DNA of 64,000 nt from NCBI RefSeq assembly GCF_006439025.1, contig NZ_RCYZ01000001.1, positions 124,001 to 188,000 of the forward strand. Reading direction: 5' to 3'. Positions within the stretch are counted from its first letter, which is position 1, and each line of letters begins with the position of its first letter. The translations under genes and the position numbers were made by a program. Source of the DNA: Hymenobacter nivis (lineage in GTDB: Bacteria > Bacteroidota > Bacteroidia > Cytophagales > Hymenobacteraceae). Positions 1 to 64,000 of the stretch are shown in pieces. Below the pieces are notes generated by a model. The model was not told where the DNA came from. It made no database searches and saw only the letters and a program-made list of their open reading frames with translations.

Positions 1-3136
<3,136 letters not shown>

Positions 3137-3330
3137 AAAAGACAGGAACAGGGCCCCGGCGCCGCCCGTAGCGTGGACTCTGCGAGTCCGCGCGTAGGCC
3201 GTTCAACGCGCGGACTCGCAGAGTACACGCTACACCCAAACCACTAATTTTCAATGTACTGAACCACACACTACATCACCCAGGGCCCCTGACCCAACCG
3301 GGCGCACTGCCCCCGGGGGCGGCCACCGGG
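3137..3330. repeat. Intergenic hairpin, GTAGCGxGGACT repeat family, copy 1
   Basis: This gap separates the RND pump gene from the lipoprotein upstream of it. It holds an inverted repeat at about 3168-3234 whose arms start GTAGCGTGGACTC and end GTACACGCTAC, around the core GACTCTGCGAGTCCGCGCG. The outer arms resemble three further copies near 14365, 31186 and 38205. It may terminate the upstream transcript or fold in the mRNA; nothing in the sequence settles which. Confidence 0.7.
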
Positions 3331-3744
3331 CTACGCTCGCGGCGGTTGCAGCAGCGAGGCGCTGGGCCGGAATTGGTAGCGCACGGCCCAGGTGCTGCGG
3401 GGCCCCGGCACCGCCCGCGGCACGCGCCGGGCCGGGCCAAACTGCGCCGCGGGCGCCACCAGAAACGCCACCGCCCCGCAGCCGTGGTGGCAGCGCAGGG
3501 GCAGGTTGTGGTGGTCTTGCCGGTGGCGGGCCGAGAGGGTGCAGCCGGTGTAGTGCACGCTGCCGGCCCCGTAGTGCTCGGCCAGAAACTGCCCCAGCGT
3601 GAGGCCCCCGCCCGCCGCCGAGTGGTGGAAGCGGTAGTGCCGCGCCAGCTCGGGCAGCTTGGCCAGCTCGCCCAGGTCGTTCTCGGGCACGCAGCTCCCC
3701 AGCAGCATCAGCAAGCTCAGGAAGAGGGCGGCGAGGCGTTTCAT
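3331..3744 (-). CDS. Small His/Cys-rich lipoprotein next to metal efflux gene
   Basis: A 137-residue predicted lipoprotein of unknown function. The ATG at 3744 was chosen because it gives a clean lipoprotein signal (MKRLAALFLSLLMLLGSC, lipobox LGSC at the end). The mature part is unusually rich in His and Cys: HYRFHHSAAGG, EHYGAGSVHYTGC, ARHRQDHHNLPLRCHHGCGA. These could bind metal, which fits its place directly upstream of and on the same strand as the CzcA/CusA pump. I do not recognise the family by name. The metal role is inference from composition and position. It could be a periplasmic metal-binding accessory protein or a sensor. Confidence 0.75.
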   Translation of the reverse strand: MKRLAALFLSLLMLLGSCVPENDLGELAKLPELARHYRFHHSAAGGGLTLGQFLAEHYGAGSVHYTGCTLSARHRQDHHNLPLRCHHGCGAVAFLVAPAAQFGPARRVPRAVPGPRSTWAVRYQFRPSASLLQPPRA

Positions 3745-3967
3745 TGGCGGCAATACCCGGTTGGGGGCCCGATGGTTCGGGAGTAACCGCAAATTTAAGG
3801 CGTTTTTAAGGGCTTGCTCCGCACTCCCCGGGGCCCCGGCCAGCGCGCGCACCCACAAATTTTGTTTCCCGTGGCCGGGCGGCTCATCAAAAAAGTAGGG
3901 CCCTGGGGCCCCACGGCGGCCCGCAGGCCCCTATCTTGCCGGCTCACCTTGCCCCACGTGCTCCGGC

Positions 3968-4573
3968 ATGGAAAGCCTCTTGCCCGTTGTATTTGCCTCG
4001 GTGGCCGGCCTGGGCCACGCCCTGGAGCCCGACCACGTGCTGGCCGTGAGCAACATGGTTTCGCGGCGCGACGCCCTCACCCCCGCCCTGCGCGACGGCC
4101 TGTTTTGGGGCCTTGGGCACACGCTCATGCTGGCCCTCATCGGGGCGGTGCTGCTGCTGGGGCGCGTCACGTTCCAGCACTGGGGCTACTTCGAGGCGCT
4201 GGTGGGGCTGGTGCTCATCGGCATGGCCGTGCACCGCCTCTTCACCGAGCACGCCGCCCGGCCGCCGCGCTTCAGCCGCACGGCCCACGGCTGGGCCTTT
4301 GCCGTGGGGCTGGTGCACGGGCTGGCCGGCAGCGGGGCCCTGGTGGTGCTCGTGCTCACCGAAATCCGCAACCCCTGGCTGGGCCTGCTCTACATCGTGG
4401 TGTTCGGCCTGGGCTCGGTGGCCGGCATGTTCGGCGTAGCGGGCCTGCTCAGCATCCCCTTCACCCAGCGCATGCGCCTGAGCCGCCGCCTGCGCCGCAC
4501 GTCCGTCTGGCTCTCGTCGGTAGTGTGCATCCTGTACGGCGGCTGGATGGTGTATAGCAATTTAATTGTCTAG
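3968..4573 (+). CDS. ureH: UreH-like nickel transporter (NicO/RcnA-type)
   Basis: Integral membrane protein of 201 residues with about six hydrophobic segments, expected to move Ni2+ across the inner membrane for urease assembly. The first helix carries HALEPDH, the HxxxxDH-type metal motif of nickel/cobalt permeases, followed by GLFWGLGHTLML and later GLVHGLAGSGALVVLVL, both typical of UreH/SulP-like accessory permeases. The length matches the UreH family. It opens the urease gene group on the plus strand and is divergent from the metal lipoprotein. The neighbouring urease genes make nickel the likely substrate. Family confidence is high, substrate inferred. Confidence 0.88.
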   Translation: MESLLPVVFASVAGLGHALEPDHVLAVSNMVSRRDALTPALRDGLFWGLGHTLMLALIGAVLLLGRVTFQHWGYFEALVGLVLIGMAVHRLFTEHAARPPRFSRTAHGWAFAVGLVHGLAGSGALVVLVLTEIRNPWLGLLYIVVFGLGSVAGMFGVAGLLSIPFTQRMRLSRRLRRTSVWLSSVVCILYGGWMVYSNLIV

Positions 4574-4578
4574 GCAGC

Positions 4579-4941
4579 ATGGAAGATTCAGAAGCTATTC
4601 AGAGGATTTCCAAAGACTTAAATTTAGGTTCTAGGGCAGATGACTATGGGGATTGGGGAATAATAAACGCTGATTACAAAAGAACCTCCGAGTTTATAGC
4701 CTACTTCAACGATACTAGAGCTGAAAACTTCGATGACTGCGAATTGATAGAATTAATAATTGCTTCGTTTGAAGAAGCTTTATTTAAGAAGTACGCCGAT
4801 ACAGAAATGAAAAATTCTTTTCAAGAATTTATTCAGTGGATCGTCAAAGAGAAAGTTTGCCCTGATACAATCGAGTACTGGAGAATGAGAAGCTTAGGTA
4901 GTAAATCTCACCCACTCTGTGCTTTTTTAAAAAACAAATAA
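4579..4941 (+). CDS. AT-rich orphan gene inside urease group, small acidic protein
   Basis: A 120-residue acidic soluble protein with no signal peptide or membrane segment. It contains [20 protein letters not shown] and then a helical, acidic stretch ([17 protein letters not shown]). I do not recognise a named family; the size, charge and layout resemble small immunity-type proteins, but that is a weak guess. Its base composition is far more AT-rich than the flanking urease genes. It starts 5 bases after ureH and ends 7 bases before ureAB, so it was added without breaking either neighbour. This suggests recent acquisition into an operon border. Confidence 0.75.
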
Positions 4942-4948
4942 TTCCCCC

Positions 4949-5686
4949 ATGCACCTCGCCCCCAAAGACCTCGACAAGCTGGTGCTGCACCAGGCGGGCT
5001 TCGTGGCCCAGAAGCGCTACGCCCGCGGCCTGCGCCTCAACTACCCCGAAGCCGTGGCCCTCATCGCCACCCAGCTGCTCGAGTTCATCCGCGACGGCGA
5101 GCGGGTAGCCGTGCTCATGGACAAGGGCAAGCAGCTGCTGGGCCTGACCGACGTGCTGCCCGGCGTGGCCGACCTCGTGGGCGAAGTGCAAGTAGAAGGC
5201 ACCTTCCCCGACGGTACCAAGCTCGTGACCGTGCACCACCCCATCTGCCGCGAGCACGGCGACCCCGCCCTGGCCCTCTACGGCTCGGGCCTCGCGCGCA
5301 CGCCCCGGGCGGGGGCCCCCGACACCACCGTCAACGCCCAGCCCGGCGAATACCTGCTGGCCGACGGCGACATCATCCTCAACGAAAACCGCCCCACGGT
5401 GGAAATTGAAGTAATAAACATGGGCGACCGGCCGGTGCAAGTCGGCTCGCACTACCCCTTCTTCGAAACCAACGCCGCCCTGCAATTCGACCGTGCCGCC
5501 GCCTACGGCTTCCGCCTCAACATCCCGGCCGGCACCGCCGTCCGCTTCGAGCCCGGCGAACGCAAGCGCGTCACACTAGTAGCCCTCGCCGGCGAGCGAA
5601 TCGTGTATGGTGGAAACGGTTGGATTGACGGGCAGTTGGATGAGGAAGGGAAGAAGCAAGCGGCGCTTTTAAAAATTAAAAAGTAG
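4949..5686 (+). CDS. ureAB: Urease gamma-beta subunit fusion
   Basis: Structural subunit of urease, 245 residues. Residues about 1-100 are the gamma subunit ([18 protein letters not shown], then [20 protein letters not shown] and [21 protein letters not shown]). After a linker, residues about 130-240 are the beta subunit ([49 protein letters not shown]). The two subunits are separate in many bacteria and fused in others, such as Helicobacter UreA and various Bacteroidota. It assembles with UreC (6234) to form the enzyme that hydrolyses urea to ammonia and carbamate. An AT-rich orphan gene separates it from ureC. Confidence 0.96.
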
Positions 5687-5722
5687 CTCCCAGAATTATA
5701 TCAGGTTCTTGTAATCTGCAAC

Positions 5723-6232
5723 ATGGAAAAGCTGATACATAAAATTAATAATACCCTAGCCCAAGCACTTGGAGTAGCGTTTATTAGCTTATTTATTATT
5801 ATCATTCTACCTGTCATTCCATTCCTTCTAATTCACTCTCATTTCAGCAATAAACAGTTCAAGAAGGATTACAAGTTGTTTCTAGAACGTATGAATGGCA
5901 CTTGTTTCTTTTGTTATAACAGTCGCAAAAGCAGTATTGAATTTGCCAGAGAGGTTATTGTGCCCGGATTAGATCCTTCCGTTCACGTCGTTTTTGTAGA
6001 TGGGAGGAAAGTGAAATATGGCGCAGATAGCCAATATATTTCAACAATGCTTTACAGCATTAAAGAACGAAAAGGCTTTCCATATCTGCTAAAAATACAG
6101 GACGCACAAGTAATTGACACTTCGATTAATAACCAGTTTTATAGTGTCATGATCGGACGAAAACCAGTAGCGCCACTTCTAGAAAGAATTAACGCTTTTT
6201 TTATTTCCGCGCCAGCCATTTCACTAAATTAA
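5723..6232 (+). CDS. AT-rich orphan gene between ureAB and ureC, membrane-anchored
   Basis: A 169-residue protein with one strong N-terminal membrane segment (about residues 17-38, [20 protein letters not shown]) and a soluble domain containing [43 protein letters not shown] and NNQFY. The soluble part may face the cytoplasm or periplasm. I recognise no characterised family. It is strongly AT-rich compared with the urease genes on both sides and ends one base before the ureC start codon, so it may be translated together with ureC. Such tight insertion within a structural urease operon is unusual. No role in urease is implied by its sequence. Confidence 0.75.
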
Positions 6233-6233
6233 T

Positions 6234-7949
6234 ATGTCCCTCCCCCTCTCCCGCCGCGCTTACGCTGAAATGTATGGCCCCACTACGGGCGACCGGGTGC
6301 GCCTGGGCGACACCGACCTGCTGATTGAAGTCGAGCGCGACTATTGCCAGTACGGCGAGGAATGCAAGTTTGGCGGCGGCAAGGTGCTGCGCGACGGCAT
6401 GGGCCAGGCCGCCGGCATCCCGCAGGCTGGGGCCCTGGACTTGCTCATTACCAACGCGCTGGTGCTCGACTACACCGGCATCTACAAGGCCGACGTGGGG
6501 GTGAAGGCCGGGCGCATCGTGGGCATCGGCAAGGCCGGCAACCCGCACATCATGCCCGGCGTGACGCCCGGCATGGTGGCCGGCGTCACCACCGAAGTGG
6601 TGGCCGGCGAGGGCCTCATCCTCACCGCCGGGGCCATCGACTGCCACATCCACTTCATCAGCCCCCAGCAAATCCCCGAGGCGCTGGCCTCTGGCATCAC
6701 CACCATGGTGGGCGGTGGCACGGGGCCCGCGGCCGGCACCACGGCCACCACCTGCACGCCGGGCGCGTTCTACCTCGAAATGATGCTGAAGGCTACCGAG
6801 GCCTACCCGCTCAACTTCGGCTTCCTGGGCAAGGGCAACACGTCGAAGCCCGAGGGCCTGCGCGAGCAAGCCGAGGCCGGGGCCCTGGGCTTCAAGCTGC
6901 ACGAGGATTGGGGCACCACGCCCGCCGCCATCGACCAGTGCCTGGCCATCGCCGACGAGTACGACGTGCAGGTGTGCATCCACACCGACACGCTGAACGA
7001 GAGCGGCTTCGTGGAAAACTCCACCGCCGCCTTCAAGGGCCGCACCATCCACGCCTACCACACCGAGGGCGCGGGCGGCGGCCACGCCCCCGACATCATC
7101 AAAATCTGCGGCGAGCCCAACGTGCTGCCCTCGTCCACAAACCCCACGCGGCCCTTCACGGTGAACACCCTGGACGAGCACCTTGACATGCTCATGGTGT
7201 GCCACCACCTCGACCGCAACATCCCCGAAGACGTGGCCTTCGCCGAGAGCCGCATCCGCGGCGAAACCATTGCCGCCGAAGACATTCTGCACGATATGGG
7301 GGCCCTGAGCATCATCAGCTCCGACTCGCAGGCCATGGGCCGGGTGGGCGAGGTCATCACCCGCACCTGGCAAACGGCCCACAAAATGCGCCAGCAGCGG
7401 GGCCCCCTGCCCGAAGACGCCCCCGGCCGCCACGACAACTTCCGCGCGCGCCGCTACGTGGCCAAGTACACCATCAACCCCGCCCGCGCCCACGGTTTCG
7501 CCGACGAAATTGGCTCCGTCGAGCTGGGCAAATTGGCCGACCTCGTGCTCTGGAAACCCGCGTTTTTCGGCTCACGCGCCGAAATGATCATCAAGGGCGG
7601 CGTCATCGTGCAATCGCAAATGGGCGACGCCAACGCGTCCATCCCCACGCCGCAGCCCTCGTTTTCGCGCCCCATGTTCGGCTCCTACGGCAAGGCCGTG
7701 GGCCCCACATCCATGGTGTTCGTCTCGGCCGCCTCGGTGGCGCACGTGCAAGCCAACTACGGCCTCACCAAGCAAGTAGTGGCCGTAAAAAAATGCCGCA
7801 ACATCGGCAAGAAAGACATGGCCCTCAACGACTACCTGCCCAACATCGAAGTAGACCCCGAAACCTACCGCGTAACAGTGGACGGCGTGCACTTGACCTG
7901 CGAACCAGCCGAGAAATTACCCCTGGGACAATTGTATAACTTGTTTTAG
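6234..7949 (+). CDS. ureC: Urease alpha (catalytic) subunit
   Basis: Catalytic subunit of urease, 571 residues, the usual length. All active-site residues are visible, offset by four from Klebsiella numbering: His138 and His140 (DCHIHF), Lys221 to be carbamylated (GFKLHEDWG), His223, His250 (CIHTDT), His276 (YHTEG), Cys323 and His324 on the flap (MVCHHLD), and Asp364 (SSDSQAMGR). These bind the two nickel ions and the substrate. It acts in the cytoplasm with UreAB. It is separated from ureF by about 210 bases that include a large hairpin repeat, so ureF and ureG may be expressed at a different level. Confidence 0.98.
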
Positions 7950-7978
7950 GAGCAGTTTCTATTATTAGTGTCACAGTT

Positions 7979-8107
7979 AATCTTTTGTCATGTTGATAAT
8001 CTTTTGTCATGCTGACGAAGGAAGCATCTTTTCACGATTGAACAATACGCTAGCAACGACGCAGCCCTAATAAGATGCTTCCTTCGTCAGCATGACGAAA
8101 GATTATT
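7979..8107. repeat. Inverted repeat, TGTCATGCTGA/GAAGGAAGCATCTT family, copy 1
   Basis: Long near-perfect inverted repeat between ureC and ureF. The left arm (about 7995-8030) reads GTCATGCTGACGAAGGAAGC then ATCTT, and the right arm (about 8072-8107) is its reverse complement. The outer end of the left arm is duplicated just upstream (TCTTTTGTCATG at about 7981 and 8000). Related elements lie at 33944-34050 and 61343-61478. The design is that of a miniature mobile element or repeated hairpin; it could also attenuate transcription from ureC into ureF. Confidence 0.8.
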
Positions 8108-8158
8108 GTGATAGCCAGTTATAGCGACACCAACCAATCAAAAGCGCCTATTTAAATC

Positions 8159-8833
8159 TTGTCCCAATTCGTCCGCCTGCTGCACCTCGTCGATTCGGCC
8201 TTGCCCACCGGCTCATTCGCCTACTCCTACGGGCTGGAAAGCAGCCTCACGTTCGGGCTAATTGATACGCCCTGCAAGCTCCGCAACCACCTCTACGCCT
8301 ATTTGCAGCAAGTAGCCAGCCTGGAAATCCCCTTTATTAATTCCTGCTACCTACTACCCGAATACTCGGACGAAATGCGTGAAATGGCTGCCGACTACGA
8401 CGCCCTGCTGCTGGTGCCCACGCTGCACCGCGCCAGCATCGTGCAGGGCAAAAACTGGCTGAAACTATTAGCCACGTTTTACCCCGAAGCCAAATTAGCA
8501 GAAATAATTAATTGGTTCGGGGCCCAAAACCTACCGTTGCATTTCACCCTCAGCTTCGCCCTCACGCTGCGCCGGGCCGGCTTCGCGCAAACCGACTTGC
8601 AAGCCGTGTTTCTGCACATGGCTCTGCGCGACCAGCTCAGCGCCGCCGTGCGCCTGGGCTTTTTAGGGCCCCTGGAAGGCCACCAATTGCAGCACGATTT
8701 CTACACCGTATTCGAGCACCTGCTGGCCGCGCACGCCGGCCACGACTACACGCAAGCCACCCGCTCTGCGTTCATGCTCGACGCCGCCCAAGTGCTGCAC
8801 GAAGACATTTATTCCCGGCTTTTTCAGAATTAG
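8159..8833 (+). CDS. ureF: Urease accessory protein UreF
   Basis: Accessory protein of the UreD-UreF-UreG complex that guides GTP-dependent nickel insertion, 224 residues. Family features are LLHLVDSALPTGSFAYSYGL near the start, ALRDQLSAAVRLGFLGPLEG in the middle, and a helical C-terminus. The start is a TTG at 8159: an in-frame stop lies six bases upstream and no ATG is available, and the TTG start gives the usual short N-terminus. It is followed 26 bases later by ureG. Codon use is more mixed, with more TTA and ATT, than in ureC. Confidence 0.93.
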   Translation: MSQFVRLLHLVDSALPTGSFAYSYGLESSLTFGLIDTPCKLRNHLYAYLQQVASLEIPFINSCYLLPEYSDEMREMAADYDALLLVPTLHRASIVQGKNWLKLLATFYPEAKLAEIINWFGAQNLPLHFTLSFALTLRRAGFAQTDLQAVFLHMALRDQLSAAVRLGFLGPLEGHQLQHDFYTVFEHLLAAHAGHDYTQATRSAFMLDAAQVLHEDIYSRLFQN

Positions 8834-8859
8834 TTTTCTAGCGCTAATTAATTACCGTC

Positions 8860-9615
8860 ATGGCTTTTGTTGACAAACTCGCCCTGCTGCTCCACGGCCA
8901 CAGCCACGAAGCTTACGACTCGCCCGGCGATTTTCAGGCGCGCGAGACGCGGCGGTTGCCCAGCTACCGCGACTTCCGCAAGCGGGCCTTCACGGTGGGC
9001 ATCGGGGGCCCCGTGGGCACGGGCAAAACGGCGCTGCTCAAGGCGCTGTGCGAGCGGCTGCGCAACGAATTCGAGCTGGGCGTGGTCACGAACGACATTT
9101 TCACCCGCGAAGACGCCGAATTTCTCATCGGCCACAGCGCCCTCACACCCGAGCGCATCGTGGGCGTTGAAACCGGCGGCTGCCCCCACGCGGCCATCCG
9201 CGAGGACATTTCCGTGAATATGGACGCGCTGGAAGGCCTCATGGTTAAGTTTCCGGCCCTCGATTTTCTGTTCGTGGAAAGCGGCGGCGACAACCTGGCT
9301 GCCCACTTCAGCCGCGAATTGGTGGACTACTCCATTTACGTCATCGACGTGTCGGGCGGCGACAAAATCCCGCGCAAAGGGGGCCCCGGCATCACCCAGT
9401 CCGATTTATTAATAATTAATAAAATCGACCTCAAGGACCTCATCCGCGCCAACCTCGGCGTGATGGAGCGCGACTCGAAGCGGATGCGCGGCGAGGGGCC
9501 CTTCCTCTTCGCCCGGGCCCTCGACGGGTTCGGTTTGGATGAGATTATCGGCCACATCCACGCCGCCAAGGCCCGCGCTTTTGCCGCCGTCAGCCCCGAG
9601 CGACGGCCCCGGTAG
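8860..9615 (+). CDS. ureG: Urease accessory GTPase UreG
   Basis: GTPase that drives nickel delivery to apo-urease, 251 residues. The P-loop GPVGTGKT is at 50-57, the nickel-binding Cys-Pro-His motif at 108-110 (TGGCPH), the switch region in FVESGGDN, and the nucleotide base motif in INKIDL. The first 40 residues (with HGHSHEAYD) extend beyond the shortest family members and contain two His that could aid nickel binding. The gene ends only six bases from the end of ureD on the other strand, leaving no room for a separate terminator. Confidence 0.96.
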
Positions 9616-9621
9616 CGCTTA

Positions 9622-10479
9622 TTAGTATTTCCGCGCCAGCGGGTTATACCCCAAAAAATCCTCGCCGGCCAGCGTTTGCAGTAGGTGGTGGTAGATGAAA
9701 TCCGCGTCTTGGCGGTGCAGGGCGCCGGCGCGCAGCACCACCACACCCGGGCGCGCCTGGGCCACGGCCACCACGCAGGCGCGCCCGGCTAGGCGGAAGT
9801 GCGGGTCGTCTTGCACCGGCATTTTGAGGGCGTGCAGGGCCCCGGCCAGCGCGGCGAAGCGCGGCTCCTCGGGGGCCCCCACCAGGTACACCGTGAGCAT
9901 GGTTTCGTAGCGGTCGAAGTTGGCGGGCGCGGTGGCGATGTGCTCGGCGGGGTTGAAGACGAAGCGGTCGAGCACCAGCGGCCGGCCGGCCACGCGGATG
10001 CGCGTTTCGGACGTAAACTCATGAAAGGCAAACCGTTCGCCAAGGTCGGTGCGGCCGGCGGCCCACCAGTCGGCCAGCAGCAGCAGGGCCCCGGGGGCCA
10101 AGTCCCAGCGCTGGGTTTGGCGGTAGCGGCTGCCGGCCTGGGGCACCACGGGGTCGGGCAGCACGGCGGCCAGGGCCCCGGCTTCGAGGGTGCCGGCGAA
10201 GTGCTGCGCCGCCCACTGCCCGTCGATGGATTTAAAGACCTTGGTATTGGCTTGGGTGCTGAGGCACAGGCGCGTGCCGGCCCCGCCGTGGATGCGCAGG
10301 CGCAGGTCGTCGCCGGCCACCAGGCCCCCGCCGTAGCTGGAGAGCACCACGTGGCAGGCCGCGTGGGCCGCGCCAGGGTTGAGGATTTTAAGCGGTTGGA
10401 GGCTTTTGCTGGCCACGAGGCGCGCGCGGCCCTGCACCTGGGCCACGGCCAATTCGCTCCATTCGGCGGGGGTACTCAT
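9622..10479 (-). CDS. ureD: Urease accessory protein UreD, convergent with ureG
   Basis: Scaffold protein that binds apo-urease and recruits UreF and UreG, about 285 residues from the ATG at 10479 (MSTPAEWSEL). An upstream ATG at 10530 is possible but adds a low-complexity stretch. Family features are VLSSYGGGLVAGDDLRLRI, LSTQANTKVFKS, VLPDPVVPQAGSRYRQ and LLLADWWAAGR. It is encoded on the opposite strand from every other urease gene and converges with ureG with a six-base gap. That requires its own promoter, which would lie in the AT-rich stretch at 10480-10721. No UreE was found in the window. Confidence 0.93.
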   Translation of the reverse strand: MSTPAEWSELAVAQVQGRARLVASKSLQPLKILNPGAAHAACHVVLSSYGGGLVAGDDLRLRIHGGAGTRLCLSTQANTKVFKSIDGQWAAQHFAGTLEAGALAAVLPDPVVPQAGSRYRQTQRWDLAPGALLLLADWWAAGRTDLGERFAFHEFTSETRIRVAGRPLVLDRFVFNPAEHIATAPANFDRYETMLTVYLVGAPEEPRFAALAGALHALKMPVQDDPHFRLAGRACVVAVAQARPGVVVLRAGALHRQDADFIYHHLLQTLAGEDFLGYNPLARKY

Positions 10480-10721
10480 CGGGGCAAAGTAAGCGGGCAA
10501 ACCGCCGCCGCCGGGGCCCCAGAAACGCATTTTCCGTTGCGGTTATGAAAAAACGGGATTTTCATTATGAAAAAATAACGCCTTTTTGCGGCTGAAATTT
10601 AATTTTATAATTAATTATTTTACTGAATATCAATTGCTTAAATAATTAATTAAGCGCTGGCCAGCGCGCGGCATCTGGATTGGCAATAGGTGACCATCCC
10701 CCACCAACCGCTGCTTCCGCC
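10480..10721. promoter_or_regulatory. AT-rich divergent intergenic region
   Basis: This 242-base gap between ureD (minus) and the coiled-coil gene (plus) is strikingly AT-rich in its middle (about 10550-10660, with runs such as AATTTAATTTTATAATTAAT). It must hold the promoters for both directions. I see no clear operator, riboswitch or terminator in it. Confidence 0.5.
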
Positions 10722-11414
10722 ATGCCCCTGTTTGATAACCTCGCCAAAGCGGCGAAGGATTTCTTTGTCGAAGACGACGCCGCTGCGCCGGCCGCAGCAG
10801 CCCCCGCGCCGCTGCCTGCCCCGGCCCCGCTCACGGCCGGCCCCGCTGGGGCCCCCGTGGCGGCCGAGCAGCGGCACATAGACCACGTGGCCCAGCTACT
10901 GGCCGACGACCACGACTTCGGGGCTTACCTGAAAATCGTGAAGAGCCTGACCGGCGGCGGCATGGCGGGGCCTCTGCTCTACCAAACGGCCTTCAACGCA
11001 TACAGCGCCGTCACGGGCCACGACCTGCCCGCCCTGCTGGCCTCGGCCGACCGCCTGGCCCAAACCCTGGCCGACGACCGCGCCCGCGTGCTGGCCCGCC
11101 ACCGCCAGAAGCTGGGCGAAACCGCCCCGCCGCCCGGCACGCCGCCCAGCGCCCTGGCCCAGCTCGCCGGCCAGGAAGCCCAGCTGCAAGCCACCGTGGC
11201 CGACCTCACCCGCCAGCTGGCCGAGCGCGGCCAGCAGCTGGCCACCGCCCAGCAGGCCCTGGCCGCCGAGCGCCAAAAGGCCCAGGGGGCCCTGGCGTCC
11301 TACGAGGTGGCGCAGGCCGCGGCGGCGGCCGAGGTACAAACGCACCGCCAAGCCACGCAGTCGTTTCTGGTGGCCCCTTCTTCCGATAAACCTTTAACTA
11401 CCAACCAACAATGA
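10722..11414 (+). CDS. Coiled-coil cytoplasmic protein, first gene of SBP-OmpA/ABC cassette
   Basis: A 230-residue protein with no signal peptide, counted from the ATG at 10722 (MPLFDNLAKAAKDFF). After a Pro/Ala-rich linker (about 20-48) there is a compact helical domain (RHIDHVAQLLADDHDFGAYL to about 125), then a long predicted coiled coil (about 140-205, QLAGQEAQLQATVADLTRQL). I do not recognise the family. The stop codon overlaps the next start codon (ATGA at 11411), so it is translated with the membrane protein behind it. Its place suggests a cytoplasmic partner of an envelope-spanning assembly; the function is unknown. Confidence 0.8.
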   Translation: MPLFDNLAKAAKDFFVEDDAAAPAAAAPAPLPAPAPLTAGPAGAPVAAEQRHIDHVAQLLADDHDFGAYLKIVKSLTGGGMAGPLLYQTAFNAYSAVTGHDLPALLASADRLAQTLADDRARVLARHRQKLGETAPPPGTPPSALAQLAGQEAQLQATVADLTRQLAERGQQLATAQQALAAERQKAQGALASYEVAQAAAAAEVQTHRQATQSFLVAPSSDKPLTTNQQ

Positions 11415-12412
11415 ACACGCTGCCCGTTTTTTCTTCTTCCTCTGAGCCCACCGGCCTGCCCAAGTGGCAGCAGCCCGAAAAGGTAGCCGGCTGGGTAATG
11501 CTGGCCGGCCTGGGGGCCGCCGGAGTCTACGGCTGGGGCTACATCGTGCCCTTCCTGGTGGCCATGGTGTTCGACACCGTGCGGCTGGGCATTGGGCTGG
11601 GGGCCCTGTTCGTGCTGTTTTTGCTGGGCACCAACAAGCGCATCCAGGCCGGCTTTTGGTACGCGGGGCAGCGTATTTTGCGCACCGCGGCGGGCATTTT
11701 CGTCAACACCGACCCCATCGGCATCATGGAGGACTACATCCGCACCACCGAGCAGGAGGCGCGCAAGATGGACGCCGAAGTGGGCCACATCGAGGGGGCC
11801 CGCGAGCTGGTGCAGCGCAAGCTGGCCGCCAACGCCGCCCAAACCCGCGAGTACCTGGCCCTGGCCGACGCCGCCACCCGCCAGGGCGAAAAGGACGCCG
11901 CCGACAGCTACGCCAGCCGCGCCGCCCAGCTCCAGGACTACAGCCAGCGCCTGCAGCCCATGGCCACCACCACGGCCAACGTGAGCGTGGTGATGCGCCA
12001 GATTCTGAAAGCGGCCCTGCGCCAGATCGACGCCAGCAAGTTCAAGGTCAACCTTTTGAAGGACGAGTATGAGCTGGTGAAGCGCACCAGCTCGGGCATG
12101 CGGGCGGCGATGAATATCCTGCGCGGCGACCCCGACAAGAAGTACTTCTTCGACCTGGCCACCGACCGCGTGGCCCAGGACATGGCCCAGCAGCTCGGCC
12201 AAATCAAGCAGGCCATGCGCTACTCGCAGGAGTTCGTGAAGGAAATGGACATCCAGAACGGTGTGATGAGCGCCCAAGGCCAGCGCTTGCTGGAGAAGTA
12301 CCAAAAAGGCGACTTCAACGCCCTGATGACCACCGACAAACCCGCTGCCCAACCCGCCGCTGCCACCCTAAAAAAAGCTTCCGATGATGCCTATTCTAGC
12401 CTGCTTGACTAG
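11411..12412 (+). CDS. Membrane protein with long helical cytoplasmic part, second gene of cassette
   Basis: A 333-residue protein. Two or three membrane segments lie at about 26-75 (VAGWVMLAGLGAAGVYGWGY, then VRLGIGLGALFVLFLLGTN), followed by a mostly helical domain to the C-terminus (TEQEARKMDAEVGHIEGARE, TANVSVVMRQILKAALRQID). The helical part has the flavour of PspA/TelA-type stress proteins, but no defining motif allows that call. It overlaps the preceding coiled-coil gene by four bases and is followed, after a hairpin, by the SBP-OmpA fusion. It probably forms the inner-membrane platform of the cassette. This is inference from order and topology. Confidence 0.82.
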   Translation: MNTLPVFSSSSEPTGLPKWQQPEKVAGWVMLAGLGAAGVYGWGYIVPFLVAMVFDTVRLGIGLGALFVLFLLGTNKRIQAGFWYAGQRILRTAAGIFVNTDPIGIMEDYIRTTEQEARKMDAEVGHIEGARELVQRKLAANAAQTREYLALADAATRQGEKDAADSYASRAAQLQDYSQRLQPMATTTANVSVVMRQILKAALRQIDASKFKVNLLKDEYELVKRTSSGMRAAMNILRGDPDKKYFFDLATDRVAQDMAQQLGQIKQAMRYSQEFVKEMDIQNGVMSAQGQRLLEKYQKGDFNALMTTDKPAAQPAAATLKKASDDAYSSLLD

Positions 12413-12458
12413 CTGCGCCCTGGGCCAGCTCGTGCTGCTGCTACTGGGCTGCTAGCGG

Positions 12459-12538
12459 TGTACCGCCAAGCTGTGCTTGGCCTTGCCCCAGGGCCCCCAA
12501 GGCAGCATACGCAGGGCCAAGCACAGCTTGGCGGTACA
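12459..12538. repeat. Inverted repeat, TGTACCGCCAAGCTGTGCTTGG family, copy 1
   Basis: Hairpin between the second and third genes of the cassette. Each arm is about 28 bases, beginning TGTACCGCCAAGCTGTGCTT and ending in GGCC(T)TGC, with about 24 bases between. The same core recurs at 39813-39863. It sits within a tight operon, so it may tune expression between the membrane protein and the SBP-OmpA gene. Confidence 0.75.
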
Positions 12539-12581
12539 GCCAGGGGCCCTTTCTCTTCAACTTCTTTACACTTTCCCTACA

Positions 12582-14360
12582 ATGACAACCCGCGGTAAAA
12601 TCGTTATCGGCGCCTTGCTCGCCGTACTCCTCTACTTTGGCATCAACAAACTGGTGGCCAGCGGTAGATTCTTCAAACCGGCCGAAACCCAGTCGGTGCT
12701 GCTCAGCTCGATTGAGCTGCCGGCGGCCACCGGCGGGGCCCGCACCAACCTGGCCGTGCCGCTGGCCCCGCTGCCCGGCACGGCCCCGGCCGAAAAAGGC
12801 ACTGCCCTCACCTGGGAAGTGATGGCTTGGAACAGCCAGATGGCCGCCATGCTGGCCAACGGGGGCCCCCGCACCACGCAGGGCTCGGCACTGGCCGCCA
12901 ACGGCTTGGACGTGCAAATCAACCGCCAGGACGACGTGGCCAAGATGCAGGCCGACCTAGTGAAAAACGCCCTCGACCTGCAAAGCAACCCGCAGGCCCC
13001 GGGCTTGGTGGTGAGCATTATGGGCGACGGCCTGCCGGCCTTCTCGGCGGTGCAGGCGCAGCTGGCCAAGGCCGGTACGGGCCTGGCCGTCATCCCCTAC
13101 AGCGTGGGCAAATCGTTTGGAGAAGACAAGCTGATGGGCCCCAAAACCTGGCTCGACAACCCCAAGGCGGCGCTGGGCAAAACCATTGCCTGCTACCTGC
13201 GCGACGGCGACCAGAACATAGCCCTGAAGTGGTGCGCCGACAACGGCCTGAAGGTCAACCCCGACGAGACGACCTACGACCCGCAGGCCGTGAACTTCAT
13301 GGCCGCCGCCGACTTCCTGGCCGCCGCCGAGAAGTACATCGTGGGCAAGCCCGAGAGCCGCGCCCAAGTTATTAACGGCCGCAACACCGGCACCCGGGTG
13401 GACGTGGTGGCCGACGCCGTGGCCACCTGGACGCCCGGCGACGTGAACATTGCCAAGCAGAAGGGCGGCCTCGTCAACATCGTGTCCACCAAGGACTACT
13501 CCAACCAAATGCCCAATATCATGGTGACCACCAAGCGCTGGTACGACGCCCACCCGCAGCAAGTGCTGGGCCTGATGACGGCCCTGGCCGTGGCCGGCGA
13601 CCAAGTAAAAAGCCACCCCGAAGCGTTGAGCCGCGCCGCCGACATTTCGGCCCAGGTGTACGGCGACCAGGACAAGCCCGGCGCCTACTGGCTGAAGTAC
13701 TACAAGGGCACGAGCGAGGCCGACCAAACCGGCGAAGTGGTGGAGCTAGGTGGCAGCAAAGCCTTCAACTTCAGCGACAATCTGGCCTTGTTTGGCTTGG
13801 ATAATGGCGGCACCAACATCTACGCCGCGGTGTACAAAACCTTCGGCGACGTACAGAAGAAGCTGTACCCCAAGGAGCTGCCCAGCTACGTGCCGCTCGA
13901 CGCGATGCTCGACCTGGGGCCCCTGCGCAAGCTGCAAGCCCAGTACCAGGGCAAGGCCGTGGCCCCGGCCGAAACGCCCAAGTTTGCCGCCGACGATGAA
14001 ATCAGCCGCCGCGTGAGCCAGCGCGTGTGGGACATCGAGTTCAACACCGGCCAGAGCACCTTCACACCGGCCGCCCAGCGCCAGCTCAGCCAATTGTTTG
14101 ACGACCTCGTGGTGGCCGGCCGCCTGAAAGTGGCCGTGCACGGCTACACCGACAACGTGGGGGCCCCCGCCCAAAACCTGCGCCTCTCCGAAACTCGCGC
14201 CCAGGCCGTGGCCCAGTGGCTGGCCCAGCAGAGCGCCAGCGCCTTCCCCGCCGGCCGCGTGCAAGTGTACGCCCACGGCGCTGCCGAGCCCGTGGCCCCC
14301 AACGCCACCGAAGCCGGCCGCGCCCAAAACCGACGCGTCGAAATCGTACTGGGCAATTAA
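12582..14360 (+). CDS. Periplasmic substrate-binding protein fused to OmpA peptidoglycan-binding domain
   Basis: A 592-residue protein from the ATG at 12582 (MTTRGKIVIGALLAVLLYF). An N-terminal membrane anchor (about 6-24) leads to a type 2 periplasmic binding domain of the nitrate/sulfonate/phosphate class (about 70-470; TWEVMAWNSQMAAMLANGG, VVSIMGDGLPAFSAVQAQL, VDVVADAVATWTPGDVNIA). From residue 482 an OmpA-type domain follows (VWDIEFNTGQSTFTP, GYTDNVG, NLRLSETRAQAV), with the Asp and Arg that grip peptidoglycan present. The protein should span from the inner membrane to the cell wall. It is followed by an ABC permease and ATPase, so it probably feeds or senses for that transporter. The ligand is unknown. 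Confidence 0.9.
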   Translation: MTTRGKIVIGALLAVLLYFGINKLVASGRFFKPAETQSVLLSSIELPAATGGARTNLAVPLAPLPGTAPAEKGTALTWEVMAWNSQMAAMLANGGPRTTQGSALAANGLDVQINRQDDVAKMQADLVKNALDLQSNPQAPGLVVSIMGDGLPAFSAVQAQLAKAGTGLAVIPYSVGKSFGEDKLMGPKTWLDNPKAALGKTIACYLRDGDQNIALKWCADNGLKVNPDETTYDPQAVNFMAAADFLAAAEKYIVGKPESRAQVINGRNTGTRVDVVADAVATWTPGDVNIAKQKGGLVNIVSTKDYSNQMPNIMVTTKRWYDAHPQQVLGLMTALAVAGDQVKSHPEALSRAADISAQVYGDQDKPGAYWLKYYKGTSEADQTGEVVELGGSKAFNFSDNLALFGLDNGGTNIYAAVYKTFGDVQKKLYPKELPSYVPLDAMLDLGPLRKLQAQYQGKAVAPAETPKFAADDEISRRVSQRVWDIEFNTGQSTFTPAAQRQLSQLFDDLVVAGRLKVAVHGYTDNVGAPAQNLRLSETRAQAVAQWLAQQSASAFPAGRVQVYAHGAAEPVAPNATEAGRAQNRRVEIVLGN

Positions 14361-14364
14361 TTAA

Positions 14365-14462
14365 CTGTAGCGCGGACTTTGTAGTCCGCGGCTCTGAACG
14401 GTCGCCGCACGATTATCGGCAGGACGAAGCGAGAGTCGCGGACTACAAAGTCCGCGCTACAG
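14365..14462. repeat. Inverted repeat, GTAGCGCGGACTTTGTAGTCCGCG family, copy 2
   Basis: Imperfect palindrome of about 98 bases between the SBP-OmpA gene and the permease. The left arm starts TGTAGCGCGGACTTTGTAGT and continues CCGCG; the right arm is GTCGCGGACTACAAAGTCCG followed by CGCTACA. The middle contains ATTATCGGCAGGACGAAGC, also seen reverse-complemented in the copies at 31186 and 38205. It is a repeated hairpin or miniature element. Confidence 0.85.
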
Positions 14463-14490
14463 TACGCCCCACCCTAAAACCAACTTCCCA

Positions 14491-15267
14491 ATGCACGCGC
14501 TTTTCACCCCCAATGCCCAGCCGCGCCGCACGGTGCTGGCCACGCTCGTCGGCACGCAGGCGGCGGTGCTGCTGGGCCTGTGGGCGTTTTACCCGCTCCA
14601 AATCTTCCCCCGGCTCGGCGACGTGCTGGGGGCCCTGGGCGACCTGGTGACCACCCAGGGCCTGGTGCCGGCGCTGTGGGCCAGCATGGTCACGGCCGGG
14701 CAGGCGTTGGCGGGGGCCACGGCGCTGGCGCTGCTGGTTTCGTACTGCACGGCGCTGCCGTTTTTCCGGCCGCTGGCGTTCGTGGCCTCTAAACTGCGCT
14801 ACCTCACGCTCACGGGGCTCACGTTTTTCATGGCCCTGCTGCTCAGCTCGGGCCACCAGGTGAAGCTTTCGGTGCTCACCTTCGGGGCCACGGTGTACCT
14901 CGTCACGGGCATGACGCGCGTGATCCTCGACACCACGCAGGAGGAAATGGACCACGCCCGCACGCTGGGCCTGGGCGAGTGGCGCAGCTTCTGGGAAGTG
15001 GTGGTGCGCGGCAAGCTGCCCGCCATGCTCGAAGTGGTGCGCCAAAACTTCGCCATCGTCTGGACGCTGATTACGCTGGTCGAAACGCTCTACCAGTCCG
15101 AAGGCGGCATCGGCCTGCTGCTCTACAAGCAAAACCGCTACCTGCACCTCGACGGCGTGCTGGCCATTCAGCTCGTCATCCTCGCCACCGGGGCCCTGCA
15201 AGACTACGGCTTTGAGGCGCTCAGAAGGTGGATTTTCCCCTACGCCGCGCTGGGCACCGCGCGGTAA
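14491..15267 (+). CDS. ABC transporter permease (SsuC/TauC-like)
   Basis: Inner-membrane permease of 258 residues with about six membrane segments (for example TVLATLVGTQAAVLLGLWAF and the LTGLTFFMALLLSSG region). The ATPase-contact loop is visible as EEMDHARTLGLGEWRSFWEV at about 150-170, the EAA motif of nitrate/sulfonate/taurine-type importers. It lies between the SBP-OmpA gene and the ATPase gene, which supports one import or sensing complex. The substrate cannot be read from sequence. A hairpin repeat sits just upstream of its start. Confidence 0.9.
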   Translation: MHALFTPNAQPRRTVLATLVGTQAAVLLGLWAFYPLQIFPRLGDVLGALGDLVTTQGLVPALWASMVTAGQALAGATALALLVSYCTALPFFRPLAFVASKLRYLTLTGLTFFMALLLSSGHQVKLSVLTFGATVYLVTGMTRVILDTTQEEMDHARTLGLGEWRSFWEVVVRGKLPAMLEVVRQNFAIVWTLITLVETLYQSEGGIGLLLYKQNRYLHLDGVLAIQLVILATGALQDYGFEALRRWIFPYAALGTAR

Positions 15268-15330
15268 CACCTCCCTCCCCCATTCCCGTGCGCGGCCCCG
15301 TAGCGGCCGCGCTACCTTCTACTCACTGCT

Positions 15331-16164
15331 ATGACGCCTTTCCCGCATACCTACAAAGCCCCGCTCTTGACGCTGGAAAACGTCTCGATGCGCTTCGGCT
15401 CCGAACTCGTCCTGCGCGACCTCAACGCCCAGGTACTCGACGTAATCCGCCCCGGCATGAGCCAGGGGCAAGTGGTGGGCATCTACGGGCGCTCGGGCAT
15501 CGGCAAGTCGGTGCTGTGCCGGCTGCTGGCGGGGTTGGGGGCCCCCAGCGCGGGCACCGTGCGGGTGGGCGAAGCCCAGCAGCCCGTGCGCGCCGGCGCC
15601 GTGGGCTACGTGCAGCAGCGCTACCCGCTGTTCAACCACTACTCGCTGGCCGACAACCTATTGCTAGCCGCTCGCCGCAAGCACGCCCCCGCCGACGCCC
15701 TGGCCCACGTGGACGTGTACCTCGACCGCTTCGGCCTGGGGGCACACCGCCGCAAGTACCCGGCCCAGCTCTCGGGCGGGCAGCGCCAGCGGGCGGCCAT
15801 CGCCCAGCAGCTGCTCTGCTCCGACCACCTCATCTTGCTCGACGAGCCCTTCTCGGGCCTCGACGTGGCGATGATCGACGAGGTGAAGAAGATCATCATC
15901 GAAGTCACGACCCTCGACGAGCTGAACACGGTGCTCATCGTGTCGCACGACGTCGCCACCACCACCGCCCTCGCCGACCGCCTCTGGCTGCTGAGCCACG
16001 AACGCGACGCCGCTACCGGCCAGCTCCTGCCCGGGGCCACCATCAGCCCCCGCCACCAGTACAACCTGGCCGATACCGGCCTAGCCTGGCACCCCAACGT
16101 GGAAAGCGAACCCGAATTCGCGCAGTTCGTGGAGCACTTGAAGGATGAGATTCGGGGGAGTTAG
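15331..16164 (+). CDS. ABC transporter ATP-binding protein of the SBP-OmpA cassette
   Basis: Cytoplasmic ATPase of 277 residues that would power the permease encoded just upstream. Walker A is GRSGIGKS (53-60), where the usual Cys is replaced by Ile; the signature LSGGQRQR starts at about 147; Walker B is LILLDEP at about 168-174; and the H-loop is IVSHD. The C-terminal 50 residues (GATISPRHQYNLADTGLAWH) extend past the core and match no domain I know. It is the last GC-rich gene of the five-gene set; an AT-rich nuclease-like gene starts 44 bases later. Confidence 0.93.
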   Translation: MTPFPHTYKAPLLTLENVSMRFGSELVLRDLNAQVLDVIRPGMSQGQVVGIYGRSGIGKSVLCRLLAGLGAPSAGTVRVGEAQQPVRAGAVGYVQQRYPLFNHYSLADNLLLAARRKHAPADALAHVDVYLDRFGLGAHRRKYPAQLSGGQRQRAAIAQQLLCSDHLILLDEPFSGLDVAMIDEVKKIIIEVTTLDELNTVLIVSHDVATTTALADRLWLLSHERDAATGQLLPGATISPRHQYNLADTGLAWHPNVESEPEFAQFVEHLKDEIRGS

Positions 16165-16208
16165 AATCAGTGGTTCCTCCTGCAGACATTTGCTTTAAAC
16201 GCCTAGAA

Positions 16209-17369
16209 ATGACTACCAATCAACCTATGGAAGCTGACAAAATTTTCGAAGACAAGGAGCGTACAGATTTCAATTTTGCCAATCATTTAGATGACCTATT
16301 TAACTTCTATGATAGAAGTGCGAAACCGGAGTTTACTAAAGTTAGAGACATTATCAATGAGTGGTTCGTCGATTACCCTCAAAGTGAAAAGAGTGAACTC
16401 AAAACTAGGTTCAGAAAAGCCTTTTCACCTGCCTTCTTCGAGCTGTTTATTTATCAACTATTCACAAAACAAGGATTCACACTTACGCCTCATCCTCAAA
16501 TACAAGGAACTGATAAGTCGCCTGATTTTCTCGCTGAAAAGGGTGACATAAGTTTTTATATTGAAGCGAAAGAAGCAACAGATACATCTGATAGTGAAGC
16601 AGCCGTAAATAAGCAGGTTAATGCTATTTATGATGCCTTATCGAAGCTTGATATTCCTAATTATTGGCTCTTTATTGAGAAATTAAAAATCAAGAGCACT
16701 CAGCAACCTAGCAGCAAAAAGACAGTTGAATACCTTAAAAGGCAATTACCTGACTACATTTCAAATATCGTTGCAGCAGACATCCAATTATCAGATTGGA
16801 GCAGCGTTATTCCACTCGTAGTCGACAGGGCCGATGTTAAATTAGTTGTAAGACTTTTCCCAAAATCTGCAGAACATAGCAAAAAAGAATCAACGCCAAC
16901 TATCGGTGGATTACCGGGAGGCAGTGGCTGGGGATACCCTGAAGAAGAACTAATAAAAAGCGCAGTACATAAGAAGGCATCTCGCTATGGTGAACTGGAT
17001 AAGCCTTATTTAATATGTATCAATGTATTTAGCCGCCTCGGCATCACTGATACTGGAGTAAAAAATGCTCTTCTGGGATCCCTAGTTGATTCATTACCGA
17101 GTAATCCTAATAGTCTTCATTTTCAAAGGAAACGTGCCGAAAATGGAGTATTCTATTCGGAGTCAGGTCTAACCAAAACGCGAGTTAGTGGCATTTTTGT
17201 AACCAGCGTCTTTCCTTCTAATGTTGACGTTGCGCATCATTGGCTAGCAAAACACCCATGTGGAAAAATGGAATTAGATTTTACTGCACTCAAACTAAGT
17301 TATCAGGAATTTGATGGCTCTCATTGGCAGCTAATTCCAGGTCAGGGTATTGCAGATATTTTAAAATAG
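16209..17369 (+). CDS. AT-rich gene with PD-(D/E)XK nuclease signature
   Basis: A 386-residue protein from the ATG at 16209; a GTG at 16170 is in frame but less likely. Residues 78-121 show the order expected of a PD-(D/E)XK nuclease core: Glu78 in FFELFIYQLF, Pro105-Asp106 in SPDFL, then Glu119-x-Lys121 in YIEAKEA. This is the shape of restriction-type and repair-type nucleases. The remainder shows no helicase, methylase or DNA-binding motif that I recognise. The gene is markedly AT-rich against both neighbours, so it was probably gained by transfer. It may be a stand-alone defence gene; function is unproven. Confidence 0.8.
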   Translation: MTTNQPMEADKIFEDKERTDFNFANHLDDLFNFYDRSAKPEFTKVRDIINEWFVDYPQSEKSELKTRFRKAFSPAFFELFIYQLFTKQGFTLTPHPQIQGTDKSPDFLAEKGDISFYIEAKEATDTSDSEAAVNKQVNAIYDALSKLDIPNYWLFIEKLKIKSTQQPSSKKTVEYLKRQLPDYISNIVAADIQLSDWSSVIPLVVDRADVKLVVRLFPKSAEHSKKESTPTIGGLPGGSGWGYPEEELIKSAVHKKASRYGELDKPYLICINVFSRLGITDTGVKNALLGSLVDSLPSNPNSLHFQRKRAENGVFYSESGLTKTRVSGIFVTSVFPSNVDVAHHWLAKHPCGKMELDFTALKLSYQEFDGSHWQLIPGQGIADILK

Positions 17370-17420
17370 TTACAGCGTAAGTCAACCAGCGTAAAATACC
17401 CAACGGTACGCGCTAATTAT

Positions 17421-17473
17421 TAAACGGGGCGGGTGCGCTGCGGCTACCTGCCGCAATGCACCCGCCCCGTTTA
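17421..17473. terminator. Bidirectional terminator between nuclease-like and Dps-like genes
   Basis: Perfect inverted repeat with arms TAAACGGGGCGGGTGC and its complement, flanked by short A and T runs on either side. It lies between two convergent genes, as expected for a shared terminator. Confidence 0.85.
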
Positions 17474-17497
17474 CTATTCCTGGGGGCCCTAAATGGC

Positions 17498-18166
17498 TTA
17501 TTGCATGTGCACGCGGAACTGCCACACTTGCTTGTCCAGGGCGTAGCTCAACTCCTGCAACTGGTTGGATGTCACTTCGTCAATCTTGCTCTGGTGGTCG
17601 ATGCGCTGGCGCACGCGCTTGGCCACAGTGGTGATGCGCTCGGTCATGAGGATGAGCACTTGCTTGTCGGTGAGGTAGCCGCCGGGCATGTCGCCCAGGT
17701 TGGCGGTGGCGGCCACCACGGCGGTGCGGCCGTCGATGGGGTGGCCCACTTGCAGCACGCGCTCGGCCAGGATGTCGGCGTACTTGCGGTACTCGTCGGC
17801 GTTTTCCTGCAGCTTCTCGTGCAGCGGCAGGTACAGGGGGCCCCGCAGGTTCCAGTGGCACTGCTTCGAGTCGTGGAACAGCTCCAGCAGCTCCGCCACC
17901 GTGGCTTGCAGGTCGTCGGTGACGGGCTGGCGCTTGTCGGCTTCCACCGGAATCTGGGCGTCGGCGGCCGGGTTGCGGTAGTCGAGCTTGCCGTTGGCGT
18001 CGGCCGGGGGCGTGGCGGTATTGTCGGGGGCGGTGGGGGCCCCAGGAGCCACCGGGGCAGCTTGCCCGGTGGGGGTCCGGTTGGCGCGGCGGGTTTGGGC
18101 GGTGGCGTGCTGAGGGGCTGCGGCGGCCAACAAGGCTACCGAAGCCGCGAGGAGGTACACTTTCAT
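17498..18166 (-). CDS. Exported Dps/ferritin-like protein
   Basis: A 222-residue protein. A Sec signal peptide (MKVYLLAASVALLAAAAPQHATAQ) is followed by a Pro/Ala-rich linker to about residue 78 and then a Dps-like four-helix domain. Dps-type positions are His104 (CHWNLRGPLYLPLH), His116, Asp131 and Glu135 (YADILAER). The residue that aligns with the Asp four places after the second His (Asp67 in E. coli Dps) is Gln120, so the iron site may be altered. Dps proteins are normally cytoplasmic; export suggests periplasmic iron or peroxide handling. Family membership is well supported, export is predicted from sequence, and enzymatic activity is uncertain. Confidence 0.88.
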   Translation of the reverse strand: MKVYLLAASVALLAAAAPQHATAQTRRANRTPTGQAAPVAPGAPTAPDNTATPPADANGKLDYRNPAADAQIPVEADKRQPVTDDLQATVAELLELFHDSKQCHWNLRGPLYLPLHEKLQENADEYRKYADILAERVLQVGHPIDGRTAVVAATANLGDMPGGYLTDKQVLILMTERITTVAKRVRQRIDHQSKIDEVTSNQLQELSYALDKQVWQFRVHMQ

Positions 18167-18408
18167 AAAAATGAAAAAAGAAGAAATTGGGCCGGCGGTA
18201 GGGCCCCGGGTGGGGCCGGCGTCTCCGGCGTGAGGGAATGCGCTTTCAACGGCCTCCAGCCTTAGGCCTCGCTTAGCAATCGCTTAAAATTGCCTTAAGA
18301 CCACGCCTGGGGGCCCCAGGGTGGCGTTTATAACGGTGTACTTGCCGTTTAAACATTACCGGGCGCCGTGCGTTGCGGGGCTGCGGGGGCCTGGCCTTTT
18401 CTATTCTT

Positions 18409-19080
18409 ATGCGACTATTAATAATTGAGGACGAGCCCGGCATTGCCCGGTTCCTGAAGCAGGGGCTCGAGGAAGAGGCCTTCGCCGTGGACGTGGCCGG
18501 CACGGGGCCCGCCGGCCTGGCCCTGGCCCAAGCCCAGCCCTACGCCCTGCTGCTGGTGGACTGGATGCTGCCCGGCCTGAGCGGGCTGGAGGTGTGCCAG
18601 CAGCTGCGCGCCGCCCACAACCGCACGCCCCTCATCTTCCTCACCGCCCGCGATGCCGTGGCCGACACCATCGCCGGCTTGCAGGCGGGGGCCAACGACT
18701 ACATCAAGAAGCCGTTCCACTTCGAGGAGTTGCTCGAGCGCATCCGGGTGCAGCTGCGGGCGCCGGGGCCCCCGGCCGCGCCCGAGCGCTTCCAGGTGGG
18801 GCCCATCGTGCTCGACGTGGCCACCCACCAGGTGCACAAAGGCGGCGAGGAAATCATGCTCACCCAGAAAGAGTTTGCCCTGCTCGAATACCTGCTGCGC
18901 CACAAGGGCAAGGTGTGCCGCCGCCAAAGCATCATTGAAAACGTGTGGGACATCCACTTCGAGTACAACACCGGTGTGATTGACGTGTACATGAACGCGC
19001 TGCGCAAAAAGCTCAAGCTGGGCAAGGAAGACGAGTACCTCCAAACCATCCGCGGCATTGGGTACGCCGCCCGCGACTAG
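18409..19080 (+). CDS. OmpR-family response regulator
   Basis: Two-component DNA-binding regulator of 223 residues, counted from the ATG at 18409. The receiver domain has the acidic pair (IEDEPG), the phospho-acceptor Asp51 (LLVDWMLPG), the switch Thr (FLTARD) and the Lys (YIKKPF). The C-terminal half is a winged-helix domain (LTQKEFALLEYLLRHKGKVC, NTGVIDVYMNALRKKL, IRGIGYAARD). It is followed after two bases by its histidine kinase. It resembles CusR/QseB-type regulators that control envelope or metal stress genes, but no target is visible nearby; the 242 bases upstream hold only its promoter. Confidence 0.93.
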   Translation: MRLLIIEDEPGIARFLKQGLEEEAFAVDVAGTGPAGLALAQAQPYALLLVDWMLPGLSGLEVCQQLRAAHNRTPLIFLTARDAVADTIAGLQAGANDYIKKPFHFEELLERIRVQLRAPGPPAAPERFQVGPIVLDVATHQVHKGGEEIMLTQKEFALLEYLLRHKGKVCRRQSIIENVWDIHFEYNTGVIDVYMNALRKKLKLGKEDEYLQTIRGIGYAARD

Positions 19081-19082
19081 CC

Positions 19083-20462
19083 GTGGAGCTGCGTTTCAAA
19101 GACCGCGTGGCCCTGCACTACGTGCTGGCCACGGCCGCCCTGGTGGCGGCCGCCTACCTGCTGGTGTTCGGGGTGGTGCGCCACCGCGTGTACACCGACC
19201 TCGACGCCAACCTGCGCTTTGAGGCCGCCAAGCACATGGGCGAGCTGACGGTGACGGGCCGCACCGTGCGCTTCTCGGACAAGGGCGAGTGGGAGGAGCG
19301 CGAGCACCGCGAGGTGCAGGTCGACCCGGTGTTCATTCAAATAAACGACTCCCAGGGCCGGCTGCTCGACCGCTCGCCCAACCTCAAGGCCGAGCAGCTC
19401 ACCTTCGACGCCACCCCGGCCGGGCGCACGCCGCTGAACTCGGTGTTGCGCGGCAAGGCCATCCGGCAGGTGCAGGTGCCCATCGTGCAGGATGGGGCCC
19501 CGGTGGGCTACCTCATGGCGGCCTTGTCGTCGGAGGCCGCTCAGCACGTGCTCGACAGCTTGGCAATGGTGCTGCTGGGCTCGTTTCCGGTGGTGCTGTT
19601 GGCCCTGTTTGGCAGCGCGCGGCGGCTGGCCGGGCGCAGCATCGCCCCCATCACGCAGATGACGGCCACCACGGCCCGCATCACGCGCGACAACCTGGCC
19701 GAGCGCATTGCCCTGCCCCCGCGCCCCGACGAGCTGCACACGCTGGCCAGCGCCATCAACGGCCTGCTGCACCGCGTAGAGCAGGCCGTGGCCCGCGAAA
19801 AGCAGTTCACCGCCGACGCCTCGCACGAGCTGCGCACGCCGCTGGCCGTGCTCCGGGGCACGCTGGAAGTGCTGGTGCGCAAGCCCCGCACCCCCGCCGA
19901 GTACGTCGACAACATCACGCTCGGCATCCAGGAAATTGACCGCCTCACGCACCTCGTCGAGCAGCTGCTGCTGCTGGCCCGCTTCGACGACCACACCCCC
20001 GGGCCCCACCGCCAGGAACTGGCCGTGCGCAGCAGCGTGCACGACGTGCTGCTGCGCCACCGCGGGGCCCTCAGCGCCAAGCACATCCGGGTAGACGTGG
20101 AAGAGGGCCCCGCCGACGCCATCGCCTCCGACCCGTACCTGGTGGACCTGATTCTGGACAACGTGCTCAGCAACGCCATCAAGTACTCGCCGGCCGGCTC
20201 CACCATTGCGGTGGGCCTCGCCCAGCAGGGCCCCCAGCTCGTGTGCACCGTGGCCGACCAGGGCATCGGCATTTGCCCCGCCGACCTGGCCCGCATCTTC
20301 GACCCCCTCTACCGCTCCAACGCCCTGGCCCACAAGCACATCGACGGCACCGGCCTGGGCCTGTCCATCGTGGCCAAGGCCTGCGCCCTGCTCGGCATCG
20401 AGCGCACCGTGCGGAGCGAGTTGGGCCAGGGCACGGTCTTCACGCTAGTATTCCCAGCCTAG
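19083..20462 (+). CDS. Sensor histidine kinase, HAMP/HisKA type
   Basis: Inner-membrane sensor kinase of 459 residues, starting at a GTG (19083) two bases after the regulator gene. Membrane segments are at about 13-32 and 157-178, with a periplasmic sensor between them (KGEWEEREHREVQVDPVFIQ). A HAMP linker follows to about 235. The phospho-acceptor His248 is in ASHELRTPL, and the ATPase part has NVLSNAIKYSPAG, ADQGIGI and GTGLGLSIV. It should phosphorylate the regulator encoded at 18409. The signal it senses is unknown. Confidence 0.93.
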   Translation: MELRFKDRVALHYVLATAALVAAAYLLVFGVVRHRVYTDLDANLRFEAAKHMGELTVTGRTVRFSDKGEWEEREHREVQVDPVFIQINDSQGRLLDRSPNLKAEQLTFDATPAGRTPLNSVLRGKAIRQVQVPIVQDGAPVGYLMAALSSEAAQHVLDSLAMVLLGSFPVVLLALFGSARRLAGRSIAPITQMTATTARITRDNLAERIALPPRPDELHTLASAINGLLHRVEQAVAREKQFTADASHELRTPLAVLRGTLEVLVRKPRTPAEYVDNITLGIQEIDRLTHLVEQLLLLARFDDHTPGPHRQELAVRSSVHDVLLRHRGALSAKHIRVDVEEGPADAIASDPYLVDLILDNVLSNAIKYSPAGSTIAVGLAQQGPQLVCTVADQGIGICPADLARIFDPLYRSNALAHKHIDGTGLGLSIVAKACALLGIERTVRSELGQGTVFTLVFPA

Positions 20463-20490
20463 GGCCCCGGGCGGCTTTTAGGCCAACTGG

Positions 20491-20543
20491 GGAAACGCAA
20501 AACGGTCATGCTTCGCTGCGAAGCATGACCGTTTTGCGTTTCC
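20491..20543. terminator. Bidirectional terminator hairpin
   Basis: Perfect 53-base palindrome with arms GGAAACGCAAAACGGTCATG and onward CTTCGC, between the sensor kinase gene and the convergent DUF3570 gene. The AAAACG and CGTTTT ends give U-rich tails in both directions. Confidence 0.85.
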
Positions 20544-20552
20544 AACCCTTGC

Positions 20553-21830
20553 TTACGGCATCACGAAGCCTAGGTCCACGCTCACCACGTTGGCCGTGAG
20601 GCCGGTGGTTTGCCAGTAGTGGCCGTAGCGCAAGTCCAGGGATTTGAACTTGGCCACCCGGTTCCCAAACGGTACTTTGAAGCGGCTGAGGCCGTAGAGC
20701 GGGGCGTAGCGGAAGCCCAGGCCAAGCTTTTGGGCCGAGAAGGCCGCCAGGTCGTAGTCGGAGGTGTAGAACTCGTCGGCGATGGAGTGGGCCAGGTAGG
20801 GCGCGAAGTAGTCGGCCGCCGTTTGGGTGTGGTAGCGGTAGAACGGGTAGAGCGTGAAAAAGGGCGTCACTTTCACCGGCGTTTCCAGCTCAAAGGTGTG
20901 CGCCCGGATGCCGAAGTTGTCGTTATAAAAGCGGTAGAACCCGCGCAGCTGCACCAGGTCGGTGGCGTAGTACGTCAGGCGCAGGCCCACGGGGTACTTG
21001 TAGCGCAGGCGTGGCAGCACCTCGGCCTTGGCGGTGCCCAGGGCCCCGGGGGCCCCCAGCGCGGGGTTGCTGTTGAAGAAGTACACCCGCTGAAACGGCG
21101 TGCTCAGCAGCCCGCGCTGGGCCACGGGCTCGGCGCTGACGGCCACCTGCAAGCGCTTGCTCAGTACCTGCGCGTACACCAGCGACAGGTTGAAGCTCTG
21201 GCGGTTATCCGAGCCGTACTTTTTATCGCCGGGGCCCCCGGGGCGCAGCTCGGCGGGCAAAATGAGCGTCACGCGGTCGAGGTACACCTGCCCGGTGGCG
21301 CTGAACTGGCGGTTGCCGTCGCGCGAGGTGCGGGCGTAGGAGCCCACGAGGTTGAAGGACAGGTAATCGTATTCTTTCGACACGCCGGCCCCCACGCCCA
21401 CGGTCGTCAGCTTGTCGGCCAGCAGCCGGGCCAGGCCAAAATCGGCGTGCAGGCGCACGTCCTGGGCCGAGGGCGACGACAGCACCTGATCGATGCGGTC
21501 GGTCGAGGCCGAGGCGTAGTAATCGAAGCCCACGTTGGCCGAGAGGCGCGTTACCGAGTCGAGCGGAACGTTGAGTACGATGGTGGGCGACGCGTCGGTG
21601 AGGTGCTGGGTGCCGATGCCGCCCTCCACGGCGCTGTGGTCGCCGTTTTGCTGGTAGTAGCTGCCGAGGATGTCCACCTCGGTTTCGCCCACCGACACGG
21701 GCCCCCTGCTGAGCGGCGCGGCCGTGGCCGGCACCCCCGAGCCGTCGAGGCGGTTGGGCGTGGGCGTGCCCTGGGCCCAGGCCGCGGCGGGCGCTGCCAG
21801 CAGCAACCCCACTGCGAGTAAAAATTTCAT
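20553..21830 (-). CDS. DUF3570-type outer-membrane protein
   Basis: Predicted outer-membrane barrel of 425 residues, counted from the ATG at 21830 (MKFLLAVGLLLAAPAAAWAQ, a signal peptide). The mature part is rich in alternating aromatic beta-strand patterns, such as VSVGETEVDILGSYYQQNGD, RLSANVGFDYYASASTDRID and YAPLYGLSRFKVPFG, and ends in VVSVDLGFVMP. These match DUF3570 proteins. It is the last gene of a four-gene operon with thioredoxin, ApbE and DUF4266 genes, an arrangement that recurs in many bacteria. The cassette suggests a flavinylated redox system in the envelope; the exact role is unknown. Confidence 0.88.
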   Translation of the reverse strand: MKFLLAVGLLLAAPAAAWAQGTPTPNRLDGSGVPATAAPLSRGPVSVGETEVDILGSYYQQNGDHSAVEGGIGTQHLTDASPTIVLNVPLDSVTRLSANVGFDYYASASTDRIDQVLSSPSAQDVRLHADFGLARLLADKLTTVGVGAGVSKEYDYLSFNLVGSYARTSRDGNRQFSATGQVYLDRVTLILPAELRPGGPGDKKYGSDNRQSFNLSLVYAQVLSKRLQVAVSAEPVAQRGLLSTPFQRVYFFNSNPALGAPGALGTAKAEVLPRLRYKYPVGLRLTYYATDLVQLRGFYRFYNDNFGIRAHTFELETPVKVTPFFTLYPFYRYHTQTAADYFAPYLAHSIADEFYTSDYDLAAFSAQKLGLGFRYAPLYGLSRFKVPFGNRVAKFKSLDLRYGHYWQTTGLTANVVSVDLGFVMP

Positions 21831-21871
21831 AGATAATCGGTTAGCCAAGTGTTGAAAATGCGGCCGGGGCC

Positions 21872-22111
21872 CTAATTGCAGCCGCAGCCGCCGCCTACTT
21901 TGCCGCCGTTGGCCCCGCCGCCGCCCTCGCGGTAGCTCTCGAAGTTGACCTCCGGGGTTTCCACTTTCTTGGTGGCCAGCTTCATGTCCTCGTCGTTAAG
22001 GTAGGCCTTCTGGTAGGCGGCCACCGACACGCAGGCGGGCAGGGCCCCGGCGCCGGCCAGTAGCAGACCCAAGGCAGTAATACGCAGAATAACAGGGTAT
22101 TTAGTCGTCAT
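21872..22111 (-). CDS. DUF4266-type small lipoprotein
   Basis: A 79-residue lipoprotein from the ATG at 22111 (MTTKYPVILRITALGLLLAG), with lipobox ALPAC. The short mature chain has SVAAYQKAYLNDEDMKLATK and ends in a Gly-rich tail with GGGCGCN. These are the marks of DUF4266, which often carries a C-terminal Cys-rich end and is always near ApbE and DUF3570 genes in my knowledge of the family. It sits between those two genes here. It is a candidate flavin or metal carrier; this is not proven. Confidence 0.87.
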   Translation of the reverse strand: MTTKYPVILRITALGLLLAGAGALPACVSVAAYQKAYLNDEDMKLATKKVETPEVNFESYREGGGGANGGKVGGGCGCN

Positions 22112-22127
22112 AAAAGGTGCTTTAGCG

Positions 22128-23210
22128 CTAAGGTTTGGCCGCGGCGGGGGCCGCACTGTGGTAGGAGTTGAGCTGCATTCCGCGCGATACTAGCGTCTGG
22201 CCGTCGTCGGTGATGAGCGTGCAATCGACGCCCTTGAGGCGGTTGACCAGGGCCAGGCCGGCCTGGGGCCCCAGCACAAACACGGCGTCGTCGAGGGCGT
22301 CGGCCAGCTCCACGTCGGGGCAGATAATGGTGACCGAGCGCAGGCCCGTGGCCGGGTAGCCGGTGTGCGGGTTGATGATGTGGCCGTAGTACGTGCCGTT
22401 TACCGTGAAGTACTGCTCGTAGTTGCCGGCCGTGACCACCGCCATGTCGCTCACCGTCAGCCAAGAAGAAACCGTGCGCGGCCGGGCCGGGTCACCGATG
22501 GCAATGCGCCAGCCGCTGCCGTCGGCCTGCTTGCCCCAGCAGTACACGTCGCCCGAGCCGTTGATGAGGCCCCCAGCAATGCCCATCTGCTTCATCAGGG
22601 CCTGGGCCCGGCGCACGCCGTAGCCTTGCAGCACGCCGGCCAGGTTGAGGCGCATCCCCTTCTCGGGCAAGTACACGGCGTGCGTGGCCGGGTCCATCCG
22701 CACCTTTTCCCAGCCGATGCGCGCCACCGAGCGGCGCACCGTGGCCGAGTCGGGCAGGGCCGGGTGGGCCTGGCGGTCGAAGGTGTAAATCTTGTCGCCG
22801 CTGGCAAACGTAGCATCGAAGGCCCCGCCGGTGAGGGCCGATATTTTCAGCGTCCGGGCGATGAGGTCGTACACCTCTTGATCCACCACCACCGGCCGCA
22901 CACCAGCCATCCGATTGATTTTCACCACTTGCGAGGTCGAATCCCAATACGAAAAGAGGTGGTCGATGCGCTGGGTTTCGCGCATGCCGGCGCGCAGGGC
23001 GCGCCAGGCCAATGAGTCGTCGGCCGACACGGCGGTGAACGTGAAGTGCGAGCCCATCAGGTGGCCGCTGCGGGTGTAGGCGCGCGGTGCGCGGGCCGCG
23101 GCCACGGTGGCCCCCCCCTGGGCCCGGGCGGGCGGTGCGCCCACGGGGCCCCAGGCCAGCGCCACCAGCGCCACCCACCCGGCCAGGTTACGTAGCAAAA
23201 AAGTGCGCAC
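22128..23210 (-). CDS. apbE: FAD:protein FMN transferase (ApbE)
   Basis: Periplasmic enzyme that attaches FMN to Thr or Ser of target proteins, about 360 residues. The open frame runs farther upstream, but that part overlaps the thioredoxin gene antisense to nothing useful; the GTG at 23210, five bases after the thioredoxin stop, gives a signal peptide (VRTFLLRNLAGWVALVALAW). Family motifs are GSHFTFTAVSAD, IDHLFSYWDSTSQV, LINGSGDVYCWG and HIINPHTGYPATG, with the conserved Asp in PDVELADALDDAVFVLG. Its likely targets are unknown; the small neighbours suggest a local partner. Confidence 0.92.
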   Translation of the reverse strand: MRTFLLRNLAGWVALVALAWGPVGAPPARAQGGATVAAARAPRAYTRSGHLMGSHFTFTAVSADDSLAWRALRAGMRETQRIDHLFSYWDSTSQVVKINRMAGVRPVVVDQEVYDLIARTLKISALTGGAFDATFASGDKIYTFDRQAHPALPDSATVRRSVARIGWEKVRMDPATHAVYLPEKGMRLNLAGVLQGYGVRRAQALMKQMGIAGGLINGSGDVYCWGKQADGSGWRIAIGDPARPRTVSSWLTVSDMAVVTAGNYEQYFTVNGTYYGHIINPHTGYPATGLRSVTIICPDVELADALDDAVFVLGPQAGLALVNRLKGVDCTLITDDGQTLVSRGMQLNSYHSAAPAAAKP

Positions 23211-23215
23211 GGGGC

Positions 23216-23674
23216 CTAGCGGGCGGTGAGCAACTGCGACAAATAGGCGTCGTAGGCAGCGGGGCCGCCAGGGCGGTAGCCGCTCTTGGCCAGCACCTTG
23301 CCCTCGGGCGAAAGCACCACCACCAGCGGAAACGTGCCCTCTTTGTTCAGCTGCGCGGCGGCTTGCTCGCTCTGCTTGGTTTGGGCGGGCGGCAGCTGGT
23401 TTTTGCGGTTGCGCGGGAAGTCGAAGCGGGCCAGCACGAACTTGTCCTGGGCGTATTGGGCAAACTCGGGCTGGTCGAACACCTCCTGCTTGAGCATGAT
23501 GCACGGCTTGCACCAGTCGGAGCCCGAAAACACGGCCAGCACCGGCCGCTGGCTGGCCTTGGCCTGCGCCAGGGCGGCGGCGAGGTCGGTGTTCCAGGCC
23601 GGGGCGGGCAGCGTTTGGGCGCGGGCCCCGGCAGCCGTCAGCAGCGCAAACAGGAAGAAAATGGGGAAGCGCAT
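23216..23674 (-). CDS. Exported thioredoxin-fold protein
   Basis: A 152-residue protein with a signal peptide (MRFPIFFLFALLTAAGARAQ) and a thioredoxin fold. The redox pair is Cys55 and Cys58 in SGSDWCKPC, and the cis-Pro is in GTFPLVVVLSPEG. It resembles DUF255/thioredoxin_7-type periplasmic reductases. It is the first gene of the operon with ApbE, DUF4266 and DUF3570. It may keep Cys residues of the neighbouring lipoprotein reduced; this is inference from gene order. Confidence 0.9.
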   Translation of the reverse strand: MRFPIFFLFALLTAAGARAQTLPAPAWNTDLAAALAQAKASQRPVLAVFSGSDWCKPCIMLKQEVFDQPEFAQYAQDKFVLARFDFPRNRKNQLPPAQTKQSEQAAAQLNKEGTFPLVVVLSPEGKVLAKSGYRPGGPAAYDAYLSQLLTAR

Positions 23675-24047
23675 AGCGGAGCAGCGGTAAAAAACGGGAT
23701 TTGCCCAATGAACGCAAGCGCAGCACGCCGCGGTGCCCGAAGCTGGTGGGTGATCTACTTTTTAAGCAAATTTTAAGCCGCTTACCAGACCACTTGGGGC
23801 CCTGGGGGCGGGCTCAAATTCGCTGAATCAGTTCCATCCAGCTAGCCAGCGCTAAAGCAGCAAGAGGCGCTCCCACTCCCGCGGCATTTGTCTCAGGTCT
23901 GGGCTGAGACCTCGGCATGGCTGCGCGCTAAGAACAGAGTCAAACCCTTTCCTCCTGGTTAACAAATGCAGACAATTTGTTAACACTTTCGCAACGCGCC
24001 GGGGCCCCCAAAAAACCAACTTTGTATTTGAAAAATGCCTCGATCCC
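23675..24047. promoter_or_regulatory. Divergent intergenic region upstream of thioredoxin operon and transporter
   Basis: About 370 bases with no convincing gene. It must carry the promoter of the minus-strand thioredoxin operon and of the plus-strand transporter. The recognisable site is a palindrome at 23958-23984 (separate entry). TGTATTTG at 24023-24030 differs by one base from the TAnnTTTG box and could be the -7 element for the transporter. Confidence 0.55.
23958..23984. promoter_or_regulatory. Candidate operator palindrome upstream of the organophosphonate transporter gene
   Basis: Perfect inverted repeat with 10-base arms, GTTAACAAAT and ATTTGTTAAC, separated by seven bases. It lies about 65 bases before the transporter start. 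GTTAAC cores also occur upstream of phnZ (25414-25442) and of the FAD oxidoreductase (35564-35579). It is a good candidate site for a dimeric regulator such as the XRE-cupin protein encoded at 34919. Confidence 0.6.
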
Positions 24048-25379
24048 TTGCGCGAATTGTCTACTGCCCCACCCGTCTTCTCCGCGCCGCGTTCCGGATT
24101 GCAGCGCTGGCAGCTGCGCACGGGCCTGAGCCTGTTCGTGGGTTACAGCGCTTACTATGTGTGCCGCTCCAACCTGGCCATCGCCGCGCCGCTGCTCATC
24201 CGCGAGTTTGGGCCCCAGGGCCTGAATAAGGAGGTATTGGGCCAGGTGGCCTCGGTGGGCGTGCTGTTTTATGCCGCGGGTAAGGTGCTCAACGGCGTGC
24301 TGGGCGACTTCCTGGGGGGCAAAAAGATTTTCCTGCTGGGCATGGTGGGGGCCGTGGCGGCCACCGTGGCCTTCGGGCTGGGGCAGGGCGTGGCGGTGTT
24401 TTTTGCGGCTTGGGCCGCCAACCGGCTGGTGCAGTCCATGGGCTGGGCCGGCCTGGTAAAAACCACGGCCAACTGGTTCTCCTACCAGTCCTACGGCCGC
24501 GTAATGGGCCTGCTCAGCCTGAGCTACCTGTTTGGCGACGTGGCGGCCAAGCTGGTGCTGGGGCAGCTGCTGGTGCTGGGCCTGGGCTGGCGGGGCCTGT
24601 TCCTGGCGGCGGCGGGCGTGCTGGCGGTGGTGGCCCTGGGCTGCTCCTTCAGCCTGAAAAGCAGCCCCGAAGACGTGGGCCTGGCCGCCCCGCCCGCCAA
24701 CCCGGACAACATATTCGCCACCGACGCCAGCCCCGCGGCCGACCGGCCGGCGTCGCTGGGCAGCTTGCTGGGGCCCTACTTCCGCAGCCCCGCCTTCCTG
24801 CTGATGCTGCTCATGTCGTTCGGCCTCACGGCGTTGCGCGAGGCGTTCAGCTTTTGGGTGCCCACCTACCTGGTGGAGGCCGCGCACCTGTCCGAGGGCG
24901 CGGCTTCGCAGTGGAGCGCACTGTACTCGGTGTGCGGCATGGCCTCCATCCTGGGCGCCGGCTACCTCTCCGACGCCTGGCTGCGGGGGCAGCGCGGGGT
25001 GCTCATCCTGGGGGCCTGCGTGGGCCTGGTGCCCGTGCTGGCCCTGATGACGCAGCCGGCCAGCGGCCCTGCCCTGCCGCTGGTGCTCACCGCGTTGGTG
25101 GGCCTGCTGCTGCTAGGGCCCTACTCGTTTTTGTCGGGGGCCATGGCCCTCGATGCCGGCGGGCGGCAGGGCGCGGCCACCGCGGCGGGCCTACTCGACG
25201 CCGTGGGTTACGCGGGCGGCACCGGGGCCCTGTGGCTCACCGGGGCCCTGGCCGAGCGGCGGGGCTGGGAGGCGGCCTGGGTGGCGCTGGCCGCATTGGC
25301 GGCGGCCACGGCGGTGGCGGCGCTGGTGTTCTACCGCACCCAGGAGCGGCGGCCGGCCCTCGTGCCCACGGTGGCGTAG
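24048..25379 (+). CDS. MFS transporter of the organophosphate/phosphate antiporter (GlpT-like) family
   Basis: Inner-membrane carrier of 443 residues with about twelve membrane segments. The N-terminal signature (FVGYSAYYVCRSNLAIAAPL) and GAGYLSDAWLRGQRGVLIL in the second half match GlpT/UhpT/PgtP-type carriers that exchange organophosphates for phosphate. No ATG is available in frame near the N-terminus; a TTG at 24048 is the most likely start, with a second TTG three codons later. It precedes phnZ and is preceded by a perfect palindrome. In this setting the substrate is probably a small organophosphonate such as 2-aminoethylphosphonate; this is inferred from the neighbours. Confidence 0.9.
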   Translation: MRELSTAPPVFSAPRSGLQRWQLRTGLSLFVGYSAYYVCRSNLAIAAPLLIREFGPQGLNKEVLGQVASVGVLFYAAGKVLNGVLGDFLGGKKIFLLGMVGAVAATVAFGLGQGVAVFFAAWAANRLVQSMGWAGLVKTTANWFSYQSYGRVMGLLSLSYLFGDVAAKLVLGQLLVLGLGWRGLFLAAAGVLAVVALGCSFSLKSSPEDVGLAAPPANPDNIFATDASPAADRPASLGSLLGPYFRSPAFLLMLLMSFGLTALREAFSFWVPTYLVEAAHLSEGAASQWSALYSVCGMASILGAGYLSDAWLRGQRGVLILGACVGLVPVLALMTQPASGPALPLVLTALVGLLLLGPYSFLSGAMALDAGGRQGAATAAGLLDAVGYAGGTGALWLTGALAERRGWEAAWVALAALAAATAVAALVFYRTQERRPALVPTVA

Positions 25380-25413
25380 CGCGGTCCCGGCTGTTTACTC
25401 ATATGAAAGGTTA

Positions 25414-25442
25414 GGTCATCATTAGTTAACGATTTGATGACC
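25414..25442. promoter_or_regulatory. Candidate operator palindrome upstream of phnZ
   Basis: Inverted repeat with 8-base arms, GGTCATCA and TGATGACC, around a centre containing GTTAAC. The inner segment ATTAGTTAACGATTTG (25421-25436) matches ATTAGTTAACAATTGG upstream of the FAD oxidoreductase at 14 of 16 positions. A second shared element, CTGTTTACTCATATG at 25391-25405, lies just before it and matches the site upstream of the PhnX-like gene at 14 of 15 positions. Confidence 0.6.
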
Positions 25443-25634
25443 ATCCGGCGACCTACCGCCAACGGGCAAACTGGACCTTTGCAATAATATATTGGATTCG
25501 GGCCGCCAGCGCGGCTTGCCCCGCGCCAGCCCAGGCACCACGCCCAGCACGGGGCCCCCGAAATAAGCACGCAGACCAGCCGGCCCGAGGTCGCCGGCTC
25601 CTTCCCAGGCTCGCTCATCCCCAACCCCGGCCGC

Positions 25635-26225
25635 ATGACGCCTTCTCCTACCCCAACCACCCCCCAGGCCACCGTGGAGGCTCTTTTTGCGCTGTACGAA
25701 GCCCACGGCCACGACGATTACATCGGCGAGCCGGTGTCGCAGCTCGAGCACATGTGGCAGGCCGCGGCGCTGGCCGCGGCCGAGGGCCACGAGGACGAGG
25801 TGGTGCTGGCCGCCTTCTTCCACGACCTGGGCCACCTGTGCGCCCCCGACGAAGGCGCCGGCTCGATGGACGGCTTCGGGGCCGTGGACCACGAGCGGCT
25901 GGGGGCCGACTACCTGCGGGCCCGGGGCTTCTCCAAGCGCCTGGCCGCGCTGGTTGAGAGCCACGTGCTGGCCAAGCGCTACCTCACCCACAAGCACCCC
26001 GACTACCTGCGCCGCCTCTCGCCCGCCAGCCGGGCCACGCTGGCCTTCCAAGGGGGCCCAATGAGCGCTGCCGAGGCCGCCACCTTCGAGCAAAACCCCG
26101 ACGCTGCCCTCATCCTGCGCCTGCGGGAGTGGGACGACCGGGCCAAGGAAGAACACCAACCCGTTGGCTCCCTCGACCACCTCAAGCGCATGGCCCTGCG
26201 GCACTTGCTGCGCCAGCCCCGGTAG
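25635..26225 (+). CDS. phnZ: PhnZ-type HD-domain mixed-valent diiron oxygenase
   Basis: A 196-residue cytoplasmic HD-domain protein. It carries the residues that define PhnZ, which cleaves the C-P bond of 2-amino-1-hydroxyethylphosphonate to glycine and phosphate: Tyr29 and Glu32 of the lid (DDYIGEPVSQLEH), and likely iron ligands His39, His63-Asp64 (FFHDLGHL), His86, His110 (VESHVLAKRY) and Asp167 (LREWDD). The spacing is offset by five to six from the characterised enzyme. PhnY, its usual hydroxylase partner, is not seen in the window. It is the first gene of a run that continues into SusC/SusD, and is preceded by two candidate regulatory sites. Confidence 0.9.
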   Translation: MTPSPTPTTPQATVEALFALYEAHGHDDYIGEPVSQLEHMWQAAALAAAEGHEDEVVLAAFFHDLGHLCAPDEGAGSMDGFGAVDHERLGADYLRARGFSKRLAALVESHVLAKRYLTHKHPDYLRRLSPASRATLAFQGGPMSAAEAATFEQNPDAALILRLREWDDRAKEEHQPVGSLDHLKRMALRHLLRQPR

Positions 26226-26273
26226 CCCGGCGCGGGCCTTTTTCTGACTTTCTCTATCCCCTACCCCTTTCGT

Positions 26274-29200
26274 ATGCGAAGCTTTTACAGAATGTTTCAG
26301 GTGCTGCTGCTGGTCTCTGGGCTGGGGCTAGCGCCGCAACTGCTGCGGGCGCAGGGCCCCGGCACCCCCGTGAGCGGCGTGGTGAGCGACGACCACAAGC
26401 AGCCCCTGCCCGGCGTGAGCGTCGTCATCAAGGGCACCAACAAGGGCACGACGACCGACAGCGACGGGCGCTTTGTGCTCAACGCCAGCCCCGGCGACGT
26501 GCTGGCCATCAGCTCGCTGGGCACCGTGGGGCAGGAGCTGCCGGTGGGCAGCCAAAAGACCTTCGCCGTGGCGCTGGCCACCGACAACAAGGCCCTTGAC
26601 GAGGTGGTGGTGACCGCCCTGGGCGTGAAAAAGGACGCTCGTAAAATCGGGTACGCCGTGCAGGAACTCAACGGCGAGGACGTGACGCGGGCCCGCGACC
26701 CCAACCCGATTTCGGGCCTCACGGGCAAAATCGCCGGCCTGTCGGTGGGGCCCTCGGCCGAGCTGCTGCGGGCGCCCAACGTGCTGCTGCGCGGCAACAA
26801 CGTGTCGCTGTACGTGGTGGATGGCTTCCCCATCGACACCGATACCTGGAACATCAGCCCCGACGACATTGAGACGTACACCGTGCTGAAGGGCCCCGCC
26901 GCCGCCGCCCTCTACGGCAACCGCGCCTCGAACGGCGCCATCCTAATTACCACCAAGAAGGGCAACAAGAACAAGAAAGGCTTCACGGTGGAGCTCAACA
27001 GCAGCAACGTGATTCAGAGCGGCTTCCTGGCCTTTCCGCGCTTGCAAGACTCGTACGGGGCCGGCGAAAACACCTTCTACACCTTCGTGGACGGCAAGGG
27101 CGGGGCCCCCGGCGGCGTCGATGGCGACTACGACGTGTGGGGCCCCTACTTCGCGGGCCAGCTCATTCCGCAGTACGACTCGCCCATTGTGAACGGGGTG
27201 CGCCAGGGCACGCCCTACGTAGCGCGCGGCGCCAACAACCTCCAGAACTTCCTGCGCACGGGCTTCCAAACCAACAACAACGTGGCCCTGAGCGCCAACG
27301 GCGACAACTACACCACGCGCTTCTCGGTGTCGCAGCAGAAGCAGAACAGCTACATCCCCAACAACGGGCTGAACATCATCAACTTCAACCTCTACGGCTC
27401 CTTCAACCCCAGCCCGCGCTTCAAGATTGAGGCCAACGTGAACTTCAACCGGCAGTTCACCGACAACTTTCCCGACGTGGACTACGGCCCCAACAGCCTG
27501 ATTTACAGCTCTGCGGTGTGGACCGGGGCCGACTGGGACGTGAACGCGCCCGACATCCGGGGCATTTGGCAGCCGGGCCAGGTGGGCATCCAGTCGGTGT
27601 TTGCCGAGTACCAGCGCTACCACAACCCCTGGCTGATGGTGGAGAAGTGGACCCGCGGCCACTACAAGAACGACACCTACGCCTACCTCACCGGCAACTA
27701 CAAAATCGACAACCACTTGAACGCCACCCTGCGCACCCAAATCAGCACCTACAACCTGCTGCGCACCGAGAAGATGCCGTTCTCAGCCCACCCCTACGGC
27801 CGCGAGGGCAACTTGGGCGACTACCGCGAAGACCGCCGCAACCTGTTCGACAACAACGCCGAGGGCTTCCTGAACTTCAACTACGACCTCGGGGCCAGCA
27901 AGTTCTTTAATGTGAGCGGCTTGGTGGGCGGCAACGTCCGCAACATGACCTACAACTCGAACTGGACCTCGACCGACTACCTGAACGTGCCCGAGGTGTA
28001 CGCCTTCAGCAACTCGCTGAACCCGGTGCAGTCCACGAGCTTCAACTCGCAGATGCGGGTGCTGAGCGCCTACTACTCGCTCGACGTTTCGCTGGGCAAG
28101 TTTGCCACCCTCTCCACCACGGGCCGCGTCGATCGGTCGTCGGCCTTCCAAACGCCCACCACTTACTACTACCCCAGCCTGTCGGTGGCTTCGGTGCTGA
28201 CTGACTACCTCCCGATTCCGGCCGCCATTTCCTTCCTGAAAGTGCGGGGCTCCTACGCCAACATCCGCACCGACGCCACTTCGCCCACCATCGGGCCGGC
28301 GCCGTTCAACTCCATCACGGCCCTAGGCGGCAGCACCGGCAACTCGCTCTTCACCAACCCGCTGGGCTACGGCAACACGTATACTTCGCCCTACAACGGG
28401 CCCGACTACTCGCTGCAATCGAACTTCTCGACCAGCAAGCCCTACAACAATCAGTCGGCCGGCTACGGCACCAACAACCTGTTTGCGCCCGGCCTGAAAA
28501 CGAGCACCCGCGTGAACTACGAGGAAGGCCTCGACGTCAAATTCCTGCAAAACCGCTTGGGCGTGAGCGCCACCGCCTTCCAGTACATCGACGGGCCCCA
28601 GATTTTGCCCAACCCGCTCTCGTCGGCCACCGGCTACACCACCGAGTACATCAACGCCCTGAAAACCAAGAAAACGGGCTACGAGCTGAGCCTGACCGGC
28701 ACGCCGGTGCAAAACGCCAACGGCTTCGGCTGGGACGTGCTCGTGAACTGGAGCACCTACAAGCAAGTGTACAGCGAGCTGCCCGCCGGCCAGAGCGCCT
28801 ACCAAACCTTCTTCAAGGCCGGCGACCGCACCGACAAGTTCTACGGCACGGCCTTCGTGCGGACGCCCGACGGGCAGGTGATCAACGACGCGGCCGGCAA
28901 GCCCCTCACCAACCCCGTGGCGCAGTACCTGGGCAACCTGAACAGCGACTACAACTGGAGCATCTACAACAAGTTCCACTACAAGTCGCTGAGCCTGGGC
29001 GTGCAGTTTGACGGGCAAGTGGGCGGCGTGACCACCGACTACATGTTCAACAAAACCATGCGCGGCGGCCGCAACGCCCTCACCGCCGAGGGGGCCCTGG
29101 GCGACGCCCGCTACCAGGACTGGCAGAACTACGGCAAGGCCGGCTACGCGGGCTCCTACGTGGGCGAGGGCGTGCAGATTGCCAACGGCGCCAGCATCAA

Positions 29201-29567
29201 CTACGACTCGCAGACGGGCGCCATCCTCAACGCCGAGGGCTTGCAGTACGCGGCCAACACCACCAAGGCCTTCGTGCAGGACTACGTGAGCAAGTACTAC
29301 AACGTGCAGGAATCCAACCTGATGAGCAAAACCTTCGGCAAGCTGCGCGAAGTCACCGTGAGCTACGACCTGCCCCGGGCCCTGCTCGGCAACGGCTTCA
29401 TCCAGAAGGTGTCGGTATCGGTGATTGGCCGCAACCTGCTGTATTTCTACGGCGACAAGCGCTTCAAGGACGTGGACCTGGACCAGTACAACGGCGCCAT
29501 CTCGGTCACGGGCCTGCAGTCGCCCACGGTGCGCAGCTACGGCCTCAACCTGAACGCTACTTTCTAA
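26274..29567 (+). CDS. SusC-like TonB-dependent outer-membrane receptor
   Basis: Outer-membrane import channel of 1097 residues that works with the SusD-like lipoprotein encoded next. It has a signal peptide (MRSFYRMFQVLLLVSGLGLA), a carboxypeptidase-regulatory-like domain at about 36-110 (GVVSDDHKQPLPGVSVVIKG), a plug domain from about 118 (DEVVVTALGVKKDARKIGYA; YVVDGFPIDTDTWNISPDDI; YGNRASNGAILITTKKG) and a long barrel ending in SYGLNLNATF. It starts 48 bases after phnZ. SusC/SusD pairs mostly import glycans or peptides; here the location inside a phosphonate locus suggests phosphonate-bearing polymers or lipids as cargo, which is inference. Confidence 0.96.
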   Translation: MRSFYRMFQVLLLVSGLGLAPQLLRAQGPGTPVSGVVSDDHKQPLPGVSVVIKGTNKGTTTDSDGRFVLNASPGDVLAISSLGTVGQELPVGSQKTFAVALATDNKALDEVVVTALGVKKDARKIGYAVQELNGEDVTRARDPNPISGLTGKIAGLSVGPSAELLRAPNVLLRGNNVSLYVVDGFPIDTDTWNISPDDIETYTVLKGPAAAALYGNRASNGAILITTKKGNKNKKGFTVELNSSNVIQSGFLAFPRLQDSYGAGENTFYTFVDGKGGAPGGVDGDYDVWGPYFAGQLIPQYDSPIVNGVRQGTPYVARGANNLQNFLRTGFQTNNNVALSANGDNYTTRFSVSQQKQNSYIPNNGLNIINFNLYGSFNPSPRFKIEANVNFNRQFTDNFPDVDYGPNSLIYSSAVWTGADWDVNAPDIRGIWQPGQVGIQSVFAEYQRYHNPWLMVEKWTRGHYKNDTYAYLTGNYKIDNHLNATLRTQISTYNLLRTEKMPFSAHPYGREGNLGDYREDRRNLFDNNAEGFLNFNYDLGASKFFNVSGLVGGNVRNMTYNSNWTSTDYLNVPEVYAFSNSLNPVQSTSFNSQMRVLSAYYSLDVSLGKFATLSTTGRVDRSSAFQTPTTYYYPSLSVASVLTDYLPIPAAISFLKVRGSYANIRTDATSPTIGPAPFNSITALGGSTGNSLFTNPLGYGNTYTSPYNGPDYSLQSNFSTSKPYNNQSAGYGTNNLFAPGLKTSTRVNYEEGLDVKFLQNRLGVSATAFQYIDGPQILPNPLSSATGYTTEYINALKTKKTGYELSLTGTPVQNANGFGWDVLVNWSTYKQVYSELPAGQSAYQTFFKAGDRTDKFYGTAFVRTPDGQVINDAAGKPLTNPVAQYLGNLNSDYNWSIYNKFHYKSLSLGVQFDGQVGGVTTDYMFNKTMRGGRNALTAEGALGDARYQDWQNYGKAGYAGSYVGEGVQIANGASINYDSQTGAILNAEGLQYAANTTKAFVQDYVSKYYNVQESNLMSKTFGKLREVTVSYDLPRALLGNGFIQKVSVSVIGRNLLYFYGDKRFKDVDLDQYNGAISVTGLQSPTVRSYGLNLNATF

Positions 29568-29587
29568 CTGCTACCGCCTCTACCAAG

Positions 29588-31171
29588 ATGAAAAATATCT
29601 TCAAAACCGGCGGGCTGCTCGTGGGCCTGGCCCTGGCCACCACGGGCTGCAACAAGACGCTGGACGAACTGACCCTCAACGAGAACAAGCCCAACAGCGT
29701 GCCGGCCTCGCTGCTCTTCAACGGCGTCCTCAACGACGCCTACGAGGCCCCCAACGGCAGCTACGAAACCTGGGACCAGTACTACCTCAACAACTACGAC
29801 TACTACGGCAACAACCGCTATGACTTCGGCAGCGGCACCAGCTACTACACCACCCTCAAAAACGTGGGCCTGATGGAGCAGCAGGCGCTGGCCGCCGGCT
29901 CGCCCGCCGTGAACCCCTACGCGGCCATCGGCAATTTCTTCCGGGCCTACCTGTTCACCCGCATGAGCCTGCAAATGGGCGACTTGCCGCAGTCGCAGGC
30001 CCTGCAGGGGCTGGAGGCCCTCACGCCGGTGTACGACCCCCAGAAAGCCATTTTTGTGCAGTCGTTTAAGTGGCTGGAGAGCGCCAACGCCGACCTGACG
30101 ACGCTCATCGCCAGCGGCTCGGCGGGCTTGGCCAACGACATTTACTTCAACGGCAACCTGAAGCAGTGGCAGAAGGTGGTGAACACGCTGCGCGTGCGCC
30201 TGCTGCTGGAACTGAGCAAGAAGAACGGCGACGCCGACCTCAACATTGCCGGGCAGTTTGCGGCCATCGTGGGCAACCCCACCAAGTACCCGCTCATGGC
30301 CAGCGCCGCCGACAACATGCAGTACACCTACGTGGCGGCCACCAACAACTTCTACCCCAACAACAACCGCAACTTCGGCCAGGACGGCTCGCGCAAGAAC
30401 ATGTCGGCCACCTACGTGGGCCTGCTCACCCAACTGCAGGACCCGCGCGTGTACGCCACCTGCGAGCCGGCCCGCGACCTAGTGGACAACAAGAAGCAAA
30501 ACCCCACCAGCTTCGCGTCGTTCGTGGGCGCCGACGCTGGCCTCGACTTGGGCGTGATGTACGTGAACGCCGGCCTGCAGCAGTACTCGCTCCTGAACCG
30601 CAAGCGCTACTTCTCCACCCTCACCGGCGAGCCGACCATCCAAATTGGCTACCCCGAGCTGTGCTTCAACATCGCCGAGGGCATCAACCGCGGCTGGCTA
30701 AGCAGCGGCAGCGCCGAGACCTACTACACGGCGGGCATCCAGGCCTCAATGGCCTTCTACGGCCTGCCCGCCAGCGGCACCTACACTGCCTCGTTCTACC
30801 GCCCCGGCTCGACGGACGTGACCGCCGCGGCGAACTACGACACATACAATATTCCCGTCAGCTTCGCCGCGTACTATGCCCAGCCCAGCGTGAAGTACAC
30901 CGCTGGGGCCCCCGGCCTGACCCAGATTTTGCAGCAGAAGTACTTGGCCCTATTCCGCCACTCGGGCCTGGAGGCCTACTACAACTACCGCCGCACCGGC
31001 GTGCCCACCTTCACCACGGGCCCCGGCACCGGCAACGGCGGCCGCATCGCCCAGCGCTTCCAGTACCCCACCTCCGAGCGCACCGCCAACACCGCCAACT
31101 ACCAAGCCGCGCTGGCCAGCCAATACGGCGGCAACGACGATATTAACGGCGTGACGTACGTGCTGAAATAA
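29588..31171 (+). CDS. SusD-like surface lipoprotein (SusD_like_2 type)
   Basis: Surface substrate-binding lipoprotein of 527 residues that caps the SusC channel. The lipobox is at the start (LALATTGCNKTLDEL) and is followed by NENKPNSVPASLLFNGVLND, the entry signature of the SusD/RagB group, and by AIGNFFRAYLFTRMSLQMGD, which matches the tetratricopeptide-like core. The C-terminal part includes LFRHSGLEAYYNYRRTGVP, also common in this group. It starts 20 bases after susC and clearly belongs to the same transcript. The ligand is not predictable. Confidence 0.94.
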   Translation: MKNIFKTGGLLVGLALATTGCNKTLDELTLNENKPNSVPASLLFNGVLNDAYEAPNGSYETWDQYYLNNYDYYGNNRYDFGSGTSYYTTLKNVGLMEQQALAAGSPAVNPYAAIGNFFRAYLFTRMSLQMGDLPQSQALQGLEALTPVYDPQKAIFVQSFKWLESANADLTTLIASGSAGLANDIYFNGNLKQWQKVVNTLRVRLLLELSKKNGDADLNIAGQFAAIVGNPTKYPLMASAADNMQYTYVAATNNFYPNNNRNFGQDGSRKNMSATYVGLLTQLQDPRVYATCEPARDLVDNKKQNPTSFASFVGADAGLDLGVMYVNAGLQQYSLLNRKRYFSTLTGEPTIQIGYPELCFNIAEGINRGWLSSGSAETYYTAGIQASMAFYGLPASGTYTASFYRPGSTDVTAAANYDTYNIPVSFAAYYAQPSVKYTAGAPGLTQILQQKYLALFRHSGLEAYYNYRRTGVPTFTTGPGTGNGGRIAQRFQYPTSERTANTANYQAALASQYGGNDDINGVTYVLK

Positions 31172-31174
31172 CCC

Positions 31175-31285
31175 GTAGCGCAGACTGTAGCGCGGACTTT
31201 GTAGTCCGCGTCGCTCGCTTCGTCCTACCGACAATCGGGCAGCGACTGGGCAGCGACGCAGGCTCGTAGAGTCCGCGCTATAGCG
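31175..31285. repeat. Inverted repeat, GTAGCGCGGACTTTGTAGTCCGCG family, copy 3
   Basis: Repeat between the susD-like gene and the first alkaline-phosphatase-family gene. The left arm contains TGTAGCGCGGACTTTGTAGT; the right arm is degenerate (CGTAGAGTCCGCGCTATAGC). The middle carries GCTTCGTCCTACCGACAATC, matching the other copies in inverse or direct form. Confidence 0.8.
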
Positions 31286-31325
31286 CACTACGGCCGGCTT
31301 ATCCTTTTCCATTGCCCTTATAGCT

Positions 31326-32552
31326 ATGTTCCCCACCCGCCCCATTCTGCTCACCGCCCTGGCCGCCGGCCTTGCCCTGGGGGCCCGCGCCCAATCGCCC
31401 AAGCTGCGCACCGAAAACGTCATCCTCGTCACCCTCGACGGCATGCGCTGGCAGGAGGTGTTCGGCGGGGCCGACACGGCGCTGTTCCGCCAAACCAAGC
31501 ACTACTACGCCGACCGCGGGGCCCTGCAAAAGGACTTCGGCCAGGCCGCGCCCGAGCAGCGCCGCGCCGCGCTCATGCCCTTTTTGTGGGGCACCGTGGC
31601 CAAGCAGGGCCAGCTCTACGGCAACCGCCCCGCCGGCAGCCTGGTGAACGTGACCAACACCATGCGCTTCTCGTACCCCGGCTACAACGAAATCCTGACC
31701 GGGGCCCCCGACGACGCCCGCGTCCACAGCAACGACCCGCTCGACAACCCCAACCAGTCGGTGCTGGAAGTGCTGAACCAGCAGCCCGCGTTCAAGGGCA
31801 AGGTGGCGGCCTTCGGCTCGTGGGAAGCCTTTCCGTACATCTTGAACGAGAAGCGCAGCGGCCTGCCCGTTAACGCCGGCCAGCGCCTGGCCACCGGTGC
31901 CAACCTCACGCCCGGCGAGCAGCTGCTCAATCAGTTGGAGGTGGCTTCGCCCAGCCCGTTTGGCGAGGAGCGGCTCGACGCCTTCACCTACGGCTACGCC
32001 CTGGAATACCTGAAAAAGAACAAGCCCCGCGTGCTCTTCGTGAGCTTCGGCGACACCGACGACTGGGCCCACGGCGGCGAGTACGGCGCGTACCTGCACG
32101 CCGCCCAATACACCGACGGCCTCATCCGCCAGCTGTGGGAAGCCTTGCAAGCCGACCCGCAGTACCGCGGCAAAACCACGCTGCTCCTCACCACCGACCA
32201 CGGCCGGGGCGCCACCGGCAAGGGCTGGGAAACCCACGGCAAAGACGTAGCCGGCGCCGACCAAATTTGGATGGCTGCCCTGGGCCCCGACACGCCCGCC
32301 CTGGGCATGGCCACCACCGGCCAGCTCTACCAAAACCAGGTGGCCGCCACCCTGGCCCAGCTGCTGGGCCAGCCCTACGCCCCCACGCCCGCCACCGGCA
32401 AGCCCATCGAGGCCGTGCTGGGCCGCAAGGCGCCGGGCAAAAAGCTGGGCCTTCGCCCCGGGGCCCCATTGCCGGCCGCGCCCCGCGCATTGCCCACCGG
32501 CCACACCGCCGCCCCCAGCTGGCGCAGCGAGGAAGGCGCCACCGGCGAGTAA
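31326..32552 (+). CDS. Secreted alkaline-phosphatase-superfamily hydrolase 1
   Basis: A 408-residue exported protein (signal peptide MFPTRPILLTALAAGLALGA) of the alkaline phosphatase / nucleotide pyrophosphatase fold. Metal-site residues include Asp38 in VTLDGMRW, the Asp and His of FGDTDDWAHGG, the Asp-His of LLTTDHGRG and His in WETHGKD; the nucleophile is probably Ser116 in RFSYPGYNEILTG, the place usually held by Thr. The C-terminal 35 residues are low-complexity. It sits directly after SusC/SusD, so it probably cleaves phosphoesters or phosphonate esters of imported or surface-bound substrates. The specificity is unknown; phosphonoacetate hydrolase is a formal alternative. Confidence 0.88.
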   Translation: MFPTRPILLTALAAGLALGARAQSPKLRTENVILVTLDGMRWQEVFGGADTALFRQTKHYYADRGALQKDFGQAAPEQRRAALMPFLWGTVAKQGQLYGNRPAGSLVNVTNTMRFSYPGYNEILTGAPDDARVHSNDPLDNPNQSVLEVLNQQPAFKGKVAAFGSWEAFPYILNEKRSGLPVNAGQRLATGANLTPGEQLLNQLEVASPSPFGEERLDAFTYGYALEYLKKNKPRVLFVSFGDTDDWAHGGEYGAYLHAAQYTDGLIRQLWEALQADPQYRGKTTLLLTTDHGRGATGKGWETHGKDVAGADQIWMAALGPDTPALGMATTGQLYQNQVAATLAQLLGQPYAPTPATGKPIEAVLGRKAPGKKLGLRPGAPLPAAPRALPTGHTAAPSWRSEEGATGE

Positions 32553-32618
32553 TTCCCGCCCCGGGGGCCCCGGTGGGCCCCACTACGTCCTGCTTTTTTG
32601 CTCTTTTTTTCGCGCCGC

Positions 32619-33884
32619 ATGAAAAACTTTTGCCTGTTGCTGCTCGGCCTGCTGGGGCCCCACGGGGCCCCGGCGCAAGCACCCGTCCGCAAGGTGGTGT
32701 TCGTCATCGCCGACGGCATTCCGGCCGACGTGCTGGAGGGCGCACCGGCCCCGAACATCAAAAAACTGATTGCGGGCGGCACCTACCTGCGGGCCCACGT
32801 GGGCGGCGAGGTGGGCACCTACACCCAGACGCCCACCATCTCGGCGCCCGGCTACAACGACCTGCTCACCGGCACCTGGGGCTACAAGCACAACGTGTGG
32901 GACAACGCCATCAAGGCCCCCAACTACCACTACCCCACCGTCTTCCGCCTGGTGAAGGAGGCGCAGCCGGCCCGCAAAATCGCCATCTTCTCGACTTGGC
33001 TCGACAACCGCACCAAGCTCGTGGGCGAGGGCCTGCCCGCCGCCGGCAACCTGCGCTTCGACTATAAAGCCGATGGTTATGAATTAGACACGGTGGCGTT
33101 TCCGCACGACAAGGCCAGCCGCTACACCCACGCCATCGACGACCGGGTGGTGGCCGACGCCGCCCAGTGCCTGCGCGCCCAGGGCCCCGACCTCTCGTGG
33201 GTGTACCTAGAGCACACCGACGACATGGGCCACCGCCACGGCGACAGCGACGAGTTGCGCGCCGCCGTGGGCTACCTCGACGCGGAAATCGGCCAGCTCC
33301 AGGCCGCCCTCGCCTACCGCCGCCAGCACTTCCGCGAAGATTGGCTGCTGGTGCTCACCACCGACCACGGCCGCGACGCCGCCACCGGCCGCAACCACGG
33401 CGGGCAGTCCGTGCGCGAGCGCACCACCTGGCTGGCCCTCAGCGCAAAAGACGTGAATTCCTACGCCCGCCAGCAGCCGGTGGCCATCGTGGATATTCTG
33501 CCCACCATCGCCCGGTTCATGCAGGTGCCGCTGCCGGTGGCCGCCCAGCGCGAGCTCGACGGTGTGCCGCTGCTGGGGCCCGTGTCGGTGGCCGCGCCGC
33601 GGGTGCAGGCCGCGCCCGGCGACAGCCTGCGCATCAGCTGGACGGCCCTGGGGGCCCCGGCGGAACCCCTGAAGGTGTGGGCCACGGCCACCAACCGCGC
33701 CAAAACGGGCGGCGCCGACGACTACGTGCTGCTCGGCACCGTGCCGCTGGGCCGGCAGCGCCTGGCCGTCGGCCGCGCCGCCTACCCGGCCGCCTTCTAC
33801 AAAATCGTGCTCGAAGGGGCCCACAACACCGCCAATGCCTGGTTGATGCCACCCGGCCCGCCCGCCCCCGGCGGCACCGATTAA
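32619..33884 (+). CDS. Secreted alkaline-phosphatase-superfamily hydrolase 2
   Basis: A 421-residue exported protein from the ATG at 32619 ([20 protein letters not shown]). It shares the fold with the enzyme upstream but is only distantly similar. Metal-site residues include Asp32 (VIADGIPAD), the Asp and His of [13 protein letters not shown], the Asp-His of LTTDHGRD and His in RNHGGQSV; Ser75 in [13 protein letters not shown] is the probable nucleophile. After about residue 320 a beta-sandwich-like domain follows ([20 protein letters not shown]). It is probably a periplasmic phosphodiesterase or phosphonate monoester hydrolase. Two such enzymes in tandem suggest different ester substrates. 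Confidence 0.87.
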
Positions 33885-33943
33885 GGAGCTATCCACACAG
33901 GATTTTATCAATCTGAACGGTGGTTTGTTGTCCTAAACAGGGG

Positions 33944-34050
33944 TTTGTCATGCCCATCTGGCATCCCGAAGGAAGCATCTTATCAGGTTAGAGCAGGTCG
34001 TTTAGCAGTGCTAAGATGCTTCCTTCGGGACGCCAGATGGGCATGACAAA
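33944..34050. repeat. Inverted repeat, TGTCATGC/GAAGGAAGCATCTT family, copy 2
   Basis: Near-perfect inverted repeat with arms of about 39 bases (left 33944-33982, TTTGTCATGCCCATCTGGCA then TCCCGAAGGAAGCATCTTA). It lies between the second hydrolase gene and the convergent PhnX-like gene, so it may also act as a two-way terminator. It shares its inner end GAAGGAAGCATCTT with the copy at 7979. Confidence 0.85.
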
Positions 34051-34069
34051 TCTTATTCAAACAGGGCCC

Positions 34070-34807
34070 CTAAGCCGGCACCAACTCGGCCAGCAGGTGC
34101 TGGTGCAGCTCGGCGAGCGAGGCAAATAGGCCATCGTTAGGGCAGGCGGCCAGCTGCGCGTGGGTGTGGGTGCCGTTGACGACGCCCAGGCTGCGGGCGC
34201 ACCCGGCGCGCCGGCCCGATTCGAGGTCCGACGGTGTATCGCCCACGTTGTACACGCGTTGCGGGTCGGTGATGCCGAATGCCTGCATGGCTTTTTGGAT
34301 CATGAGCGGCGCGGGGCGGCCCTCGGCCACCTCGTCGCTGGCGATGGACAAGCCAATGAGCGAGTGGGCGTTGCCGCGGTGCTGGGCGTCCAGGCCCGCG
34401 TCCCAGCCCAGGCGGTGCAAAATCAGGTCCGTCACGGTGCGGTAGAAGCCCGTGGTGAGGGCGATGCGGACGCCCTGGCCCTTGAGAAACGCCAGCAGCT
34501 CCAAGCAGCCCGCCGTGGGCACTACCTCGGCCGTGCGGTAGTGGTCCTCCAAAATGCGGCGGAACGCCCCGTACGATTTGTCGACCAGGGCCCCCAGCTC
34601 GGCTGCGGGGGCCCCGGGGCCCAACTGCTCGCGCCACAAGGTTTCGAACACGAAGCGCTTGGCCTGGCCCTGCGCGGCCAAGATGCGGGCGGCGGTGGCC
34701 CGCAAGCCGGTGGCGGCGGCGGCCTGCGCGAAGCAGGCTTCCACCTCGTGCTGGTCGCGGACGGTGGTGCCGGCCATGTCGAATACTACGAGCTGCAAAG
34801 GAGCCAT
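34070..34807 (-). CDS. PhnX-like phosphonatase-type HAD hydrolase
   Basis: A 245-residue cytoplasmic HAD hydrolase. The first motif is VVFDMAGTTV: nucleophile Asp10 and, two places on, Ala12 instead of the acid found in ordinary HAD phosphatases, as in phosphonoacetaldehyde hydrolase (PhnX). A Lys equivalent to the Schiff-base Lys of PhnX is present at 50 (AAQGQAKRF). Later motifs are LTTGFY and YNVGDTPSDLESG. It matches the phosphonatase-like group that recurs in phosphonate operons and should split a C-P bond in phosphonoacetaldehyde or a near relative. It is divergent from the XRE-cupin regulator gene. Confidence 0.88.
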   Translation of the reverse strand: MAPLQLVVFDMAGTTVRDQHEVEACFAQAAAATGLRATAARILAAQGQAKRFVFETLWREQLGPGAPAAELGALVDKSYGAFRRILEDHYRTAEVVPTAGCLELLAFLKGQGVRIALTTGFYRTVTDLILHRLGWDAGLDAQHRGNAHSLIGLSIASDEVAEGRPAPLMIQKAMQAFGITDPQRVYNVGDTPSDLESGRRAGCARSLGVVNGTHTHAQLAACPNDGLFASLAELHQHLLAELVPA

Positions 34808-34821
34808 CGGGAGGGGATTTA

Positions 34822-34847
34822 CTGTTTACTAATATGCAACAAATATA
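34822..34847 (-). promoter_or_regulatory. Promoter and candidate operator of the PhnX-like gene
   Basis: On the minus strand TATATTTG (34847 down to 34840) fits the Bacteroidota -7 box TAnnTTTG. Four bases downstream lies the motif which on the plus strand reads CTGTTTACTAATATG (34822-34836), almost identical to 25391-25405 upstream of phnZ. A protein bound there would cover the transcription start, so repression is the natural reading. Confidence 0.6.
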
Positions 34848-34891
34848 CGGCCCTGAGCCGGCCCCGTGCTTCGCCATCGTCACGTTTGGGT

Positions 34892-34899
34892 TACGTTTG
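34892..34899 (+). promoter_or_regulatory. -7 box of the XRE-cupin regulator gene
   Basis: TACGTTTG fits TAnnTTTG and lies 19 bases before the regulator start codon. The same octamer is found at 35580 before the FAD oxidoreductase gene. Confidence 0.5.
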
Positions 34900-34918
34900 C
34901 CGTTTCTAGTTATTCCGC

Positions 34919-35494
34919 ATGAAGCACGATAAGCTGAGTTTGATTGGCGTCCGCATCTTGGAGCTGCGCAAGGCCAAAAAGCTGAGCCTGCGCGAGCTGG
35001 CCAAGCGCAGCGGCCTGTCGGCGGGCCTGCTCTCCAAGATTGAGAACTTCCGCACCGTGCCCTCGCTGTCCGTACTGGTCGAAATCGCCACTTCGCTGGA
35101 AGTGGACGTGTCGGTGCTGGTGAAAAACATCACCGGCGAGGCCGCCGCCCCCTACCTGCTGGTGCGCGCCCACGAAGGCCGCCCCGAGCCGCGCGACGAT
35201 TCCAAGGGCCTGCTCTACAATTTTCTGCTCTCGCAGGACTTACTCAACTACAGCCTGCGCGTCAACGAGGTCATCATCAGCCCCCACACCTACCGCAAGC
35301 CCCTCTCCACCAACGCCCTGGAGCTGGTGTACGGGCTGGAAGGCACGGTGCGCTACGGCTTCAAGGACGAAGAAGTGGCCGTGGGGCCCGGCGACACGCT
35401 CTACTTCGACGGCATCGTGGCCCACTCCGTTCGCAACGACACCGAGCTGCCCGCTCGGCTGCTGAAGGTGTACCTGCTGCGCCATACCGACTAG
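34919..35494 (+). CDS. XRE-family regulator with cupin sensor domain
   Basis: DNA-binding regulator of 191 residues. A helix-turn-helix of the XRE/Cro type is at about 8-65 (IRILELRKAKKLSLRELAKR, SGLSAGLLSKIENFRTVPSL), followed by a cupin at about 120-188 (ALELVYGLEGTVRYGFKDEE, VGPGDTLYFDGIVAHSVRND). Proteins of this build usually repress or activate nearby catabolic genes in response to a small ligand bound in the cupin. It lies between the divergent PhnX-like gene and the FAD oxidoreductase, so it is the obvious local regulator of the phosphonate genes. Confidence 0.92.
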   Translation: MKHDKLSLIGVRILELRKAKKLSLRELAKRSGLSAGLLSKIENFRTVPSLSVLVEIATSLEVDVSVLVKNITGEAAAPYLLVRAHEGRPEPRDDSKGLLYNFLLSQDLLNYSLRVNEVIISPHTYRKPLSTNALELVYGLEGTVRYGFKDEEVAVGPGDTLYFDGIVAHSVRNDTELPARLLKVYLLRHTD

Positions 35495-35563
35495 GTTTTT
35501 TGGGGGAAGCCTAGAACGGGGGCCCCAGATATAACGCATTCTTAACCGCTGCAATAGTTTCCT

Positions 35564-35587
35564 ATTAGTTAACAATTGGTACGTTTG
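35564..35587 (+). promoter_or_regulatory. Promoter and candidate operator of the FAD oxidoreductase gene
   Basis: ATTAGTTAACAATTGG (35564-35579) is followed at once by TACGTTTG (35580-35587), a TAnnTTTG -7 box. The first element matches the core of the palindrome before phnZ at 14 of 16 bases, so both genes may answer to the same regulator. Confidence 0.6.
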
Positions 35588-35615
35588 CGTCGGCAACACC
35601 ATTAACCGGCGCAGC

Positions 35616-36770
35616 ATGGAAAATTCGTATGATTTGATCGTCGTGGGCGCGGGGGCCCTAGGCGCCTTCCACACCTACTTCGCGCTGGAGCGCGGCCTGA
35701 AGGTGCTGCTGTTGGAGAAAGACGCCCGCCCGATGGAGGCCACCGTGCGCAATTTCGGGCAGATCATCACCTCGGGCATGGCCGAGGGCGCGTGGTTCGA
35801 CTACGCCCGCGCGAGCCTCGCCACGTACCAGAAAATTCAGGCCGAGTACGACATTTCCATCCGCCAAAACGGCTCACTCTACCTGGCCTCGACGCCACTC
35901 GAAATGCAGGTGCTGGAGGAAAAGCACGCGCGCTACCAGGCCATCGGCTATGCCTCGCGGGTGCTCACGGCGGCGCAGTGCCGGCAGCGGCTGCCCGCCG
36001 TGCAGGCCAGCTACTGCGTGGGCGGCCTGCTGTTTGAGCAGGAAGTGACCGCCGAGCCCGACCAAATGATCCACCGCCTGCTGGCCTACCTCGGGGCCCG
36101 CTACCGGCTCGACTACCGCCCCGCCACCCCCGTGCGCGAGGTGACGGCCGGCGACGCGGGCGCCACCGTCATCGACGCGCGCGGCCAGCGCTACACGGCC
36201 GCCCAGGTGCTGGTGTGCAGCGGCCGCGACGTGCAGCTGCTGTTCCCCGACGTGTTCGCGCAGAGCGACTTGGAGCTGGTGAAGCTGCAGATGCTGGCCA
36301 CCTACCCCCTGCCGCAGGTGCGGCTGCCGGGCTCGGTGCTCACGGGCTTGAGCCTGCGGCGCTACGCGGCGTTCAAGGCGTGCCCGTCGTTTGCCCAGCT
36401 CCAGGCCGAGGCCATGGACCCCGACCTACGCGCGTGGGGCATCCACATCTTGTTCAAGCAGGCCGTGGACGGCTCCATCATCATCGGCGACACCCACGAG
36501 TACGCCGACCTGCCCCAGGCCGCCGACCTGGACTTCAACAACGCCGATTCCCTCAACCAGCTCATGCTGGCCGCGGCCCGCCGCATCGTGGACCTGCCCG
36601 ACTGGCGCATCCAGCGCGCCTGGAACGGCTACTACACCCAGAGCAAGTCGGCCGAGGTGTTCCAGCACTCACCCGACCCGCGCATTCACCTCGTCACGGG
36701 CATCGGGGGCAAGGGCATGACGAGCGCCGGCGGCTTTGCCCAGCACCACGTGGCGCAGCTGCTGGGCTAG
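35616..36770 (+). CDS. FAD-dependent amine oxidoreductase of the phosphonate-associated type (PbfD/TIGR03364-like)
   Basis: A 384-residue cytoplasmic flavoenzyme of the D-amino-acid/glycine oxidase group. The FAD-binding Rossmann motif is VVGAGALGAFHTYFALERGL at about 7-28; other family stretches are EATVRNFGQIITSGMAEGAW, HILFKQAVDGSIIIGDTHEY and the C-terminal GIGGKGMTSAGGFAQHH. The NFGQI and DGSIIIGDTHEY segments fit the TIGR03364 group found in phosphonate operons, members of which have been shown to oxidise 2-aminoethylphosphonate or its N-methyl form to phosphonoacetaldehyde. That product is the substrate of PhnX, encoded just upstream. Substrate assignment is by analogy. Confidence 0.87.
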   Translation: MENSYDLIVVGAGALGAFHTYFALERGLKVLLLEKDARPMEATVRNFGQIITSGMAEGAWFDYARASLATYQKIQAEYDISIRQNGSLYLASTPLEMQVLEEKHARYQAIGYASRVLTAAQCRQRLPAVQASYCVGGLLFEQEVTAEPDQMIHRLLAYLGARYRLDYRPATPVREVTAGDAGATVIDARGQRYTAAQVLVCSGRDVQLLFPDVFAQSDLELVKLQMLATYPLPQVRLPGSVLTGLSLRRYAAFKACPSFAQLQAEAMDPDLRAWGIHILFKQAVDGSIIIGDTHEYADLPQAADLDFNNADSLNQLMLAAARRIVDLPDWRIQRAWNGYYTQSKSAEVFQHSPDPRIHLVTGIGGKGMTSAGGFAQHHVAQLLG

Positions 36771-36846
36771 GGCCCCGGCGGGCGGGGCCCCGGATTGGGC
36801 GATTGCGCGTTCTTTGCGGCGCTGACGTTCACTTTTTGCCCCGCCC

Positions 36847-38199
36847 ATGCCCACCGGTACGCTGCTAATTATCGACGACGAGGCCCGCCTGCGGCAGCTC
36901 CTGGCGCGGGTGCTCGAACTGGAAGGCTACGCCGTGCTCCAGGCCCCCGACGCGGCCCGCGGCTTTGAGCTGCTGCGTGACCACGCGGCCGAGGTGCTCG
37001 TCATCCTCTCCGACGTGAAGCTGCCCGACGCCCACGGCGTAGACCTGCTGCCCCGCTTCCGGGCCGCCGCGCCCGACGCCGAAGTGGTGCTGCTCACCGC
37101 CTTCGGCACCATCGCCGACGGCGTGCGGGCCATGAAGCAGGGCGCGTTCGACTACCTCACGAAGGGCGATTTCGAGCAGCAACTCGTGGTGGTAGTGGAG
37201 CGCGCGGCCGACAAGGCGCGCCTGCGCCAGCGCCTGGCCGCCCTGGAACGCCGCGTGGGCCAGCGCGCCAATTTTGACGCTATGATTGGCACCTCGCCCG
37301 CCCTGCGCCGGGCCCAGGACTTGGCCCGCCAAGTGGCGCCCACCGACAGCACCGTGCTGCTGGAGGGCCCCACCGGCGCGGGCAAGGAGCTGTTTGCCCA
37401 GGCGCTGCACGAGGCCAGCGGGCGCCGGCAGAAGGCGTTTGTGGCCGTCAACTGCAGCGCCTTCCCGCGCGACTTGCTGGAGTCGGAGCTGTTTGGCTAC
37501 AAAAAAGGCGCCTTCACGGGGGCCCTGGGCGACAAGAAGGGCCTGCTGGAAGAAGCCAACGGCGGCACGCTGTTCCTGGACGAAATTGGCGAGCTGGAGC
37601 TGAACGTGCAAGCCAAGTTCCTGCGGGTGTTGGAGTTGCAGCAGTTCACCAAGCTCGGCGACACCAAGCCCACGCAGGTGAACGTGCGGTTGGTGGCCGC
37701 CACCAACCGCAACCTCAAGCAGGAAGCGGCCGACGGCAACTTCCGGCTCGACTTGTACTACCGGCTCTCGGTGTTCACCATCGTGGTGCCGCCGCTCAGC
37801 GCCCGCACGGCCGACGTGCCGTTGCTGGCCGAGTACTTTTTGCAGCACTTCGCCGCCCGCCTCGCCAAGCGCCTGCCCGGCTTCGAGCCCGACGCCCTGC
37901 GCCTGCTGCAAGCCTACGCCTGGCCCGGCAACGTGCGCGAACTGAAGAACGTGTTGGAGCGCGCCGCCATTCTGGCCCCCGCCGGCCAGCCCCTGGCGCC
38001 CGACTACTTGCCCGACGAGTTCCACGCCCGCGCCGGGGCCCCACCAGCCGGCGGCGACAGCCTGCGCGCCCTCGAAGCCCAGCATATCGGCCGCCTCATG
38101 CGCGAGCGCGCCGGCGACAAGCCCGACGTGGCCAAGCGCCTGGGCATCGGCCTGACGACCTTGTACCGCAAATTGCAGGAATATGGCCTGGAGCAGTAG
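36847..38199 (+). CDS. NtrC-family sigma-54-dependent response regulator
   Basis: A 450-residue transcription activator. The receiver domain has the acidic pair (IDDEARLR), phospho-acceptor Asp56 (ILSDVKLPD), Thr in LLTAFG and Lys in YLTKGDF. The AAA+ domain has Walker A GPTGAGKE (about 173-180), the sigma-54 contact loop GAFTGA, and Walker B GGTLFLDEIGE. The C-terminal Fis-type helix-turn-helix ends in GLTTLYRKLQEYG. It opens a pair with the kinase encoded at 38343, separated by a hairpin repeat. Its target promoters are not obvious in the window; in related genomes such pairs occur near various transport operons. Confidence 0.94.
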   Translation: MPTGTLLIIDDEARLRQLLARVLELEGYAVLQAPDAARGFELLRDHAAEVLVILSDVKLPDAHGVDLLPRFRAAAPDAEVVLLTAFGTIADGVRAMKQGAFDYLTKGDFEQQLVVVVERAADKARLRQRLAALERRVGQRANFDAMIGTSPALRRAQDLARQVAPTDSTVLLEGPTGAGKELFAQALHEASGRRQKAFVAVNCSAFPRDLLESELFGYKKGAFTGALGDKKGLLEEANGGTLFLDEIGELELNVQAKFLRVLELQQFTKLGDTKPTQVNVRLVAATNRNLKQEAADGNFRLDLYYRLSVFTIVVPPLSARTADVPLLAEYFLQHFAARLAKRLPGFEPDALRLLQAYAWPGNVRELKNVLERAAILAPAGQPLAPDYLPDEFHARAGAPPAGGDSLRALEAQHIGRLMRERAGDKPDVAKRLGIGLTTLYRKLQEYGLEQ

Positions 38200-38204
38200 C
38201 GCGC

Positions 38205-38303
38205 TGTAGCGCGGACTTTGTAGTCCGCGGCTCTTGCTTCGTCCTGCCGATAATCAGGCAGCGACCGGGAAGCGTCGCGGACTAAAAAGGCCGCGCTACA
38301 GCG
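38205..38303. repeat. Inverted repeat, GTAGCGCGGACTTTGTAGTCCGCG family, copy 4
   Basis: About 98-base palindrome between the sigma-54 regulator and its kinase. The left arm starts TGTAGCGCGGACTTTGTAGT, the right arm ends GGCCGCGCTACAG, and the middle has GCTTCGTCCTGCCGATAATC, which is nearly the reverse complement of the middle of copy 2. Confidence 0.85.
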
Positions 38304-38342
38304 CCAGCAACCTTACCAAACCTGCCCAAGCCACTGCTACCC

Positions 38343-39812
38343 ATGACCCTGAAACTCAAAATCCGCCTCGGCGTGGGGCTGCTGCTGCTGCTGTTATTGG
38401 GGTTGGGCGGCTACACGCTAGCCACCATCGCCTTTTTGGAGAAAGGAGCCCACGGCATCGAGCAGGCCGATTTTGACGCGGCGCGGCGGGCGGTGGTGGC
38501 CTTCGTAATGGCGGGCACGGCGCTGGGCGTGCTGCTGGTGGTGCGCCTGCCGCGGGCCGTGGTGGGGCCCCTGCACCGCCTGCGCGCCGACATGGAACAG
38601 GTGGCGGGCCCCGGGCCGGCCACCCGAGTGGCGGTGCGCAAAAACGACGAAATCGGCAACGTGGCGGCGGCCGTGAACCTGGTGCTGGGCCAAGCCCAGG
38701 ACGAGCGCCGCGCCACGCTGGCCGAGCTGCTGGTACAGCGCAACCGCATGGACAGCCTCGTGATGAGCCTCGACGAGGGCCTGCTGCTGCTCGACCAACG
38801 CGGCGACCTGGTGCTGGCCAACCCCGCGGCCTGCAACCTGCTAGGCGAAACCGCCGCCACCCTGCTCGGCCGCCCCGCCGCCGAAGTGGCCCGCACCAAC
38901 CCGCTGCTGGCTGAGTTGCTGGCCGCCGTGGCTACCCCCCACCCCTCCGGCGCCGTGGTGCAGGGCCCCGTTTTCACCATTGCCCACAAAACGCCCGAAC
39001 CCCACTATCGCCTCACCATCGGCCACGTGGAGGCGCCGGGGGCCGACGGCAGCCCGCCCACGCCGGCCGGCCACGTGCTGTGCCTACGCAACGTGTCGGA
39101 CTTCAAGAAGCTCGACCAGCTGAAATCTAACTTCCTGGCCACCATTTCGCACGAGTTGAAAACGCCGCTGGCCAGCATCAACCTGAGCCTGTTCCTGCTG
39201 CAAGACGAGCGCACCGACCCGGAAGAACGCCAGCGTATCGCGGCCGGCATCCGCGACGAGACACAGCGCCTGCTGGGCATGGTGGGCCAGCTCATCGACG
39301 TGTCGCGGCTCGACGCCGGGGCCGGCATCCAGCTCAACGTGCGGGCCCTGGCCCTGGCCGACGTGGTGGCCTACGCCACGGGCATCGTGCGGCCCCAGCT
39401 GGAAGACAAGCAGTTGCAGCTGGAGCTGCGCCTGCCCCCCGACCTGCCCGCCGTGCGCGGCGACGCTGAGAAAACCTCCTGGGTGCTCATCAACTTGCTG
39501 GCTAACGCCATCCGCTACTCGCCCGCCGGGGCCCCGCTCGTCGTCAAGGCCATTCCGTGGGGCGAGATGGTGCAGCTGAGCGTGCGCGACCAGGGCCCCG
39601 GCATTGCGCGCGAGCACCACAAGCGCATCTTCCAGCGGTTTGCGGGCGGGCCGGGGGCCCCGGGCGAGGGCCCCGGCCCCGGCAGCTCGGGCCTGGGCCT
39701 GAGCATTTCGCGCGAGTTCATCGCCGCGCAGGGCGGGCAGCTGTGGGTGGAGAGCCAGCCGCCGGCCGGCAGTTGCTTTTTGTTCACGCTGCCCGTAGCA
39801 GCAGCGCAGTAG
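38343..39812 (+). CDS. Sensor histidine kinase with HAMP and PAS domains (NtrY/KinB-like)
   Basis: Membrane sensor kinase of 489 residues. Two membrane segments (about 9-30 and 55-70) enclose only a short periplasmic loop, so the signal is probably intracellular or intramembrane. A HAMP linker (about 72-125), a PAS domain (about 135-260, MDSLVMSLDEGLLLLDQRGD), HisKA (His about 270 in ISHELKTPL) and HATPase (NLLANAIRYSPAG, DQGPGI, SSGLGLSIS) follow. It should phosphorylate the sigma-54 regulator encoded just upstream. Confidence 0.93.
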   Translation: MTLKLKIRLGVGLLLLLLLGLGGYTLATIAFLEKGAHGIEQADFDAARRAVVAFVMAGTALGVLLVVRLPRAVVGPLHRLRADMEQVAGPGPATRVAVRKNDEIGNVAAAVNLVLGQAQDERRATLAELLVQRNRMDSLVMSLDEGLLLLDQRGDLVLANPAACNLLGETAATLLGRPAAEVARTNPLLAELLAAVATPHPSGAVVQGPVFTIAHKTPEPHYRLTIGHVEAPGADGSPPTPAGHVLCLRNVSDFKKLDQLKSNFLATISHELKTPLASINLSLFLLQDERTDPEERQRIAAGIRDETQRLLGMVGQLIDVSRLDAGAGIQLNVRALALADVVAYATGIVRPQLEDKQLQLELRLPPDLPAVRGDAEKTSWVLINLLANAIRYSPAGAPLVVKAIPWGEMVQLSVRDQGPGIAREHHKRIFQRFAGGPGAPGEGPGPGSSGLGLSISREFIAAQGGQLWVESQPPAGSCFLFTLPVAAAQ

Positions 39813-39863
39813 CGCGTTGGTCCTGTACCGCTAGGCTGTGCTTGGCGGTACAGGACCAACGCG
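39813..39863. repeat. Inverted repeat, TGTACCGC/GCGGTACA family, copy 2
   Basis: Perfect 19-base arms (CGCGTTGGTCCTGTACCGC and complement) around TAGGCTGTGCTTG, just after the kinase stop codon. The inside matches the core of the repeat at 12459-12538. Confidence 0.8.
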
Positions 39864-39912
39864 AAAAAAGCCGCCGGCCCGCAGCAAATTGCTGCGAGCC
39901 GGCGGCTTTTTA
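39864..39912. terminator. Bidirectional terminator between kinase and DUF4270 genes
   Basis: GC-rich hairpin (GCCGCCGGC arms, AAATT-containing loop) flanked by AAAAAA on the left and TTTTT on the right, placed between two convergent genes. This is a classic two-way intrinsic terminator. Confidence 0.92.
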
Positions 39913-39929
39913 GGGGCCCCGCGGGTGGG

Positions 39930-41279
39930 TTATTCCACGATGCGGGTGTAGTAAATCTTGAATTGCAGGGGCGCGGCGGTGTTTACCTGGTTGCCCAGCG
40001 CGGCTCCTTCAAAAATCAAGGGGTTCACGTCGGGGCTCAGCAGCAGGCCATTGTTTTCGATGGTGCCGGCCAGCACGCCCTGAACGTAGCTGAACATATT
40101 GAGGGTGTAGGCCGCCTGCGGCAGGTTGGTCTGGGCCGAAGTGGCCACGGTGGCCATGACCGTATTCGGGGGTTGAACGCCGGGGTTGCTCTCATACGGG
40201 GCCCGGAGTTGATTGGAGCTGTTGGTGAGGGCCGTGCCCAAGGTGGGCAGGCGCGACGCGGCGTTGTTTTGGGCCGCGCCGGGCACGGCCAGTTGTAACG
40301 AGGCTGAGTTTAACACCAGGCTGCTGCCAAACTGGTTCAGCGACCGTAGGTACGGAAACTCCACCCTGGTGTACACGCCCAGCGTGCCCTGCACGAAGCT
40401 GCGGTTGCCCGTAGCGGTGCTGCTCAGTGATTGGCGGAAGGCAGTGAGGCCTGCCAGCGCGGTACCCGCCCGGTTGGTTTCGAGGTGGTAGAAGTGCGGC
40501 GTGGCGCTGCCCCCACCCGTGAAGGTGTAGGTGAGCACCGTGGCCGGGTCGTTGGCAACGTGGTGGTACAGGCGCAACACGACGGCCGCCCCGAAGCGCA
40601 GAATGGCCCCGTTGTCGTTAGCCCCCGGCGTCAAGGCCAGCCCGTTCAGGTAGCGCCCCAGCTGCTCTTGCGCATCGAGCTGGTTGGTTTGGCCAGCGTT
40701 CCAGAGGGTTCGGCCCAGCACGTCGCTCAGGCGGATGTGCAGCGACTTAACCTTGCCGTTCGTCCGGTACTGGCGCTGGCCGAGCACGGTGCTGCTGTAG
40801 GGCACATCGTCCTTGGTGTAGTAGGGCTTGCCGTCGGTGCGCAGCGCGTTGGGCAGCTGGTGCACCTCCATGCGCTGCACCTTCGTGCTGTCGCCGTAGC
40901 GGTAGGCGTCCGAGGCGACGTCCAGCGCCAGCGAGTCGTACACCTGCGTCTGGTCGGGCACGAGCGGATTATCCAGCGTGAAGCTGACGTAGCCCCGGCC
41001 CGTCACGGTGCCAAACACCGGATCGACGTAGCGCCCCACGGCCAGGCCGGAGTTGTTCGACGAGATGATGGAATCGATGAGCACCGTGCTGGTGCGCACC
41101 GTCACGGTATCGGTGAAGAAGGCCAGGCGGTTCACCGCCGCGGGAGCGGGCAGCGAATCGTTGATGCCTTCGCCCTTTTTGCAGCCCGCCAGCAGCACCA
41201 GGGCCAGCAGCAGGCCCAGCAAGCCGGCCCCGGTGCGGGGCCGGCTCGTGGAATGGTGTGCTTTATTGAGGAACTGCAT
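39930..41279 (-). CDS. DUF4270-type lipoprotein
   Basis: A lipoprotein of about 449 residues. The ATG at 41279 (MQFLNKAHHS) is preferred; another ATG lies three codons upstream. The lipobox is LALVLLAGCKKGEG. The mature part is beta-rich with GRYVDPVFGTVTGRGYVSF, TQVYDSLALDVASDAYRYGD and the C-terminal LQFKIYYTRIVE, all typical of DUF4270. It overlaps the end of the Kelch gene by 17 bases, so the two are co-translated. DUF4270 and Kelch genes are often paired in Bacteroidota; a surface or cell-wall role is likely but undefined. Confidence 0.88.
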   Translation of the reverse strand: MQFLNKAHHSTSRPRTGAGLLGLLLALVLLAGCKKGEGINDSLPAPAAVNRLAFFTDTVTVRTSTVLIDSIISSNNSGLAVGRYVDPVFGTVTGRGYVSFTLDNPLVPDQTQVYDSLALDVASDAYRYGDSTKVQRMEVHQLPNALRTDGKPYYTKDDVPYSSTVLGQRQYRTNGKVKSLHIRLSDVLGRTLWNAGQTNQLDAQEQLGRYLNGLALTPGANDNGAILRFGAAVVLRLYHHVANDPATVLTYTFTGGGSATPHFYHLETNRAGTALAGLTAFRQSLSSTATGNRSFVQGTLGVYTRVEFPYLRSLNQFGSSLVLNSASLQLAVPGAAQNNAASRLPTLGTALTNSSNQLRAPYESNPGVQPPNTVMATVATSAQTNLPQAAYTLNMFSYVQGVLAGTIENNGLLLSPDVNPLIFEGAALGNQVNTAAPLQFKIYYTRIVE

Positions 41280-42297
41280 CCGGAGCAAACTGGTACAGAT
41301 CGTCGAGGCGGGTGGTGCCCGTCAGGCCCAGGCCCACGTAGCCCGTGCTGCCGATAGAGAAGCCAATGCCATTGGCGCGGCCCACGCCGCCGCCGCCGCC
41401 GCTGGTGGTCGCGTTAAAGGCCGTTTTCACCGTCCAAGTGTCATCGGTGGGGTTATAGGCCCAGCAGTCGCCCTGAATGGCGCCCTTGGTGCCCGTGGCA
41501 ATGTAGCCCATCGAGCCCACTGCGAAGCTCGCAGCGTTGGCGCGGGGCAGCAGGCTGTAGTCGTAGTCCAGGGCATCGGCCGAGGTGGCCGAGTGCGCCA
41601 GGAGCTGGCGGTGCGCGGTCCAGGTGCTCGTGCCGGGGTCGTAGGAGTACACGTCGGCGGGGTAAGCGGCGTTGGCCGTGCCCAGCATCACGTAGCCCTT
41701 GTCGTTGAGGGTGAAGGACGAGGCACCCTGGCGCTTGGCACCGGGGTAGCTGCTGATGGACGACCAGGTGTTGGTGCCGGCGTTGTACTGGTAGAAGTCG
41801 TTCTGGGCGCTACCGGTGTAGCCGGTGCCCACGTAGCCCACGTTTTTGGCGGTGAAGGCCACGGCGCCGTAGCGGGCCGAGGGGAAGTCGGCAATGCGGC
41901 TCCAGGTGTTGCTGGCGGGGTTGTAGCGCCAGAAGTCGCTCAGGTAGCTGGTGCCGGTGTAGCCCGTGCCCACGTAGCCGTAGTTAGCGTCGGAGAAAGC
42001 CACGGCCAGGTAGCGGCCGCGGCCAGGGAAGCTGGCCACTTTGGCCCAGCTGTTGTTCGAAGCCGTGTAAGCGTAAAAGTCTTTGAAAGCACCTACCGTG
42101 TCCACGCCGTTCATGCCCAGGCCGGTGTAGGCCACGTTGCCAATGGTGAAGCTAACCGCTCCGCTGCGTGCCAGGCCGGGCAAATACGCGCTGCGGGTCC
42201 AAACGCCGGTAACGGCGGCAGTGGAATCACTTTTTTTGCAGGAACCGAGGCTTAACGTCGCCAGCGCGAGCAAAACAACTGAAAAAAAATTCTTCAT
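41263..42297 (-). CDS. Kelch-repeat lipoprotein
   Basis: A 344-residue lipoprotein counted from the ATG at 42297 (MKNFFSVVLLALATLSLGSC, lipobox LGSC). The mature part is a beta-propeller of Kelch-type repeats, each with a GYVGTGYTG-like turn followed by DFWRYNPASNTWSRI-like strands; five to seven repeats can be counted. It probably sits on the cell surface or in the periplasm and binds protein or glycan partners. It is translated together with the DUF4270 gene downstream. Confidence 0.9.
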   Translation of the reverse strand: MKNFFSVVLLALATLSLGSCKKSDSTAAVTGVWTRSAYLPGLARSGAVSFTIGNVAYTGLGMNGVDTVGAFKDFYAYTASNNSWAKVASFPGRGRYLAVAFSDANYGYVGTGYTGTSYLSDFWRYNPASNTWSRIADFPSARYGAVAFTAKNVGYVGTGYTGSAQNDFYQYNAGTNTWSSISSYPGAKRQGASSFTLNDKGYVMLGTANAAYPADVYSYDPGTSTWTAHRQLLAHSATSADALDYDYSLLPRANAASFAVGSMGYIATGTKGAIQGDCWAYNPTDDTWTVKTAFNATTSGGGGGVGRANGIGFSIGSTGYVGLGLTGTTRLDDLYQFAPDAVPQ

Positions 42298-42430
42298 GAA
42301 AAGAAAAATGGAGTAAGCAAAATGGATGTCGTATGCCGCAAAGATACCTGAAACCTGTCCGATGGTTGCTTGCCCGCGCAACTACTTTTAAGCTTTAGGG
42401 GCCCGGCAGGGCCTCACCAACGGCAGCGGG

Positions 42431-42898
42431 CTACAGTTTAGTGCCCCGGGTGGCCCCGCCTTGTTGCTGCACCAGCCACTGGTTTAGGGCCCCTTCCTCG
42501 GCGAAGAAAGCCACCCGGGCGGCGGCGGCGGGCGGCGCGGGGGCCCCCAGCGCCGCCAGGTGGCGCGGCGAGGCCAGGTAGCCCAGGTACACGGGGCCGG
42601 CCAGGCGGGCGGGCAGCAGCGGCAGGAAATCGGCCGTGAGCCAGCGCGTGGCCACCGCGTCGAGGGCGCTGCCGCGGCCGCGCACGTCCACCACCCAGTA
42701 GGGGCAGGCGGCGGCTTCGGCGGCGGCCAGCAGGGCCCGGTAGCCGCGCCGCAGCTCGGCGCCCGACACCGGCCGGCGCCAGCGCGCCACCAGCTGGTGC
42801 ACGTCGGGGCGGTAGGCCAGGTGCAGGAAATCGGTTTCCGGCGGCGCCAGGGCGGCGGGGGCAGCGGTACGGAGGGGCATGGCCAACAGCAGAAGCAA
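42431..42898 (-). CDS. Hypothetical protein, STAS-like
   Basis: A protein of about 155 residues; the ATG at 42880 would give 149. It has TDFLHLAYRPDVHQLVARWR, ELRRGYRALLAAAEAAACPY, WVVDVRGRG and PVYLGYLASPRHLAALGAP. The strand-helix pattern resembles SpoIIAA/STAS-like regulatory proteins common as hypotheticals in Hymenobacter-type genomes. I do not assign a function. It precedes nothing obvious and follows a 130-base gap after the Kelch gene promoter region. Confidence 0.6.
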   Translation of the reverse strand: MLLLLAMPLRTAAPAALAPPETDFLHLAYRPDVHQLVARWRRPVSGAELRRGYRALLAAAEAAACPYWVVDVRGRGSALDAVATRWLTADFLPLLPARLAGPVYLGYLASPRHLAALGAPAPPAAAARVAFFAEEGALNQWLVQQQGGATRGTKL

Positions 42899-43027
42899 GC
42901 GGGCGGCCCCAGTGCCGGCCCGCGGCGCAAAGGTGCCGCCCAGGGCCCCGGGGGCCGCCGGGCTTCGGCCGGCAGCCGCGCTTCCTAGACCAACCCGGCG
43001 GTTCCATCGGCGGGGCCCCGGCGGGCC

Positions 43028-43771
43028 TCAGGACCAGCGGCTCAGAAACTGCCCAAACGCCTCCTTGTACTGGTCGCCCACGGGCAGCGTGGCCTCGCCG
43101 ATTTGCACGGTGAGGCGGCGCACGGCCTCAATTTTATCGAGCGCCACGATGAACGAGCGGTGGATGCGCAGGAAGCGCCGGGCGGGCAGTTTCTCCTCCA
43201 TCGCCCGCAGGCTCATCAGCGAGAGCAGGGCCCGGGGCGAGCTTTTGAGGTGCACTTTCACGTAGTCCTTCAGCCCCTCTACGTACAGAATGTCGGCCAG
43301 CAGCACCCGCACGAGCTGGTACTCTACCTTCAGGAAAATGCTGTCTTCCTCGGGCGGCGCAGCGGCCGGAGCGGCCGCGGCGGCCTGGTCGCGCTCGGCG
43401 TAGGTGCGGGCCTTGCCAGCGGCGCGCAAAAATTCCTCGTAGTTGAAGGGCTTCACCAGGTAGTCGAGGGCATCGACGCGGTAGCCCTCCACGGCATACT
43501 GGCTGAAGGCAGTGGTGAACACCACCCGGGGGCCCCCACTCTGGGCCAGCACGCGGGCCAGCTCCAGGCCGTTGAGCTCCTGCATTTGAATGTCAAGAAA
43601 CGCCACGTCGACCCCGCCCGGGGGCAGCGCGTGCAGGCCCTTCAAAGCTTCCACGCCGTTGTCGTAGCGCCCCACCAGCTCCAGAAACGGCGTTTTTTCA
43701 ATAAACGAGCAAACTAAGCCGAGGGCCAGCGGCTCGTCGTCAACGGCAATGCACTTGAGAACGGTAGACAT
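43028..43771 (-). CDS. LytTR-family response regulator
   Basis: A 247-residue DNA-binding response regulator. The receiver domain has VDDEPLAL, phospho-acceptor Asp60 (VAFLDIQMQ), Thr in FTTAFS and Lys in YLVKPFN. A Pro/Ala-rich linker (about 130-143) leads to a LytTR domain (SIFLKVEYQLVRVLLADILY, RRFLRIHRSFIVALDKIEAV). It lies directly downstream of its sensor kinase on the same strand. Such systems often control cell-envelope, exopolysaccharide or gliding genes in Bacteroidota; the target is unknown. Confidence 0.93.
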   Translation of the reverse strand: MSTVLKCIAVDDEPLALGLVCSFIEKTPFLELVGRYDNGVEALKGLHALPPGGVDVAFLDIQMQELNGLELARVLAQSGGPRVVFTTAFSQYAVEGYRVDALDYLVKPFNYEEFLRAAGKARTYAERDQAAAAAPAAAPPEEDSIFLKVEYQLVRVLLADILYVEGLKDYVKVHLKSSPRALLSLMSLRAMEEKLPARRFLRIHRSFIVALDKIEAVRRLTVQIGEATLPVGDQYKEAFGQFLSRWS

Positions 43772-43838
43772 GAAACGAGAATTCGTAAGGTTTTAAGTCA
43801 AGGAGAACGGATAGAAAGGCCCCAACGGCTACCGCCAG

Positions 43839-44966
43839 CTACACCGTCAGCGTCAACTCCACCAGGTATTCGTTGGCGGGCGTGCGCTCGGTCACGCGCA
43901 GGTCGTAGCGGCCGGGGTAAAGCAGTTCGAGGCGGCGACGGGTGTTGGCCAGGCCGATGCCGTTGCTACCGGCCAGGTCGGTGGTGGGCGTGGGCAGCAG
44001 CGTGTTGCGCACTTCCAATTCCAGCGTGTGGGGTGTGGGCTGGCGCAGGGCCACCACAATGCGGCTGGTGTGTGAGGCTGCCGCGCCGTGCTTAAAGGCA
44101 TTTTCGACGAAGGGCAACAGCAGCATGGGAGCCAGCGGCACGTCGTGCAGCGGCGCGGGCGGCGCAAATTCTACCGTTACGCGGTCGGTGAGGCGCAGCT
44201 GCATCAGGGTGATGTAGTCCTGGATGAAAGCCACCTCCTGGCTGAGCAGCGTGGGCCCCGCGGCCGTGTCATACAGCACGTAGCGCATCATGCGCGAGAG
44301 CCGGTGGATGGCCGAGCGCGCCTGCTCGCCGTCGAGCAGCGTGAGGGCGTAGATGTTGTTGAGCGTGTTGAAGAAAAAGTGCGGGTTGATTTGGGCCTTC
44401 AGCGAGGCCAGTTCCGAAAGCACGCGCTGCTGCTCGAGCCGCTCGCGGTTCTGGGCCTCGTTTTGCCAGCGCTGCACCACCGTGATGCTGGTGGCAATGC
44501 CCAGCACCAGCAGTGTGATGAGCGTGCCAGTGGCATCGAAGCGAAACGCGCTGCGGGGCCCCCGCAGGCCGCCGCCGGGCAGGGGGCCGCCGGGGCCCCG
44601 CAGCTGGGGCCCCTGGCCCGCTGGCTGGGTGGCCGCATGGAAGGCGCGGTCCATCAGCTCGCGCAGGTGCAGCTGCTTTTCCAGGCCGTAGTTGGCCAGC
44701 AGCAGCAGCGCGGCGGTGGCCACCAGGGCCCCCACAAACCAGCCCGTGTGCCCCCGAAACAGCAGCCGCGGCACGCTCACGCCCGCCGTTAGGTAGAAAG
44801 CGCCCACCCACACGGCCAGCATCACGCCCTGCTTCACCCAGAACTGCGGGGGCATGACGACGCGCCCCGTGAGCGGGTGAAACAGCAAAAAAGTGAGCCC
44901 GAACAGCCCCCACACCAGCACGTGGATGAGCGGCTGCAGGGCGCGCCGGAACGTAAAATCGGCCAT
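43839..44966 (-). CDS. LytS-type sensor histidine kinase
   Basis: A 375-residue membrane kinase. Four membrane segments lie at about 12-105 and a further one at about 150-165. The kinase domain has QINPHFFFNTLNNIY (phospho-acceptor His near 196), the mark of the His_kinase (PF06580) group, and the ATP-binding part has LLPFVENAFKHGA and GSNGIGLANTRRRLELL. It is followed by its LytTR regulator after 67 bases. Confidence 0.94.
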   Translation of the reverse strand: MADFTFRRALQPLIHVLVWGLFGLTFLLFHPLTGRVVMPPQFWVKQGVMLAVWVGAFYLTAGVSVPRLLFRGHTGWFVGALVATAALLLLANYGLEKQLHLRELMDRAFHAATQPAGQGPQLRGPGGPLPGGGLRGPRSAFRFDATGTLITLLVLGIATSITVVQRWQNEAQNRERLEQQRVLSELASLKAQINPHFFFNTLNNIYALTLLDGEQARSAIHRLSRMMRYVLYDTAAGPTLLSQEVAFIQDYITLMQLRLTDRVTVEFAPPAPLHDVPLAPMLLLPFVENAFKHGAAASHTSRIVVALRQPTPHTLELEVRNTLLPTPTTDLAGSNGIGLANTRRRLELLYPGRYDLRVTERTPANEYLVELTLTV

Positions 44967-45406
44967 TGGGGGGAAGCAAAAGGGTAGGCAGGCGGGAAGG
45001 CAAATTTAGGCCCACGCCCCCCCCGCCGGCCCCCGGCCCGACCGACCGGCCGATTGTGCCGACCAGCGCCCGGCTTTGGCCGCTCGCCCCCCGCCGCCGG
45101 GGCCCCATCTGGCGCTATCCTTGCACTGCACCTTACGGCTAATAATCGGCCCGGCCGGCGGCGCGTTAGCTTCATCAAAAACCCCGGCGGCAACGCTAGC
45201 TTTAGGGCCTCCCGTTGCAGCAGCCCTTCCTCCAGAACACCAGTTTAAGGAGGATTAAAAATTAAAGCCGTTGAATTAAAAATCTGTCTGTCAAATTCTT
45301 AATTCAACGGCTTTAATTTTTAACTCCCCTCCCAAGCCGCAAACCGCCCCTACTTTCACACCCGCCGCGCCGGGGCCCCAGGGCCCCGGCGCGGTCCCCC
45401 GCCCCT
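44967..45406. promoter_or_regulatory. Divergent intergenic region between LytS and the peptide synthetase
   Basis: About 440 bases without a supported gene. The left half is very GC-rich. The right half contains a 25-base perfect inverted repeat (separate entry) about 84 bases before the synthetase start, and several GGGCCC-type runs near 45372-45390. It must contain both divergent promoters; no clear TAnnTTTG box stands out. Confidence 0.5.
45255..45323. repeat. AT-rich perfect inverted repeat upstream of peptide synthetase gene
   Basis: Two 25-base arms (45255-45279 and 45299-45323) are perfect reverse complements; the arm core is AATTAAAGCCGTTGAATTAA. A 19-base loop lies between them. It could be a mobile repeat, a leader hairpin of the synthetase mRNA, or a terminator for readthrough. 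It is not like the other repeat families in the window. Confidence 0.8.
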
Positions 45407-48400
45407 ATGCTCGACGTGAACGAACCGCTGGTTTCGCCGCCCGCGGCCGACCCGGCCCCGCCGGCTCCTGAATTTGAAGTTCAGTTTCAGAAGAAGGAAA
45501 AGCTGATTGCCGGCTACCTGGCGGCCTTCGCGGTGGTGTACTACCGCCACGCGCCCGAGCGCGACCCAGCCCAGCTGCAAGCCACGCTGCACATCGCCAA
45601 CGCGGCCCTCGACTTCCCCGCCGCCGCCGTCACGCTGGGCCTGCACAACGGCCTTGCGCTGGCCGAGGTGGCCGCCGAGGCCACCGCCCAGCTCGCCCTG
45701 GCCCTGGCCGGCGTGGCCGAAGAGCTGGGCGCCGGCATTGTGCGGGCCCGTATTTCCTTCCCCGCCCCCGAGGCCCAGCGCCCCGACCAAACCTGGTGCG
45801 TGACGCTGGGCTTCGAGCAGCCCGAGCAACTCGAAGCCGTGGCCGTGGGCTTTAGCTGCACGGAGGCCGCGGGCGGGCTGCGCGGCGAGCCCTTTATGCC
45901 CGCCCACGTGCAAAGCGTATTTGAGCAGCTGGCCACGGCTCCCGGGGCTACTGTGGGCCACGTGTTTTTCCTGGCTCCTGAAGAGGTGGCGCAACTGCGG
46001 CAGTTTGGCAGCGGGCCCCCGGCGGTGCCCAGCGAGGGCCCCCAGCAGCTCCACCGGCTGTTCGAGGAAACCGCCCGCACCTACCCCAACCAAACGGCTG
46101 TGCAGTGGGCCGGCCGTGCCGTGCCCTACCACACGCTGAACGCGCAGGCCGACGCCCTGGCCGCGCGCCTGCAAGCGGCCGGCGTGCAGCCCGGCGACTT
46201 CGTAGGCCTGCTCATGCACAAGTCGGTGGCGCTGTACGCGGGCATGCTGGCCGTGCTCAAGGCCGGGGCGGCCTACGTGCCGCTCGACCTCTCCTACCCC
46301 GCCGACCGCGTCACGTTCATTCTCAACGACTGCGGGGCCCGGGCCCTGCTCGTGAATGACGAAGCGCCCGACTACCTCGCCGCCTGGCCCGGCCAGGTGC
46401 TGCACCTGGCCGAAGCGCCGGCCGCCGGGGCCCCCGCGCTGCTGGGCGCCGTGGCCGGGGGCCCCGAGTCCATTGCCTACGTCATCTACACCTCCGGCAC
46501 CACAGGGCTGCCCAAGGGCGTGCTCATCCCGCACCGCAGCATTTGCCACCTGGTGCGGGCCGAGCAGCTGCTGTTCCAAACCACGCCGCAGGACCGCGTG
46601 GCGCAGGGCTTTTCGGTGGCCTTCGATGCGTCGCTGGAAGAGCTGTGGCTGGCCTGGGCCGCCGGCGCCGCCCTAGTGCCCGTGCCCGAGGAAACCATGA
46701 AGGCCCCCGATGCGCTGCCGGACTTCTTGAGCACCAACCAGGTAACAGTATTCTCCACCGTACCCACGCTGCTCTCGCTGCTGGCCAGCGCCGTGCCCAG
46801 CCTGCGCCTGCTCATCCTCGGCGGCGAGGTGTGCCCGCCCGAGCTGCTGGCCAAGTGGGCCAGCCGCCAGTGCCGCGTGGTGAACACCTACGGCCCCACC
46901 GAAGCCACCGTGGTGGCCACCGCCGCCGACTTCGTGCCCGGCCAGAAGCTCACCATCGGCCGGCCCCTGGCGGGCTACGAGGCGCTGCTGCTCGACCAGC
47001 TCGGGCAGCTCGTGCCGCTGGGCGCCACCGGCGAGCTGTGCATTGGGGGCCCCGCGCTGGCCGCCGGCTACCTCAACCGCCCCGAGCTGACGGCCGCCAA
47101 GTTCAACACCGTGGCCGGGCTGGCCACCGGCTTCAGCGGCCGCCTCTACCGCACCGGCGATTTGGCCCGCTTCGAGGCCGACGGCAACATCGACTTTCTG
47201 GGCCGCATCGACACGCAGGTGAAAATCCGGGGCTTCCGGGTGGAGCTGGCCGAAATCGAGTCGCTGCTCTTGCAGTGGCCCGGCATCCGCAACGCCGCCG
47301 TGGCCCTGAAAACCGGCGACGACGGCGTGCAAAAGCTCATCGCCTACCTCATCCTCGACCCCGCCCACCCGCTGCTCGACGCCAAGGCCGTGCGTGCCTA
47401 CTTGCGCGAGCGGCTCGCTCCTTATATGATGCCGGCCGCGCTGGTGCCGCTGGCCGCGTTCCCGCTGCTCACCAGTGGCAAGGTCGACCGCAAGGCCCTC
47501 CCCTACCCGGTGGTTGGCGACGCGGCCCCCACCCGCGAGCTGGCCCTGCCCCGCACCCCCACCGAAGCCGCCGTGTACGCCGCCTGGCAGAAGCGCTTCG
47601 ACACGGCCGACCTCTCCACCACCGACGACTTTTTCGAGATTGGCGGCAACTCGCTGCTGGCCTCGCTCATCATCTCCGAGCTGCGCCAGCAGCCCCAGTT
47701 CGCCGGCCTCTCGGTGAAGGAGATGTACACCCGCCGCACCATCGAGGCCCTGGCCCAGGCCGTGGACGCGGCCGCCGCCGCTGCCCCCGCCCCAGCCGCC
47801 GAGGGCCCCGCGGGGCCCCCGGTGCCACGCGCCTCGCACGCCCTGCGCGTGTTCACGGCGGTGCTGCAAGCGGCGGCGGTGTTCCTGTTCTACCTCGTGC
47901 CGGTGCTGGTTTTGAACACTTCCATCGCGCTGCGGCCCTGGGCGGCGGCGCAACCCGAATGGGCCATTGCGGCGCTGGTGGCGGCCGCGGTGCTGGCCTA
48001 CGTGCCGGTGGCCTGCGGGCTGGTCGTCGTGTTCAAGTGGCTGATTATTGGCCGGTTCCGGGCCGGCGAGTACCCGCTGTGGGGCCTGTACTACTTCCGG
48101 TTTTGGGTGGTGAAGAAGCTGGTGGAAGCCGCACCCACCCAGCTGCTTTCGGCCACGCCCTACCTCAACGTGTTCTACCGCCTGCTGGGGGCCCGCATCG
48201 GCCACGGCGTGTACCTGGGCTCGACGCGCCTGATGTGCTTCGACCTGCTCACGCTGGACGACGGCGCCAGCATTGCCCGCGAGGCCGGCCTGCTGGGCTA
48301 CCGCATCGAGCGCGACCGCCTCATCCTGGGGCCCATCCGGGTGGGGCGCGACGCCTACGTGGGCCTGCGCGCCATCCTCGAAACCAACACCGAGCTGGGC

Positions 48401-49936
48401 GACGAGGCCGAGCTGGACGACCTCTCGGTGGTGGCGGCTGGCCACCGCGTGCCGGCCCGCGAGGGCTGGCAGGGCTCGCCATCGCAGCGCGTGCGCACGC
48501 TGGCCGGCGCCGCCCCGTCGCGGGTGCGGCCGGGGGCCCCCTATATGGTGGTCCAAACCCTGGCCATCGCCCTGATGCTGCTGCTACCCACGGGTGCGTC
48601 GGTGCCAGTGTTCGGCTTCTTCTACGAGGCCGTGGAGCGCTACGGGCTGCTGCCGGCGCTGGCCACGCTGGTGCCGCTGGCGGCCGCCTACGTGCTGGTG
48701 CTGGGGGCCCTGCTGGCCCTTGTCAAGCGCTTCGTGGCGGGGCGGCAGCTGGCCGGCACGCTGCCCTTGTACAGCCTGGCCTACGTGCGCCACTGGCTGG
48801 CCGACGCCGTGCTGGCCCAGAGCCTGAGCGTGCTCAAGCCGGTGTACGCCACCATCTACGCGCCGTTCTGGCTGCGCTTATTGGGCGCCAAGGTGGGCCG
48901 CCGGGCCGAAATATCCACCCTCAACCACATCTCCGCCGACCACCTCACGGTGGAGGCCGGCGCCTTCCTGGCCGATTCGGTGAGCGTGGGGGCCCCGCGG
49001 GTGCAGCGCGGCCAGGTGGCCGTAGAAGCCACCGTGGTGGGGGCCCGCACCTTCATCGGCAACAGCGCGGTGCTGGCCGGGGGCACGGTGCTGGGCACGG
49101 GCCAGCTCATCGGGGCCCTGTCCACGGCGCCGCCCGCGGGGGCCCCGCCGAACACGTCATGGGTGGGCTCGCCCTCGTTTTTGCTGCCCAACCGGCCAGT
49201 GTCGGCCACGTTCACCGACGCCCTCACCTTCGACCCGCCCACGCACTTGGTGTGGGCGCGGGGCGCGATGGAGTTCTTCAAGATCACGCTGCCGTTTGCC
49301 TTCGTGTCGGCCACATTTGCGGCGGTGTACCACTACTGCGCGTGGCACCTGCGCAACGGCTACCCGTTCTGGATCAGCGCGTTGCTGGGCACGGGCGTGT
49401 TGCTGGGCACCGTGCTGGCACTCTCGCTGCTCACCGCCGCCACCAAGTGGGTGCTCATCGGGCGCTACCGGCCGTCGGAAAAGCCGCTGTGGTCGAGCTA
49501 TGTGTGGCGCAACGAGCTGGTCAACTCACTGTGCGAGAGCTACGTGTTTCTGTACTGGGTGGCGCCGCTGCTGGGCACGCCGTTCGCCACTTCATTCTTT
49601 TTGCTGATGGGTAGCCGCATCGGCCACTCGGTGTACTTGGACACGACTGAAATCACGGAGTTCGACCTGGCCTGGGTGGCCGACCACGCCGTGCTCAACA
49701 ACGGCAGCACCATCCAAACCCACTTGTTCGAGGACCGCGTCATGAAGATGTCGACCCTGCGCATCGGGCGCTACGCCACGGTGGGCACCTCGGCGGTGGT
49801 ACTCTACGACTCGGTTATCGGCCCCGGCGCCACCCTCAAAAGCCTGTCGCTGCTGATGAAAGGCGAAACCCTCCCCGCCAACACCCGCTGGCAGGGTATC
49901 CCGTGCGCCTTCATCCCGGGGGGCGGCAATGGGTGA
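45407..49936 (+). CDS. Pls/PosA-like non-ribosomal peptide synthetase with membrane and beta-helix C-terminus
   Basis: A 1509-residue membrane-bound synthetase. After an N-terminal region of about 200 residues without a clear match, an adenylation domain spans about 215-715 (IYTSGTTGLPKG near 360; NTYGPTEATV near 493; YRTGDLARFEADG near 581; GKVDRKALPY near 690). A carrier domain follows with the pantetheine Ser near 749 (DDFFEIGGNSLLAS). The rest has about six membrane segments alternating with acyltransferase-like left-handed beta-helix repeats (ARIGHGVYLGSTRLMCFDLL; VVLYDSVIGPGATLKS). This is the build of epsilon-poly-lysine synthase and similar enzymes that make a homopolymer of one amino acid. 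The phosphopantetheinyl transferase encoded at 50454 would activate it. The amino acid is unknown. Confidence 0.9.
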   Translation: MLDVNEPLVSPPAADPAPPAPEFEVQFQKKEKLIAGYLAAFAVVYYRHAPERDPAQLQATLHIANAALDFPAAAVTLGLHNGLALAEVAAEATAQLALALAGVAEELGAGIVRARISFPAPEAQRPDQTWCVTLGFEQPEQLEAVAVGFSCTEAAGGLRGEPFMPAHVQSVFEQLATAPGATVGHVFFLAPEEVAQLRQFGSGPPAVPSEGPQQLHRLFEETARTYPNQTAVQWAGRAVPYHTLNAQADALAARLQAAGVQPGDFVGLLMHKSVALYAGMLAVLKAGAAYVPLDLSYPADRVTFILNDCGARALLVNDEAPDYLAAWPGQVLHLAEAPAAGAPALLGAVAGGPESIAYVIYTSGTTGLPKGVLIPHRSICHLVRAEQLLFQTTPQDRVAQGFSVAFDASLEELWLAWAAGAALVPVPEETMKAPDALPDFLSTNQVTVFSTVPTLLSLLASAVPSLRLLILGGEVCPPELLAKWASRQCRVVNTYGPTEATVVATAADFVPGQKLTIGRPLAGYEALLLDQLGQLVPLGATGELCIGGPALAAGYLNRPELTAAKFNTVAGLATGFSGRLYRTGDLARFEADGNIDFLGRIDTQVKIRGFRVELAEIESLLLQWPGIRNAAVALKTGDDGVQKLIAYLILDPAHPLLDAKAVRAYLRERLAPYMMPAALVPLAAFPLLTSGKVDRKALPYPVVGDAAPTRELALPRTPTEAAVYAAWQKRFDTADLSTTDDFFEIGGNSLLASLIISELRQQPQFAGLSVKEMYTRRTIEALAQAVDAAAAAAPAPAAEGPAGPPVPRASHALRVFTAVLQAAAVFLFYLVPVLVLNTSIALRPWAAAQPEWAIAALVAAAVLAYVPVACGLVVVFKWLIIGRFRAGEYPLWGLYYFRFWVVKKLVEAAPTQLLSATPYLNVFYRLLGARIGHGVYLGSTRLMCFDLLTLDDGASIAREAGLLGYRIERDRLILGPIRVGRDAYVGLRAILETNTELGDEAELDDLSVVAAGHRVPAREGWQGSPSQRVRTLAGAAPSRVRPGAPYMVVQTLAIALMLLLPTGASVPVFGFFYEAVERYGLLPALATLVPLAAAYVLVLGALLALVKRFVAGRQLAGTLPLYSLAYVRHWLADAVLAQSLSVLKPVYATIYAPFWLRLLGAKVGRRAEISTLNHISADHLTVEAGAFLADSVSVGAPRVQRGQVAVEATVVGARTFIGNSAVLAGGTVLGTGQLIGALSTAPPAGAPPNTSWVGSPSFLLPNRPVSATFTDALTFDPPTHLVWARGAMEFFKITLPFAFVSATFAAVYHYCAWHLRNGYPFWISALLGTGVLLGTVLALSLLTAATKWVLIGRYRPSEKPLWSSYVWRNELVNSLCESYVFLYWVAPLLGTPFATSFFLLMGSRIGHSVYLDTTEITEFDLAWVADHAVLNNGSTIQTHLFEDRVMKMSTLRIGRYATVGTSAVVLYDSVIGPGATLKSLSLLMKGETLPANTRWQGIPCAFIPGGGNG

Positions 49937-50097
49937 GGTTGGGGTGGCATTTCGGATAGCGCGCTAGCCTCTCAGATTGATAGGTTGACGAGAATCAGGG
50001 ATGGTCAACCGTCGAAATTCGAGGTTCAACGGCAATCAATCTAACTACACTTTTGACTAGCTCTTAATTCGAAGAATTTTGCAAGAGTTAAAAATTC

Positions 50098-50400
50098 ATG
50101 CTAAGGATTATTAAGAGCCTTATATCGTGCTCATGCTTGCTGCTTGTCTCCTGCGTTACAAGAGAAACTGAGTTGGTTAAGCAGGGTGAACAACTCGTTT
50201 ACAGAATCGAAGCCTACAGAAGCAGAAAAGGATACGTTCCAAATGATTTAGGTGACATAGACATTATAGAGAGGGAAGAAAGCACTTTGCATTATAAAAA
50301 GCTTAATGAATCCAACTATGAGATTTGGTTTGGAACATCATTAGGTGAATCCAAGACTTATTACTCCGCTAAAAAATCATGGGAAAGTCATCAACAATAG
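50098..50400 (+). CDS. AT-rich small lipoprotein between synthetase and Sfp-type gene
   Basis: A 100-residue lipoprotein (MLRIIKSLISCSCLLLVSCV, lipobox VSC). The mature part has QLVYRIEAYRSRKGYVPNDL, DIDIIEREESTLHYKKLNES and NYEIWFGTSLGES, a layout also seen in pseudopilin-like and related small secreted proteins of Bacteroidota. It is AT-rich against both flanking genes and lies in the gap between the synthetase and the transferase genes. I assign no function. It may be a separate insertion rather than part of the biosynthetic pair. Confidence 0.75.
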   Translation: MLRIIKSLISCSCLLLVSCVTRETELVKQGEQLVYRIEAYRSRKGYVPNDLGDIDIIEREESTLHYKKLNESNYEIWFGTSLGESKTYYSAKKSWESHQQ

Positions 50401-50453
50401 TTTTGCTAACGCTTGCAAATTGATCTTCTGTACTCTACCCCGCAACCCACCCC

Positions 50454-51173
50454 ATGCCCCTTCCCTTCGTGCACCTCTGGCACGCCGACCTGGCCGCCGA
50501 GCACCCCGCCTGGGGCCCCGCGGAAACTACCTTGTCCGAAGCAGAACGGGACCGGCAGGCGCGCTTCCGCACCGCGGCGCTGCAGCAGACGTACGGGCGG
50601 GCCCACGGCTTTTTGCGGGCCGTGCTGGGGCCCTACGCGGGGCAACGGCCGGCAGATTTGACGCTGGCGGCGCCCGTGCTGCGCGGCAAGCCGGCGCTGC
50701 CGGCCCCGGCGGCGGTGCAGTTCAACCTCTCGTACCGGGCCGGGCGGGCGCTGCTGGCGGTATCAAACGAATGGGCCGTGGGGGCCGATGTGGAGACCCT
50801 ACACCCGATGACCGACGCGCTGGCCCTGGTGCAGGAGCTGTTCTCGGGCCCCGAGCAGGCGGCCTTGCGCGCCACCGCGCCGGGGGCCCCCTGGGAGGCC
50901 TTGTTCTACACCATTTGGACGCGCAAGGAGGCCTACGCCAAGGCGTTGGGCATGGGCTTGTCGCTGCCGTTTGCCGATTTTTCGGTGCTGGGGCCCGGGG
51001 CGGACGGGGCCCCGTGGCTGGCGGCGCCGGCGGGCGCACAGCTGCTGGGCTTCGCGGCGGGGCCGGGCCACCTGGGGGCCCTGGCGGTGCTGGGGGCCCC
51101 GGCCGGCGTGGTGCCGCGCCACTTTTATTTTCCCGATGATTCGCTATATTATTGTAAATCAATATTTTATTAA
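50454..51173 (+). CDS. Sfp-type 4'-phosphopantetheinyl transferase
   Basis: A 239-residue enzyme that transfers phosphopantetheine from CoA to the Ser of carrier domains. The family motifs are VQFNLSYRAGRALLAVS, GADVE (about 111-115; metal-binding Asp and Glu) and WTRKEAYAKALGMGL (about 155-169; catalytic Glu and Lys). The gene follows the A-PCP synthetase and would convert its carrier domain to the active form. The last dozen residues are coded by an AT-rich stretch, so the original C-terminus may have been altered by a nearby insertion. Confidence 0.92.
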   Translation: MPLPFVHLWHADLAAEHPAWGPAETTLSEAERDRQARFRTAALQQTYGRAHGFLRAVLGPYAGQRPADLTLAAPVLRGKPALPAPAAVQFNLSYRAGRALLAVSNEWAVGADVETLHPMTDALALVQELFSGPEQAALRATAPGAPWEALFYTIWTRKEAYAKALGMGLSLPFADFSVLGPGADGAPWLAAPAGAQLLGFAAGPGHLGALAVLGAPAGVVPRHFYFPDDSLYYCKSIFY

Positions 51174-51194
51174 TATATTTTCTCACTTACCTAC

Positions 51195-52070
51195 GTGAAG
51201 CTATTATTTCTGGCCGGGGCCCTGGCGCTGCCAGGCGCCGGGTTGCGGGCCCAAACCCTTGCCGCGCCGCCGCCCCCCGCCGCGGCCGATACCGCCGAGT
51301 GGACGGTGGCCCTCGACGCCGACCAGCGCACTTACTACCTGGGCCGCGAGTACGGCGACCACGCGCTGGCCCTGAGTCCGAGCGTGGTGTACAGCCACCC
51401 GAGCGGGTTTTACGGGCAGGTGCAGGGCTATTATTTCCGGCAGAGCGCACCGCCGCGCTACTCGTTCACGGACCTGGAGGTGGGCTACGCCAACGAATTT
51501 TTGCCCCGCTGGACGTACTCGGTGTCGCTCGACCGGGTGTTTTTTACGCAGGCCTTGGGCCCCGGCGAGCCCCGCATCAACAACGGCTTCGAGGCCAATA
51601 CGGCCTACGCCTGGGGTCCCCTGGCGCTGGCGCTCGACTACAATTTCTTCTTCCAGCAGCAACGCGCCCAAACGGTTTCGGTGCTGCTCACGGGCACGCT
51701 GCGGAAGGATAACTGGCTGGGGGCCCAAAGCTTGACCCTGACGCCGGGGGCCGAGGTGTTCTACGGCTCGCCGCTGGCCTTGCTGCGCTACGGCGGCGCC
51801 TACGCGCCGCCGGGCGCGGCGGGCGCGCCGGCGGTGGCCACGCGGCGGCGGCGCAACGGCACGGTGGTGCCGGCCGTGCCCGACGCCTCGGCTGCGCCGC
51901 GCCTGATGGGCTACGAGCTTACCTTGCCGCTGGCCTACGCCCACTACCCGTTCTCGTACGCCCTCACCGGCCACTACGTGCTGCCCCGGCGCACCCCCAC
52001 CGACCCCAGCGCCGAGGTGCTGCGCCCGGCGGCGTACGCAAGCTTTCGGGTCGACTTTACGTTTCGGTAG
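51195..52070 (+). CDS. Outer-membrane beta-barrel-like protein
   Basis: A 291-residue exported protein starting at a GTG (51195), with a signal peptide (MKLLFLAGALALPGAGLRAQ). The mature part shows alternating strand patterns such as TYYLGREYGDHALALSPSVV, FYGQVQGYYFRQSAPPRYSF and VGYANEFLPRWTYSVSLDRV, and ends in AAYASFRVDFTFR with an aromatic-rich strand, as in outer-membrane barrels. I recognise no family name. It may belong to the synthetase region, since it follows the transferase gene by 21 bases, but no functional link is shown. Confidence 0.8.
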   Translation: MKLLFLAGALALPGAGLRAQTLAAPPPPAAADTAEWTVALDADQRTYYLGREYGDHALALSPSVVYSHPSGFYGQVQGYYFRQSAPPRYSFTDLEVGYANEFLPRWTYSVSLDRVFFTQALGPGEPRINNGFEANTAYAWGPLALALDYNFFFQQQRAQTVSVLLTGTLRKDNWLGAQSLTLTPGAEVFYGSPLALLRYGGAYAPPGAAGAPAVATRRRRNGTVVPAVPDASAAPRLMGYELTLPLAYAHYPFSYALTGHYVLPRRTPTDPSAEVLRPAAYASFRVDFTFR

Positions 52071-52145
52071 CGCGGGGCGGCAATAGGCTGATCGGTAGGC
52101 CGTGGTTTTGCGTATGGGGCCCCATTGCCCCCGCGCTCGTTTAGT

Positions 52146-55100
52146 ATGAAAAAAATATCCCTCCGTGTGTTGCTGGCCGGCTTGCTGCTCGTGCTGTTGG
52201 CGGCGGGGGGCGGCGCGTGGCTGCTGGGCAGCCGCTACGGCCGGGCCCTGATTGCCCAGCGCGTGCGCCAGCAGCTGGCCAAAAACTCGGACCTGGTGCT
52301 GGGGCCCTTCGAGGTGGAGGTTTCACCCTGGCGCGACTTCCCGCACCTCACCGCCTCGCTGCGCCACCTAGCCCTCACCGACACCGCCCGCGGCCGCGCC
52401 GAAACCGTGCTGCGCCTCGACCGGGCCGATGCGCGCCTGGAGCTGGGGGCCCTGCTGCACGGCCGCGTGCAGGTCACGCGCCTCACGCTCAGCAACGGGG
52501 CCCTGCGCGAAGTGGTGGACTCGACGGGCCACAGCTGGGGGCTGCGCGGCAAGCGCCGGCCCGGCCCGGGCAAGGCCCCGGTGCTGGATTTGGGCCTGGA
52601 TTCGCTCATTATCAATAACTTCACCATTGAAACGCGCAACGCCTACATCCACAGCGCCATTGGGGCCCGGGTGCGGGTGGGGCGGCTGGCGGGCCGGCTG
52701 GCGGGCGGCGTGCTGCGGGTGCAGGGCCTGCTGGACGGGCAGCTGGAGTTCCTGCAAAACCCAAGCGGCACGCTGCTGGCCCACGAGCCGGTGCGGGCCC
52801 GGGTGCGCTACCACTACACGTTCCGGGCCCGGCAGGGCAGCTTCGACGACACGCGCTTCACGCTGAACGGCGACACCGTGCGCCTCAGCGGCACCCACAC
52901 CGTGGACCCCACGCGCCCCACCGGCACCCAGCTCGCCCTGCGCTTTGCCGGCGACCAGCCCCTGCTGGCGGTGCTCAACACGGCCCTGCCCCCGCGCCTG
53001 CGCCCCTACCTGGCCGGGGCCACCAGCCCGAGTAAGGCCCAGGTTACCTACCGCATCGAGGGGCAGAGCGGGCCCACCATGCGGCCCCGCACATTGCTCT
53101 CCTTTAAGCTGCGCGACGCCAGCCTGGCCTGGCCCGACTCGGCCCGCCGCATCAACCACTGGGACCTGGCCGCCACCTACGACAACGGCCCCGGCCACCG
53201 CCCCGAAACCACCACCCTCACCCTCCAGCGCTGCCGCCTGTATTCGCCCGCCGGGCAGCTCGACGTGGCCCTCATGCTACGCAACTTCCGGCAGCCCTAC
53301 GTGCGCGGCCGCCTGAGCGGGCGCACCGAGCTGCCCGAGCTGGCGGCCCTGCTCACGCCGCGCGGCCTCTGGCAGGCCCGGCGCGGCACGGCGGCGCTCA
53401 ACGTGACCTTCCAGGGCCTGCTGCGGCCGCCGCCCAACAGCACCCGGCTGGCGGCGCTCCAGCGCAACCTCGACGTGCGCGGCGCGGTGGTGCTGCGCAA
53501 CGCCGACCTGCTGCTGCCCGCCCGCCACGCCCGCCTCTCGGCCCTGAACGTGCGCATCGGCATCGCCGACAGCGTGTGGAAGCTGACGGACGCCTCGGGC
53601 GTGCTCGACGGAATGCGCTTCCAGGCCTCGGCCACCACCGTGCACCTGCTGGGCTACCTCACCGGGCAGTCGGCCACCACCACCATCCGCGGCGATTTTG
53701 CCGTGGACGACCTGCACGTGGGGCGCCTGCGCGGGCTGCTGCGGCCCCCGGCGGGGGCCCCGGCGCGGCCCAACGCCCGCCGCCGCGCCCAAGCCCGCGC
53801 CGCCCTCACGGCCACGCTGGGCACCAGCCTCATCCCGCAGGGCATGCGCCTGAGCGTGGCCCTGCACTGCCGCCGCCTGCTGCTGCCCGCCGATACGCTC
53901 TCCGACTTATTTGTGCGGGTGTACCACGACGGCCGCCAGGTGCGCCTCCAGGGCCTCACGGGCCGCATTTATGGCGGGGAGGTGCAGGGCAACCTGGCTT
54001 GGCCCACCGACACGGCTGCCACCGACGTGCCCCCCATCAACTTTCAGCTGTCGGTGCACTTCGGCACCCTGCCCTACCGGCAGCTGCTGGCCCGCCTGGC
54101 CCCCGTGCGCCGCCCCGCCCCGGGCCGCCCGGGCTACCGAAAGCGCGCCGCCTTGCCGGCGCTGCGCGAGCTGCTGCTCACCGCCGACGGCCAGCTCGAC
54201 TGCTCCATCGACGCCGTGCGCCTGCCCGACGGCCAGTCGTTGCGCAACCTGCGCCTGCGCCTGATAAAGGAAGACTCGCTGCTCGACATGCCCTACCTCA
54301 CCGTGACGGTGCCCCAGGGCGGGCAGGGCCGCGCCTCGGCCTCGGCCATTGTGGACGACTTGCGCCTGACGGCCGCCGCCGCCGACGTGAGCCTGCGCTA
54401 CGCCACCCTCGACGTGCAGCAGCTGCTGAAGCTGTTCGCCGCCCTCAGCCCGCCCGACAGCCTCGTAACGCCCGCTAAGCGCGTGGCTCGCCAGGCCGCC
54501 CGCACCCGCCGGGCCAGCGGCCGCACTGCCCGCGGCCGGCCCCGCACGGGCTCGATGCTGACCAACGGCGTGCTCGCGGCCACCCTGCACGTGCAGGCCG
54601 ACCAGGTGCGCTACGCGGCGGTGCGCGGCGGGCAGTTCCGGCTGGCGGTGCACTTGCGCGATGGCACGGCCCGCATCGACACGGCGGCCCTCAACGCCTT
54701 TGGGGGCCGGGTGCGCCTGAACGGCGTGCTGCACACCAACCGCGGCCGCGACCACCACCCGCTGCATGTGCAAACCAGCCTCGAGGACATTCAGCTCCCG
54801 GCGTTTTTCACCGTGGCCCAGGCCATGGGCCTGCGCGTGCTCGGCGGCGACAACATCCGGGGCACGGTGCGCCTCTCCGGCGACCTGCGCACCGACCTGG
54901 ACGCGGCCTTTTTGCCCGGCTTCGACCAAACCCAGGCCTACCTCCAGGCCGACATCCGCAACCTGGAGCTCATCGACGTGGAGGCCCTCACCGAGAGCCT
55001 CAAGTTCATCCGCAAGGAGCGCAGCGGCCACCTCTACTTCGAGCCCGTGCGCACCCAGCTCATCCTCGACCGCGGCGAGCTGCTCATCCCCGACCTGAAG

Positions 55101-55430
55101 CTGAACAGCAACCTGGCCAACATGGCCCTGAACGGCACCTACGCCCTCGACGGCCGCGCCAACCTCTACATCGGGGCCAACGCCATTCAGGCCCTGTTCG
55201 GCGACAACCAGAAGCGCATCGAGCGCATCAAGAACAACCAGCCCCTGGCCCCGCGCCCCCACCCCGGCCTCACCTACGTGAACCTGCGCCGCACCAGCAG
55301 CGAGACCAAGTACCGCGTGCGCCTGTTCAAAAAAGAGGAGCAGCGCCAGCAGCAGGACCAGCTGCGCCTCCAGGCCCGCCAGTTCCTCGTCACCCAGCGC
55401 CTCGACACCACCCTGCGCCTGCTGCCGTAG
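52146..55430 (+). CDS. AsmA-like large envelope protein
   Basis: A 1094-residue protein from the ATG at 52146 (MKKISLRVLLAGLLLVLLAA), with one N-terminal membrane anchor and a very long periplasmic part made of repeating beta-rich units. Stretches such as EVSPWRDFPHLTASLRHLAL near the N-terminus and TYALDGRANLYIGANAIQAL near the C-terminus are typical of AsmA/AsmA_2 proteins. These bridge the envelope and are thought to move phospholipids to the outer membrane. The C-terminal basic coiled region (KKEEQRQQQDQLRLQARQFL) is a common extra in Bacteroidota. It stands alone on the plus strand. Confidence 0.9.
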   Translation: MKKISLRVLLAGLLLVLLAAGGGAWLLGSRYGRALIAQRVRQQLAKNSDLVLGPFEVEVSPWRDFPHLTASLRHLALTDTARGRAETVLRLDRADARLELGALLHGRVQVTRLTLSNGALREVVDSTGHSWGLRGKRRPGPGKAPVLDLGLDSLIINNFTIETRNAYIHSAIGARVRVGRLAGRLAGGVLRVQGLLDGQLEFLQNPSGTLLAHEPVRARVRYHYTFRARQGSFDDTRFTLNGDTVRLSGTHTVDPTRPTGTQLALRFAGDQPLLAVLNTALPPRLRPYLAGATSPSKAQVTYRIEGQSGPTMRPRTLLSFKLRDASLAWPDSARRINHWDLAATYDNGPGHRPETTTLTLQRCRLYSPAGQLDVALMLRNFRQPYVRGRLSGRTELPELAALLTPRGLWQARRGTAALNVTFQGLLRPPPNSTRLAALQRNLDVRGAVVLRNADLLLPARHARLSALNVRIGIADSVWKLTDASGVLDGMRFQASATTVHLLGYLTGQSATTTIRGDFAVDDLHVGRLRGLLRPPAGAPARPNARRRAQARAALTATLGTSLIPQGMRLSVALHCRRLLLPADTLSDLFVRVYHDGRQVRLQGLTGRIYGGEVQGNLAWPTDTAATDVPPINFQLSVHFGTLPYRQLLARLAPVRRPAPGRPGYRKRAALPALRELLLTADGQLDCSIDAVRLPDGQSLRNLRLRLIKEDSLLDMPYLTVTVPQGGQGRASASAIVDDLRLTAAAADVSLRYATLDVQQLLKLFAALSPPDSLVTPAKRVARQAARTRRASGRTARGRPRTGSMLTNGVLAATLHVQADQVRYAAVRGGQFRLAVHLRDGTARIDTAALNAFGGRVRLNGVLHTNRGRDHHPLHVQTSLEDIQLPAFFTVAQAMGLRVLGGDNIRGTVRLSGDLRTDLDAAFLPGFDQTQAYLQADIRNLELIDVEALTESLKFIRKERSGHLYFEPVRTQLILDRGELLIPDLKLNSNLANMALNGTYALDGRANLYIGANAIQALFGDNQKRIERIKNNQPLAPRPHPGLTYVNLRRTSSETKYRVRLFKKEEQRQQQDQLRLQARQFLVTQRLDTTLRLLP

Positions 55431-55451
55431 GGCAGCCCCCCGGGGCCCTGG

Positions 55452-55997
55452 CTACACCTGGCCGTTTTCGGGCAGGGCCAAGCCGATGAGCAGCAGGGCC
55501 CAGAACAATACGCCCCCCACCAGCAGCACCCACTGCCGGCCGCTGAAGCCGGTGGGCTCGCGCAGGGGCACGCCGTGCAGGCGCGGCAGGGTGCAGTTGA
55601 GGGCCTCAAACCCCGACACCAAAAACCCGAAGGCCCCCACCGACACCAACCAGTACGGGTCGGGCAGGCGCGACAGCAGGCTGAGCACCACGTAGCCGCT
55701 GGCCGCGTTGCCGGGCGAGAAGCCAGCCGGGGCCCCCGCCCGCCGCGCCAGCTCCTTGATGCGCACCAGCAGGCCGTAGATGGTGAACACGCTGAGGAGC
55801 ACCCGCGCCACGGGCCAAGTGTCGTTCTGCTCCCATTGCTTGAAAAAACGCCAGGCTTTGTACTGCCACCACAGTGCGTACACGCCGCCCGTGGCCGCGC
55901 ACAGCGCCACAAACCGGCCGGTGCTCAGCAGCACCTGCTCCTCCACGTACACGAGGGGCGGGGCAAAATAATCGTCGGCAGTCAGGGGAGCGTCCAT
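55452..55997 (-). CDS. DUF4234-like integral membrane protein
   Basis: A 181-residue protein with about four membrane segments. The first part has ALCAATGGVYALWWQYKAWR, a variant of the GxYxxYWWYKNW-like motif of DUF4234, followed by VARVLLSVFTIYGLLVRIKE. The C-terminal half adds two further hydrophobic segments. Function is unknown. It is convergent with the AsmA-like gene, with about 21 bases between the stops. Confidence 0.75.
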   Translation of the reverse strand: MDAPLTADDYFAPPLVYVEEQVLLSTGRFVALCAATGGVYALWWQYKAWRFFKQWEQNDTWPVARVLLSVFTIYGLLVRIKELARRAGAPAGFSPGNAASGYVVLSLLSRLPDPYWLVSVGAFGFLVSGFEALNCTLPRLHGVPLREPTGFSGRQWVLLVGGVLFWALLLIGLALPENGQV

Positions 55998-56271
55998 GCG
56001 GGCGGAAATGGCGGAAGCGGTGCGTTTCCCAAAGAAACGGCGCGGCCGCTGGGGCCCCGCACGGGCCAGCCGTCGGCGGCGAAAGTTGCTGTTTTTTGGC
56101 CGAATAAGCCAACGGCGCGGCGGGCCCGCCCCGGGGCCCCGGCGTTTTTTGGCGCGGTTTGGGGGCCGGCGGTGGGTAGGGCCCCGGGGAATAAAGAACG
56201 CGGGGTTTCGGTTGTTGCCGGCCGTTTGCCGTAAAAGGGTTCAGCTTATTCGCACTTTATTCCCTTTTCCG

Positions 56272-56970
56272 ATGCCAAATTTCACCGTCGAACGCCTCTC
56301 CTTCCAGCACCTGGCCGAGCTGCCCACCGCTTGGGACAACGCCGATTACAAGGCCCTGCTGACCAAAATGGCCTACGACAACCCCGACGAAATCGCCGCC
56401 GCCGAGCTCAAGGCCATGTGCCAGATGTCGCTCACGGACCTGGAGCCCGCCGAGTCGGCCAAGCTCGTGCTCGAGTATTTGTTTGAAGACGCGCTGACGG
56501 GAGGCCAGCTCGACCAGCTTGCCCACCAGCTCCAAACCGAGAAGCTGTGGGAAGAAAACCCGCGCCTGGAGCTGCACGAAGGGTTTTTCAACGCCACGCA
56601 GCTGCTCTACGAAGCTTACAACGGCAAATTCCCGCACCCGCAGGCCGTCGAGTTCAAGGTGAAAGTAACCGCCGCCGACGCCGCCGACCTGGCCGTATTT
56701 GACGAGAGCCCGGCCGCTCCGCTGCTGCGCCTGCTGGGCCCCGGCCTGTCCGACAGCGCCCTGCTGCACCGCCTCTTCGGCGACCAGCTGGCCGGCACCA
56801 CCTTCCCCGAGGCCCCGTCCATCCTCTGGCAAATCAAGCCCACCGAGAAAACCGCTACCAGCGTCGTGTTCGACGTCATCGCCTCCGATTACTGGCTCGA
56901 AGACTTCAAGTACGCAGACACCTACGAGGCCCCCACGCACGCCGACGAGGCAGTGGCCGAAGCCGAGTAA
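56272..56970 (+). CDS. Conserved hypothetical cytoplasmic protein
   Basis: A 232-residue acidic protein from the ATG at 56272 (MPNFTVERLSFQHLAELPTA). Visible stretches are DEIAAAELKAMCQMSLTDLE, SAKLVLEYLFEDALTGGQLD and SILWQIKPTEKTATSVVFDV. It has no signal peptide or membrane segment. I do not recognise the family. The preceding 274 bases hold its promoter only. A strong two-way terminator lies just behind it. Confidence 0.8.
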   Translation: MPNFTVERLSFQHLAELPTAWDNADYKALLTKMAYDNPDEIAAAELKAMCQMSLTDLEPAESAKLVLEYLFEDALTGGQLDQLAHQLQTEKLWEENPRLELHEGFFNATQLLYEAYNGKFPHPQAVEFKVKVTAADAADLAVFDESPAAPLLRLLGPGLSDSALLHRLFGDQLAGTTFPEAPSILWQIKPTEKTATSVVFDVIASDYWLEDFKYADTYEAPTHADEAVAEAE

Positions 56971-56980
56971 ACAGCTCCGC

Positions 56981-57045
56981 CGCGCACAAAAAGAGGGCCC
57001 CCGCTCCGTACTAGCTACGAAGCGGGGGCCCTCTTTCTGTGCGCG
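56981..57045. terminator. Bidirectional terminator, perfect long hairpin
   Basis: Arms of about 25 bases (CGCGCACAAAAAGAGGGCCC and onward CCGCT, with near-exact complement) between the hypothetical gene and the convergent acyl-CoA ligase gene. AAAAAGAG and CTCTTTCT runs flank the GC-rich core. Confidence 0.9.
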
Positions 57046-57059
57046 TTGCGGCTGGCCGG

Positions 57060-58835
57060 CTAGCTGTACAAGCCCGCGATTACGGGCTCGTGGGCCTCGG
57101 TGATGGCCTTGCGCTTGAGCTTCAGGGTGGGGGTTAGCTCGCCGCTTTCCACGGTCCAGGGGGTGGGCAGGAGGGCAATTTTCTTCACCTGCTCCCAGTG
57201 GGCAAACTGGGCGTTGCAGGTCTGCACCAGCTCGTTAAACAATTGCTTCACAGGCTCCTGGGTTACTAATTCTTCGATGGGCAAGCCGGCCAGGGGGCCC
57301 TGGCTTTGGGCCCAGTCCAGCAGCGCGGCGGCGTTGGGCACCAGCAGGGCCCCGGGGAATTTCTGGCCGTCGCCCACCACCATGGCCTGCTCGATGAGCG
57401 GATCTTCCATGAGCTGCGCCTCGATGCGCTGCGGGGCCACGTACTTGCCGCCGGAGGTTTTGAACATCGCCTTTTTGCGGTCGGTAATCTTCAAAAACCT
57501 CCCGTTCACAAACTCGCCGATGTCGCCGGTGCGCAGCCAGCCGTCGGCGTCCACGGCCTCGGCGGTGAGGTCGGGGCGGTTGTAGTAGCCCAGCATCACG
57601 GAGGGCGAGCGGGTGAGGATTTCGCCGTCGGGCGCGATTTTCACCTCCGCGCCGGTCAGCACGGGGCCCACGGTGCCGGGCATGTTGTTGGCGCGGTCGT
57701 AGCGGCAGGCGCTCACAACGGGCGACGATTCGGTGAGGCCGTAGCCTTCCATTACGTGGATGCCCGCCGCCCAAAACACCCGGGCCAGGCGCGGTTGCAG
57801 GGCCCCGCCGCCCACGATGATGCACTTCACGCGCCCGCCCAGCGCCGCCCGCCACTTGGCAAATACCAGCCGCCGGGCCACGGCCAGCTGGGCGTTGTAC
57901 CAGGGCCCCAGGCTGCGCTGCGGGTCGAAACGCAGGCCCAGGTTCACGGCCCAGTTGAAAAGCTTTTTCTTGATTCCGCCGAGCTGCGCGCCCTGCGCCA
58001 GAATCTTCTCGTACACTTTTTCGAGCAGCCGGGGCACGGCCACGAACGTGACGGGCCGCACCTCGCGCAGGTTGTCGCCCACCGCGCCGATGCTTTCGGC
58101 GAAGGTGATGCCCAGGCCCAGCTGCATGAACAGGTAGGTGCCCGTGCGCTCCAGCACGTGGGCCAGGGGCAGCACGCTCAGCACCCGGTCGCCGGGGGCC
58201 CCGGGGATGAAGTCGTGCATGGCGCGGCAGTTGCTGAGCATGTTGTCGTGGCTGAGCATCACGCCCTTGGGCTGGCCGGTGGTACCGCTGGTATAGATGA
58301 TGGTGTGCAGATCGGTGGGCTGCACGGCGGCCTTCAGGGGGGCCAGCGCGTCGGGCGCCACGCCGCGGCCCAGCTCCTGCAGCTCGGCGAAGGGCCGCGC
58401 GTCCGGCACCGACTCGAAGGTGAAAACGTGGGCGGCGGGTAGGTCCAGGCCTTCGCTGGCGGCCAGCACGGTGCGGTACAGCTCGGCGTTGGCCACGAAC
58501 ACGGCCCGCACCTCCGCATCCTTCAAAATGAAGCGGTAGTCCTCGTCCGTCACGGTGGGGTAGATGGGCACCGACACGGCCCCAAGTTGGGCGATGCCAA
58601 AATCGGCCAGTAGCCACTCCGGGCAGCTAGGGGCCACGATGGCCACCTTGTCGCCCCGGCCCACGCCCAGCGCGTGCAGGCCCCGGCTCACCAAATCTGC
58701 CGCCTCCTGCACCTCCGCCGTGCTGCGAGGGGCCCACTCCTCCCCGCGCTTGGCCACCAGGCAGCGCGGCTGCGGAAATTGGGCGAGCTGGTAGGCAAGG
58801 ATATCAAACGTGCGGGTGACGCCGGGAAAAGGCAT
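57060..58835 (-). CDS. Long-chain fatty acid CoA ligase (FadD15/FAA1-like)
   Basis: A 591-residue AMP-forming ligase that converts fatty acids to acyl-CoA at the membrane surface. Motifs include the nucleotide loop IIYTSGTTGQPKGVMLSHDN, the adenylate motif VMEGYGLTESSPVVSACRYD, and LRTGDIGEFVNGRFLKITDR with the catalytic Lys region KAMFKTSGGKYVAPQRIE and the last-motif Lys near LTPTLKLKRKAI. The length and layout match the FadD15 group. It stands alone on the minus strand with its promoter in the 313 bases before 59149. Confidence 0.94.
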   Translation of the reverse strand: MPFPGVTRTFDILAYQLAQFPQPRCLVAKRGEEWAPRSTAEVQEAADLVSRGLHALGVGRGDKVAIVAPSCPEWLLADFGIAQLGAVSVPIYPTVTDEDYRFILKDAEVRAVFVANAELYRTVLAASEGLDLPAAHVFTFESVPDARPFAELQELGRGVAPDALAPLKAAVQPTDLHTIIYTSGTTGQPKGVMLSHDNMLSNCRAMHDFIPGAPGDRVLSVLPLAHVLERTGTYLFMQLGLGITFAESIGAVGDNLREVRPVTFVAVPRLLEKVYEKILAQGAQLGGIKKKLFNWAVNLGLRFDPQRSLGPWYNAQLAVARRLVFAKWRAALGGRVKCIIVGGGALQPRLARVFWAAGIHVMEGYGLTESSPVVSACRYDRANNMPGTVGPVLTGAEVKIAPDGEILTRSPSVMLGYYNRPDLTAEAVDADGWLRTGDIGEFVNGRFLKITDRKKAMFKTSGGKYVAPQRIEAQLMEDPLIEQAMVVGDGQKFPGALLVPNAAALLDWAQSQGPLAGLPIEELVTQEPVKQLFNELVQTCNAQFAHWEQVKKIALLPTPWTVESGELTPTLKLKRKAITEAHEPVIAGLYS

Positions 58836-59148
58836 GGGGGCGGGTGTAGTGAAACGGGTTGCGGGGCAGCGGCAGGCCGCTCCGCCTTGGTATACGGTAC
58901 TTGGGGCCCCATCGGTAACCTCGGGCGTAGCGAAACGGGGCAGCGTGGCGGCTTTTCCCGTCGTTGGGCCGCGCGGGCGGGGCCCCGGGGCGGCGGCTCG
59001 TTTTGGCTATTTGGGGTAATAGAGGTTCCCGTGCTGAGGGCAAGCCAATTACTCAAACAGCTTCTAAATCAGCGACGGTCTGGAGCAAGGTGGCCCGACG
59101 AAGCTCTGCGGGCAATTCGCCAACCCGCCCCGGCCAATAAAAGCCCCG
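58836..59148. promoter_or_regulatory. Intergenic region upstream of acyl-CoA ligase
   Basis: About 310 bases with no supported gene. It contains the ligase promoter and several GGGCCC-type runs. No inverted repeat longer than about ten bases was noticed. Confidence 0.45.
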
Positions 59149-59259
59149 CTACGCCCCGGCCGCGGCCTGCCCGTAGCCGAGCAGCAGCACCACTACGCCG
59201 ATGGCGAGGTACACGAGGAAGCGTTTGAGGTTGGCGGCGGGCTTTTGGTGGTCACACAT
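59149..59259 (-). CDS. Small single-pass membrane protein
   Basis: A short frame of 36 residues from the ATG at 59259 (MCDHQKPAANLKRF then LVYLAIGVVVLLLGYGQ), or 48 from an ATG at 59295 that adds MKRRRRRACWAG. It has one strong membrane segment with a basic flank, a pattern seen in many small membrane proteins of this phylum. It lies between the ligase gene and the divergent CocE-type gene. Coding status is plausible, not certain. Confidence 0.45.
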   Translation of the reverse strand: MCDHQKPAANLKRFLVYLAIGVVVLLLGYGQAAAGA

Positions 59260-59352
59260 ACCGGCCCAACACGCGCGGCGCCGGCGGCGTTTCATGGGCC
59301 GCATAGCCGCGGGGGCCGTACTTAGGGCCCCATTCGTTTTTCCCTTCTTCGC

Positions 59353-61311
59353 ATGACTCGTTTTGCTTTCGCGGCTGCCCTTTTGGTGGCCGCCGCCGCT
59401 GGTTCGGCCGGGGCCCAAACGCCGGTGCCCACGCCCGCCCGGGCCCCCACGCCCCCCACCCGCGCCCAGGATTCGGCCTTTGTGCGGCAGCACTACCGCA
59501 AGCTTGAGCACCAAATCGTGATGCGCGACGGCACCAAGCTCTACACCGTGCTCTACGTGCCGCTCGACGCCGCGCCCGGCCGCCGCTACCCGTTTCTGAT
59601 GACGCGCACGCCCTACTCGGCGGGGCCCTACGGCGCGGAAAACTACCGCCTGCGGGGCCCCGGGCCCAGCCGCGAGCTGTCGGAGGAGCAGTACATTTTC
59701 GTGTACCAGGACGTGCGGGGCCGCTACCAAAGCGAGGGGCAATTTGAGGAAATGACGCCCGCCCTGCCCACGGCGGCCTCGGACAAGGCCCGCCGCCGGG
59801 GCCCCAAGGGCCAGCCCGCGCCCCACGACGAGAGCACCGACACCTACGATACCATCGAGTGGCTGCTGAAAAACGTGCCGAACAACAACGGCCGCGTGGG
59901 CATCATGGGCATTTCGTACCCCGGCTTCTACGCCACGGCCAGCCTGCCCACGGCCCACCCCGCCCTCAAGGCTGTGTCGCCCCAGGCGCCGGTCACGGAC
60001 GAATTTCTGGGCGACGACGCCCGGCACAACGGGGCGTTTTTTTTGCTGGATAACTTCGACTTCACCAACTACTTCGACGTGCCGCGGCCCCAGCCGGTGG
60101 CCAAGTACGAGGCCCTGTTCAAGAGCCAGCCGGCCGACGCCTACCAGTTTTTCCTGAACCTGGGGCCCCTGGCCGGCGCCAATGCGCCGCAGTACTTCAA
60201 CGGCCGCGCCCGCATCTGGAACGAGTACTTGCAGCACGACACCTACGACGCCTACTGGCAGGCGCGCAACATTCGCCCGCGCCTCACCGGCGTGCGGCCC
60301 GCCGTGCTGGTGGTGGGCGGCTGGTTCGACGCCGAGGACCTGTTCGGGGCCCTGCACACGTATAAGGCCATTGAGCAGCAAAACCCCGGCGCCACCAACC
60401 GCCTCGTAATGGGCCCATGGACCCACGGCGCCTGGAGCCGGCCCGACTGGAGCCGCTTCGGGCCCCTAAACTTCGGCGCCAACACCGCCCAGCACTACCG
60501 CCAAACGCTGGAAACGCCGTTTTTCAACCACTACTTGAAGGACAAAGGCGCCTTCAACCCCGCCGAAGCCACCGTATTCAACACCGGCACCAACGATTGG
60601 CAAACCTACCCCGCCTGGCCGCCCAAGGCCGCCGCGGGCCGCTCGGCCTACGCCGGCGCCAACGGCCGCTTGGCCTTCGCCGCGCCCGCGGCCGACGAGA
60701 AACCCGAGGAATACGTGAGCGACCCGGCCCACCCCGTGCCCTACTCCGCCGGCGTAGCCGACGGCCGCAACAACGAGTACATGATTGAGGACCAGCGCTT
60801 CGCCGCCCAGCGGCCCGATGTACTGGTGTTCCAAACTGAGCCGCTGGCCGAGGACCTGACCGTGGCGGGGCCCCTGGGCGCGGACTTGTGGGTGAGCACG
60901 TCGGGCACCGACGCCGACTTCATCGTCAAGCTCATCGACGTGCTGCCCGCCGACACGCCCGCCCCGGTGCCGAACCCCGACGAGCTGCTGATGGGCGGCT
61001 ACCAGCGCTTGGTGCGCGCCGAGGTGATGCGCGGCCGCTTCCGCCAGAGCTTTGAGCACCCCACCGCCTTCGTGCCCAACCAGCCCACGGAGGTGAAGTA
61101 CGAACTGCCCGACGTGCTCCACACCTTCAAAAAAGGCCACCGCCTGATGGTGCAAGTGCAAAGCACCTGGTTCCCGCTCGTGGACCGCAACCCACAGCAG
61201 TTCCTCAACATCTCCACTGCCAAAGCCGCTGATTTCCAGAAAGCCACCATCCGGCTCTACCACGACGCCGCCCACCCCTCGGCGCTGACGCTGCCGGTAG
61301 TGGCGCCCTAA
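59353..61311 (+). CDS. Secreted CocE/NonD-type alpha/beta hydrolase (X-Pro dipeptidyl-peptidase-like)
   Basis: A 652-residue exported hydrolase (signal peptide MTRFAFAAALLVAAAAGSAG). The N-terminal alpha/beta domain has the nucleophile Ser near 187 in IMGISYPGFYA, the Asp near 326 in GGWFDAEDLFG and the His near 358 in GPWTHGAW, the CocE-type catalytic set. The C-terminal jelly-roll domain (AEDLTVAGPLGADLWVSTSG, KGHRLMVQVQSTWFPLVDRN) is also typical. It could act on peptides with a penultimate Pro or on esters. Substrate unknown. Confidence 0.93.
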   Translation: MTRFAFAAALLVAAAAGSAGAQTPVPTPARAPTPPTRAQDSAFVRQHYRKLEHQIVMRDGTKLYTVLYVPLDAAPGRRYPFLMTRTPYSAGPYGAENYRLRGPGPSRELSEEQYIFVYQDVRGRYQSEGQFEEMTPALPTAASDKARRRGPKGQPAPHDESTDTYDTIEWLLKNVPNNNGRVGIMGISYPGFYATASLPTAHPALKAVSPQAPVTDEFLGDDARHNGAFFLLDNFDFTNYFDVPRPQPVAKYEALFKSQPADAYQFFLNLGPLAGANAPQYFNGRARIWNEYLQHDTYDAYWQARNIRPRLTGVRPAVLVVGGWFDAEDLFGALHTYKAIEQQNPGATNRLVMGPWTHGAWSRPDWSRFGPLNFGANTAQHYRQTLETPFFNHYLKDKGAFNPAEATVFNTGTNDWQTYPAWPPKAAAGRSAYAGANGRLAFAAPAADEKPEEYVSDPAHPVPYSAGVADGRNNEYMIEDQRFAAQRPDVLVFQTEPLAEDLTVAGPLGADLWVSTSGTDADFIVKLIDVLPADTPAPVPNPDELLMGGYQRLVRAEVMRGRFRQSFEHPTAFVPNQPTEVKYELPDVLHTFKKGHRLMVQVQSTWFPLVDRNPQQFLNISTAKAADFQKATIRLYHDAAHPSALTLPVVAP

Positions 61312-61342
61312 CAAAAGAACGTGATGGGGCGCATTATGGGGC

Positions 61343-61478
61343 CCCCAACCCTGTCATCCTGAACGCAGTGAAGGATCTGAGGACAATGAAACGGCACGCA
61401 GTAAATCATTGACTACTGCAAGATGTTCGACTGTCCTCAGATCCTTCACTGCGTTCAGGATGACAGGGTTGGGGCCCT
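61343..61478. repeat. Inverted repeat, TGTCATCCTGA/GAAGGATCT family, copy 3
   Basis: Nearly perfect inverted repeat with arms of about 45 bases: the left arm includes CCTGTCATCCTGAACGCAGT and GAAGGATCTGAGGACA. Even the outer GGGCCCCAACC sequence is repeated in both arms. It lies between the convergent CocE-type and glycosidase-like genes. The TGTCATNCTGA and GAAGGA parts match the copies at 7979 and 33944. Confidence 0.85.
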
Positions 61479-61483
61479 ACTTT

Positions 61484-64000
61484 TTATTGCACGCGCTGCA
61501 CGCGCAGGTAGTCGAGCATAGCTTGGTTCACGGCGATGTTCATGTTGGTGTTGGCGGGCTCCAGGGCAAGGCGCAGGCTGTTTTTGCCTTTCTCGAGGCG
61601 CACCAGCACGGGGTTGGTGAAGCCCCAGTTCGACCACTCGCCGGTGCCGCGCTGGGGCAGCACCACGGTGCCGAGCAGGGCCCCCGCGCCGCTGCGCAGC
61701 GTGCGGATGGCGCACTTGTTCTCGGTGTTGATGGGGCCGTTGCCGTTGGCGTAGCGGAAATCGAGGGCGTAGAGGCCGGCCTCGGGTACCGTGACGGGGA
61801 TGGCCAGGGCCGGGTTTTGAGTGGTGCTGGTTTCCACGAAGCCCGCGCCCGTGAAGCCCTGGTAGGGCAGCTTCGACTTGGGCGCCACGGTTTCGAGCGG
61901 TACTTGCTGGGGCCCCACGCCGGCGCTGGCCACAGCCACCGGCTCGCTGGCGAACGACTCCAGGCCCTGGGCGTCCACGGCCACCACTTGGTACTCGGCG
62001 AAGGCAGCCGTGGGCACCGGCCAGCCGATGGCCGGGTTGGCGTTGGTGGTGATGACCTGGGCGTTTTTCAGCACTTTGTAGCTTTTGGCGCCGGCCACGG
62101 GGGCCCAGCTCAGGCGGTTTTTGGCGTAAGTGACTTGCGGCGTTTCGGGCGAGAACTGGTTGGCCACGCGGTTGACGGGTGCGGCGGCCGGGGCCTGGCT
62201 TTTGAGCACGATGCGCAGGGCATGGCGGCCGGTAAGGGCGGCGGGCACGGCCGCGTCGGGCAGCGGCTGGCCGTCGAGGGTAATCGCCTGGATTTCATTG
62301 CCAAAGCCGCTCATTTCCACGTCCAGCACCGCGCCGCGGTAGCGGAAATTCGTGAGCTTGCGGGGGCCCTGGAAGGCCTGCGGCACGAAGGGGCGGAACA
62401 CCAGCCGGTCGGTTTCGTAGTGCATGCCGAACAGCACTTTGTACACCAGCCCGAGGCTGCCCGACAGGCTCCAGAGCATGTTGGAAGAGTTGATTTGGGT
62501 GCCGGCGAAGTCGCCGTTGCCGGCCACGAAGTTCTCTTTGTTGGTGAGGAATAGCGCCGCCGGGCGGTAGATGGCGGCCATACTCTCAGTGAGGGAGGCT
62601 TCGTTGCCGGTTTGGGCGGCGGCCAGGGCCCAGAAGCTTTGCACAAAGGGCCACACGGCGTCGTTGTGGTAGGGCGGGATGCCGGGAATTTGGGGGTAGA
62701 TGCACGGCACGCCGAACGGCACAGTGGGCGTGCGCTCCACCACCGTTTTGGCCCGCGCCGCGTCGGCCACGCCGAAGTACACGCTCAGGGCCTCGCCCAG
62801 GGCCTCGGCGCGCGGCGACACGCTGCCGAACACGCGCCCGTAGCGGAACTGGCCGTAGTAACCGGCTTTTTCGAGCCACAGGTACTGGTTTACGCCGTGG
62901 CGGATTTGGTTGGCCAGCCGCTCGTGGTCGGCGGCCACGTCGGCGTGGCCCAACTGGCGGGCCATGGCGGCCAGCACGGTGTTGGCCTGGGCGTGCACGG
63001 CGTTGGTGCCCAGGTTCTCGCTCTGGTAAATGTCCACCGGCTGCATCCAGCGCGGGTAGGTTTGCTCGCGCCAGTCCAGAAACGACGACTCGCCGCGCAC
63101 CAGGCCGGTTTCGGGGTTGTAGGCGTTCTGCACGTCGTCGGCAATGGACTGCTGCACAATGGGGTACACTCGACGCAGCCAGGCCTCGTCGCCGGTTACC
63201 TTGTAGATTTCCCAGGCGGCCACGGCCCATATCAGGCGGTCCGTGGAGCACGGGTAGGCGCCGCCCGTGCCCGTGTCCTGGATGATGCGGCCCTGGGGCG
63301 ACACCTTGCGCAGTAGGCTTTTCATGGCCGAGCGCGGCTGCAACGTGGCCTGCGCCAGGATGATGGAGTAGCTGATGTCGCGCGTCCACACGCCGGCCCA
63401 CTCCTTGCCGGTGCGGAAAGTGCTGTCGGGCTCCACGGCGCGGCGGGCCTCCTCCAGGGCCAGGTTGTAGAGGGCGTCGGCTAGCGGGTACTCGGACGAA
63501 TACTGCGGGAAGTCGTCGGTTTTAATGGTTTGGTGCCACTCCTGGGCGGTGGTTTTGGCGGCCTCGGGCGCGTTCAGCACCAGCGTGGTTTCGTAGATGC
63601 CGTCGCCGTCGGGGTCGTGCATTTCCAGCTCCGGCTTGTTCACCAAGTTGTCGAAGTCCCAGCTCAGCGGGGCCACGTCGCCGGCCACCAGCACGTGCTT
63701 CAGGTCCTGCTTGTAAATCTTTTCGCCTTTGAAGGTGGTGTAAAACCCGTCCTTCTGAAACGCCGCCAGCACGGGCCGCAAATCCAGCCGAATCTTCACC
63801 GGCGTGCCCGGGGCCAGCGTTGCGCCGTCGGGCGCGGCCGCGGCTTCGGGCCCCGGCTGGCCGAAGGTGATGACCGGCGTTTCCAGGGGCCCCGCGCCCG
63901 CCGCGCCGGGGCCCCGCAGGGCCACAAAATGGTGGTCTTGGCCCGATGGCAGCTCGTTGTCCTTGCCGTTGAGGCTGAACTTGAAGGCGATGCGCGGGCT
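61484..64000 (-). CDS. Six-hairpin glycosidase-like protein with FN3 and CBM-type C-terminus, 5' end missing
   Basis: About 838 residues are visible; the frame is open to the window edge, so the start lies beyond 64000. The central part is an (alpha/alpha)6 glycosidase-like domain (KEWAGVWTRDISYSIILAQA, DTGTGGAYPCSTDRLIWAVA, PPYHNDAVWPFVQSFWALAA), resembling trehalase, glycogen-debranching or rhamnosidase-type enzymes. It is followed by a fibronectin type III-like segment (NRLSWAPVAGAKSYKVLKNA) and a carbohydrate-binding beta-sandwich (AGLYALDFRYANGNGPINTE) that ends in AMLDYLRVQRVQ. It probably degrades a glycan outside the cytoplasm; specificity cannot be read from the visible part. Confidence 0.88.
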   Translation of the reverse strand, partial: SPRIAFKFSLNGKDNELPSGQDHHFVALRGPGAAGAGPLETPVITFGQPGPEAAAAPDGATLAPGTPVKIRLDLRPVLAAFQKDGFYTTFKGEKIYKQDLKHVLVAGDVAPLSWDFDNLVNKPELEMHDPDGDGIYETTLVLNAPEAAKTTAQEWHQTIKTDDFPQYSSEYPLADALYNLALEEARRAVEPDSTFRTGKEWAGVWTRDISYSIILAQATLQPRSAMKSLLRKVSPQGRIIQDTGTGGAYPCSTDRLIWAVAAWEIYKVTGDEAWLRRVYPIVQQSIADDVQNAYNPETGLVRGESSFLDWREQTYPRWMQPVDIYQSENLGTNAVHAQANTVLAAMARQLGHADVAADHERLANQIRHGVNQYLWLEKAGYYGQFRYGRVFGSVSPRAEALGEALSVYFGVADAARAKTVVERTPTVPFGVPCIYPQIPGIPPYHNDAVWPFVQSFWALAAAQTGNEASLTESMAAIYRPAALFLTNKENFVAGNGDFAGTQINSSNMLWSLSGSLGLVYKVLFGMHYETDRLVFRPFVPQAFQGPRKLTNFRYRGAVLDVEMSGFGNEIQAITLDGQPLPDAAVPAALTGRHALRIVLKSQAPAAAPVNRVANQFSPETPQVTYAKNRLSWAPVAGAKSYKVLKNAQVITTNANPAIGWPVPTAAFAEYQVVAVDAQGLESFASEPVAVASAGVGPQQVPLETVAPKSKLPYQGFTGAGFVETSTTQNPALAIPVTVPEAGLYALDFRYANGNGPINTENKCAIRTLRSGAGALLGTVVLPQRGTGEWSNWGFTNPVLVRLEKGKNSLRLALEPANTNMNIAVNQAMLDYLRVQRVQ

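Follow-up and report, generated by a model that had tools for sequence, protein, structure and literature searches.

Nine genes lie at positions 24048 to 36770 of the window, the 64-kb stretch of Hymenobacter nivis DNA that was analyzed. All of the genes that an earlier note had listed were found in their places, and profile searches bore out their families. The genes, and the copies of a sequence motif found among them, are as follows.

24048 to 25379, plus strand: GlpT/AepP-like MFS carrier of the GlpT/PgtP organophosphate:Pi antiporter group (TIGR00881, 163.9 bits, below the cut-off of 407.75)
25392 to 25405, plus strand: exact motif TGTTTACTCATATG, candidate operator, upstream of the HD-SusC-SusD genes
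25635 to 26225, plus strand: PhnZ-type HD oxygenase (TIGR03276 Phn-HD, 212.8 bits against a cut-off of 214.6)
26274 to 29567, plus strand: SusC-like TonB-dependent outer-membrane transporter (TIGR04056 430.7 and TIGR04057 50.4, both above cut-off)
29588 to 31171, plus strand: SusD-like lipoprotein (PF12771 and PF12741; lipobox ending in Cys21), the locus marker in relatives
31326 to 32552, plus strand: AP1, alkaline-phosphatase (AP)-superfamily hydrolase, PafA/NPP-like, with a signal peptide and Ser116 as candidate nucleophile
32619 to 33884, plus strand: AP2, alkaline-phosphatase-superfamily hydrolase, NPP-like (PF01663, 66.5 bits), with a signal peptide
34070 to 34807, minus strand: PhnX-like HAD hydrolase (TIGR03351, 170.8 bits, below the cut-off of 218.9)
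34823 to 34836, plus strand: exact motif TGTTTACTAATATG, candidate operator, in the divergent PhnX/XRE intergenic region
34919 to 35494, plus strand: XRE-cupin regulator (HTH_3 and Cupin_2)
35561 to 35574, minus strand: motif site at 2 mismatches, in the gap between XRE and FAD
35616 to 36770, plus strand: FAD-dependent oxidoreductase, PbfD-type (TIGR03364, 389.2 bits, over the cut-off of 285.1)

The three catabolic enzymes were compared with characterized proteins. The best PDB match of the HD protein is solved PhnZ (4mlm; E 3e-46), and the alignment keeps PhnZ residues Y24, E27, H34, H58, D59, H80, H104, and D161 (positions counted from the alignment), which we take to be the iron ligands and the Tyr-Glu pair; the claim of a PhnZ with all key residues thus stands. 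Of the 17 phylum genomes that encode this protein, this one included, 10 fall short of the TIGR03276 cut-off. We propose that the enzyme converts R-HAEP to glycine and phosphate. The PhnX-like protein scores 88.7 against TIGR01422 (PhnX), under the cut-off of 220, and its best family is TIGR03351. However, the DxA and Lys read in it earlier are sound: D10 and cap residue K50 are invariant in 13 homologues and align with D12 and K53 of solved PhnX 2iof (positions counted), Asp10 being presumably the nucleophile and Lys50 the Schiff-base lysine of the cap domain. It is proposed to be a phosphonoacetaldehyde hydrolase. The FAD oxidoreductase is proposed to turn 2-aminoethylphosphonate (AEP) or N-methyl-AEP into phosphonoacetaldehyde. 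Passages of PMC10590968 annotate PbfD1 as TIGR03364, show that PbfD1 and PbfD2 oxidize N-methyl-AEP or AEP to phosphonoacetaldehyde, and describe clusters that, like this locus, join a TIGR03364 FAD enzyme to a PhnX-type hydrolase without PhnW; the route given there, from AEP or N-methyl-AEP through phosphonoacetaldehyde to phosphate, is the one proposed here. The terms SusC and Bacteroid- are absent from the main text of that paper, whereas the present locus is SusCD-linked. The H. nivis genome has no PhnW over cut-off. It has no PhnJ either, and a C-P lyase route was set aside on that ground. None of the nine locus genes gave a PhyH match, as a PhnY* beside PhnZ would, but three PhyH-family genes lie on other contigs of the genome, so that a remote PhnY* is possible.

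The best solved match of the carrier is GlpT 1pw4 (E 6e-30), and it retains the arginines found in GlpT segments YYLVRKN and LLRYG, presumably the phosphate-binding R45 and R269. We propose that it is an AepP-like inner-membrane aminophosphonate permease. AepP, in the portions of PMC8316502 that describe it, is a GlpT-related MFS carrier for AEP, co-localized with AEP catabolic genes and named also from a Bacteroidetes species, and the likeness to our carrier is by description. The term TonB is absent from the main text of that paper; in contrast, our locus has SusC, directly followed by the SusD-family lipoprotein.

AP1 and AP2 come directly after SusD, an arrangement of SusCD with phosphatases or phosphodiesterases that is also found with the PusCD complexes of Flavobacterium. 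AP2 has a TTG, not an ATG, at 32598, from which its candidate nucleophile is numbered Ser82; the first in-frame ATG is at 32619. Both proteins match Sulfatase/Phosphodiest weakly, and structure prediction supports the AP fold for both. With VIA-align, AP1 matched PafA 5tj3 (Z 30.4, rmsd 3.2, 297 aligned), NPP 7n1s (Z 26.8), and phosphonate monoester hydrolase 2w8s (Z 25.6). The fold searches picked out no single activity for AP1 or AP2, with matches to sulfatases, NPPs, PafA, and phosphonate monoester hydrolases alike. The phosphonoacetate hydrolase PhnA was set aside as an identity for either, as neither matches TIGR02335 at E 0.001; a PhnA over cut-off is a separate gene in two relatives' loci, L194 and L266. 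The earlier note had secreted hydrolases freeing aminoethylphosphonate-type compounds from lipids or polymers captured by SusC/SusD. The signal peptides are there, but they are plain, with no lipobox by eye, and a periplasmic place is more likely than one outside the cell. Import would then precede hydrolysis.

A single motif, TGTTtACtnATAtGcAAC, joins the SusCD, PhnX, and FAD promoters. The 64-kb window holds three sites at no more than 2 mismatches against 0.15 expected, and the exact motif occurs only twice in the 5.4-Mb genome, both times at this locus. A site at no more than 2 mismatches precedes the XRE gene in 16 of 20 family relatives. The next-best sites fall upstream of HD-SusCD, MFS, or FAD genes in 38 of 48 cases, a count reached by 0 of 200 column-permuted controls (mean 9.5, maximum 26). 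Against this, the best site alone gives 14 of 16, which 1 of 200 permutations equalled. A k-mer screen for promoter words in common returned nothing. The motif was not discovered blind: it was spotted by eye in the intergenic sequences, and the tests came later. The XRE-cupin protein, encoded in 20/20 family relatives and in 38 of 80 named loci (the best 80 of at least 568), is proposed as the local regulator.

The same gene combination recurs in other Bacteroidota, where the earlier note had suggested it be sought. TIGR03364 is over cut-off in 21 of 200 family genomes, this one included, and this SusD occurs in those same 21 genomes (19 at ≥79% identity, two at 49 to 50%). HD, SusC, SusD, PhnX, XRE, and FAD genes are all present in the fetched stretches of 20 of 20 family relatives. 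Across the phylum, TIGR03364 was found in 32 of 394 other genomes, and SusC plus SusD lie near it in 16 of the 32 loci, against 3.5 expected from SusC density (P 1.4e-8, kinship ignored; stretches of 10.7 to 20 kb, with 20 kb used throughout for the expectation). The other 16 have no SusC-SusD pair in the fetched stretch, and five of them have another TonB-dependent receptor. Conversely, a SusD at ≥45% identity occurs in 13 other genomes, 12 with Phn-HD and 11 with TIGR03364 (Fisher, 9e-19 and 1e-11, kinship ignored). A C-P gene lies near SusD in 63 of the best 80 named loci of at least 568; among those of at least 19 kb, 50 of 59 have a C-P gene and 43 of 59 have two or more. With the FAD gene and this SusD confined to one set of 21 family genomes out of 200, C-P genes in 63 of those 80 loci, and the excess of SusC-SusD pairs across the phylum, chance neighborhood was set aside. 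On a FastTree tree, built with long-branch warnings, 79 rows with C-P genes and 37 without are separated by 12 changes, against a shuffled mean of 31.5, with 0 of 500 shuffles as low. The tree leaves out 25 loci (17 of family relatives and 8 of genomes already included), any locus with no SusD above 430 aa, and any locus that was shorter than 10 kb and had no C-P gene. No relative of SusD was confirmed in viral contigs.

The SusCD clade also keeps C-P genes when the whole catabolic pathway changes, being joined in single relatives to other characterized aminophosphonate pathways. In L251, the same SusD clade stands in a one-strand run with PbfA-DUF5690-PhnW-PhnX (bits/cut-off: PbfA 700/525, PhnW 462/401, PhnX 351/220), and in L194, it stands in a one-strand run with HD-PhnA-PhnY-PhnW (PhnA 496/408, PhnY 665/636, PhnW 485/401). 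HD and PbfA, each of which acts on R-HAEP, were not seen in one locus: among 85 distinct SusD loci with C-P genes, HD is present in 74, PbfA in 2, neither in 9, and both in 0. The same pattern appears in Table 1 of PMC8154272, where PhnZ occurs in PhnWX or PhnWAY clusters, never with PbfA; unlike our loci, the passages drawn on there mention no SusCD, and the survey described in them is restricted to complete genomes and to PhnWX, PhnWAY, PhnY*Z, and PalAB clusters. Likewise, across 98 distinct loci, DUF5690 is found in 70, the GlpT-like carrier in 18, neither in 10, and both in 0, by which DUF5690 takes the place of the carrier. The DUF5690 profile matched no solved-structure sequence up to E 1, and no paper on it was found in the literature searched.

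These results uphold the core of the earlier note, a phosphonate acquisition and catabolism locus with SusC/SusD as an integral part: the genes co-occur and share runs and a promoter motif, and the catabolic ones are replaced by others of the same chemistry. Its suggestion that a SusCD-linked phosphonate system would be new needs tempering by one sentence in the part of PMC8115612 consulted, which places Flavobacterium PusCD complexes beside phosphonate-degrading enzymes. As excerpted, that paper resembles our case in having SusCD-like complexes beside phosphatases and phosphodiesterases, but PusD1 and PusD2 are PF07980/PF14322 and our SusD is PF12771, a comparison that covers two of the six PusD forms. 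Its main text names no phn gene, whereas our locus carries phosphonate genes.

The earlier note had counted SusC/SusD and hydrolase genes beside non-phosphonate genes in relatives as evidence against itself. Such loci exist as a minority. Seventeen of 80 SusD-anchored loci (the best 80 of at least 568) show no C-P gene, nine of them full length; six of these nine group together as a clade, and the four of the six that were scanned carry GDPD genes. In this minority, same-clade SusCD has glycerophosphodiesterase or other phosphatase genes for neighbors and no C-P genes; a same-genus paralogue (40 to 45%) adjoins phosphatase genes, and an AP2 homologue (53 to 55%) adjoins a distant SusCD in L092 to L094. 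The pair and its hydrolases might therefore serve general organic-phosphate (phosphodiester) scavenging, as in Flavobacterium PUS loci, with the C-P enzymes merely co-housed in a phosphorus regulon and no phosphonate passing through SusCD. The neighborhoods of some related SusCD pairs would fit, in that they hold GDPD, Phosphodiest, Y_phosphatase3, and YncE-type phosphoesterase genes but none for C-P chemistry, as would the match of the AP1 and AP2 folds to phosphatases and phosphodiesterases and the PusCD with PDEs and PMEs reported in parts of PMC8115612. We nevertheless consider it unlikely: C-P genes accompany this SusCD clade even where the whole pathway has changed, no AP1, AP2, or YncE-type gene was recognized among the neighbors scanned in the L134 and L251 runs, and the exact motif is confined to the locus in its own genome, unlike a genome-wide starvation regulon.

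SusCD systems mostly handle glycans, and two phosphodiesterase-type proteins in relatives' phosphonate loci carry glycan-type domains: Laminin_G_3 (L133), and CHB_HEX_C_1 with PA14 (L124). The locus might thus serve carbohydrate use, with phosphonate as a sideline: SusCD would take in a glycan, and the phosphonate enzymes would remove its aminophosphonate decorations to make the sugar usable. This seems very improbable to us all the same, as glycoside hydrolases, polysaccharide lyases, and sugar kinases were not seen among the locus and neighbor genes scanned.

We favor, at a probability of about 0.8, a phosphonate utilization system with its own outer-membrane importer. What is demonstrated of this model is the set of genes and how it is conserved, together with its SusCD linkage, the catalytic residues, and the common motif. 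Surface SusD would bind, and SusC import by TonB energy, molecules bearing AEP, N-methyl-AEP, or 1-hydroxy-AEP (R-HAEP). Periplasmic AP1 and AP2 would cut the P-O ester joining phosphonate to sugar, lipid, or glycerol, releasing free AEP and 1-hydroxy-AEP, and the GlpT/AepP-like carrier would move the free aminophosphonate across the inner membrane. Inside the cell, the PbfD-type enzyme may yield phosphonoacetaldehyde, to be split by the PhnX-like enzyme into acetaldehyde and phosphate, with the PhnZ-type oxygenase as a second phosphate-releasing branch from R-HAEP to glycine. The XRE-cupin protein would control the promoters via the common motif. We infer the substrates, the step order, the place and activity of the hydrolases, the binder of the motif, and the direction of regulation. 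Besides the SusD loci without C-P genes, the paralogue beside phosphatase genes, the FAD loci without a SusC-SusD pair, and the best-site count and by-eye discovery of the motif, two further points tell against the favored model: the PhnX-like, HD, and carrier proteins all score under curated cut-offs, and AEP is small enough for porins, so the need for SusCD is not obvious.

A wider reading, to which we give somewhat less than even odds, is that throughout Bacteroidota a distinct SusCD lineage and one or more further SusD lineages (L128, L129, L136, L141, L143, and L148) import aminophosphonates in conjugated form, for example phosphonoglycans of amoebae or bacteria or phosphonolipid head groups, the phosphonate P of macromolecules thus entering before the P-O ester is cut; DUF5690 would then be a so far unrecognized family of phosphonate permeases, and the XRE-cupin protein would regulate in response to phosphonates. 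The phosphonate carriers AepXVW, AepP, and AepSTU, as the literature sampled presents them, handle small dissolved molecules at the inner membrane. The presence of the same combination in many related bacteria suggests a route to phosphorus that has drawn little notice. If widespread, such a SusCD-linked system would open lipid- and glycan-bound phosphonate to Bacteroidota, extend the phosphonate cycle by a step at the outer membrane, make this SusD clade a marker for such bacteria in soil and water, and offer testable predictions for PF12771 SusD ligands, DUF5690, and the XRE-cupin operator.

The nine genes that the earlier note had listed at positions 24048 to 36770 were borne out by reading frames and family scans: a GlpT/AepP-like MFS carrier, a PhnZ-type HD oxygenase (Phn-HD, TIGR03276), SusC, SusD, two alkaline-phosphatase-fold hydrolases (AP1 and AP2), a PhnX-like hydrolase, an XRE-cupin regulator, and a PbfD-type FAD oxidoreductase. 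The family assignments are firmest for SusC and for the FAD protein, which gave 389 bits against the TIGR03364 cut-off of 285. The HD protein fell 1.8 bits below the Phn-HD cut-off, and its four matches among solved structures were PhnZ, represented by three sequences, and TmpB. The PhnX-like protein and the carrier also scored below their family cut-offs. The Asp and Lys previously noted in the former do align, the Asp and the cap Lys falling on D12 and K53 of solved PhnX, and the carrier is closest to GlpT, with the arginines of the corresponding GlpT segments retained.

SusD carries a lipobox, and the N termini of AP1 and AP2, judged by eye and not with a predictor, read as ordinary signal peptides with no lipobox cysteine. 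Seven residues in each hydrolase match the alkaline phosphatase (AP) superfamily pattern and would, by analogy, serve as metal ligands and nucleophile; in alignments they were invariant across 25 AP1 and 14 AP2 homologues, except for the nearly invariant His304 of AP1. Structure prediction of both hydrolases, as proposed beforehand, yielded models (mean pLDDT of 86 for AP1 and 83 for AP2) that match AP-superfamily enzymes. In fold searches, the AP1 model was nearest to PafA and then to NPPs, with phosphonate monoester hydrolases also listed, and the AP2 model matched sulfatases and NPPs, with a phosphonate monoester hydrolase at rank 49.

TIGR03364 exceeded its cut-off in 21 of 200 family genomes, the window's own included, and a SusD of at least 49% identity was found in exactly the same 21, at 79 to 100% in 19 and 49 to 50% in two. 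One of these SusD genes is split across two contigs and one is broken by an in-frame stop (L083, a stretch from genome G003) that may mark a recent loss or stem from a sequencing error. Every one of the stretches fetched from the 20 relatives held HD, SusC, SusD, PhnX, XRE, and FAD genes, and 19 also held the MFS carrier, the contig of the twentieth (G190) ending at its place. A YncE-type propeller-phosphoesterase occupies the place of a missing AP1 in three stretches (L063, L065, and L075) and accompanies AP1 in L080, and AP2 is absent in L082 and relocated in L083, the two most distant relatives, in which HD is found on the opposite side of the locus. Downstream of the FAD gene come a sigma-54 response regulator and a histidine kinase (36847 to 39812); they probably lie outside the locus, since the regulator was recognized in only one (L064) of the stretches fetched from the 20 relatives.

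Among 394 other genomes of the phylum, TIGR03364 was found in 32 (E of 1e-60 or better, one below the curated cut-off). SusC and SusD lay within the fetched stretch at 16 of these 32 FAD loci versus 3.5 expected from per-genome SusC counts (P = 1.4e-8, a statistic that ignores relatedness). Five more (L133, L135, L139, L142, and L152) have another TonB-dependent receptor, assigned by clustering and in one case checked with Pfam, perhaps a second outer-membrane solution. Near that receptor, L133 encodes a large Phosphodiest protein whose domains include Laminin_G_3 and DUF4983. The remaining eleven showed neither arrangement in the fetched stretch; among them, a SusC-like gene runs off the stretch in L140, two genomes (G297 and G387) have SusCD and HD together on another contig, and G450 has a 43% identical SusD elsewhere. 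Viewed from SusD, 13 other phylum genomes have a homolog of at least 45% identity, with Phn-HD in 12 and TIGR03364 in 11; the sole one with neither (G206) encodes SusCD, AP1, an amino-acid permease, and a GntP permease (L193). Below 40% identity, 15 of the 19 SusD places listed were covered: two (in G517 and G489) sit in phosphonate loci (L128 and L136), and 13 (L198 to L210) revealed no gene of phosphonate catabolism (C-P gene), with AP1 or AP2 present in three.

The strongest argument for tying SusCD to phosphonate catabolism is that the partner genes vary and the chemistry stays constant. One locus reads SusC-SusD-PbfA-DUF5690-PhnW-PhnX on one strand (L251), with PbfA, PhnW, and a true PhnX over curated cut-offs; another reads SusC-SusD-AP1-HD-PhnA-PhnY-PhnW-FAD-DUF5690 (L194), with PhnA, PhnY, and PhnW over cut-off. 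A third, truncated by a contig end, reads SusD-PhnA-PhnY (L266), and in two (L252 and L254) PhnW exceeds its cut-off and a TIGR03364-type gene is absent. (R)-1-Hydroxy-2-aminoethylphosphonate (R-HAEP) is a substrate of both PbfA and PhnZ. Across 85 distinct SusD loci with C-P genes, HD was present in 74 and PbfA in two (L251 and L138, the latter without HD), with both in none and neither in nine. PMC8154272 reports that PbfA and PhnZ never occur in one cluster. The inner-membrane carriers were likewise mutually exclusive: among 98 distinct loci with C-P genes, 18 had the GlpT-like carrier versus 70 with DUF5690, none had both, and 10 had neither. AepP is a known GlpT-like 2-aminoethylphosphonate permease according to PMC8316502; no mention of DUF5690 was found in the literature searched.

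The earlier note had held that SusCD beside non-phosphonate genes in relatives would speak against its reading. A SusD-profile scan of species genomes, from which the best 80 of 568 confirmed loci were kept (Hymenobacter, Mucilaginibacter, Pedobacter, Chitinophaga, Dyadobacter, Spirosoma, Telluribacter, Emticicia, Flavobacterium, and others), largely favored the phosphonate link: profiles built for this analysis found at least one C-P gene in 63 of the 80 and, among the 59 full-length loci (at least 19 kb), at least one in 50 and at least two in 43. The other nine showed no C-P gene. Six of these (L258, L259, L264, L268, L272, and L273) group as a single SusD clade (local support, 100); the neighbor scan covered four (L258, L259, L264, and L272), and all five proteins scanned were GDPD glycerophosphodiesterases. 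The clade is nested among phosphonate-linked ones, which, with these neighbors, suggests that its ligand shifted from phosphonate to phosphodiester. Of the others, L218 has AP1 and a YncE-type gene, and L241 and L276 complete the nine. Paralogous SusCD pairs also occur in the window's genus (L086 to L090; SusD identity of 40 to 45%), with a PF04185 phosphoesterase beside one (L086) and a Y_phosphatase3 protein, a TonB-like protein, and a type I phosphodiesterase (Phosphodiest) beside another (L088).

A shared motif also links promoter regions within the locus. Exact copies of TGTTTACTNATATG lie upstream of HD-SusCD and in the PhnX/XRE intergenic region, and a copy with two mismatches separates XRE from FAD; the window has no other site within two mismatches (0.15 sites expected in all). 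The whole genome holds two exact matches, both at this locus, and two more places with one mismatch; a reversed control pattern gave two. Of 20 relatives, 16 retain the motif before XRE with at most two mismatches. When a matrix built from other genomes' PhnX/XRE sites, picked for likeness to the window's motif, was scanned over 16 loci, the regions upstream of MFS, HD, or FAD received 14 of the 16 best sites and 38 of the 48 next-best sites. To control for the contrast between an AT-rich motif and GC-rich genes, the columns were permuted 200 times: next-best sites then averaged 9.5 (maximum, 26; none reached 38), and best sites averaged 3.4, with a maximum of 15 and a single permutation reaching at least 14. 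From its position, the XRE-cupin protein is a putative binder of the motif. The only Rfam match in the window, 5_ureB_sRNA (6387 to 6681, minus strand, 76 bits), lies antisense within a urease alpha subunit-like frame (6234 to 7949) and is thus probably conserved urease coding sequence, not a real sRNA.

SusCD-like complexes (PusCD) are described for Flavobacterium phosphate utilization systems in PMC8115612, which in a single sentence also locates them next to enzymes of phosphonate degradation; phn genes are not named in the main text, and the Pfam families of PusD1 and PusD2 differ from that of the SusD of this locus. No fuller account joining SusD, SusC, or TonB with phosphonate was found in the literature searched, outside which most subscription papers and preprints lie. 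The reading as a phosphonate utilization locus of which SusCD is an integral part has good support, at a probability of 0.82. The imported ligands may plausibly be conjugates, and the hydrolases putative periplasmic phosphonoester hydrolases. The wider SusD clade looks like a family of organophosphorus importers, linked to C-P catabolism in most sampled members and to phosphodiesters in some.
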